Source: a virus | Length of the DNA stretch: 32,909 nucleotides | Virus record (IMG/VR): IMGVR_UViG_3300044568_001507 | Location: 1-32,909 of that record | Strand: one strand, 5' to 3' | Shown: piece after piece, positions 1 through 32,909 of the stretch | How the letters are laid out: each line of letters opens with the position of its first letter | Position numbering within the stretch: the stretch's first letter is position 1 | Notes under the pieces: model-generated | What the model was told of the DNA's origin: nothing | Database searches by the model: none | The model's input: only the letters and a program-made list of their open reading frames with translations | Program-made: the position numbers and the translations under genes

Positions 1-1715
1 GCCGCGGCAAGAGCAGGGGTATTAGATGTAGGGCTGTTCAAGTATTCCACAATGTTACGGAACTTTTGTGGTGTTACTTTTGTCTGCAACCACTCACCAA
101 ACTCAGGCAATAGTGTGGCACCGTTGAGCGGAGCGCCCACTTTGGTATTGATAAAGTCCACACAAAGTTTTGCTAGGTCTGTGATCTTGTGTGCTCGTAA
201 TTCTGTGGGATTAAACAGCGTGTCAATCGCTTTACCTTGAGATTTAATTAGTTGTTTGAGTTGCTTTTCAGCCGTGGTTTCAGTTTCCAGTGCTCGAGGA
301 CTTGCTGGCCGCTCTAGCATCAAGCCCGGAACTTCATTGAACTTTACTCCACTCAAGGGCTGACGTGCATCGCCTGCATCTGCATACATTGAGTGAATGG
401 CAATGCCAATGTTGGAGTTGCCAATACGTTGTCCCAGGGTACTCTTGACTGGAATTCGGTATTCCACTGTGTTGGGTCTAAACACATAGTTGCCTGCTTC
501 CACAGGCGGTGTTGACATGTACAACAAGTCGCCTTTGACATAGCCACGGAAGTTGGGCGGTAGTGCAGCTTCCAGCACAGGAAACAGCTCTGCGTACAAA
601 TTGATAAGTTCAGTTCTGTCGCCTGAGCGTCGATTCTGTATGTCTGCCATCATGCGTGGACTGGTAGCAAGTCCATCATAGCCTTTGGCTTCGAAGCCTG
701 AACCATCTGTCAGCACAAACTCGCCTGTGGCAGGTTTACGTCCAAATATCACAGCAGGCTTGCCGTCCCATTTGGCTGTGACAGTTCGAGGTTGTTGAGT
801 AGCATGGTTAACAATTTCCAGTGCGTCTCGAATGCCTTGTGTGCCACGACGGAACACTAGATCTTCCAGGTGTTCAATACCTTTGGCTCTGCCGCCAACT
901 CCAGCTTGTTCTGCTTCTACTAGAGCAACATAGCCACGGTTTACAATACGGTCACGTAGTCGTGCTAGGAAGTTAACATCACTTTCTGCCATGCCCATTT
1001 CAGGTTCTTTTACACCTTCACGTGAGATGTACTCACGGAAGTCTGCTAGTTTGGCATCACGGTCAGGATCCATTGCTAGTGCTTTGTAAATGCTTTCCAC
1101 AGTCATTAATTGGTTACGTTTGTATTGTGGAGCCAGCAATATACCAGCGGCTTGATCTGGATCCATTGTGATCATCCGATCTGTTTGTCTACTGATGATG
1201 CCCTTGGCTGAGGCCTTGAGTCCCAGTGCTTTGGCAATGCTTGACATCAACACATTACGAAACACGCCTTTGTAGGCTGATCCTGTGCCGCCGCCCAGCC
1301 AGAATGTACCCCATTCCAAATTGGGCATGAACATAAAGTCTGTCTGTACATAGCCACGCTTGGGGTCGCCTTGTATGGGTGTTTTAAAGTGTACTGCTTC
1401 ACCTGTGAGTCTGCACCAGTCTCGGGGATCTTGTTTGTTCTTTGTGGCCCAGGCATCTAGTTGGCCCTTGAGTTCAGCCTTGGTTATTTCGTTAGAATCC
1501 ACAGCAAGGTCTAGGTCACCTGAATCAGGTTTCTTGCCTGTTGAGCCCAACCATTTAACAGGGATACCGTTCTCATCCCGATCATGTGATAAGTCAAGCC
1601 CTGTGATGGTTTCCAGCCAAGACACTGTGCTGGCGATATCTGCTTGTTTGATGCGTTGTGTTAGTGGCCGACCTTGTGCATCTTTGAAAACGTTGCCACC
1701 TTCTAATAAGTTCAT
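1..1715 (-). CDS. Nucleotidyltransferase / ligase-like fusion protein, 3' end beyond window
   Basis: An open frame runs from ATG at 1715 to the window edge (571 codons, no stop). Residues 57-69 give the Pol-beta superfamily nucleotidyltransferase signature, GS (57-58) followed by DLD (D67, D69). A third acidic residue sits in YVQTDFMF (D126), followed by a SAYKGVFRN segment seen in such enzymes. A second block at 315-318 reads KWDG, like motif I (KxDG) of ATP-dependent DNA/RNA ligases. GYVKGDLLYM (391-400) and VEYRIPVKS (417-425) lie where ligase motifs III and IV would be expected. The first block is a confident motif match; the ligase reading is inference, since motif III has GD where ligases have GE. 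It starts 5 nt after the 235-aa gene, in one operon. A role in RNA or DNA end repair, or in tRNA maintenance, is possible but unproven. Confidence 0.7.
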   Translation of the reverse strand, partial: MNLLEGGNVFKDAQGRPLTQRIKQADIASTVSWLETITGLDLSHDRDENGIPVKWLGSTGKKPDSGDLDLAVDSNEITKAELKGQLDAWATKNKQDPRDWCRLTGEAVHFKTPIQGDPKRGYVQTDFMFMPNLEWGTFWLGGGTGSAYKGVFRNVLMSSIAKALGLKASAKGIISRQTDRMITMDPDQAAGILLAPQYKRNQLMTVESIYKALAMDPDRDAKLADFREYISREGVKEPEMGMAESDVNFLARLRDRIVNRGYVALVEAEQAGVGGRAKGIEHLEDLVFRRGTQGIRDALEIVNHATQQPRTVTAKWDGKPAVIFGRKPATGEFVLTDGSGFEAKGYDGLATSPRMMADIQNRRSGDRTELINLYAELFPVLEAALPPNFRGYVKGDLLYMSTPPVEAGNYVFRPNTVEYRIPVKSTLGQRIGNSNIGIAIHSMYADAGDARQPLSGVKFNEVPGLMLERPASPRALETETTAEKQLKQLIKSQGKAIDTLFNPTELRAHKITDLAKLCVDFINTKVGAPLNGATLLPEFGEWLQTKVTPQKFRNIVEYLNSPTSNTPALAA

Positions 1716-1720
1716 ATTGA

Positions 1721-2428
1721 TTACGTCGTCCCTGGGCTTAGCATCTTTGCCACTTCTGCATGTCTGGGATTAGTTTTATCAAAGTCCACATACGTACCAT
1801 TACCCAGGTTGATTTCAAATGTAGTTGGTATTGATCCTCGTTTGACCCTTAAATCTATGTCGCCTCCTCCACCTGTGTCAAAGGCCTGAAACGTCATTGC
1901 TTGTGCCACCGCGGTCATTAAATTGTTCCAGGCTGGACCAGCATCTGTTCCTTCTTTGGCGGCCTTTAATATTGCATCTTTTGCGGTGTTAATTATCATG
2001 ACAATTTCTGTGGCGCCGTTTTTGGCCTGCTCATCATTTGTCATGTTTGGCAATTGAGTATAAGATCCGCGTGATCCAATATTTTTATTGATCAACCCAA
2101 TCAGTTGTGCTTCTAAATTGTCCATTTCTGCAGGTTCTAATTGATTTAGATTTGTTATTGGAACTCCTGCAGAGTCTTTGCTTGTGCTCATTATTTTTTG
2201 CACAATTTGTCCCCAGGACTTTTGCATCAATGGCTTTAGTGATTGAGCCTGTTTCACTGCCAGGGCGTTGGCTTGTATGTCGTCTACGCCCGGACCTGTA
2301 AACTTGCTGGGCTCAAGGGCAGGGCCTTGAACACCCACCTTGCTCAGGGCTCCTTGCAAGCCAGTGGCCAGTCCTGCAGCAAATCCCACTTCGTTTAATC
2401 TGCGTCTAGTTATTTCATTAATCTGCAT
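1721..2428 (-). CDS. Hypothetical phage protein, 235 aa
   Basis: The family is not recognised. I chose ATG at 2428 because AGGAGA lies 4 nt upstream; a longer frame to 2524 would overlap most of the upstream gene and lacks such a site. The N-terminus MQINEI is followed by an Ala/Gly-rich helical stretch (about 10-35) and a largely helical middle. The last 50 residues are Gly/Asp-rich (GGGGDIDLRV about 188-197) and end in beta-like segments. There is no signal peptide or membrane segment. The 11-nt overlap with the preceding 81-aa gene and the 5-nt gap to the nucleotidyltransferase/ligase-like gene argue for co-translation of the three. A virion or assembly role is possible, but nothing in the sequence proves it. 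Confidence 0.65.
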   Translation of the reverse strand: MQINEITRRRLNEVGFAAGLATGLQGALSKVGVQGPALEPSKFTGPGVDDIQANALAVKQAQSLKPLMQKSWGQIVQKIMSTSKDSAGVPITNLNQLEPAEMDNLEAQLIGLINKNIGSRGSYTQLPNMTNDEQAKNGATEIVMIINTAKDAILKAAKEGTDAGPAWNNLMTAVAQAMTFQAFDTGGGGDIDLRVKRGSIPTTFEINLGNGTYVDFDKTNPRHAEVAKMLSPGTT

Positions 2429-2663
2429 GTGTTCTCCTAACTGATCGCGAGAACTTTCCAGCATCTTTGGTACGTATTGCATTGAGCAGTTTACGTGTGA
2501 GATTGTCAGCTTGTTCTGCGCCAAACTCTGCTTCGATTTGTTCTATCAGGCGTATGGCACTGGATATAATACTGTCAGCCCGAGTTTCAATTATCAGGCG
2601 ACGATCACGCTCTACATACAACGAGTCTAGTTCTTCTAGTAAACTACGGGTCTTTTTCTGCAT
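2418..2663 (-). CDS. Small helical hypothetical protein, 81 aa
   Basis: First gene of the leftmost minus-strand operon. The protein is charged and predicted almost wholly helical: RSLLEELDSLYVERDRR at the N-terminus and LIEQIEAEFGAEQADNL in the middle could form a short coiled coil. It ends in basic residues. No known motif is seen. The ribosome site before ATG 2663 is weak, but a CTAAATA late-type box lies 19 nt upstream (2683-2689). Its 3' end overlaps the start of the 235-aa gene by 11 nt, which supports real translation. Function unknown. Confidence 0.6.
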   Translation of the reverse strand: MQKKTRSLLEELDSLYVERDRRLIIETRADSIISSAIRLIEQIEAEFGAEQADNLTRKLLNAIRTKDAGKFSRSVRRTHAD

Positions 2664-2682
2664 TCGATCTGGGCCTTTGGAT

Positions 2683-2689
2683 TATTTAG
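2683..2689 (-). promoter_or_regulatory. CTAAATA late-promoter-like box
   Basis: The minus strand reads CTAAATA 19 nt before the start of the 81-aa gene, in the 69-bp divergent gap. It resembles the late -10 motif of T4 (TATAAATA) and the CTAAATA variant reported for cyanophages. It is a short AT-rich match, so the call rests on position as well as sequence. Confidence 0.4.
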
Positions 2690-2703
2690 TGTATATCAAG
2701 TTC

Positions 2704-2712
2704 AAATAAATA
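2704..2712 (+). promoter_or_regulatory. AAATAAATA late-promoter-like box with downstream AGGA
   Basis: AAATAAATA lies 20 nt before ATG 2733 in the divergent gap and resembles the T4 late box TATAAATA. An AGGA ribosome site follows at 2723-2726, 6 nt before the ATG, so this gene would have a short normal leader, unlike the near-leaderless genes elsewhere in the window. Confidence 0.4.
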
Positions 2713-2732
2713 TCTACTATACAGGAATACCT

Positions 2733-3662
2733 ATGACAAGTCAAATCAACCCAAACAACGTAGACGGCACCTATCCAGTGGCTGGACAACCCAACAACAC
2801 ACAGGGGTTCAGAGACAACTTTACCAATATCAAAACCAATTTTAGTTATGCCGAAACTGAAATCACCGACTTACAAAACAATGGTATTTTCAAAGCTGCT
2901 CTAGCAGGTACCACTTTAAACAACAACATGGCGGATAACTTAATATATGCTGTTAAATTACAAGATGTCAGTTATACTTTTTTGCAAAATGCCGCAACTT
3001 CTGGGTCCATAGCCATTGACTACAGCGCCGGTCAATACCAATACATTTCGACTACAGGATCAATCAGTTTGAATTTCAATAACTTTCCTGTCAGTGGAGG
3101 TCAAGGCATCATACAAATTGCTGTAAATATCACCAGTACTGCATACACATTAACCCTACCTGCCGCGGTGAGTTTAGGTACCACTGGCCTTCAAGGTTAT
3201 GCATCAAATGTGATTACTTTTGCAGCCACAGGTACATATCAATTTGCATTTTCAACTGTGGATGGTGGTACCACTATTACTATCTATGATCTAAATCGAC
3301 CACTGCTGGGTAGCACCGAATCTGCTGTTGGTTATTCAACAGGCACAGGCGGTGCTGTTACCCAGATAACTAGTAAAGCAACTGGTGTCACACTCAATAA
3401 ACGCTGCGGTCAAATTACCATGAACAACGCCAGTTTGAATGCTGCCGCAGAAGTCAGTTTTACATTGACCAATAGTGTGATTACTGCCACAGATGTTGTA
3501 ATGATTTGTATCGGGTCTGGAGCAACCGCTGGTGCATACAATGTTCAGTGCGATGCAGTTGCAGCCGGCAGTTGTAGAATCTCAATAGGCAACATGAGTT
3601 CAGGCTCCCTAGGCGAAGCCATTGTGTTGAACTTTGTTGTTATCAAGGGTGTGGCTGCTTAA
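2733..3662 (+). CDS. Tail-fibre-like virion protein
   Basis: 309 aa. The N-terminus (NPNNVDGTYPVAGQPNNTQG, then FRDNFTNIKTNF) matches a head segment recurrent in structural proteins of marine T4-like phages; the rest is rich in Thr, Ser, Gly and Asn with repeated beta-strand-like stretches, as in fibres. Residues about 45-60 are a short helical linker and the last third (from about 200) may be a separate distal domain. No lectin or hydrolase motif is visible. It has an AGGA ribosome site and a late-type box upstream, fitting late expression. Its 3' end overlaps the convergent radical SAM gene by 20 nt. The function as an adsorption fibre is inferred from composition and the shared N-terminus. 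Confidence 0.7.
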   Translation: MTSQINPNNVDGTYPVAGQPNNTQGFRDNFTNIKTNFSYAETEITDLQNNGIFKAALAGTTLNNNMADNLIYAVKLQDVSYTFLQNAATSGSIAIDYSAGQYQYISTTGSISLNFNNFPVSGGQGIIQIAVNITSTAYTLTLPAAVSLGTTGLQGYASNVITFAATGTYQFAFSTVDGGTTITIYDLNRPLLGSTESAVGYSTGTGGAVTQITSKATGVTLNKRCGQITMNNASLNAAAEVSFTLTNSVITATDVVMICIGSGATAGAYNVQCDAVAAGSCRISIGNMSSGSLGEAIVLNFVVIKGVAA

Positions 3663-4629
3663 ACAGTTCCGGAAATGTGGCACGCCAATTTGTGCCACGA
3701 CGTTGATCAATAGAATCCAGGGTAGCAATTATTTTGGATTTTCTTTTGTCTGCATCTTTTAATGCAAACACACCATGAGTTAGTTGTTGTCTATGCTCTA
3801 TTGGGTCTGTAAATCTTGTGGTATGGAAATTATGTTGCAGCCATGTTAGCAATGTGTCCAGGTTGGCATGATTTAAAATCCCAACCGATGTGTTGATTGC
3901 AAACATACAATTATGCGGCGCATTATCAATATACCATTGCAAATTATCTGTTACCTGAACCCACTTTGCAGGGAACCGTTGGTATTCAAATCTTTCACCA
4001 ACGTCATCGATACTGAAATCAAGTTGCACTAACTTAAATTGCCCCCACAAATTCAACAACTCTTCATTTGGTAATATAGTTCCATTGGTATTGTAGTTTA
4101 AGTGTACTTGATTTTTATGTTCAATAGCATACAACAATTTCACATGCTCTTTACTCAGCAACGGTTCTCCGCCATTGAAACGTATAAATTGCATATCACT
4201 CAAATCGATAGTTTTCCAAAACTGATTGGCTGATGACTTTTGTAATTCTATAGGTAGTCCAAGTTCTTGCTTCCACACACTACTGTTATCCGGTCCGCAT
4301 ATTACACAGGCCAAATTACAGGTGTCACCGGTCCAGTAATCCATACGAACTAGCTCAACCTTATTATTGTCAAGGTCGTGGTCTTTATACCAAGAGTTAC
4401 TACCTTGCCGACGGCTTGTTAGTCCAGCAGCTTCGGCATTTTTACAACTACTACAAGCTGTTGGTAACTGTCCAGTAGATGCCTCATTGCGAAGGCTAAC
4501 AAGATATTCGTTGTTTAAAAAATCAACTACTTCAGCTGAGCGTATAGGAGATATACAACAAGGTGAAATTGCTAATGCATTTTGCCGAGCAACAATGTTT
4601 ATATTTTTAAAAATGTCAATGCATGTCAT
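3643..4629 (-). CDS. Radical SAM protein with N-terminal Cys-rich half (copy 1)
   Basis: 328 aa. The radical SAM cluster motif CxxxCxxC is C104/C108/C111 (CNLACVIC), followed by the SAM-binding GGEP at 153-156. Before it are C24, C25, C59 and C62 (CSSC), an arrangement like a SPASM/twitch auxiliary Fe-S site but placed N-terminally. Such enzymes cleave SAM to a 5'-deoxyadenosyl radical; the substrate here is unknown. Its ATG overlaps the stop of the helicase gene (ATGA), so it is probably translated with primase and helicase. It is similar in layout to the proteins at 29142-30308 and 31398-32363. It converges on, and overlaps by 20 nt, the fibre gene. The superfamily assignment is firm; the product is not. 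Confidence 0.85.
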   Translation of the reverse strand: MTCIDIFKNINIVARQNALAISPCCISPIRSAEVVDFLNNEYLVSLRNEASTGQLPTACSSCKNAEAAGLTSRRQGSNSWYKDHDLDNNKVELVRMDYWTGDTCNLACVICGPDNSSVWKQELGLPIELQKSSANQFWKTIDLSDMQFIRFNGGEPLLSKEHVKLLYAIEHKNQVHLNYNTNGTILPNEELLNLWGQFKLVQLDFSIDDVGERFEYQRFPAKWVQVTDNLQWYIDNAPHNCMFAINTSVGILNHANLDTLLTWLQHNFHTTRFTDPIEHRQQLTHGVFALKDADKRKSKIIATLDSIDQRRGTNWRATFPELFKQPHP

Positions 4630-6104
4630 TGAGATTTAATTTGTCCTAGTAACTGTTTTAATTTTGCACTTTGCACATCTGCTGTGACTTTTTCTGCAAT
4701 TTCAGGTTTTAATTCTTTGCCACCTGGTTGATAATCCCAAGCGTGTGTTCCTGTTGGCTTTTCCCACTTGGTAGATGCACTATCCGTTGTTTCAGGGTCA
4801 GCAGTCCTAAGTTGGCTCTTGGCCTTGATTGAGTCCATAATAGAGCTTTGAGGTTTGTTGTATCCAGTTCCTTCGTCACCGCCTTCATCAGTAATGCGCA
4901 TGGTTTCAATGTTGTACTCCAGGTCAATCTTTTGACCAACACCTGTTGAACTACGCGATTTCATACACTGGATCTGATACTTGCCACGCTCTTTCATGGC
5001 ACGACTTGTAAAGATACCAAACACGTTGTCGGCAGTATTAATCTTAGAGATACCACCCGAAATATGGCTATGATCAAATTCTATTTCCTCTACTGCACTA
5101 CGGTTCAACTGCGAAGCAGTGACCATTAGTACTGCCAACTCTTTGGCCAAGTTACGCAGTTCTTCACTCACATACTTGTCTTTCACAAACAAGTCGTTGG
5201 GCGAGACCTTGGCACTCACAGGCATCAGCAAGTCCAAGTAGTCAATCATCACAAAGTCTACCTTCTTGCCTGTTTGAATTTGATACTCTTTCAAATACGC
5301 ACGAATATCATTGATGTTGCTTTGTGCCGGCAGTCCTTTGACCTGATAGTTGCCGCTCTTTTTAGCCACAAGTTTAACTTTGAGTTCAGTTGTATCAATA
5401 TCTTTGCGAATGTCTTTGGTGCTCATGTTGGTCAACATGGCATCTGTTCGCAAACTTGTGAGTTCTTCTGAAAGTTCCAGTGTGATGTAAACGCCACTCA
5501 ATCCTTGTTGCAACCAGTTCAGTGCAATGTTCATCATAACCAAGCTCTTGCCAGAACCTGATCCACCGGCAAAGATGTTTAGTTCGCCCCTACTGAATCC
5601 GCCATACAACAATCTATCCAGTTGTGGCCAGCCTGTTGTTACTTGCCCGCCCGAGTTAAAGTATTTCTCAATGCGAGCCTTAGGATCAGCAAAGTAATCC
5701 GTGCCCATGTCTTTAGTAAGTGATATCTGTACTGCATCTTTGATAAGTTTTTCAACTGGTTCAAACTCGCCCTTTTCCAACAAGTCTGCTGATTTTAAAA
5801 TTGCACGTTCAAGTTCTTGACGTCGAGTAAATGCTTCAAACTCGCCCATGAACCAGTCAAAGTGGCCTTCATTCAAATCTGGCACTGCGGCAAGTTTGAC
5901 GCCTGTGGTTGCACTTATTTGCATCCTGTCAGGCATGGTCTTGTGTTTGTCTGAGTGTTCTTTAATAAACTCCGCCGCTGGCCTTAGACTTCGGTCAAAG
6001 TTCTGCGGGTTGTAGATGTTTTGAACACGCACATAACTTGTGGCGTCTTCCAGCATCATTTCTAGAAATAGTCGTTGGACGTCAAGTCCGTATTCTTTTA
6101 ACAA
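4626..6104 (-). CDS. 41: Replicative DNA helicase, T4 gp41-like (DnaB family)
   Basis: 492 aa, near the length of T4 gp41. The N-terminal third is helical, like the DnaB collar/primase-binding region. The RecA-like motor has Walker A GGSGSGKS (180-187), Walker B ending in MIDYLD (D288) and the conserved TASQLNR (329-335, Q332). The C-terminal 60 residues are low-complexity and charged. It unwinds DNA at the fork as a hexamer, loaded with primase on the lagging strand. The start lies inside the last 23 nt of the primase gene, and the stop shares ATGA with the radical SAM gene, so all three look co-translated. The order primase-helicase is the reverse of T4 but the pairing fits. Confidence 0.93.
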   Translation of the reverse strand: MLKEYGLDVQRLFLEMMLEDATSYVRVQNIYNPQNFDRSLRPAAEFIKEHSDKHKTMPDRMQISATTGVKLAAVPDLNEGHFDWFMGEFEAFTRRQELERAILKSADLLEKGEFEPVEKLIKDAVQISLTKDMGTDYFADPKARIEKYFNSGGQVTTGWPQLDRLLYGGFSRGELNIFAGGSGSGKSLVMMNIALNWLQQGLSGVYITLELSEELTSLRTDAMLTNMSTKDIRKDIDTTELKVKLVAKKSGNYQVKGLPAQSNINDIRAYLKEYQIQTGKKVDFVMIDYLDLLMPVSAKVSPNDLFVKDKYVSEELRNLAKELAVLMVTASQLNRSAVEEIEFDHSHISGGISKINTADNVFGIFTSRAMKERGKYQIQCMKSRSSTGVGQKIDLEYNIETMRITDEGGDEGTGYNKPQSSIMDSIKAKSQLRTADPETTDSASTKWEKPTGTHAWDYQPGGKELKPEIAEKVTADVQSAKLKQLLGQIKSQ

Positions 6105-7071
6105 GTTGTTTTTTCCTTATTTCTATTTTGATTCGGCTGGTTTCTCGTGCTTGCATAATAGTTAGCAAGGCTCCTAGTCGTCCTAGTTTTATCACAGCGT
6201 CATTAACATCTTTACAACCCGCCGGCCATTCAGGTATGCTCACTGCCCAGCCCAGTTCCACAGCACGATCAATCAATTCCACACCGGCTGTGTCTTGATC
6301 TGGCACCACAGTTACTTCACGTCCTAGACTGCGAATCAATCTTGCTTGTGCATCACTGATGGTGTTATGCATGACCGCAAGTCCACCGATTGAGAGTGCA
6401 TCAAAGATACCTTCCATCACCAGTACATGTTGCCAATCAGCACATTGCAAGTCTGTGCCAAACACGTAACCCGGTTGCGAGTGATTGATATACCGGGGCT
6501 GTTTGTCATCCAGGAATCTAGCACACCAGCCTATCACTCGATTATCATATGTGAACGGTACCAGCACAAACGGCCTTGTCCAATGAACACCATCAGTTTT
6601 GATAGAAGTCATTATGGGAAAGTCTTCGGGCACGCCGCGCCGGCGTATGTAATCCCAGAAAAGTGGATGCTCAGGTGTGACCACTTCCGTGAACGGAGGA
6701 AAGTCATCTGAGTCTTCAAATTCAATAGCACTCAACGCATTGAATACTCGTTGCCGATCTTCCAAGATGCCGTGTATGCTACGATGCCGCAGACTTTCAA
6801 GATTGAGCATGTCAATCTCGTTATCTGGCACACCCATCCACCCTAGTAATCGTCTGGCTTTGAAACTGACTGTGCGTCCCAGAATGAAACTGGCTGTGTA
6901 TGAGCAGTTGAAGCAGTGATAACTCCAGCCTGATTCGGTCGCCTTGATGCCACCACGCCCACGTCGGTCTGGGCTGTTGCCATTATGGGTGCAACATACC
7001 GCATTGAAACTCAGCCAGCCCTGTGGACTGGGTTTTCTTTTTGCAGGTAGGTAGGCAAGGATATCTAGCAT
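6082..7071 (-). CDS. 61: DNA primase, T4 gp61-like
   Basis: 329 aa. The zinc-binding domain has C26/C27, H29, C53 and C56 (CCTHN and CFNC). The TOPRIM domain has the catalytic glutamate in VLVMEGIFDA (E220) and DxD in VPDQDTAG (D258, D260). It makes RNA primers for Okazaki fragments with the gp41-type helicase encoded directly downstream (23-nt overlap). A sigma-70-type promoter with a TATAAT box ends just before the ATG (7078-7106), so expression probably begins early. Length and domain order match phage primases. Confidence 0.92.
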   Translation of the reverse strand: MLDILAYLPAKRKPSPQGWLSFNAVCCTHNGNSPDRRGRGGIKATESGWSYHCFNCSYTASFILGRTVSFKARRLLGWMGVPDNEIDMLNLESLRHRSIHGILEDRQRVFNALSAIEFEDSDDFPPFTEVVTPEHPLFWDYIRRRGVPEDFPIMTSIKTDGVHWTRPFVLVPFTYDNRVIGWCARFLDDKQPRYINHSQPGYVFGTDLQCADWQHVLVMEGIFDALSIGGLAVMHNTISDAQARLIRSLGREVTVVPDQDTAGVELIDRAVELGWAVSIPEWPAGCKDVNDAVIKLGRLGALLTIMQARETSRIKIEIRKKQLVKRIRT

Positions 7072-7077
7072 CTGTTG

Positions 7078-7106
7078 ATTATAACAGATTAGTTACACTA
7101 GATCAA
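7078..7106 (-). promoter_or_regulatory. Sigma-70-type promoter of the primase-helicase operon
   Basis: The minus strand reads TTGATC (7106-7101), a 17-nt spacer, then TATAAT (7083-7078), with TGT before it giving an extended -10. It lies between the fibre-like gene and the primase; the expected start of transcription is at or within a few bases of the primase ATG at 7071, so the leader would be almost absent. Confidence 0.65.
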
Positions 7107-8173
7107 CGATATTGAACGTTTTCGATCTTGCCGTTTGTGAAAATTGCTGTTGCGGCAATTGACCCCTGGAATTGAATTGGCAAGTACCCCGAACCACCAT
7201 TCACAATGGTCACTCCAGAAATTTGGCTGTTGTCACCAATAGTACAGGTTGCAACGGCGCCAGATCCTGTGCCGAGAATTTGAATGCTGGGTGCAGCCAC
7301 GTAATAATAACCTGCGTTGGTGATGCTTATACCAGTGACCACTCCGTTGGTGACCTGTACATTGCCCGAGGCTCCGTATCCAATAGAATTGTTCAAGGCC
7401 AATCGCAACAGGGGGTGAAAACCAATCACGTTGAAATAATCAGTCACTGTTTCACTCAGGTACTGTCTGGTTTCGGTAACATCATACCAAACTGACTCAT
7501 AGTTGTCTGCAGCCTGCACTTTCACTGTGCCGGTGTAGGTATCTAGATCAAACTTTACTGTGGTCAGGCTGGCACCATTGGTGGGCATGTGGCTGCTGTA
7601 GAATTCAGTTTGTTGAATAGAGTTCTGTGGTTGTGGTGTGAGTGCCCAGTCAGGATATTGTGTGGGAGCGGTGCCCACAAAGTTGTTTTTGCCATACGTG
7701 TCCGGCACTGTACACTCAGCACTGGGCACAAACTGTGGAAATATGCTGTCTACTATGTTACAATCAGCACGAGCTTGCGAGTTGGCATCCACATACACTG
7801 CCTGCACATAGTTACCAGCACTACGTTGTATGCTGTAGCTGGCCGGCTGTGCTTGAATATTGATAGTATCTGTAGAATCCAACACCACTTTGACTCTGCC
7901 CAGTGCTGAACTCAAGATTTCCATGTCTTTGGTAATCAGGAGTTCATCGCCTGCTTGATTTACCACACGAAAGACAAAACTAGAACCTGCAATGTTCACC
8001 GGTTTCTGGTCTTGATTTATGAATTCAAAGAGTAGAACATTGTCCACTCCCTTGTTTATTGTCAGTTGTTTTGCGTACACAGGATCGTACCTCGCTGTAA
8101 AATACCCACCACTGGTGTCTACCAAAAGTACTCGTACAAGTTGTTGATATAGATAGGCGGTAGTGGAATACAT
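7103..8173 (-). CDS. Virion protein, fibre or baseplate-like
   Basis: 356 aa. Residues about 30-130 form a beta-rich domain (KGVDNVLLFEF through VQAVYVDANS) resembling N-terminal baseplate/fibre attachment domains of phages. The C-terminal 100 residues contain two copies of a Gly-rich repeat of the type VTGISITNAGYYYVAAPSI and ISGVTIVNGGSGYLPI, common in marine phage fibres. No membrane segment is seen. A CTAAATA box lies 4 nt before the ATG, suggesting late expression as a nearly leaderless mRNA. It is followed by, but separated by a promoter from, the primase operon. A structural role is inferred from these repeats and beta-rich composition. Confidence 0.65.
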   Translation of the reverse strand: MYSTTAYLYQQLVRVLLVDTSGGYFTARYDPVYAKQLTINKGVDNVLLFEFINQDQKPVNIAGSSFVFRVVNQAGDELLITKDMEILSSALGRVKVVLDSTDTINIQAQPASYSIQRSAGNYVQAVYVDANSQARADCNIVDSIFPQFVPSAECTVPDTYGKNNFVGTAPTQYPDWALTPQPQNSIQQTEFYSSHMPTNGASLTTVKFDLDTYTGTVKVQAADNYESVWYDVTETRQYLSETVTDYFNVIGFHPLLRLALNNSIGYGASGNVQVTNGVVTGISITNAGYYYVAAPSIQILGTGSGAVATCTIGDNSQISGVTIVNGGSGYLPIQFQGSIAATAIFTNGKIENVQYR

Positions 8174-8177
8174 GTTA

Positions 8178-8184
8178 TATTTAG
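8178..8184 (-). promoter_or_regulatory. CTAAATA late-promoter-like box
   Basis: The minus strand reads CTAAATA ending 4 nt before ATG 8173. If this acts as a T4-type late -10 box, transcription would start at or just inside the start codon. It shares a 45-bp divergent gap with the plus-strand box at 8205-8212. Confidence 0.45.
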
Positions 8185-8204
8185 TTTATCCAAAAACTGC
8201 TGTC

Positions 8205-8212
8205 CATAAATA
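8205..8212 (+). promoter_or_regulatory. CATAAATA late-promoter-like box
   Basis: CATAAATA differs from the T4 late consensus TATAAATA at one base and ends 6 nt before ATG 8219. No Shine-Dalgarno sequence fits between, so the transcript would be close to leaderless. Confidence 0.5.
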
Positions 8213-8218
8213 ACCGCA

Positions 8219-8596
8219 ATGGGAAACAACATTTTTGACAAATTGACAGAAAAATATCCTTTCATCACATTGTGCTTGTATGCCAATGCAGAATATGTGG
8301 GAGTAGTGCAGAACAGAGATGACGTTGTGACCACCATCTACGACTTCGGGGCAGTGACAGATCAAGATTCTAAACTGGTGTTTTTAGAACTGGCCAACAC
8401 CTGGTGGTGGGAAAGCAACAGATCAATTCCTATAAATGTGTTTTTAAGAGGAGATTGGAATCAGTTTCGTTATACCTTGCGAACTTTTGTCAACAAAGAT
8501 CTTGAAATTCTGCATGGGCCTGCTTGCAGTTTGTTGGACATAGTGCGCAGAAAAGGCAAGCGAAAGTCAATTACGCTGGTACGGCGTCTTGATTAA
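8219..8596 (+). CDS. Conserved-type hypothetical protein, 125 aa
   Basis: Monocistronic plus-strand gene between two minus-strand runs. The protein is mixed alpha/beta with aromatic stretches (ELANTWWWESNRSIPINVFL, residues 61-80) and a basic tail (RRKGKRKSITLVRRLD). I do not recognise a domain. A near-consensus late box lies just upstream, so late expression and a virion or assembly role are plausible but unproven. Its last 26 nt overlap the convergent mini-polymerase gene. Confidence 0.65.
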   Translation: MGNNIFDKLTEKYPFITLCLYANAEYVGVVQNRDDVVTTIYDFGAVTDQDSKLVFLELANTWWWESNRSIPINVFLRGDWNQFRYTLRTFVNKDLEILHGPACSLLDIVRRKGKRKSITLVRRLD

Positions 8597-9140
8597 TCAA
8601 ATTCATGTGTAGTGCCACCAAGGCCGCGTAAGAAATACTATGACTTTTTTTGAATGTGTAGCCTTTTGATTCGTCCCCGTCCCATACTGACGCAAATACC
8701 TCATCCCAAGGACGAGTCTGTAAGTGTGCCTTGCCAGGGCGTATAATGGATATAAAAGCAGCCATCCTGGGGATTGAATCCGGTTTCATCACCCGTAGCA
8801 AATCTGTGTAATTGCCCACGTGTACCAGTTGACTAGCCCAGGCATGATCTGTCCACAGTCTTTCCCAAGGTGGCGTGGCTGTGAGCATGGCTTCATAGTG
8901 TGCAGGATCTCGGACCAACTGATACACACTCATGTTCAAGAAGTCCAGTTTAAAATACCCACGCTGTTCTGCTTCTTCGTAATCTATTGCGGCACATTGA
9001 TTAACAGGATCCCAAGGAATGTCTGTGACATACACACCCGAGTTGTGCTTTCTTCCGTTGCTTTGTCGTGCAGGCACATGCTGAATAAGTTTCAGTATGT
9101 CTTCTCTGTTGGCAAAGTCTAAATCAATGTCTGCGCTCAT
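8571..9140 (-). CDS. Miniature DNA polymerase III alpha (DnaE)-like protein
   Basis: 189 aa. The motif series of bacterial replicative polymerase alpha subunits appears in the right order but compressed: ADIDLDF (3-9, compare PDFDVDF with the two catalytic Asp), RKHNSGVYVT (30-39, compare GKHAGGVVIA), KLDFLNM (64-70, compare KFDFLGL with the third catalytic Asp, here D66), ISIIRPG (130-136, compare ALFRPG) and FKKSHSISYA (163-172, compare FNKSHSAAYA). The family normally exceeds 1,100 aa; the PHP domain, most of the fingers, the beta-binding and OB domains are absent. The ATG overlaps the preceding stop (ATGA), so the catalytic motif is truly at the N-terminus. It could be an active mini-polymerase, an accessory or inhibitor mimicking host DnaE, or a relic. 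Homology by motif is strong; function is inference. Confidence 0.75.
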   Translation of the reverse strand: MSADIDLDFANREDILKLIQHVPARQSNGRKHNSGVYVTDIPWDPVNQCAAIDYEEAEQRGYFKLDFLNMSVYQLVRDPAHYEAMLTATPPWERLWTDHAWASQLVHVGNYTDLLRVMKPDSIPRMAAFISIIRPGKAHLQTRPWDEVFASVWDGDESKGYTFKKSHSISYAALVALHMNLINQDAVPA

Positions 9141-9502
9141 TCGGTATCCACCAATGCGGCCACAATTCGAACTTGTTCTTCAGCCTTTGCTACTGCTTCT
9201 AATGCATTTTCTACACTTGGGTGTTTGGCCGCAAGTTCTTTGATACGATTTTCTTCATGTATTTTTTCTCTAGCCCAGTTTAGTATAGCCTGCACCTCGC
9301 CTGTGAGTTCAACTGTGGGATATGCGCTATTCATCATTAACCAACTGTTGCCATCATAAACTTCTATGCATTGACTGCTTCCGTTGTAGCGCATTTGCCC
9401 TACTAAAGAATTGCCAGAAGGTGTGTTGTAAAAACTGGGCCAGGAAGAAGAATAATTATTGTTGATTGTTATTCCATTGCCGCCATTTATGTTTTTGATC
9501 AT
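9137..9502 (-). CDS. Small virion-associated-like protein, 121 aa
   Basis: Residues 1-55 are Asn/Gly/Ser-rich (NGGNGITINNNYSSSW, then GQMRYNGSSQCIEVYDGNSW), the style of a fibre or whisker surface strand; 68-121 form a charged helical tail (VQAILNWAREKIHEENRIKE). AGGA precedes the ATG. The stop overlaps the start of the mini-polymerase gene as ATGA. A structural role is suggested only by the Asn/Gly-rich half and is uncertain. Confidence 0.55.
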   Translation of the reverse strand: MIKNINGGNGITINNNYSSSWPSFYNTPSGNSLVGQMRYNGSSQCIEVYDGNSWLMMNSAYPTVELTGEVQAILNWAREKIHEENRIKELAAKHPSVENALEAVAKAEEQVRIVAALVDTE

Positions 9503-9503
9503 A

Positions 9504-10178
9504 TTACCATCCTGCCTTGTTTAATATATCTTTCACATACTCTTGGTCTGCTGGGTAGTTTACAAACTTCTTTTGCCAAGCGTCTGAATCAATGTAGGGC
9601 CACACCATGGCCACTTGCTCTGTACTCAGTTCACTCAGGAACTTTTGTCCTGATTCACTGTTGTAAATCACCCAAGGACTTATACGTCCGGCTGTGACAG
9701 CATAACATAAACTATTGGTATTGCCATAACGCATCCAATCATGTGGGGGATTGCCAGTTTCTTCTGCCCAACGTATGCTGTGCTCTATTGCTCGAGCCAA
9801 GGCATCATCTACTGCTTCCACACGCAGGTATTCTATCAAGTACTCTGTGTAGATTTTGTCACTGCACCAATGATCAATTTTCTTTTGTGCTTTCAGCAAC
9901 CAGGTCATAAAACGTGCGGGCGCAATCACATGTGTGTTTACACAATAGTTGCCAAACTTGACAAACGCTCGATAATAAGGTGAGTCACAAAAGTCATCAT
10001 GTGTTTTGTTTCGGGCCGAGCCTTGCATGGTTTCATAGAATCGGATGTAGGCTTGGAAGCCTATGCGTACACCTGCTTCGTCTCGAGCCAGTCTTCTGCG
10101 CTTGGGCTCACAGGAATGCACCAACAGTGAAGTTTCTTTAATAAAAGTTTTTTTGCAATACTCGCACACAAAGCTCAT
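9504..10178 (-). CDS. Zinc-finger hypothetical protein of T4-like phages
   Basis: 224 aa. The N-terminus has C5, C8, H21 and C23 (CEYC then LLVHSC), a C2H2-like zinc knuckle, followed by a basic KRRRLARDEA helix. The rest is helical and aromatic, with a conserved-looking GRISPWVIYNS. I recall proteins of this shape in cyanophages without an assigned function. Nucleic-acid or protein binding through the zinc knuckle is plausible. Its ATG overlaps the stop of the SGNH-like gene (ATGA), placing it in the gp62 operon. Confidence 0.7.
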   Translation of the reverse strand: MSFVCEYCKKTFIKETSLLVHSCEPKRRRLARDEAGVRIGFQAYIRFYETMQGSARNKTHDDFCDSPYYRAFVKFGNYCVNTHVIAPARFMTWLLKAQKKIDHWCSDKIYTEYLIEYLRVEAVDDALARAIEHSIRWAEETGNPPHDWMRYGNTNSLCYAVTAGRISPWVIYNSESGQKFLSELSTEQVAMVWPYIDSDAWQKKFVNYPADQEYVKDILNKAGW

Positions 10179-10903
10179 GCTAATACTTTATGCTCTTGGA
10201 TGTAGTTTGTCAAATAGTCGTTAATCAAAGCATGATGCCCGCTTGCTGGATGTGTCATATCTGCTGGCACATACTGTGACCCCGGGGCATAATTCGTGGG
10301 CTGAACCTTTTGTTCATGCTGCCAGGCAATAGCTCGCCACTCGAAATCGTTGATGATTTCGGGACGTTGAAACAATTTTAGTCTAGGATTATCTAAATGG
10401 TCCTGGTACAAGTTATCTGCTTGCTGAAACATCAACACTCGATGCCCACGGCTTTGCAAATCAGTAATTGTTGCAAGCATACGATACATTAAATCTTCAG
10501 TGCGATCTAAAATGCTAAACACTTCACTCTTGAGTTTGATTTTTACAAACTGATCTGAGTCTTCTTGTGCCCAGCCATGTTGCCAGCGTGACTTAAACTC
10601 TTGATTTTGAGGGTTGACCCATCTACCTTCAAATTCATTTTCTGGTTCGCAAATTGGTATTTCAAGTCTTGACACAAATGTCATGCCCAGCACATAAAAC
10701 ATAGGCTGAGTTGCTTGATGACTGTGTTTGAGAGTGGTGCGCAGTATTCTGCTGTTGGCACTACCCCCGATGGCCAAGGTAGATGCTTGTGGTATATTAA
10801 ATTTGCCTATAAATCCTAGACGTCGGGCTAGGTCAATGTGGCCGCCGCCGTGGGCATAACTTTCCATATAGCTACACCCGTTGACAACCACATGTTCAAT
10901 CAT
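10175..10903 (-). CDS. SGNH-hydrolase-like protein
   Basis: 242 aa. VNGCSYMES (7-15, S11) resembles block I of SGNH/GDSL enzymes with Cys in place of Asp, IGGSANSR (about 45-52) may supply the Gly/Asn blocks, and DMTHPASGHH near residue 215-224 resembles the C-terminal DxxH block. Members are esterases or acyl transferases acting on sugars and lipids. No signal peptide is seen, so it would act in the cytoplasm. It sits between gp62 and the zinc-finger gene with ATGA overlaps on both sides. The fold assignment is by motif only; the substrate is unknown. It could work with the glycan genes further upstream. Confidence 0.6.
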   Translation of the reverse strand: MIEHVVVNGCSYMESYAHGGGHIDLARRLGFIGKFNIPQASTLAIGGSANSRILRTTLKHSHQATQPMFYVLGMTFVSRLEIPICEPENEFEGRWVNPQNQEFKSRWQHGWAQEDSDQFVKIKLKSEVFSILDRTEDLMYRMLATITDLQSRGHRVLMFQQADNLYQDHLDNPRLKLFQRPEIINDFEWRAIAWQHEQKVQPTNYAPGSQYVPADMTHPASGHHALINDYLTNYIQEHKVLA

Positions 10904-11346
10904 TTTTTGTCATTACCAGCGGCACGGTTGTATGTGTCAATTTCTTTTTGTGTTGTGATCTCACACATGACGTCTATCTCGTCATCTTTGTAGGTGGGAT
11001 ACATTGCTATCAGTGCTTTGCGTTTGGCACTGAGTCCTGCTTCTTTTTTCTTGGGCGCTATCCAAGGATGTCGTGGTGTGCCCATACCTGGACTTACGCT
11101 TGTGGCCATGAGCCAGTGTAGTTTAGGATGCTTACTCACATCAAAGAAGTGTTTGTTCAGGCGCTCATTGCAACTGATAACATAGAACTCTTGTAATTCT
11201 CTTGAACCTTCTACTGCTGATCCCCAACGTATCATGAGATAGTTTGAAAACTTCTTGCGCTCTTCTGGGGTCAAGTCGTCGTAGAATGTTCTGACCTTGC
11301 GGTCAAACATACGCATCTCGTTGGCAATGTTCAGTTTATCACTCAT
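10900..11346 (-). CDS. 62: Clamp-loader small subunit, T4 gp62-like
   Basis: 148 aa, a typical size for cyanophage gp62. Features I associate with that family are visible: FYDDLTPEERKKFSNYL near the N-terminus, RWGSAVEGSRELQEFYV, NERLNKHFFD, KHPKLHWLMA and TPRHPWIAPKKK. gp62 works with the gp44 ATPase to load the gp45 sliding clamp for the phage polymerase; genes 44 and 45 are not in the window. It overlaps the preceding 101-aa gene by 8 nt and the SGNH-like gene by 4 nt (ATGA). The tail ends in a charged DKK. Confidence 0.8.
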   Translation of the reverse strand: MSDKLNIANEMRMFDRKVRTFYDDLTPEERKKFSNYLMIRWGSAVEGSRELQEFYVISCNERLNKHFFDVSKHPKLHWLMATSVSPGMGTPRHPWIAPKKKEAGLSAKRKALIAMYPTYKDDEIDVMCEITTQKEIDTYNRAAGNDKK

Positions 11347-11644
11347 CAGTCTTGGTCAGTCGGTAGATCATTATAGCATGATCCAGTGAATCTTGTAAAG
11401 TGGGATTGGTCTTTGCGGCACGCCGGATCTCAGTCCACATCTTGTCTTCCATAATGTGATCGTGTAAAGGTCTGCCGTCGTTTGTTCTTGAATCCCATTG
11501 ATGTGGTATCTTTTGTCCTGTGATAGGATCATAATCATATCCTACTACTGTTCGATTACCTGGATCAGCGCCAAACTCCCGAGCATAAACCACACCATTG
11601 GCACGTTCGTATATGTACTTGGTGTCAGGTTTGAGTTGCGACAT
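11339..11644 (-). CDS. Conserved-type hypothetical protein, 101 aa
   Basis: The first half is beta-like (KYIYERANGVVYAREFGADP, then VVGYDYDPITG), the second helical (EIRRAAKTNPTLQDSLDHAI). It has the appearance of a conserved small protein of T4-like marine phages, but no function is known to me. I considered RegA, the translational repressor often near gene 62, and see no match. The start shares TAATG with the 166-aa gene upstream and the stop overlaps gene 62 by 8 nt, so the three are probably translated together. Confidence 0.65.
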   Translation of the reverse strand: MSQLKPDTKYIYERANGVVYAREFGADPGNRTVVGYDYDPITGQKIPHQWDSRTNDGRPLHDHIMEDKMWTEIRRAAKTNPTLQDSLDHAIMIYRLTKTDE

Positions 11645-12144
11645 TACCAGGCCAGATTGTAGTTGACAATTTCACAGTTGCGACTGACATCTTTCACAAA
11701 GTACACACAGTCAGGTTCAGCGTCATCGTTCAAGGGTACGGCCAACATCTGACCGTTCTTGAGTTTGGGTGCGTACCAGTTGACTTCATGATACACATCT
11801 AGGATTTCGATGTCGGGGAAACTGGGTCTGTAACTGCTGAGTGGGTTGAATTGGAATACCTTGAAGCCTCTATCATTGATCGAAGTCAACGGTAGCACTT
11901 CCAGGTCACCAACATCGGGTTCACCAATCAAGATCTGCCAGTCCATGGGCATCTTGAGAGTTTGTGTTCCTATACGCAATACCAGGGCAGGTGCATTGAA
12001 CGATTCTAAGAAGATTAGCGGAATAAAATGATAATCGGGGTCTGCTGGGTTAGAATTATCCAGTATGGCAAAACGCATGTCATCAACTTCTTCAGGCAAG
12101 TGATTTAGATCGTAGTAGGTATTGTCCAGTGTTAGTATTCGCAT
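11644..12144 (-). CDS. Conserved-type hypothetical protein, 166 aa
   Basis: A beta-rich acidic protein: DDMRFAILDNSNPADPDYHF, then FIPLIFLESFNAPALVLRIG, LKMPMDWQILIGEP, EVLPLTSINDRGFKVF and a final YFVKDVSRNCEIVNY. It resembles a conserved unknown of T4-like phages; I cannot name a function. It leads a short operon (166 aa, 101 aa, gp62, SGNH-like, and on) and has its own promoter at 12151-12179, so its products are probably made with the replication proteins. Confidence 0.65.
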   Translation of the reverse strand: MRILTLDNTYYDLNHLPEEVDDMRFAILDNSNPADPDYHFIPLIFLESFNAPALVLRIGTQTLKMPMDWQILIGEPDVGDLEVLPLTSINDRGFKVFQFNPLSSYRPSFPDIEILDVYHEVNWYAPKLKNGQMLAVPLNDDAEPDCVYFVKDVSRNCEIVNYNLAW

Positions 12145-12150
12145 AGTTGT

Positions 12151-12179
12151 ATGTTACAGGATTGTGATTGAAAAGTCAA
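12151..12179 (-). promoter_or_regulatory. Sigma-70-type promoter before the gp62 operon
   Basis: The minus strand reads TTGACT (12179-12174), 17 nt, then TAACAT (12156-12151). The -35 overlaps the uvsW stop codon. The predicted start of transcription lies at or next to ATG 12144, again giving almost no leader. Confidence 0.5.
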
Positions 12180-13645
12180 GCAATCTTCATCCACTCTAGT
12201 TTCTCTGCTGAAAAAGGATAGTTGGCTTCCCGGTAGAACTGCTTGCGTTTGGTCAAGTGTCGCTTGGCAAACTTGCAGGTTGAGGTAATGTCCCAAATTT
12301 GCACATGATCTTTGTCTTCTGCTTTTCGGATGCCCCTACCAATACTTTGGATAACCCTAACAAAGCTCTTACCGGGCTCAATAAGCACGAGATTAAAAAT
12401 TCGCGGTATGTTAATTCCAACCGCTGCCACACCGTAAGTGGCCACAATGATTTTGTCTGTTGAGTCTGCAATTTGATCATATTCTTCTTGCCTTTTTGTT
12501 CCTTTTGTTGCGCCCGATACAAACACTGCTTTGTCTCCCAGTCGTGCAACCAATTCATTGCCGGCGACAACTCTGTCTACCAGTACCAGGGTGTTGCCTG
12601 TTTCGTTTACCCGGCGTATGAGGTCAGCCATGGTGTCCAATCGGCCCGACTCTTCCAGCAGGTATTTAAGTTCACTTTGATACTCTTTGTACTCCACATG
12701 GTCTACCAATTGCACAATGTTCACATGGCAGTTGGCCAACACCCCTTGCTGTTGTAGTTCGTCGGCACTGAGTCGACCAATAACTGGCCCAAGCCCTACC
12801 AGCAATGCCTGGCTCTCAAACTTCTCTTTGGGAATAGTTCCGGTCAAACCCCAGCGAATTGGCACTCTAGCCATCACACCTGTCAGCAGAGTTTTGAGTG
12901 CATCTGCTTTGGCCATGTGTACTTCGTCTACGATAACGCATACCACACCTTCCAAGAACTCGTCAATGGTCACTTCGCCTGTGCCTGCTTTGGTATTCTT
13001 CAACAGTATGTTTAGACTTTGCCAAGTACAAATAGTATGCTGGCGTCCATATTCTTTTCTGTCGCCAAAGAACACACCAACATCTTGTTCCATGTTGATA
13101 TAATCTTTTTCTGTTTGTGTCACTAGACTTTTGTTGGGCACAATAACAATGCTTCGTCCATATGGTGTGACAGCATTGGATAAGGCCGCTGTCATGATTG
13201 TTTTACCTGCGCCTGTGGCCACTTCTTGTAGGCACTGTGGATTGGCCAGAAAGTTGTTCACAATGTCAACTTGATAGTCTCGCATAACTATAGGCTCGCC
13301 CGCAGCAGGGTGGCCATTGGGCCACGTGATGTGCGCAAACGAATCCTCACGCACTTGTTCAAACTCGAATGAGGTAGAGTATTCTCTTTGATCATCTATC
13401 TCAATGTCGTAATCAAACTTTTCAAGGATGGGAACAATCTCGGGCAACAAGTTTGTATATGTGCTGCCGCCCAGTTGAAAGTATGCAACCTTGCCATCCC
13501 AGCGTCCCAGTCTAACTGCTGGCATGTAACGTGCGGCTGGATTTTCGTACTTGAACGCAGTGACCAGGGCCTTGCGAACATCCAAATCTAGTCCTTCTAG
13601 TTTGATGTTTACTTCATCCTTGATTTGTATTATGCATCTTTTCAT
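12176..13645 (-). CDS. uvsW: UvsW-like RNA-DNA and recombination helicase
   Basis: 489 aa, close to T4 UvsW. N-terminal DNA-binding region has RLGRWDGKVAYFQLGG (45-60). Helicase motifs: ATGAGKT (143-149), VDEVH (239-243), WGLTGT (265-270) and QSIGRGIRKAEDKDH near the C-terminus (motif VI). In T4 it drives branch migration and fork reversal and unwinds R-loops at origins, helping the switch to recombination-dependent replication. I start at ATG 13645, which overlaps the upstream stop as ATGA, rather than 13669. A sigma-70-type promoter for the following operon begins inside its stop. Confidence 0.92.
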   Translation of the reverse strand: MKRCIIQIKDEVNIKLEGLDLDVRKALVTAFKYENPAARYMPAVRLGRWDGKVAYFQLGGSTYTNLLPEIVPILEKFDYDIEIDDQREYSTSFEFEQVREDSFAHITWPNGHPAAGEPIVMRDYQVDIVNNFLANPQCLQEVATGAGKTIMTAALSNAVTPYGRSIVIVPNKSLVTQTEKDYINMEQDVGVFFGDRKEYGRQHTICTWQSLNILLKNTKAGTGEVTIDEFLEGVVCVIVDEVHMAKADALKTLLTGVMARVPIRWGLTGTIPKEKFESQALLVGLGPVIGRLSADELQQQGVLANCHVNIVQLVDHVEYKEYQSELKYLLEESGRLDTMADLIRRVNETGNTLVLVDRVVAGNELVARLGDKAVFVSGATKGTKRQEEYDQIADSTDKIIVATYGVAAVGINIPRIFNLVLIEPGKSFVRVIQSIGRGIRKAEDKDHVQIWDITSTCKFAKRHLTKRKQFYREANYPFSAEKLEWMKIA

Positions 13646-14505
13646 TGTATTGTCGCTTGTTGTACCCATTGCCGTTTGGCAATATCGGCTAGTAATTGAT
13701 CACGGTTGCCTGTGTAAATCAAATCTGCGACCGGGAACCTTTGTGGTCGTGCTTGTGTATTATACACGTTTGTGATGCTGTGAGCAAGGAAAAAGTCACG
13801 GTGCTGATCAATATACTGTTGCACTTTGCCATAACGTTCAGTTAGATCTTGATCGTGAAACTGTACGTTAAAGTCGGCGCTGTAATACCCAAAAGGTCGG
13901 AACGCATCATCACCTATGTACTTATCGTTATCATTGGCCAGATCCTCAACGGTTTTTCCAATCTCACAATAGTTAAGATACACAGTACCGAACTTGATTT
14001 GATTATCGCCGTATTGCTCCTGGAGTGCCAGATCCAAACAATTTGTCTTGGGCATGCCATACCAAGTGCAAACCAATCTCGGTTGTGTACCTTCAGCCGC
14101 TGTTTCACATCTGTGTACCGCTAGGTTCAATTCTGCCAAGGCTCGACGAACCTTATCAGGGGCACGGTTCCAGTAATCAGTATTTTGTTGATCTAACAAT
14201 CCGTGATAGCGTTCAAATATGTTATGCAAATAGTTGAGACAGTCTTGTGTGTACTCAAACGGTCTGTGTATTATGACTTCATGACTGTTGATAATGGCAA
14301 TACAACTTTGGATATACTCTACTGCACGAGCCTGCTCTTGTGCTGGAGTGCCAAATCCATAAAATCTATCTGGGTGGTCCAGGGGATAATGGCCGCGGGC
14401 TTGCATGCGTTCTACCCATAATTCTGCTACAGGTGTTGAACGTATTTTAAATTCGAGTTCGAGATCTCTGTCTTGGCCCAGACGAATCAGCATGTGTTGC
14501 GGCAT
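13642..14505 (-). CDS. Hypothetical protein, 287 aa
   Basis: I do not recognise a family. The protein is acidic and aromatic, with helical N-terminal and central parts (ARAVEYIQSCIAIINSHEVI; KVRRALAELNLAVHRCE) and a C-terminal part with FGYYSADFNVQFHDQD and DLIYTGNRDQLLADI. It is coupled to uvsW by ATGA. Two overlapping sigma-70-type promoters end at the ATG (14504-14540), so either a leaderless mRNA is used or translation starts at Met5 (14493), giving 283 aa. Tandem terminator-like hairpins separate it from the upstream genes. Confidence 0.6.
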   Translation of the reverse strand: MPQHMLIRLGQDRDLELEFKIRSTPVAELWVERMQARGHYPLDHPDRFYGFGTPAQEQARAVEYIQSCIAIINSHEVIIHRPFEYTQDCLNYLHNIFERYHGLLDQQNTDYWNRAPDKVRRALAELNLAVHRCETAAEGTQPRLVCTWYGMPKTNCLDLALQEQYGDNQIKFGTVYLNYCEIGKTVEDLANDNDKYIGDDAFRPFGYYSADFNVQFHDQDLTERYGKVQQYIDQHRDFFLAHSITNVYNTQARPQRFPVADLIYTGNRDQLLADIAKRQWVQQATIQ

Positions 14506-14532
14506 AATAGCAGTATATACTTATTGTGTCAA
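14504..14532 (-). promoter_or_regulatory. Extended -10 promoter overlapping a start codon
   Basis: The minus strand has TTGACA (14532-14527), 17 nt, TATTAT (14509-14504), with TGC before it. The -10 box shares two bases with ATG 14505. A second set, TTGACT (14540-14535), 17 nt, TATACT (14517-14512), overlaps it; that one would start transcription at the ATG itself. Confidence 0.6.
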
Positions 14533-14538
14533 GAAGTC

Positions 14539-14569
14539 AAAAGGACAGGTACCTTTTTAAGGGTACCTG
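14539..14569 (-). terminator. Hairpin terminator-like element, downstream of a pair
   Basis: Perfect 8-bp stem CAGGTACC/GGTACCTG (14546-14553 and 14562-14569) with an 8-nt loop. On the minus strand it is followed after TCC by four T. It lies just upstream of the promoter of the 287-aa gene. Confidence 0.5.
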
Positions 14570-14573
14570 CCAT

Positions 14574-14605
14574 AAAACCCGGGCCGGAGCCAACCAATGC
14601 CCGAG
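14574..14605 (-). terminator. GC-rich hairpin with T-tract, first of a pair
   Basis: The minus strand reads CTCGGGC (14605-14599), a 14-nt loop, GCCCGGG (14584-14578), then TTTTAT. All seven pairs can form, one as G-U. It sits 12 nt after the stop of the 35-aa gene and fits an intrinsic terminator of the AAA+ ATPase operon. Confidence 0.65.
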
Positions 14606-14617
14606 AAACTTCTAAAA

Positions 14618-14725
14618 TTATTTTGCCACACGCACTATCCGAAATCCCATTTGCTTCTGTTCGTCTGCTTCGTCGCGAGTGGCCACAGTAAACAACAACA
14701 AGTCACCATCATAAATTTCGTACAT
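14618..14725 (-). CDS. Very small coupled protein, 35 aa
   Basis: ATG at 14725 overlaps the preceding stop by one base (TGATG); the frame ends TAA at 14618. The product is MYEIYDGDLLLFTVATRDEA followed by DEQKQMGFRIVRVAK: acidic in the middle and ending in a basic strand. It is too short for most gene finders. The exact coupling and the terminator directly after it support a real gene at the end of the AAA+ operon. Function unknown. Confidence 0.55.
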   Translation of the reverse strand: MYEIYDGDLLLFTVATRDEADEQKQMGFRIVRVAK

Positions 14726-14898
14726 CAGTAGGTTTCCTTTATAACATCAAATTGATCACTGGGCCATTTGGCCTTGAACTCTTCACTCTTGACATAGTCG
14801 TTGTATCCTTTGGCATCAAAAAATGTCTTGCGAAAAACAGTCTGGAATTGCCCTTTGGGAGTCACTGTCAGGTAGACCGATTTTGCTTTGCCCGCCAT
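14725..14898 (-). CDS. Small hypothetical protein, 57 aa
   Basis: ATG at 14898 lies 1 nt after the ATPase stop, with AAGG 9 nt upstream; a longer start would need TTG at 14907. The protein has a beta-like N-terminal half (KSVYLTVTPKGQFQTVF) and a helical aromatic half (AKGYNDYVKSEEFKAKW). It looks like a small host-take-over or accessory protein of the early class, an inference from its promoter context only. Coupled to the 35-aa gene by TGATG. Confidence 0.6.
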   Translation of the reverse strand: MAGKAKSVYLTVTPKGQFQTVFRKTFFDAKGYNDYVKSEEFKAKWPSDQFDVIKETY

Positions 14899-14899
14899 A

Positions 14900-15922
14900 T
14901 TAGGCAACCTTCATACAAGTTGTCTCTGCTAAACGTTTCCAGTTTAGCACTGACATCTTGCGCAGGTCTGCAATCTTCAGCGCCATGCGCAGGCTCAATT
15001 CACGTAAACGGTCTTTGTTCACCAGCATGAAGTCAATGATGTCATCTTGTACAGCCTCTTCAAACTCGTAGTCCTGGAACAGTATGCCATCTTTGGCAAT
15101 TTGTTTGATACGCAACAATTTGTCACGCTGTGAGTCCAGGGTCAAGTCCAGATAGTGACAACGGCTTTGCAATGCATCCAAGTGATCCCGCAATTTCTGC
15201 GACTTCATCTTGTCAAACTTCAAGTTGGTAATAAAGATTACCGACCCTTTGAACTCGAAACGATCTGGAATACCTTCGCGGCGCAAGGCACTGCTCTCAC
15301 TCAACCAGGAGATAACACGTTTCTTGCCGGAGTCCAGGGCACCTTTTAGCAAGTTAAGAGCCACGTCATCTAGCAAAATGCTATCACAGTCATCAAACAC
15401 AATGACACAATTCTCATCTGAGTATTTGTACAGGGTTTGGAACAGACCAATTGGGGTGGCACTACCTTTGACCACCTCGGCACGAAGGCGTTTGCCTGCA
15501 AGTTTGTCAAACAAACATGCCTTTTCAATTTCAGTTTCGACACCGTAACTCTTGCCCACGCCTGGAGGGCCGCTCACAATCATTGCACGGATGTCGCCGC
15601 TGACTGTGGCCTTGGTCATTTCTGTCAAAATGTCAAAACGCTCGCGGATACGATTCATTGCGTCCTCGTCAGTTTCTGCAACAAGGGCGGATTTTTCAAA
15701 ATGTACTGTATTGTCTTTTGTCATGCCGTTAGTGTACTCTATGTCAGAAATGTTGTCTACACTAATACGCACTGTATCAGGGCAGTTTGGGAAGATGCCG
15801 TTGTTTTTCACTGTAACATAGTTACCTCGGGCACCAGTTTGGAAACCGTTTACAAGAACAAATTCTTGGTCGCGGACGGGTCGGTTACGGTATGTACCTT
15901 TTACTACGCGGATTGCACTCAT
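14900..15922 (-). CDS. AAA+ family ATPase
   Basis: 340 aa. The N-terminal 70 residues form a beta-rich, KOW-like region (VLVNGFQTGARGNYVTVKN). The ATPase core has Walker A GPPGVGKS (118-125) and Walker B VIVFDDCD (173-180), with a sensor-1-like SVIFITN. The C-terminal part is helical. It is not the gp44 clamp loader, which lacks such an N-terminal region. The role could be remodelling of a host or phage complex. It has AGGAG before the ATG and is driven by the strong consensus promoter at 15969-15997, so very early, high expression is likely. Confidence 0.82.
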   Translation of the reverse strand: MSAIRVVKGTYRNRPVRDQEFVLVNGFQTGARGNYVTVKNNGIFPNCPDTVRISVDNISDIEYTNGMTKDNTVHFEKSALVAETDEDAMNRIRERFDILTEMTKATVSGDIRAMIVSGPPGVGKSYGVETEIEKACLFDKLAGKRLRAEVVKGSATPIGLFQTLYKYSDENCVIVFDDCDSILLDDVALNLLKGALDSGKKRVISWLSESSALRREGIPDRFEFKGSVIFITNLKFDKMKSQKLRDHLDALQSRCHYLDLTLDSQRDKLLRIKQIAKDGILFQDYEFEEAVQDDIIDFMLVNKDRLRELSLRMALKIADLRKMSVLNWKRLAETTCMKVA

Positions 15923-15968
15923 GGTTGGCTCCTTTTGTGTGCGGGTTTATCTTACTGTCTATGTGTAT

Positions 15969-15997
15969 ATTATAGCAAATGTTGATTTATTGGTCAA
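15969..15997 (-). promoter_or_regulatory. Strong sigma-70 promoter, module A
   Basis: TTGACC (15997-15992), 17 nt, TATAAT (15974-15969) on the minus strand, with TGC before the -10. It drives the AAA+ gene, leaving a leader of about 40 nt with AGGAG. A 17-bp palindrome abuts it upstream (16004-16020). Confidence 0.85.
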
Positions 15998-16003
15998 GTA
16001 CAG

Positions 16004-16020
16004 CAAAAGTATTACTTTTG
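16004..16020. repeat. Palindromic repeat, copy A
   Basis: CAAAAGTATTACTTTTG: perfect 8-bp arms around one central base. The stop codon of the 73-aa gene (16012-16014) lies in the middle. Six bases separate it from the -35 box of module A. Confidence 0.85.
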
Positions 16021-16233
16021 CGTAATTTCATCAACTTTTTGGGTGTATTCTAAACGGCTCAATACCAGTTGGTACATGCAATATACCAAAAGTGTAATAC
16101 TTCCTACTGACAGTATTTTAGAGATTTCATCTGCGGTTAAACCTGTTAACAAAAGTTGTACTCCAACTGATACGGTACAAATCACAGCAAGGATTCCTGC
16201 TGTCTGTAATGCGGCTTTGAGTTTTAAATTCAT
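16012..16233 (-). CDS. Small two-helix membrane protein, 73 aa
   Basis: Two hydrophobic segments, about 11-31 (TAGILAVICTVSVGVQLLL) and 42-59 (VGSITLLVYCMYQLVLSR), joined by a short polar turn, then a charged tail ending in QK. It would sit in the inner membrane of the infected cell. AAAGGAAC precedes the ATG. A consensus promoter (TTGACA-17-TATAAT) stands upstream, so it is very likely early. Phages use such proteins for superinfection exclusion or membrane changes, but no family is recognised. Confidence 0.7.
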   Translation of the reverse strand: MNLKLKAALQTAGILAVICTVSVGVQLLLTGLTADEISKILSVGSITLLVYCMYQLVLSRLEYTQKVDEITQK

Positions 16234-16259
16234 ATGTTCCTTTGTTTCTTTATGTGTAT

Positions 16260-16288
16260 ATTATAGCAAAAGGCCAATTAGTTGTCAA
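16260..16288 (-). promoter_or_regulatory. Perfect consensus sigma-70 promoter, module B
   Basis: TTGACA (16288-16283), 17 nt, TATAAT (16265-16260) on the minus strand, with TGC before the -10. It drives the 73-aa membrane protein. The same arrangement as module A, and the sequence on either side of the -10 box is shared. Confidence 0.88.
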
Positions 16289-16294
16289 TTACAG

Positions 16295-16311
16295 CAAAAG
16301 TATTACTTTTG
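16295..16311. repeat. Palindromic repeat, copy B
   Basis: Identical to copy A over 17 bp. It contains the stop codon of the 76-aa gene (16303-16305); both upstream genes end CAA AAG TAA because of the repeat. Confidence 0.85.
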
Positions 16312-16533
16312 GAAATCAACCAGTCGCTTGACAAGAATTCCGTGTTCAGCATCCATTTCCTCGTTAGAAACGTAGAAGTCTGTGGTAGGGTCATAATAGC
16401 GACCTTCCTTTGGATCATAATATAGCACTCGTCCTGACGCATACTTGAATGGACCTTCTAGTCCGGCACGTGGGCCATACTTTTGGCGCATCATGTCTGT
16501 TTCGAACTTGTCTGCAATAATTCGGTATCCCAT
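16303..16533 (-). CDS. Small hypothetical protein with YDP repeats, 76 aa
   Basis: Contains RVLYYDPKEGRYYDPTTDFY (35-54), with two YYDP copies, a stretch I associate with small conserved proteins of marine T4-like phages. The N-terminus MGYRIIADKFETDMM precedes it. AGGGG lies before the ATG and promoter module C stands upstream, so it is probably made early. Function unknown. It ends in QK within palindrome copy B. Confidence 0.7.
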   Translation of the reverse strand: MGYRIIADKFETDMMRQKYGPRAGLEGPFKYASGRVLYYDPKEGRYYDPTTDFYVSNEEMDAEHGILVKRLVDFQK

Positions 16534-16562
16534 GTCAGCCCCTTTTTGCTTTGTATGCCACT

Positions 16563-16591
16563 ATTTTAGCAAAATGGGAATTATTGGTCAA
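16563..16591 (-). promoter_or_regulatory. Strong sigma-70 promoter, module C
   Basis: TTGACC (16591-16586), 17 nt, TAAAAT (16568-16563) on the minus strand, with TGC before the -10. It drives the 76-aa gene. It differs from modules A and B chiefly in the -10 box. Confidence 0.78.
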
Positions 16592-16597
16592 TTACAG

Positions 16598-16614
16598 CAA
16601 AAGTATTACTTTTT
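16598..16614. repeat. Palindromic repeat, copy C (one end base changed)
   Basis: AAAAGTA and TACTTTT arms around one base; the outermost pair of the other copies is broken by T in place of G at 16614. The stop codon of the glycosyltransferase gene (16613-16615) starts within its edge. Confidence 0.75.
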
Positions 16615-17416
16615 ACTGCCACAGTAGTTGTATCACAGGATCTGTGCTTTCGTGTGGTTTTGGCCGGCCGTGAAACACAACCACACTGGTACCGGGTTGA
16701 ATTCGAACCCCAGTACTAGGTTTAACATGTTTTCTTTTTGCAAAGTCGTACCCGCCGTCTAGACATTGCCAGCGGAAACTTTCAAATCGAAAGTCGTCTA
16801 CAAAACGTCTTTGATTCACATCCAATACAGCACTAAGGTAATCTTGGTCTCCAGGGTAACTTTTAATCGTGGTGTTGAAATCTGCTTGTGAGAATTTATC
16901 CCATACCCAAGCAAAACGATCAACATTGAACCACATCATGCTGGAGTTCATTGTGACGGTATTGTGTCCTTGTAGATATCTAAAATCTCTAATGGTCCAA
17001 AGATAGTTGGTGTCCAATTCAGGAATCCAGCCCAAATGATTGGCAATCACCACGTCTAGATCAAAGTACAACAAGTTGCCTGAAAAATGATTGGGATTAA
17101 ACAACTGCATCTTGTACCACCAGGACTTTTTTGGACCGCCTATGCCCCAATCATCTAGTATGTGCTTGATCATGTGTGGCGGTACTGACCTGTTGTGTTC
17201 TGTGTACACATGAAAACGTATGCCACCCGGAAGCCAGCGTGTGAGCATGTTGTACAGTCGTTCCACATACTGCCAGTCATAACCAGTGCCATGGATAACA
17301 CAGGCACAATCAATCACTGTGGATTGGCTCACTGTGGCTGATGGCTTTCTTTTTGATTCACGATGTGCTTGTCTGGCCGCACGATGCTGTTGCTTGAGTT
17401 CTCGATCGGTTTTCAT
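16613..17416 (-). CDS. GT-A type glycosyltransferase
   Basis: 267 aa. ATG 17416 overlaps the upstream stop (ATGA). After a basic, Arg/Gln-rich N-terminus (about 1-30), the domain has a nucleotide-binding start (IDCACVIHGTGYDW), the DxD metal site LYFDLDVV (117-123, DLD 119-121), a WYKM segment before it and a C-terminal VVVFHGRPKPHE that is typical of GT8-like and related enzymes. It transfers a sugar from a nucleotide-sugar to an unknown acceptor in the cytoplasm. It ends the glycan-gene run and is followed by promoter module C. Confidence 0.8.
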   Translation of the reverse strand: MKTDRELKQQHRAARQAHRESKRKPSATVSQSTVIDCACVIHGTGYDWQYVERLYNMLTRWLPGGIRFHVYTEHNRSVPPHMIKHILDDWGIGGPKKSWWYKMQLFNPNHFSGNLLYFDLDVVIANHLGWIPELDTNYLWTIRDFRYLQGHNTVTMNSSMMWFNVDRFAWVWDKFSQADFNTTIKSYPGDQDYLSAVLDVNQRRFVDDFRFESFRWQCLDGGYDFAKRKHVKPSTGVRIQPGTSVVVFHGRPKPHESTDPVIQLLWQ

Positions 17417-18204
17417 TCGACCACCGGGGCATGATTCCAATATTGTGGATAGTTTTTCAATACCGATTGTACTTCGTCGGGGTATGCAGTATCAATGGTT
17501 TGGGTGGTACACTTGTGATTGATTGCTGATATTGTGTCCAAGCGTTTGAATGCTTCAAGTATTTGGTCTGGATCTCTGTGCTGGCTTTCAATACAACTAC
17601 GAGCTTTGTTTTTTACTAGCTCGTCTGTGCCAATCCAGGTCCAGTGCCAGCCCACTGGTTCTTTTAGTCCCACACAATGACTGCGATCTTTGCGTTTGAC
17701 ATTTTGTCCTTTGTACAATTCATGCGGGGTAGCGAACATACGCTTTCTAGCCGCCACACTGCCTTTCCAATTACGGTCAGCCTTTTGATCAAAACGGTAC
17801 ATGTACATTTCAAATCCACAAGTGACTGCACAATCATTAGCGTTCATTAAATCAACAATGGCTGACCACTTGGTAGGATCTATTATCTCATCAAGGTCAC
17901 CGTGAATAACAATGTCTTCATCACTGTACTGATTGATAGCAGGTTGAAGACCCTGTCGCATCATGGTTTCACAAATCAAGTTGGTTTGATCTTCGTTTAA
18001 TTCCAATGTGACCACTTGTATGCGATCTGGATATTTTTGTTGATACCGCGCCAAGTTGTTGGTTAGATTATAAGGTTTGGGTATGCCGCTGAACGTTCGG
18101 CTGGCTTCCAACACTATCCAGCGGTCAACAAAGTGGTTGGTAATTGCTAGATGTATATCCAGCATGTCAAATTCATCATTGAATAAAAATGTATCTATAA
18201 TCAT
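17413..18204 (-). CDS. GT17-like glycosyltransferase
   Basis: 263 aa. The N-terminus IIDTFLFNDEFDMLDIHL and the following WIVLEASRTFSG match the GT17 family (beta-1,4-N-acetylglucosaminyltransferase type). HGDLDEI (101-107) supplies the acidic metal-binding site and GWHWTWIG the later conserved Trp-rich block. The bacterial and phage members are uncharacterised as to acceptor. It is coupled to the upstream methyltransferase by TAATG and to the next transferase by ATGA, so a shared glycan pathway is likely. Confidence 0.82.
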   Translation of the reverse strand: MIIDTFLFNDEFDMLDIHLAITNHFVDRWIVLEASRTFSGIPKPYNLTNNLARYQQKYPDRIQVVTLELNEDQTNLICETMMRQGLQPAINQYSDEDIVIHGDLDEIIDPTKWSAIVDLMNANDCAVTCGFEMYMYRFDQKADRNWKGSVAARKRMFATPHELYKGQNVKRKDRSHCVGLKEPVGWHWTWIGTDELVKNKARSCIESQHRDPDQILEAFKRLDTISAINHKCTTQTIDTAYPDEVQSVLKNYPQYWNHAPVVE

Positions 18205-18842
18205 TAGAATTGAAATATTATTTGGTATTCATCGTGGATGGGATGATGATTCTTGGTTTCAAGATATTCCACGATAGCACGGCCTTTGCCTGTGCGAGCG
18301 TGAGTAGCAGCCCAACGACTGTTGTCATCTATGGCCACAATGCAACCTGGCTTTAGGTAAGGTTCGATTGAGAGAAATTCTTTGAGATGATGCTGGGCGC
18401 TGTCTGTGTCATCGTGCCATTTGACATCCCAGGAATCTAAATAGTATAAATCAACTTGGTCTCGATCTGGCATGGCATCTAACCAGGCAACACTGTCACT
18501 GCATGCAACACTAAATCGATCACTAACAATGTGTGACCGTGCAATATCAACTGCCACAGAGTCAATGTCCACACTACGCATTTGGCCACCGTGCCAGTCC
18601 ACAAATTCTGTGAACAACGCTGCACTCTGTCCATCTTTCCAGTTGCCTGGATTTCTTAGAGTACCAGTTTCTACTATCACGAAGTTTTCTTGGCGTTGAC
18701 TCAACAGCAGATCAAACATGATGTCAAATCCGCTGGCTCGCTTGTAAATGCCCTCGACCAGCCGCCGCTTGGCCCCACTGACGTTGGGATTTAGTAAATC
18801 ATAGTATGTGTTGCGATAGTGTTCTTGCCAAGATGTATTCAT
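18204..18842 (-). CDS. SAM-dependent methyltransferase
   Basis: 212 aa. Motif I is IVETGTLRNPGNW (56-68), followed by RSVDIDSVAVDIARSH (89-104) with the SAM-ribose acidic residue, and LYYLDSWDV. The C-terminal CIVAIDDNSRW resembles small-molecule methyltransferases of the family 24 type. The acceptor is probably a sugar, given its neighbours, but that is inference. No clear ribosome site is seen before the ATG; the upstream gene ends 20 nt before. Confidence 0.78.
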   Translation of the reverse strand: MNTSWQEHYRNTYYDLLNPNVSGAKRRLVEGIYKRASGFDIMFDLLLSQRQENFVIVETGTLRNPGNWKDGQSAALFTEFVDWHGGQMRSVDIDSVAVDIARSHIVSDRFSVACSDSVAWLDAMPDRDQVDLYYLDSWDVKWHDDTDSAQHHLKEFLSIEPYLKPGCIVAIDDNSRWAATHARTGKGRAIVEYLETKNHHPIHDEYQIIFQF

Positions 18843-18862
18843 ATGGTATTTAAATCATCTTG

Positions 18863-19432
18863 TTATTGTGCGTTTGGTTTTGTTACCAGCCAACAACGTC
18901 CTGATCTGCGTACCTTTATATCCTGGGGTCGAAAGAAGTCCCAGACTGCCTGTTGTACTCCCGGATAGCCTTTGGTATAATCATCTCCGGCAAACATGGC
19001 TCCTGGCCGCATTTTTGGCCACCATGCTTGAAGATCTTTGGTCACTGCTTCGTAACTGTGTCCGGCATCCACATAACAAAAATCCACAGATTTAGCCGCA
19101 AACTCAGCAGCGGCGTCCCAACTCATCATGTTCAGCATGGTGATGTGATCAATAACAGGATCAACATTTTTACGGAAAATGTTCTGTAGATCTTGCACTA
19201 TGGCCTGATCATATGCTATTGTAGTTTCACCCTTCCAACTATCCACACAATAAAATTCACCTAGTTTTTTTCGATTCAGCAATTCAACCACACAATATGC
19301 CGCACTGCGTCCAGTCCAGGATCCCAGTTCAACCCAGGTGCCCGATTTTGGAAACTGATCCAACACTATGTCAAGCATTATTGTGTTTTTGTGACTCATA
19401 AAACCTGAGATATTTTGATAGAAATGTTGCAT
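18863..19432 (-). CDS. Class I methyltransferase (family 24 type)
   Basis: 189 aa. I start at ATG 19432 (MQHFYQNISGF), which matches how relatives begin; ATG 19447 would add five residues but lies inside a TATAAT-like box. Motif I is WVELGSWTGRSA (33-44); later CYVDAGHSYEAVTKDLQAWW and AMFAGDDY are diagnostic of the family, which methylates sugars and related metabolites. It heads the long minus-strand run and is divergent from the cytidylyltransferase-cupin gene. Confidence 0.82.
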   Translation of the reverse strand: MQHFYQNISGFMSHKNTIMLDIVLDQFPKSGTWVELGSWTGRSAAYCVVELLNRKKLGEFYCVDSWKGETTIAYDQAIVQDLQNIFRKNVDPVIDHITMLNMMSWDAAAEFAAKSVDFCYVDAGHSYEAVTKDLQAWWPKMRPGAMFAGDDYTKGYPGVQQAVWDFFRPQDIKVRRSGRCWLVTKPNAQ

Positions 19433-19457
19433 TTTTATATTTACCATTATATACGCC

Positions 19458-19465
19458 TATAAATA
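19458..19465 (+). promoter_or_regulatory. Consensus T4-type late promoter box TATAAATA
   Basis: Exact TATAAATA ending 5 nt before ATG 19471, where transcription would start on the ATG. It leads the plus-strand glycan operon of five genes. T4 late promoters have no -35 box and need gp55-type sigma, which is not in the window. Confidence 0.6.
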
Positions 19466-19470
19466 TCAAC

Positions 19471-20229
19471 ATGAAAATCGTAATTGTTACAGGCGGCTTT
19501 GATCCGCTACATTCCGGACATATCTCTTACCTCAATCACGCAGACCACTTAGGTGATCACGTGGTTGTAGGACTAAACTCAGATGCGTGGCTCACACGCA
19601 AAAAAGGCCGCCCGTTCATGCCTTGGCGTGAACGCATGATTGTGTTGGACAATCTACACATGGTTGGGGAAGTAATTGAATTCAACGACGATGACGGATC
19701 CAGCATTGATGCTATTCGCAAAGTCAAGGAAAAATATCCCAACGACGAAATCATCTTTGCCAATGGCGGAGATAGAACATCCAAAAACATTCCAGAACAG
19801 GTGTTTGATGATGTGGAGTTTGTGTTTGGAGTTGGAGGAGACAACAAAGCCAATTCCAGTTCGTGGATCTTGGAAGAATGGAAATCGCCCAAGACTGCAC
19901 GTGCCTGGGGCTACTATCGTGTGCTACACGAAGTGGGAAATCATGTCAAACTCAAAGAACTTACTGTGGCTCCAAAAACATGCTTGAGTATGCAACGACA
20001 CGAAAAACGTGCAGAGTTCTGGTTTGTGGCCGAAGGTGAGGCCACTGTGTATACTGTGGACCCGCACTCAACTGATCGTGACTTAATGGCCAGCCCAGCA
20101 CAGCATCAATCAACATGGATCAAGTTGAATGAATGGCATCAACTGTGTAACGAAACAGATCAACCACTACGACTAATCGAAATTCAGTATGGTGAAGATT
20201 GTGTAGAAGAGGATATTGAACGCAGATGA
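19471..20229 (+). CDS. Cytidylyltransferase-type domain fused to a cupin (PMI-like)
   Basis: 252 aa. Residues 1-140 are a nucleotidyltransferase of the RfaE/HldE C-terminal or glycerol-3-phosphate cytidylyltransferase type: GGFDPLHSGH (8-17, HxGH) and KANSSSWILEEW. From about 143 a type II phosphomannose-isomerase-like cupin begins: WGYYRVLHEV, LKELTVAPKT, LSMQRHEKRAEFWFVAEGEA. The pair could activate a sugar phosphate and isomerise or bind a sugar for heptose- or mannose-based glycan. The fused order is unusual. It leads the operon and is ATGA-coupled to the GT8 gene. Confidence 0.85.
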   Translation: MKIVIVTGGFDPLHSGHISYLNHADHLGDHVVVGLNSDAWLTRKKGRPFMPWRERMIVLDNLHMVGEVIEFNDDDGSSIDAIRKVKEKYPNDEIIFANGGDRTSKNIPEQVFDDVEFVFGVGGDNKANSSSWILEEWKSPKTARAWGYYRVLHEVGNHVKLKELTVAPKTCLSMQRHEKRAEFWFVAEGEATVYTVDPHSTDRDLMASPAQHQSTWIKLNEWHQLCNETDQPLRLIEIQYGEDCVEEDIERR

Positions 20230-20915
20230 AAGATATCATCCCAATCTTTGTTGGCTATGATCCACGCGAAGCCATAGCATATCATACCTGCGTCAACAGC
20301 ATTATTAGAAATGCAAGTCGTCCTGTGAGCATTGTGCCTGTGGCACTTAACCTGTTTCGGGACTACAACGAAACACATACTGATGGCAGTAACCACTTTA
20401 TCTACACACGTTTCTTGGTTCCGTATCTTATGGGATTCTCCGGATCGGCCATCTTCATTGATGGAGACATGATTGTGCGTGGTGATATTGTAGAACTTTG
20501 GAACATGCGAGATGTATATAAAGATGTGCAAGTGGTCAAACATGATTATAAAACTCGCATGCCTGTAAAATACTTGGGATCACCAAATGAAGACTATCCT
20601 CGAAAAAATTGGTCTAGTGTTATTCTGTGGAATTGTAGTAGCTTTCCTAACCGGCGACTTACTCCCGAGTTCATCCAACGATCCACAGGTAGTGAGCTCC
20701 ACCGTTTCTCGTGGTTAGACGATGAGCGTGTTGGTGAGCTACCTCGAGAATGGAATTGGTTGCCCGATGAATACGGGCCAAACCCCGCGGCCAAGCTCTT
20801 GCATTATACCTTGGGCACTCCCTGCTTTCACGAGTTTGCTGACACTCCCCAGGGCAGTGAGTGGCACCGAGAGCGCATACTAACCGAGTACTGCCAACAA
20901 AGAGATATCGAATGA
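20226..20915 (+). CDS. GT8-family glycosyltransferase
   Basis: 229 aa. IPIFVGYDPREAIAYHTCVN (5-24) and IFIDGDMIV (76-84, DxD at 79-81) are typical of the glycogenin/LPS galactosyltransferase family. A conserved LLHYTLGTPCF segment near the C-terminus carries a metal-binding His. It transfers a hexose to an unknown acceptor. ATGA overlaps on both sides with neighbours. Confidence 0.85.
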   Translation: MKDIIPIFVGYDPREAIAYHTCVNSIIRNASRPVSIVPVALNLFRDYNETHTDGSNHFIYTRFLVPYLMGFSGSAIFIDGDMIVRGDIVELWNMRDVYKDVQVVKHDYKTRMPVKYLGSPNEDYPRKNWSSVILWNCSSFPNRRLTPEFIQRSTGSELHRFSWLDDERVGELPREWNWLPDEYGPNPAAKLLHYTLGTPCFHEFADTPQGSEWHRERILTEYCQQRDIE

Positions 20916-21721
20916 CCAATTTTATTTTTTTAAGCAAGGGCAACCAGGACGAGTATATCAACATGCTGGCCAAAAGTGCCGGACAAGAGCCCACTGATAC
21001 AGACTTTTTTGACTACAAATATGATGTGCTGATGGACGGAATGACTCCAGTCATGCGTGGCATACTCAAGTACAAAATTATGAGAAAATGCCTGGAAGAC
21101 CAAAAAGATTTTTACTATGTAGATTCAGGTTACGTGGGCAACAATATCAGTGCAAAAAATCCCATGGGAAACAAATTGTATCATCGCATTGTGCGTAATG
21201 ATCTACAACACACAGCCATCGTGCCACGGCCCAGTGATCGCTGGCAGGCACTGGGAATTCAATTGCAACCAAGAAAGTTTGGTAGAAAAATTATTGTGGC
21301 AGCGCCTGACGAAAAGCCCTGCAGGTACTACGGCATTGATCAACAACAATGGGTTGAACAAACTGTTGCAGAAATAAAAACATATACAGATCGCCCTGTG
21401 GAGGTTAGACAACGGGCACCCAAACGTATTGACCGTGTGTCCACTGCACCGTTACATCAAATGTTGGCCAATGACGTACATGTCTTGGTTACATTTAATA
21501 GTGTTGCGGCAGTAGAATCAATATTTGCCGGTGTGCCAGCATTTGTGATGGCTCCTAGCCATGTGGCTGAACCAGTGGCCAGCAAAGATCTGAGTAAGAT
21601 TGAAAACCCAGTCTGGGCCGACCAAGACACGCTGGAAGCATGGTGCCACAGCATGGCTTATGGACAATATCACGTGAGAGAATTACGTGATGGTACAGCA
21701 TTTAGGATGATGCAAGAATGA
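20912..21721 (+). CDS. Capsule-polysaccharide-type protein, copy 1
   Basis: 269 aa; ATG 20912 chosen by ATGA overlap, so the upstream in-frame ATG at 20861 is excluded. The C-terminal half has VAEIKTYTDRPVEVRQR, VLVTFNSVAAVESIFAGVPA and DLSKIENPVWADQDTLEAW, shared with the proteins at 21718-22683 and 25587-26414. These look like the donor-binding half of GT-B or KpsS-like capsule enzymes. The N-terminal part is divergent. The activity is not proven. Confidence 0.65.
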   Translation: MTNFIFLSKGNQDEYINMLAKSAGQEPTDTDFFDYKYDVLMDGMTPVMRGILKYKIMRKCLEDQKDFYYVDSGYVGNNISAKNPMGNKLYHRIVRNDLQHTAIVPRPSDRWQALGIQLQPRKFGRKIIVAAPDEKPCRYYGIDQQQWVEQTVAEIKTYTDRPVEVRQRAPKRIDRVSTAPLHQMLANDVHVLVTFNSVAAVESIFAGVPAFVMAPSHVAEPVASKDLSKIENPVWADQDTLEAWCHSMAYGQYHVRELRDGTAFRMMQE

Positions 21722-22683
21722 AAGTTACAAGTTATTTGGCTACCTTGCCCAAAAAGGATCAATACACCGCAGAGTCTTTGCAAAAAGCACAAGACAAAAG
21801 CAACACACTGAGATATTTTATTCAAGGTGTAAATGCGCAAGATGACGAAGGAATCATATTCGACGATTTAACGTATGAGCCCAGCGATGTGGCTGTTATA
21901 CTAGGATGGGTACACGAACATGGAAAGACTTCCTCTCATTTGCAATTAAGACAAAACATTGTAGATGGACAACGTGCAAATAATGGCAGAACAGTAATAG
22001 CCGATTCAAATTTATTCTTGTATAGAAACACCAATAACCCCGGTTATTGGTTGCGATACAGTTACGATGGTGTGTTCCCCAACACGGGAGAATATTGCGA
22101 TCAAACACCTGATCCTGAACGTTGGCAAACTATACAGGCACAAACAGGCGTACAGTTGGAGCCTTGGCGCACACAAGGCGATCACATATTGTTGTGTCTT
22201 CAACGTGATGGCGGATGGAGCATGGCTGGATGGGACGTGATTGATTGGGCAATAAAAACCATTTCAGAGATAAGAAAATATACCGATCGTCCCATTAGAA
22301 TACGTTCTCATCCTGGGGACAAGCGGGCTGTGAAATATTGTGAGCGTTTGCTTAAACTGTGTATTGGCCGTAGGTTATTAAACGTACATCTTAGCACAGC
22401 AGGTAGCACTCTCATGTATGATTTTAAAAATTGTTGGGCTGTGGTCAATCATAATTCCAGTCCTGCTGTGGCTGCCGCCATTGAAGGTATACCAGTGTTT
22501 GTGACTGATCCAGATCGTAGCCAAGCACGAGACATAGCAGGATCTGGACTCAACAGAATCGAAAAACCACACACTCCTGATAGACTGGCATGGATACAAC
22601 GTATCTCACAGTTTCACTGGAGTCACGAAGAACTACAATCCGGCGCATGCTGGGCACATATGAAAAAATGGGCAAAAAAATGA
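21718..22683 (+). CDS. Capsule-polysaccharide-type protein, copy 2
   Basis: 321 aa, the longest of three paralogues. Shared blocks are SEIRKYTDRPIRIRSHPGDK, CWAVVNHNSSPAVAAAIEGI and LNRIEKPHTPDRLAWIQRIS. The N-terminal half includes DVAVILGWVHEHGKTSSHLQ. ATGA overlaps link it to copy 1 and to the next transferase. A polysaccharide or glycan transferase role is inferred from family resemblance and neighbours. Confidence 0.65.
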   Translation: MKVTSYLATLPKKDQYTAESLQKAQDKSNTLRYFIQGVNAQDDEGIIFDDLTYEPSDVAVILGWVHEHGKTSSHLQLRQNIVDGQRANNGRTVIADSNLFLYRNTNNPGYWLRYSYDGVFPNTGEYCDQTPDPERWQTIQAQTGVQLEPWRTQGDHILLCLQRDGGWSMAGWDVIDWAIKTISEIRKYTDRPIRIRSHPGDKRAVKYCERLLKLCIGRRLLNVHLSTAGSTLMYDFKNCWAVVNHNSSPAVAAAIEGIPVFVTDPDRSQARDIAGSGLNRIEKPHTPDRLAWIQRISQFHWSHEELQSGACWAHMKKWAKK

Positions 22684-23414
22684 TTCAAGTTATAACAAGT
22701 TTTAACCAGAACTACTATGATCTTATTGGTCGAGATAGTGTAGAAAGTTTTCTTAAATACTGGCCCGAAGAATTAAAATTAACCTGTTACGTCGAAGGAC
22801 TTAGATTGCCCGAGCACGAACGCATTGAGCAAATAGATTTTTCCGAGTTAGATCCTGATTATGAGCAATTTCAACAAGAGACTGGGTTGAATCAAAGTCA
22901 AAAAAAGTTTGCCAAGAAGGCCTATAGTTTTATGCATGCTCTCAAGCATTCAAAAGCAGATTGGATTTTTTGGATGGACGCTGACGTTGTTACCGTCAGA
23001 GACTTGCCAATAGAAATGTTAGAAAACATATTGAAATCTGGTTGCTTGTCTATGTACATGGGAGTGACTTATACTTCTGATAAAGCAGGAAATGCTGGCA
23101 ACTGGTTGGTACCCGAAACTGGCATCTTTGCTGTGAATACTCGACACTGGCAGTTCAAAACGTTTAGAGCAGAATATCTTAGAAGGTATCACGAAAGAGA
23201 CCACGCTGACTTGCGTAGATTTTATGATAATGATGTTTTTGGTGCTGCCCTTGGAGTGGTCAAACAATGTCGTGTGAATGACCTTTGTCATGGATTTGCT
23301 AAACCTTACAAAACACCACTACCGCACACAGTACTGGGCGAACACTTGATACACTACAAGGCCAAACATTCCAAAGCGGAATACAGTCAAGAAACTGCGG
23401 ATGAAGACCAGTAA
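22680..23414 (+). CDS. GT-A glycosyltransferase, paralogue of 23387-24211
   Basis: 244 aa; start at 22680 from ATGA overlap (an earlier ATG at 22590 would lie in the upstream gene). IQVITSFNQNYYDLIGRDS, SFLKYWPEEL and DWIFWMDADVV (94-104, DxD 100-102) match the same design as the convergent gene on the other strand. Its last 28 nt overlap that gene. It transfers a sugar to an unknown acceptor. Confidence 0.8.
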   Translation: MIQVITSFNQNYYDLIGRDSVESFLKYWPEELKLTCYVEGLRLPEHERIEQIDFSELDPDYEQFQQETGLNQSQKKFAKKAYSFMHALKHSKADWIFWMDADVVTVRDLPIEMLENILKSGCLSMYMGVTYTSDKAGNAGNWLVPETGIFAVNTRHWQFKTFRAEYLRRYHERDHADLRRFYDNDVFGAALGVVKQCRVNDLCHGFAKPYKTPLPHTVLGEHLIHYKAKHSKAEYSQETADEDQ

Positions 23415-24211
23415 CTTTCAGTTCTGGCACATATTAAATCTTTGTCATTGCTACGCCCTGTGTTTTTGCGATTGCCTTTGAGATGATCTAAGTAAGCACC
23501 CCAGGCGGTGTTGATCAGCGGATGCCCTTCGTGTATCAATCCTGCACTCCAATTGAGTTGGCGCCATTTGGGGTGTGCTGCTTGTACTTCATTGCGAGTT
23601 TCATCAAACACCCAGCAGTCATTCCACTCACTCATGGTCATGAGTCGTCCTGAATCATAGGCCAATTGAAATTCACTCAACCAGGTGCGTGTAATACTAT
23701 CACGTAGATTCATACCGTACAGGCCACATTCAGTAAACTTCTTTTCACGACCTAGGTATGCCAGGCCAATTTTTGGCGGCATTTGACTGTTAATAAAGTC
23801 TGTGGAGATTGGTGTGTGGCACACCATGTCTGCGTCCATCCAAAACAACACATCAGCGTCACAGTTTGCCGCACTGTGAAACACTGAATATGCTTTGTGA
23901 CTGAATCTAATAGCGTCCCAACGGAAACCTATGCCCGGTGCTTTGCCTTTGCGATCCGCTGGACCAGTAGCAACCAAGCCACGTGCTCTAGGATCACCGC
24001 CCCAGCGTTGCTTGAAGGTGACAATTTCTGGACTCACAGCATGCAGATCTCTAACATGCAGATTTGGTGCGCTCTGCTGTATTGCACAATCTTCTGTGTA
24101 AACATATAAGTCAATTTCTTCGGGCCAGTTTTGTAAAAATGTATCAATCATGCGACTGGCGTAGCGGTCGTAACCGCTGGCATTGAATGTTGTGACAACT
24201 GCGTATTTCAT
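23387..24211 (-). CDS. GT-A glycosyltransferase
   Basis: 274 aa. MKYAVVTTFNASGYDRYASR, FLQNWPEEIDLYVYTED and VLFWMDADMV (121-130, DxD 126-128) define the GT-A nucleotide-sugar site; FSHKAYSVFH just before aligns with FAKKAYSFMH in the convergent paralogue. The start is fixed by ATGA overlap with the upstream methyltransferase. Likely in a glycan pathway with the two methyltransferases of its operon. Confidence 0.82.
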   Translation of the reverse strand: MKYAVVTTFNASGYDRYASRMIDTFLQNWPEEIDLYVYTEDCAIQQSAPNLHVRDLHAVSPEIVTFKQRWGGDPRARGLVATGPADRKGKAPGIGFRWDAIRFSHKAYSVFHSAANCDADVLFWMDADMVCHTPISTDFINSQMPPKIGLAYLGREKKFTECGLYGMNLRDSITRTWLSEFQLAYDSGRLMTMSEWNDCWVFDETRNEVQAAHPKWRQLNWSAGLIHEGHPLINTAWGAYLDHLKGNRKNTGRSNDKDLICARTESYWSSSAVS

Positions 24212-24924
24212 ATTGTTTTGTAAATCTCGTTTTGTTTATTGTTCCAATACTGATGATCAGCAATTTGTTGTTTTATAATATCAGTATCTATCTCATCAAG
24301 TGTTTGCTTTCTAAGAACGTTTAAATCTATACTGACTCGTTCTGGGTGGAACCAAAATGCATTCACGGCTCTGGTGTCAAATGTAAAATACTCATAACCA
24401 TATTGTGACCACAAATCTTTGTACTTTGACAATGAACAGCCATAAAGAAATCTTCTATTGTATGTGACTTTTTTTATTGGGTTTTTAACATAAGGAAAAC
24501 TGGCCCAGTCGTTACCAAAGTTCTTGTTAATCTCGCAACATACTGCGGCCGGACGGAATCCCGATTTCAACAGGGTTGACACTACTTCATAATCAAAGCT
24601 GTCAATGTCTAGACTGAAAAAGTCCGGTTGCCAATATTGTTCTGGAATGTACTGTGCGACATTTCCGGGGGAAATCATTTGTTGTACTTTGATCAATTGA
24701 TCCGGCCATCTCTCAGTCACAGAAGGATCCCAGTCCCATCCGTCTATGCCAACACCACAATATCCTTGATGTAGCAAGTCCAGAGTCATATTTTGTGTTC
24801 CATCGCCAAACCCAATCTCCACAAAAGTTTTTTTTGGGTCTGCAATACCTGCCAACATGTATTCAATAATTCCAGTCTCGGAATTTTGACTATAACCTTG
24901 TCGTTCATACGGTAAATGCTTCAT
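24208..24924 (-). CDS. Methyltransferase, FkbM-like
   Basis: 238 aa; ATG 24924 overlaps the FkbM gene stop (ATGA), so the start at 24936 is not used. Motif I TFVEIGFGDGTQNMT (33-47), GVGIDGWDW and FSLDIDSFDYEVV are typical of FkbM-like enzymes that methylate sugar hydroxyls. No membrane segment. The acceptor is unknown. Confidence 0.75.
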   Translation of the reverse strand: MKHLPYERQGYSQNSETGIIEYMLAGIADPKKTFVEIGFGDGTQNMTLDLLHQGYCGVGIDGWDWDPSVTERWPDQLIKVQQMISPGNVAQYIPEQYWQPDFFSLDIDSFDYEVVSTLLKSGFRPAAVCCEINKNFGNDWASFPYVKNPIKKVTYNRRFLYGCSLSKYKDLWSQYGYEYFTFDTRAVNAFWFHPERVSIDLNVLRKQTLDEIDTDIIKQQIADHQYWNNKQNEIYKTI

Positions 24925-25568
24925 TGTGGTATCCATATCGTATTACTCTTGCTCTTGACCGGTGCTGCCGCATATGGACCGCACAAATCATTAAGCCACT
25001 GTCTGTGCTGCTCTTGCTGACCGTTGTCCTCAATCAACAACCATGGCCTATTGCGTTGTATAGTGTCACGACTTCCGTCTAACACTGCATTTTCAAAACC
25101 TTCGACGTCGATCTTGATCCAGTCAACTGATTCAAAATTGAATCGATCCAGTGTGGTCAACTCTCCAGTGTGTTTTTCAAACTCTGGGTTGGGCACAAAC
25201 TCTGCCACTTGTTTGGTGTGTCCACACTTGAGAGTTTGTAATTCAAATGTTGCTGTTTGATCTCTGTCGCTAAGGCCTAAGTTATGCAATTCTACGTTAG
25301 TATAATTTTCTAGATTTTTTTGCAAGACTTCAAAGTTTTTGAGCACTGGTTCAAAACATATCACATGTTCAAACTGTTCTGCACTGGGTCTAGCAAATAT
25401 ACCAATGTTGGCACCAATATCAATCATGGTACGCTTGCGAGGAATATTGTTGTACACATACCAACGATAACGATTTTGATAATGTACATCCACTACCTCC
25501 TGCAGTCGTTCACTAAAAAATCCATTTGGTGGTTCAGAAGAATACCACAGAGAGTTTATTTTATACAT
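24921..25568 (-). CDS. FkbM-family methyltransferase
   Basis: 215 aa. SAM-binding MIDIGANIGIFA (48-59), the acidic VICFEPVLKNFEVL and the family mark DWIKIDVEGFE (149-159) are clear. FkbM enzymes O-methylate sugars and polyketides; here the glycosyltransferase neighbours favour a sugar. It starts 18 bp from a divergent gene, with no Shine-Dalgarno sequence. Confidence 0.88.
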   Translation of the reverse strand: MYKINSLWYSSEPPNGFFSERLQEVVDVHYQNRYRWYVYNNIPRKRTMIDIGANIGIFARPSAEQFEHVICFEPVLKNFEVLQKNLENYTNVELHNLGLSDRDQTATFELQTLKCGHTKQVAEFVPNPEFEKHTGELTTLDRFNFESVDWIKIDVEGFENAVLDGSRDTIQRNRPWLLIEDNGQQEQHRQWLNDLCGPYAAAPVKSKSNTIWIPQ

Positions 25569-25586
25569 ATATAACTATTTAACCCA

Positions 25587-26414
25587 ATGAAAATCAGTCT
25601 ATTTAATAATTTTGGTGCCAAAAACTCAGTGCCAATTTTTCAAGCCATTGCCCAAGGACTTGTGTCTCAAGGACACACAGTGGTTTATCATGACCTCACT
25701 GCCGATGCGGCCGTGATATGGAGTATGTTGTGGAGTGGGCGGATGCGTCCCAATCAAGAAGTCTACGCCACATTCCGTCGTCAAGGCAAGCCAGTGATTG
25801 TGGCCGAAGTTGGCATGATACAACGCGGGCAAACTTGGAAGATTGGCATCAACGGCACCGGTATCAACAGTTACAATTTTGACAATCTCATGGCCAATCG
25901 TGCTGCTAGTTTGGATTTAAAATTACAACCCTGGCGCAACGGATCAAATATTGTGATTGCTATGCAACGACAAGATAGTGAGCAGTGGCACGGGCAACCA
26001 CCAATGAATCAGTGGCTGGAATCAACTGTGGCGGAAATTAAAAAACACTCTGATCGACCCGTTGTGATTCGATCACATCCAAGAAGCGGATGCAATATAC
26101 CGCCAGGGTGTTTGATTGACCGTCCACATTTTCATGCAGGCTCATATGATGATTTTGATTTTGAGCGTGTGCTAGGCACAGCACATTGTGTGTTAAACTG
26201 GAATTCAGGACCAGGATCACAAGCCTTGATTGCAGGTGTTCCTGCGTTTGTTGGGCACACCAGTCTGGCAAGTCCAATTGCTAATTGGGATTTGTCACAA
26301 ATAGAAAATCCTCCACGTCCTGATCGCACAGTATGGCTAGAACAACTGGCACACACTGAGTGGACTGTGGAGGAGATCAGATCAGGATTGCCGTTTACAC
26401 GCTTAGTCTTTTGA
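25587..26414 (+). CDS. Capsule-polysaccharide-type protein, copy 3
   Basis: 275 aa. It shares with copies 1 and 2 the blocks VAEIKKHSDRPVVIRSHPRS, CVLNWNSGPGSQALIAGVPA, DLSQIENPPRPDRTVWLEQL and a final EEIRSG. The N-terminus is ISLFNNFGAKNSVPIFQAI, a GT-B-like start. A monocistronic gene, divergent from FkbM by 18 bp and convergent with gmd by a 20-nt overlap. Function inferred only. Confidence 0.65.
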   Translation: MKISLFNNFGAKNSVPIFQAIAQGLVSQGHTVVYHDLTADAAVIWSMLWSGRMRPNQEVYATFRRQGKPVIVAEVGMIQRGQTWKIGINGTGINSYNFDNLMANRAASLDLKLQPWRNGSNIVIAMQRQDSEQWHGQPPMNQWLESTVAEIKKHSDRPVVIRSHPRSGCNIPPGCLIDRPHFHAGSYDDFDFERVLGTAHCVLNWNSGPGSQALIAGVPAFVGHTSLASPIANWDLSQIENPPRPDRTVWLEQLAHTEWTVEEIRSGLPFTRLVF

Positions 26415-27369
26415 TGTCAGCATCGACCATGTCACGTATCATGATTTCAAAGTCGGTACGTGGCTTCCAGCCCAGCTGTTCTCTAGCACGGGCACTATCA
26501 CCACGTAGGCTATAAAGTTCTGCTGGGCGTTTAAATCGCGGATCACTTTTTACTAGATGTTTCCAGTCATGGATTCCTGCATGTTCAAATGCCACACGAC
26601 ACAGGTCACCGATAGTATGCTGTTCTCCAGTGGCAATCACATAGTCACTGGCTTTTTCTTGTTGTAGCATCAACCACATGGCTTCCACAAAATCGCCGGC
26701 AAATCCCCAATCCCTGGCACTGTCTAAATTGCCCAAGGTGACATCATCTGCTAGACCTAATTTAATACGTGCCACTGCATCTGTGATCTTGCGAGTGACA
26801 AATTCACGACCACGCAAGGGCGATTCATGATTGAACAAGATACCTGAACAAGCATACAAACTATAACTCTCACGGAAGTTTATGGTCATCCAATGTGAAT
26901 ACAACTTGCTCACTCCATATGGGCTTCGTGGACGGAACGGCGTTGTTTCACCTTGCAGTCCTGGTTCTGTAGCATTGCCAAACATCTCTGATGTAGATGC
27001 TTGATAAAATCTTGCATTGGGATTGTGTTGGCGTATTGAGTTCAGCAAGTTCAATGTTCCCATACAGTTGACTTCGGTTGTGAGTTTGTTCAATTCCCAA
27101 CTGATGCCCACAAAACTTTGTGCCGCCAAGTTGTAAACTTCCTGCGGCTTGACACTTTGCATGATGTGATTCATGTTGTTCTCATCAGTAATGTCACCAG
27201 TGATGAGTTCAATGTCGTTTTCAATCCCCAACCATTTGATATTTTCCAGATTGGGATTTGAATAGCGTTTGACTAGCCCATAAACATGGTAGCCTTTATC
27301 AATTAGATATTTGGCAAGGTACGGGCCATCCTGGCCAGTCATGCCTGTAACAAATGCAGTTTTTTTCAT
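26395..27369 (-). CDS. gmd: GDP-mannose 4,6-dehydratase
   Basis: 324 aa. NAD(P)-binding TGMTGQDGPYLAKYL (8-22), STSEMFG (125-131), YGVSK (151-155, catalytic Tyr and Lys) and NHESPLRG are diagnostic. It turns GDP-D-mannose into GDP-4-keto-6-deoxymannose, precursor of GDP-fucose, rhamnose, colitose or perosamine. I take ATG 27369 (MKKTAFVTG) over 27390. It closes the minus-strand run headed outside the window, 25 nt after the UvsY-like gene. It would feed the glycosyltransferases in the window. Confidence 0.93.
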   Translation of the reverse strand: MKKTAFVTGMTGQDGPYLAKYLIDKGYHVYGLVKRYSNPNLENIKWLGIENDIELITGDITDENNMNHIMQSVKPQEVYNLAAQSFVGISWELNKLTTEVNCMGTLNLLNSIRQHNPNARFYQASTSEMFGNATEPGLQGETTPFRPRSPYGVSKLYSHWMTINFRESYSLYACSGILFNHESPLRGREFVTRKITDAVARIKLGLADDVTLGNLDSARDWGFAGDFVEAMWLMLQQEKASDYVIATGEQHTIGDLCRVAFEHAGIHDWKHLVKSDPRFKRPAELYSLRGDSARAREQLGWKPRTDFEIMIRDMVDADIKRLSV

Positions 27370-27394
27370 ACTATTATGTATCACACACAACAGG

Positions 27395-27847
27395 TCACAC
27401 TTGAATATCTTCCATACCGGCTGTTCTTAAACGTACCACATGCCCCATTTGCCACTGCTTGGTATCTAGTCCTTTGAGTATGCCCAGCCAGCGATTACGC
27501 AGGTACGCCACTTCGTTAATGAGAGTTTCGTAATCAATCACTTCATCTTCACCATCCACATATTTTTCGGCATCTCTTGAGGTCAAAGCACGGGCATAGG
27601 CTTCTAGATACTTCTGAAAATGTTTTCTACGTATCTTACGCAGTTGAATATTGAGATAGTTTAGTACCGCTTCAATCTCTTGCAGTTGATTGAAACGATG
27701 CTCAGTGATGCCAGGTAAGGCTGTAATATTTTTTTCAACTATGCCGTAGATTTTACAATCTTTTTTAGCATCATCAAGTTCACGCTCGTAGTGACTGATA
27801 AAGTCTGGAATAGCACCAAGGCTAGCAACTACGCGGCTATACCACAT
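27395..27847 (-). CDS. Possible UvsY-like recombination mediator
   Basis: 150 aa, helical and charged throughout. The segment LINEVAYLRNRWLGILKGLD and a following QMGHVVRLRTAG lie where UvsY proteins have their conserved C-terminal helices, and the length fits T4 UvsY (137 aa). It lies two genes after uvsX. UvsY helps UvsX displace single-strand binding protein. The sequence match is weak, so I keep it as a candidate. Coupled to the acidic protein by TAATG. Confidence 0.45.
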   Translation of the reverse strand: MWYSRVVASLGAIPDFISHYERELDDAKKDCKIYGIVEKNITALPGITEHRFNQLQEIEAVLNYLNIQLRKIRRKHFQKYLEAYARALTSRDAEKYVDGEDEVIDYETLINEVAYLRNRWLGILKGLDTKQWQMGHVVRLRTAGMEDIQV

Positions 27848-28107
27848 TAGTCTTCCCAGTCTTGGTCTTCTTCCTCTTCGAACTCATCTTCTTCGTCTTC
27901 CGCCGCATAGTCCTTGTCATTGTCAAGGTATGCGGTCAAGGCACGTTTGATGTCTGAGTCACCTTTGAAGACGTTACGAATGTCTTCCACGTCAGAATCA
28001 TTGTCCATCAAGATCTGTATCACTGTTTCAGCGGCTTCAGCACGGTCCACTGTGTTTACAAAACGCTTGAGTTCGCCCCAAATTTCACTTGCTATTGCTT
28101 CACTCAT
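27847..28107 (-). CDS. Small acidic protein following uvsX
   Basis: 86 aa. A helical front (SEIWGELKRFVNTVDRAEAA) and middle are followed by a very acidic tail (about 66-86, a run of Asp and Glu ending in DWED). Small proteins of this layout occur near uvsX in T4-like marine phages, without function known to me. The tail could mimic DNA or bind a basic partner. It overlaps uvsX by 8 nt. Confidence 0.65.
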   Translation of the reverse strand: MSEAIASEIWGELKRFVNTVDRAEAAETVIQILMDNDSDVEDIRNVFKGDSDIKRALTAYLDNDKDYAAEDEEDEFEEEEDQDWED

Positions 28108-29158
28108 CTGCTGTTTCCTCCAGAGTACTTACCTCTGCTTTCTGATTTCCAAAATCTGCCATGACCTTGTCAAGACAGCCGTCATCATTCTTTTCCCATG
28201 CTTTGCGGAACTTCTTGATAACTTCACCGTCGCTTGTGGTAAACACCAGACTATTGCCTTCACGCTTGAGCATTTCTTTCTTTTCAATCAAATCAACCAA
28301 GCCCGAGTATGGACTCATACCTGTTGTATAAGGAATCTTCACTTGCACGCCTTCAAAGGGTTTGGCATAGCGTGTTTTCATAACTTTACAGCCGGCACGG
28401 ATACCGTTTACTTCAGATACTTTGTTGCCATCTTCGTCTTCTTTCAACTTCATCTTTTTCATAGCAACCACAATAGAACTTGCGTAGATAAAGCCTTGGC
28501 CTCCAGAGATCTTGTCGTCTGGATCAAACATATCTTGTGATGCGTATGTATGGTTGGTACAAACCAGACCTACATTGTAACTACCAAACATGTTCACACA
28601 GTTACGAACCAAGGCAGTAAGTGCTTTGGGTTTACGACCCAAGTCACCTTTCATTTCACCTGCATCAAACTGGTTCACATCAGTGGGAGTCAACAACATG
28701 CCTAGACTGTCGATCACAAACATAACTTTAGGGCGCTCGCCCTCGGCTAGTGCTTTGTAATCGCTCATGAATGTTGAAATTGTTTTGGCCACATCATCAA
28801 TCATGGCCATACTCAATTTAAGCAGTTTGCTTTCGCTGGTATCAACCCCAAGTGCTTTGAGCCAGTCCTCGTCGAGGGCGTTTTCTGAATCAATCAACAC
28901 AACAAAGATGCCTTGCTCTTGTGCATTCTTTACAATGTTGCCTGAACAGATGTAACTTTTGCCTGCGCCAGAATCACCAGCAAACACAGTGACCTTGCCC
29001 AATGGAATGCCTCGATTAAAGTCTCCAGAGATCAAATAGTTCAAGGCATAGTTGCCTGTTGATATCCAGTCTGTAGGATCGTTAAAGCCAATCGACAGTC
29101 CGTCAATGCTCTTGGTGATTTCCTTGCGGAATTTGCTTACGTCAAATGGTTTTCCCAT
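28100..29158 (-). CDS. uvsX: UvsX, RecA-like recombinase
   Basis: 352 aa. Walker A GDSGAGKS (61-68), Walker B MFVIDSLGML, a VCTNHTY loop and GGQGF in the DNA-binding L2 region are RecA/UvsX-type. It drives strand exchange for recombination-dependent replication and repair, with UvsY and UvsW. AAGGACA precedes the ATG at a spacing of about 6 nt. The start lies in the last 17 nt of a radical SAM gene. Confidence 0.94.
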   Translation of the reverse strand: MGKPFDVSKFRKEITKSIDGLSIGFNDPTDWISTGNYALNYLISGDFNRGIPLGKVTVFAGDSGAGKSYICSGNIVKNAQEQGIFVVLIDSENALDEDWLKALGVDTSESKLLKLSMAMIDDVAKTISTFMSDYKALAEGERPKVMFVIDSLGMLLTPTDVNQFDAGEMKGDLGRKPKALTALVRNCVNMFGSYNVGLVCTNHTYASQDMFDPDDKISGGQGFIYASSIVVAMKKMKLKEDEDGNKVSEVNGIRAGCKVMKTRYAKPFEGVQVKIPYTTGMSPYSGLVDLIEKKEMLKREGNSLVFTTSDGEVIKKFRKAWEKNDDGCLDKVMADFGNQKAEVSTLEETADE

Positions 29159-30308
29159 AGTTTATGTCCTTATAAAAATCTTTAAAAATTGTCCGGCTGT
29201 CTAAGTTTCTTCTTTGATCTAGTTGTTGTATTCTGTGCAATGTGTCAGGTAGTGTTGATTCAAAAGGTGTTTGCGTGTGTCTAAGTAGGTTTTGATACCC
29301 GTCCTCGAGCAAATATCCTGGTTTCAAATCTATACGACATTGTATTTCTCTTCCAAGCGATTGTAACACATGTTTTGGTAGTTGTCTAGTGTCTAGCCAA
29401 TCGGGCCCAAGTGTTGCTGTCAAAATAAAACTATTTGGATGAAATCCTTGTGCCAAAAAGTAATCAATGCACTCAAAAATTGCAGTATGATTAAAAACGC
29501 ACCAAACCATATTGAATGTGAGTTTGTGTGGCAACTGCCTGACACGTTCTAAATTTTCCAAAAAATCTTTCCAAACACCGCCGTACCTCATGTACTCGAA
29601 TTTATCTCCCATACTTTCCGCACTCACAGTCCAATGGACATTTTTAAACTGACAGATTAGATCCATTACATTGGTATCAGTTTTGCTGAGATTTGTGTTT
29701 ACTCTTAGTTCTACTTCAGGATTTTTTTCCAACAATAACTCTAACATCTCTGCGTTTTCTTTGATCAACAAAGGTTCTCCGCCGGCCATGTAAACGTTTT
29801 TTATTTGATGTAGATTGTCAAGCACATAAGACTTGAGTTCTTGTATACGTTGCTCACTCGGTGTATCAACTACAATATTTAATTCGCTGGCCCATTTGCT
29901 ACTCAACACAGGACCGCAGTAAACACAAGCATGATTGCAAGTATTTCGCCATCTGATATCAAGTTGTTGTAGATTGAATTTTTCAGGGTCGTCATACAGT
30001 GAGGTATCAACTTTTTTCAATTGTTTCATGTAATACACACGACTGCTAACAATATTCGATAACGTTTTACTTTCTTCTAGTTCATAACAATAGGAACAAG
30101 TATGTGGTTTTTGTTTGTCAAGCATTTGCTGTTTGACCTTGGTATTGGCCGGGCCAGTTAATATATCTTGTATACTGTTATTTTTTAAATTTCCAATACT
30201 TTCTCTACTGCAAATACAATTTTTAACGTCACCGCTGATGTCAGTATAAAAACCAGTCCACGGCAACGGACAAAATGCTTTGTTTGTTACAATATCTTTT
30301 GGAGTCAT
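29142..30308 (-). CDS. Radical SAM protein with N-terminal Cys-rich half (copy 2)
   Basis: 388 aa. CxxxCxxC at C124/C128/C131 (CNHACVYC), AGGEPLL near 175-181. The N-terminal half carries C13, C31, C33, C71 and C74 (CPLPW, CICS, CSYC), resembling an auxiliary SPASM/twitch Fe-S site but before the radical domain. The substrate is unknown. ATGA overlap with the SDR gene upstream and 17-nt overlap with uvsX downstream show co-translation with a core gene. Confidence 0.88.
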   Translation of the reverse strand: MTPKDIVTNKAFCPLPWTGFYTDISGDVKNCICSRESIGNLKNNSIQDILTGPANTKVKQQMLDKQKPHTCSYCYELEESKTLSNIVSSRVYYMKQLKKVDTSLYDDPEKFNLQQLDIRWRNTCNHACVYCGPVLSSKWASELNIVVDTPSEQRIQELKSYVLDNLHQIKNVYMAGGEPLLIKENAEMLELLLEKNPEVELRVNTNLSKTDTNVMDLICQFKNVHWTVSAESMGDKFEYMRYGGVWKDFLENLERVRQLPHKLTFNMVWCVFNHTAIFECIDYFLAQGFHPNSFILTATLGPDWLDTRQLPKHVLQSLGREIQCRIDLKPGYLLEDGYQNLLRHTQTPFESTLPDTLHRIQQLDQRRNLDSRTIFKDFYKDINYGKTI

Positions 30309-30844
30309 GCTGGGCCCAAACTGATATCTGGAATAATCAAACTATTTGCATCTGCCATTTCTAATGTATGTACTAGTGTACTGGCCCAGACGTTGACATC
30401 TGCGGCCGGAGGAACCGGACGTTCAGGTGCTGTTCCTACCATGCCTGGCCGCACCAGGGTTAATTTGATTTTTAATTGTTGATGTCTAATTTGCTTCACC
30501 GCTTCTTCTAGTGATATTTTTTGTATTCTATAAGCATCCATATCTAATCCTGGTATTGGACTTATAGGATCTTGTGTCATCATGGTACTGATTATCATAA
30601 TATGTTTGCGTGTACCTTGCCAGCGACGGACTATTTCAAACAACAGTTCAGTTTGTGCATATCCTGCCTGAGCATTATTAACAAACATGTCACAGGGTTC
30701 AATCATGTCTGCGATCTTGGGTATTACTCGTATGTTATAACCATCGCGACGACTAATGCCCACAATCTCGTGACCGCGGCTTTCATACTGCTCGGCCAAT
30801 GCCTGACCTATTCCTGCTGAGTGACCTGTAATTGCTATTTTCAT
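30305..30844 (-). CDS. Short-chain dehydrogenase/reductase
   Basis: 179 aa, shorter than the usual 250. NAD(P)-binding TGHSAGIG (6-13), VNNAQAG (55-61), IISTM (84-88) with the Ser and Y105-x3-K109 catalytic pair are present. Such enzymes oxidise or reduce sugar or small-molecule hydroxyls and ketones. The C-terminal substrate lobe is reduced. Flanked by ATGA overlaps, between an oxygenase-like and a radical SAM gene. Confidence 0.82.
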   Translation of the reverse strand: MKIAITGHSAGIGQALAEQYESRGHEIVGISRRDGYNIRVIPKIADMIEPCDMFVNNAQAGYAQTELLFEIVRRWQGTRKHIMIISTMMTQDPISPIPGLDMDAYRIQKISLEEAVKQIRHQQLKIKLTLVRPGMVGTAPERPVPPAADVNVWASTLVHTLEMADANSLIIPDISLGPA

Positions 30845-31401
30845 TCTAGTAGGTGTGTGGGCTGATTATGGAAAGTAAAACTTGCTATAATTCTGGGTGT
30901 TACTGATGGATTTTGTTTTATAACTTCATGCGGTATTCTTGAATGAAAGATCATTGGCTTGGACATGTCATACACTTCACCTGCTAGAATCAATGCCTCT
31001 TTGGGTATTTCTTGTGCATCTTCAACTGAGTGTCCGAATTTAGTAATTGTTAATGGTATTTCAGTAACCCGGTCACTGATATAATACCAGCGATTGACCC
31101 ACCCATCAGTATTGATCACTGGAAAATTAATCTTGGCTACCATTGGTGCAGGATCTATATGTAATGCTAGATCATCATCAAGTATTGTGATTGCACTATC
31201 TCTTATGTATAGTTTTTGATCTAAAAAATATTGTAACAACTCAGGAACTGCATCCAATACTTGTTTAGAGTCTAAAAAATGCCACCCACTTATTCCGCTT
31301 TGTAAAATTTCTGTTTTGTCTTTTATAAAATTGTACAGTCCAGATGATATAATATCAACGTTGTCACATTCTAGTATCAAAAATGGTTTTAACTTATTCA
31401 T
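30841..31401 (-). CDS. 2OG-Fe(II) oxygenase-like protein
   Basis: 186 aa; ATG 31401 chosen by ATGA overlap. LALHIDPAP (78-86) supplies HxD (H81, D83), followed by a strand-rich core and FHSRIPHEV (152-160) for the distal His and R170 in PRIIASF for 2-oxoglutarate, the order of an aspartyl/asparaginyl hydroxylase-like fold. Such enzymes hydroxylate amino-acid, sugar or small-molecule substrates. Assignment is by motif only; the metal ligands fit. Confidence 0.6.
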   Translation of the reverse strand: MNKLKPFLILECDNVDIISSGLYNFIKDKTEILQSGISGWHFLDSKQVLDAVPELLQYFLDQKLYIRDSAITILDDDLALHIDPAPMVAKINFPVINTDGWVNRWYYISDRVTEIPLTITKFGHSVEDAQEIPKEALILAGEVYDMSKPMIFHSRIPHEVIKQNPSVTPRIIASFTFHNQPTHLLE

Positions 31402-32363
31402 CGATAGTAATCCCAAAGTTTGATACCACGCAATTGATCTTGTGCGTATGTCCATAGTTGTAGTTCAACTGTGTTGTCTTGATCTTGGGCCACAACGGAT
31501 TTTAACTCATCTGGTATGTTGGTAGTTCTTGTAAAATGATTGTTGTACTTGACGTTTAGCACATCTGGCTGTTCTAACAATGCCCAAGAGTGGGCAAGTC
31601 CCTGTGTTTTTGTGTACATGAAAATATTTTTTAAGTCACCAATGTTTAACGCACTAACTGTGGTCCAGGTATTTAACTCTTGTATACCTAGACCTTTGTA
31701 TATATTGAGATTTCGTTCAAAATTTTCCCACTTGATGGGCCAGCGTACATAATCATGAACACGACCAATACCATCCAGGCTCACTGTGACTGTGACATGT
31801 ACGCCACGTTCGACCAATTGCTGTATTTCAGGAATGACCATAGAGCAGTTGGTATTGATTCTGACACTGGCCACTGCCGGCGGAATATTTTTAAGTATGT
31901 TGCGATAGTTCTTGCTGGCACTAGGCTCACCTCCATTGATGTCCAAGTGTACCACACGGTCCAGTGGCAGTTGCCAAAATGCTGTTGAATTGTCTATTAT
32001 AGGATAGTCTGTGGATATCAAACTACCTATCTTTGTGCTTAGGCTTTGATTGCAAGACTGACAGGCACTGTTGCAAATGTTGTCTAGTACTCCGCCAACT
32101 GTGAGATAATCTGGGCGTGAGTGTTTTTTATCAAATTTGATAGCATTGAGTCGTATGCTGGTGTTGTTGATTTGTTCTGTTTGTTGACATCGCACACATT
32201 CCTTGGGCCATGCATCTGGATTGCTTTTGATATTGATTAACCACTCACTAGCATCCATTTGTTCTAAAGTATCAAACTCGGGTGGATTGACCATGTGCCC
32301 ACAGCGGCTTACAGTACCATTGGGATTGAATCTAACAAAGTGATCAAGTCTTGGGCAATACAT
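31398..32363 (-). CDS. Radical SAM protein with N-terminal Cys-rich half (copy 3)
   Basis: 321 aa. CxxxCxxC at C97/C101/C104 (CNSACQSC), GGEP 144-147. N-terminal C3, C21, C56 and C59 precede the radical domain, as in copies 1 and 2. The substrate is unknown. The upstream sulfotransferase-like gene overlaps it by 20 nt and the oxygenase-like gene follows by ATGA, giving a small biosynthetic block. Confidence 0.87.
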   Translation of the reverse strand: MYCPRLDHFVRFNPNGTVSRCGHMVNPPEFDTLEQMDASEWLINIKSNPDAWPKECVRCQQTEQINNTSIRLNAIKFDKKHSRPDYLTVGGVLDNICNSACQSCNQSLSTKIGSLISTDYPIIDNSTAFWQLPLDRVVHLDINGGEPSASKNYRNILKNIPPAVASVRINTNCSMVIPEIQQLVERGVHVTVTVSLDGIGRVHDYVRWPIKWENFERNLNIYKGLGIQELNTWTTVSALNIGDLKNIFMYTKTQGLAHSWALLEQPDVLNVKYNNHFTRTTNIPDELKSVVAQDQDNTVELQLWTYAQDQLRGIKLWDYYR

Positions 32364-32909
32364 ATTCTATAATATTTTTATGATTGTTTTTATAGTAATC
32401 TAACAATTCGATCCAAGTAAACTCTTGCCCTGCCAAGTTTAATAGTATTTGATCTAGATACAACCATAATTCAATACCGTGATTCTCTTTCAATAACATA
32501 GTGACAAAATCTTGACTGGGCGGGGTAACTTCTGCTCTTGATTCAAAATCAGTTACGGCACCAAAATCTTTAAAATTTCTAATGCGTATTTTTGCATCGC
32601 TCCGTAAGTAACGAGCAAGATTTGCCAACCAATGAAACTGCGGCAAGTAGTGTGTGTTCAAAAATTTGTATTGTTTGGCAAACCAAAATGCGGTAGAAAA
32701 ATCTAACTCAGGGTGGTCGCGTTGAAGATGTTGCAAGTATGTGTTAACTCCACTGACATATCTGGCTCGGGGGTTGCGTATATAGACATCCACATGGTCA
32801 AGTGCCGAGATCTCGTTATTGGTAAACACAGCAAGATTGTCTCTTGCTTGCTGAAGTCTCAAACTGCTGTTTCCGTTTTTCTGAATTAGATAAACCCATT
32901 GATTGTGAA
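32344..32909 (-). CDS. Sulfotransferase-like protein, 5' end beyond window
   Basis: The frame is open from the window edge to TGA at 32344; a TTG at 32862 is an internal Leu. At the edge, HNQWVYLIQKNGNSSL resembles the PAPS-binding P-loop-like site of sulfotransferases, and VDVYIRNPRARYVSGVNTYL supplies the RxPxxRxxS block that binds the 3'-phosphate. It would transfer sulfate from PAPS to a sugar or peptide. Only about 188 residues are visible, so the N-terminus and total length are unknown. Confidence 0.65.
   Translation of the reverse strand, partial: HNQWVYLIQKNGNSSLRLQQARDNLAVFTNNEISALDHVDVYIRNPRARYVSGVNTYLQHLQRDHPELDFSTAFWFAKQYKFLNTHYLPQFHWLANLARYLRSDAKIRIRNFKDFGAVTDFESRAEVTPPSQDFVTMLLKENHGIELWLYLDQILLNLAGQEFTWIELLDYYKNNHKNIIEYVLPKT

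What the first reader, a model, noticed from the sequence alone, without database searches (positions are those of the whole stretch)
8571..9140. A 189-aa compressed DNA polymerase III alpha core in a T4-type phage
Five DnaE signature blocks occur in order, with both Asp of DIDLDF, the third Asp of KLDF (D66), the GKH-like, RPG and KSHSxxYA blocks. The spacing is far shorter than in DnaE, and PHP, most of the fingers, beta-binding and OB parts are missing. The gene begins precisely at the catalytic motif through an ATGA overlap, so this is not a visible truncation. T4-type phages normally use a family B polymerase. It may be a minimal enzyme, a DnaE mimic that binds host clamp or tau, or a domesticated relic.
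Basis: partly seen in the sequence, partly recalled or inferred. Interest (0 to 1): 0.87.

Follow-up and report, generated by a model that had tools for sequence, protein, structure and literature searches.

The report
Half of a split phage DNA polymerase
This small phage gene encodes one half of a stripped-down copy of the bacterial replicative DNA polymerase, whose other half is made by a separate, distant gene; the arrangement was predicted for giant phages in 2021 and has apparently never been tested in the laboratory.

Summary
The minus-strand ORF 8571-9140 encodes a 189-aa protein carrying DnaE (Pol III alpha) motifs, and its predicted fold matches only DnaE among solved structures. It is not a whole compressed core, though: it is the C-terminal, metal-binding half of a split minimal Pol III alpha. 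The dNTP-binding "GRGSS" half (~175 aa) is a separate gene that stops at the point corresponding to E. coli alpha ~393; this half starts at D401. All 32 large relative records have the N half and a family B polymerase, and 30 of 32 have this half. The catalytic Asp are invariant in 199 distinct sequences, and dN/dS is 0.07-0.15, so it is not a relic. The thumb, PHP, clamp-binding and OB/tau parts are absent. The window itself (a 32.9-kb fragment) has neither the N half nor a recognised family B polymerase. Iyer et al. 2021 (PMC7824862) already described this split minimal Pol III alpha in group 2.2 jumbo phages. Best reading: the halves assemble into one active site and work as an auxiliary polymerase, for primer extension or repair, beside the family B replicase. 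Activity is untested. New member of a known kind.

The parts
8571..9140 (-). C-terminal (metal- and template-binding) half of split minimal DNA polymerase III alpha, 189 aa
   Evidence: phrog_11778 E=3.4e-51; fold matches only DnaE; 30 of 32 large relative records carry it
9117..9131 (-). DIDLD: D4, D6, D8, aligned by motif to E. coli alpha D401, D403, D405
   Evidence: D4 and D6 199/199, D8 198/199 distinct sequences; D401, D403, D405 invariant in the DnaE alignment
9036..9050 (-). KHNSG block (H32, G35), counterpart of E. coli GKHAGG (H511, G514)
   Evidence: H32 and G35 199/199; E. coli numbering
8943..8951 (-). K64-L-D66, counterpart of K553-F-D555 (third catalytic Asp)
   Evidence: K64 and D66 199/199; E. 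coli numbering
8730..8741 (-). R134-P-G-K137, counterpart of RPGP at 639-642 in E. coli alpha
   Evidence: R134 and K137 199/199; profile alignment
8640..8651 (-). KKSH block (H167), counterpart of the NKSH of GFNKSHSAAYA (H760)
   Evidence: H167 199/199; collinear with E. coli 740-767
9137..9502 (-). Upstream gene, 121 aa, 4-nt overlap with the polymerase half; weak matches to unknown PHROGs
9504..10178 (-). Syntenic neighbour phrog_11058, N-terminal sequence weakly like a C2H2 zinc finger
10900..11346 (-). Syntenic neighbour phrog_11758
11644..12144 (-). Syntenic neighbour phrog_11279
12176..13669 (-). UvsW-type DNA helicase, conserved in the neighbourhood
   Evidence: phrog_16 E=8.9e-74; synteny
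8219..8596 (+). Convergent small gene phrog_11637, overlaps the 3' end of the polymerase half; conserved in the same place
7103..8173 (-). Gene between polymerase half and primase; N-terminal part like phrog_1084
6082..7071 (-). DNA primase
   Evidence: phrog_47 E=3.8e-29; synteny
4626..6104 (-). DnaB/gp41-type replicative helicase
   Evidence: phrog_19 E=2.4e-70; synteny

Best explanation
The gene encodes the C-terminal half of a split, minimal family C DNA polymerase (Pol III alpha). The nucleotidyltransferase palm is divided between two unlinked genes. The N half supplies the GRGSS loop that in DnaE holds the incoming dNTP phosphates. This half supplies the metal-binding Asp (D4, D6, D66), K64, and the finger elements RPGK and KSH. 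Mechanism: the two proteins associate so that the N half's last residues (E-F-L) meet this half's first strand (DIDLDF), rebuilding one two-metal active site that neither half has alone. The enzyme lacks thumb, PHP, clamp-binding and OB/tau regions, so it should be short-patch and non-processive, with the phage family B polymerase doing bulk replication; the likeliest jobs are extending primers or repair. Shown by computation: homology, split point, pairing, residue conservation, selection, gene context. Inferred: physical assembly, catalysis, and role in the cell.
For: DnaE homology: (PF17657 finger domain in 26 of 71 members at E up to 0.1). The N half is DnaE too: PF07733 in 68 of 68 members, hhalign 95%, E=4.3e-8, ending at E. 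coli 392, profile hit to 320-393. N-half ORFs end 0-2 residues after the model end in 91 of 91 ORFs, and no fused ORF was found. N half in 32/32, C half in 30/32 and family B polymerase in 32/32 large records. Key residues invariant. dN/dS 0.07-0.15. C half sits with primase, helicase and UvsW; N half sits near the clamp loader.
Against: No activity or interaction has been measured. The N half is absent from the 32.9-kb window, so pairing for this very phage is inferred from relatives. No complex was modelled. The Foldseek match of the N half is weak (best E=0.057). The thumb and the RRAMGKK finger block of DnaE are absent, so grip on DNA is unexplained. Co-occurrence in one phage lineage could reflect shared core genes rather than a shared enzyme.
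Confidence: 0.7

Rival explanations
1. The halves assemble into an active nucleotidyltransferase that is not a template-directed DNA polymerase, for example an end-modifying or nucleotide-signalling enzyme.
For: Pol-beta-fold catalytic residues and the GS loop are kept while the thumb and a large part of the fingers are lost.
Against: Template-side elements RPGK and KSH are almost or fully invariant, and the gene lies between UvsW helicase and primase-helicase in distant phages.
Confidence: 0.15
2. A non-catalytic structural or regulatory protein, such as a scaffold or a mimic that binds host clamp or tau.
For: Small size; the gene just upstream in GAP32 is annotated as a virion structural protein.
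Against: Catalytic Asp, Lys and His invariant in 199 sequences; the clamp- and tau-binding C-terminal region of alpha is absent (matched regions).
Confidence: 0.08
3. A decaying or domesticated relic of a host dnaE gene.
For: Large parts of DnaE are missing.
Against: dN/dS 0.07-0.15; same split point across divergent relatives; present in about 90 phage records.
Confidence: 0.02
4. A single-chain minimal polymerase that works alone.
For: All three Asp are in this chain and the predicted fold is confident.
Against: The GRGS nucleotide-binding loop is in the N-half gene, which all 32 large records carry.
Confidence: 0.05

Closest known systems
Split minimal DNA polymerase III alpha of group 2.2 jumbo phages (Iyer et al. 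2021, Viruses 13:63, PMC7824862)
   Different: Nothing essential. Added here: exact split point, pairing counts, dN/dS, thumb loss, many uncultured phages, and a 141-kb phage (Slickus01) with both halves.
phrog_11778 (this half, 197 positions) and phrog_11127 (N half, 171 positions), both 'DNA polymerase'
   Same: Full-length match of the window protein to phrog_11778, E=3.4e-51; N half of a relative to phrog_11127, E=7.5e-38.
   Different: The PHROG hits as returned do not say that the two belong together.
Bacterial DnaE (Pol III alpha), e.g. E. coli 2hnh, Taq 2hpi
   Same: Palm strands with catalytic Asp, GKH-like block, RPG and KSH blocks in order; same fold.
   Different: No PHP, thumb, clamp-binding or OB/tau regions; about 360 aa in two chains against 1160 in one.
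GAP32_282 / CBB_287 (C half) and CBB_328 (N half) of Cronobacter phage GAP32 and Pectobacterium phage CBB
   Same: Orthologues with conserved gene order; CBB_328 was noted as a 'truncated' Pol III alpha.
   Different: About 38% identical to the window protein (GAP32); CBB_287 is annotated as a membrane protein.

Membership tests
Split minimal Pol III alpha (Iyer et al. 2021) | Stand-alone C-terminal Mg- and template-binding protein homologous to DnaE | tested here: met
Split minimal Pol III alpha (Iyer et al. 2021) | Separate N-terminal NTP-binding gene in the same genome | tested here: inconclusive
   Present in 32/32 large related records but not in the 32.9-kb window fragment
Split minimal Pol III alpha (Iyer et al. 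2021) | Accompanied by a family B polymerase | tested here: inconclusive
   32/32 large related records; no family B polymerase recognised in the window fragment
Family C DNA polymerase (DnaE) | DxD plus third Asp in a Pol-beta-like palm | tested here: met
   D4, D6, D66 199/199; fold match
Family C DNA polymerase (DnaE) | GRGS dNTP-binding loop in the same chain | tested here: not met
   Absent here; found in the N-half gene of relatives
Family C DNA polymerase (DnaE) | Thumb (about 433-510 in E. coli) | tested here: not met
   D6 to H32 is 26 residues against 108 (D403 to H511) in E. coli
Family C DNA polymerase (DnaE) | PHP, beta-binding and OB/tau-binding regions | tested here: not met
   The protein starts at D401 and ends just after the KSH helix
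Family C DNA polymerase (DnaE) | Template-directed DNA synthesis | not testable with these tools
   Needs an enzyme assay

The most novel reading that the evidence does not exclude
A working DNA polymerase without a thumb, built from two unlinked ~180-aa proteins, that extends primers for or repairs behind a family B replicase, with the conserved neighbours (phrog_11058, 11279, 11758) acting as its missing DNA-gripping subunits.
Probability: 0.15. Interest if true: 0.8.

Novelty: new member of a known kind. Interest (0 to 1): 0.42.

Why it matters
If the two halves reconstitute an enzyme, it would be among the smallest replicative-type polymerase cores, and a direct test of how much of Pol III alpha is needed for synthesis. 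It would also show that a bacterial-type and a eukaryote-like polymerase work side by side in one phage. The idea is already in print; what is open is the biochemistry.

Tried and rejected
Pfam with the window protein alone found nothing at E up to 10; the signal needed PHROGs, profiles or more divergent members. A search for fused single-chain versions among the fetched loci found none. Trans-splicing by a split intein was considered and rejected, because N-half ORFs end 0-2 residues after the model end. The C-terminal QMNLL/QLNLL-like sequence was considered as a clamp-binding motif and rejected, because by position it corresponds to the YQTLWL helix after KSHS in DnaE. Two weak PF07733 matches at CBB 53183-53395 and GAP32 56579-56737 lie in frames with stops and were not used. 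N and C half profiles are not similar to each other, so this is not a duplication. Matches in GTDB genomes are all in metagenome-assembled or uncultured bins, which I take to be phage contigs. No family B polymerase or N half was recognised in the window.

Full report
OBSERVATION. The ORF at 8571-9140 on the minus strand is real: 189 aa, ATG start, overlapping the stop of the upstream gene 9137-9502 by four bases. PHROGs assigns it to phrog_11778 'DNA polymerase' over residues 3-185 at E=3.4e-51, with weaker matches to the long phage DnaE families phrog_405, 11165 and 12219. Pfam alone finds nothing for this sequence, but 26 of 71 aligned relatives match the DnaE finger domain PF17657 at E up to 0.1, and the orthologues of phages CM1 and XacN1 pass its curated cut-off.

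It is DnaE and nothing else. A profile of 17 family members finds only DnaE chains in the PDB, in four collinear stretches on E. coli alpha: 403-424, 539-558, 597-642 and 740-767 (whole-chain E=0.016, single stretches weak). A wider profile of 71 members gives weaker matches, again almost all DnaE. Profile-profile comparison with a DnaE alignment gives 95% probability and E=3.7e-8, while the two phage halves do not match each other. AlphaFold2 gives mean pLDDT 91.8 and pTM 0.83. The first 13 Foldseek hits in the PDB are all DnaE (best E=5.4e-4, probability 1.00), and every other listed hit has probability below 0.1. Among viral structure models the top hits that carry names are phage DNA polymerases, several named DnaE or Pol III alpha.

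WHAT IS MISSING, AND WHERE IT IS. In DnaE the catalytic PDxDxD is directly preceded by the GRGS nucleotide-binding segment. This protein starts at DIDLDF, so that segment is absent. In relatives it is a separate gene. In phage CBB it is CBB_328 (172 aa), about 33 kb from CBB_287, the orthologue of the window gene. CBB_328 ends GLGRGSSVSSYCLYLIGLHLVDSIKYELDVNEFLKW. N-half profiles match E. coli alpha 320-393 and by hhalign end at 392 (95%, E=4.3e-8). PF07733 matches 68 of 68 aligned N halves. In 91 of 91 N-half ORFs the stop falls 0-2 residues after the end of the model, and no ORF in the fetched loci fuses the halves. The split point, between about E. coli 393 and 401, is therefore fixed across phages whose C halves are as little as 36% identical to the window protein.

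PAIRING. In 32 large records (cultured phages, large IMG/VR contigs, and two MAGs), the N half is present in 32, this half in 30, and a family B polymerase in 32. Twenty-three records were chosen because they carry this half and all 23 have the N half. Nine were chosen for the N half and seven have this half; the two exceptions (262 and 289 kb) may be incomplete contigs. The two MAG records also contain bacterial sequence, so their counts are less clean. The halves lie from about 11 kb (Slickus01) to more than 200 kb (Phosso) apart. The window's own record is a 32.9-kb fragment with neither the N half nor a recognised family B polymerase, so pairing for this phage is inferred from relatives. 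A close large relative, IMG/VR contig G005 with a C half 83% identical, has the N half.

IS IT ALIVE? In 199 distinct sequences D4, D6, H32, G35, K64, D66, R134, K137 and H167 are invariant and D8 is 198/199. The N half keeps G-x-G-R-G-S in 85 of 85. dN/dS against twelve relatives is 0.07-0.15. This argues strongly against a relic.

ARCHITECTURE. By motif, D4/D6 correspond to D401/D403, H32 to H511, K64/D66 to K553/D555, R134 to R639 and H167 to H760 (E. coli numbering). The span D6-H32 is 26 residues against 108 in E. coli, so the thumb (433-510, established knowledge) is gone. The span between the RPG and KSH blocks is about 30 residues against about 120, so the RRAMGKK part of the fingers is gone. 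The PHP domain and everything after the KSH helix (clamp-binding, OB and tau-binding regions) are absent.

CONTEXT. Gene order UvsW helicase, phrog_11279, phrog_11758, phrog_11058, this gene, a convergent phrog_11637 gene, then primase and DnaB-type helicase is kept in Cronobacter, Pseudomonas, Vibrio, Agrobacterium and Sinorhizobium phages, with extra genes inserted in some. The N half lies close to the clamp-loader gene in CBB, XacN1 and a relative of the window phage. Both halves thus lie in replication neighbourhoods.

PRIOR ART. Iyer et al. 2021 (PMC7824862; [quoted passage not shown] The CBB paper noted CBB_328 as a truncated Pol III alpha (PMC5259590) and the Atu_ph07 paper a Pol III alpha subunit (PMC6102473). 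A 2024 survey of polymerase swapping showed no passage on it for the terms I searched (PMC11348598). I found no experimental test in the library, which holds open-licence papers only.

MECHANISM. Best reading: the two proteins dock where the DnaE chain would be continuous and rebuild one two-metal active site, with the GRGSS loop from the N half and the Asp, Lys and His from this half. Without a thumb or clamp-binding region it should be distributive, suited to extending primers or filling short gaps, while the family B polymerase does bulk synthesis. Shown by computation: homology, split point, pairing, conservation, selection, context. Inferred: docking, catalysis, cellular role. Confidence is 0.7 for the active split polymerase as a whole; the homology of the two halves to DnaE is near certain.

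VERDICT. A correct and perceptive observation, with the interpretation half right: the compressed core is one of two pieces, and the kind was already described. Interest is moderate, because the prediction is striking but published; the open part is the biochemistry.

Noticed in passing
L376:730-2403 (minus), in the 337-kb IMG/VR contig G026 of locus L292: A 557-aa single-chain compact DnaE (GS motif, PDIDLDF and thumb-length insert present, PHP absent) in a contig that also carries both split halves and a family B polymerase, so apparently three polymerases.
   Followed up: partly
L100 (Alishewanella phage vB_AspM_Slickus01, 141,644 bp, circular) and L377: Both split halves, about 11 kb apart, in a phage well below jumbo size, with the C half near a clamp-loader gene.
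   Followed up: partly
L342, L350 (335-kb and 153-kb contigs of a 'Neomarinimicrobiota' MAG), L349 (283-kb contig): GTDB species genomes hold these genes on contigs that look like jumbo-phage contigs binned into MAGs.
   Followed up: no
L087:4035-4685 (CBB_287) and L082:19950-20600 (GAP32_282): C-half orthologues carry a 'putative membrane protein' product or a transmembrane note, which looks like a misannotation.
   Followed up: no
CBB 53183-53395 (L094) and GAP32 56579-56737 (L095): Weak PF07733 matches (profile positions 151-226) in frames with stop codons; origin not explained.
   Followed up: no
window 3643-4629, 29142-30308, 31398-32363 (all minus): Three proteins matching the same radical SAM family (phrog_14086) in one 33-kb stretch.
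   Followed up: no
L382 (Bacillus phage vB_BauM_KLEB27-3), 2798-7168: Two genes annotated DNA polymerase III alpha separated by an HNH endonuclease gene, a different kind of split from the one reported here.
   Followed up: no
window 10175-10903 (minus): 242-aa protein beginning MIEHVVVNGCSYMESYAHGG, no PHROG or Pfam match, overlapping its neighbours by four bases.
   Followed up: no
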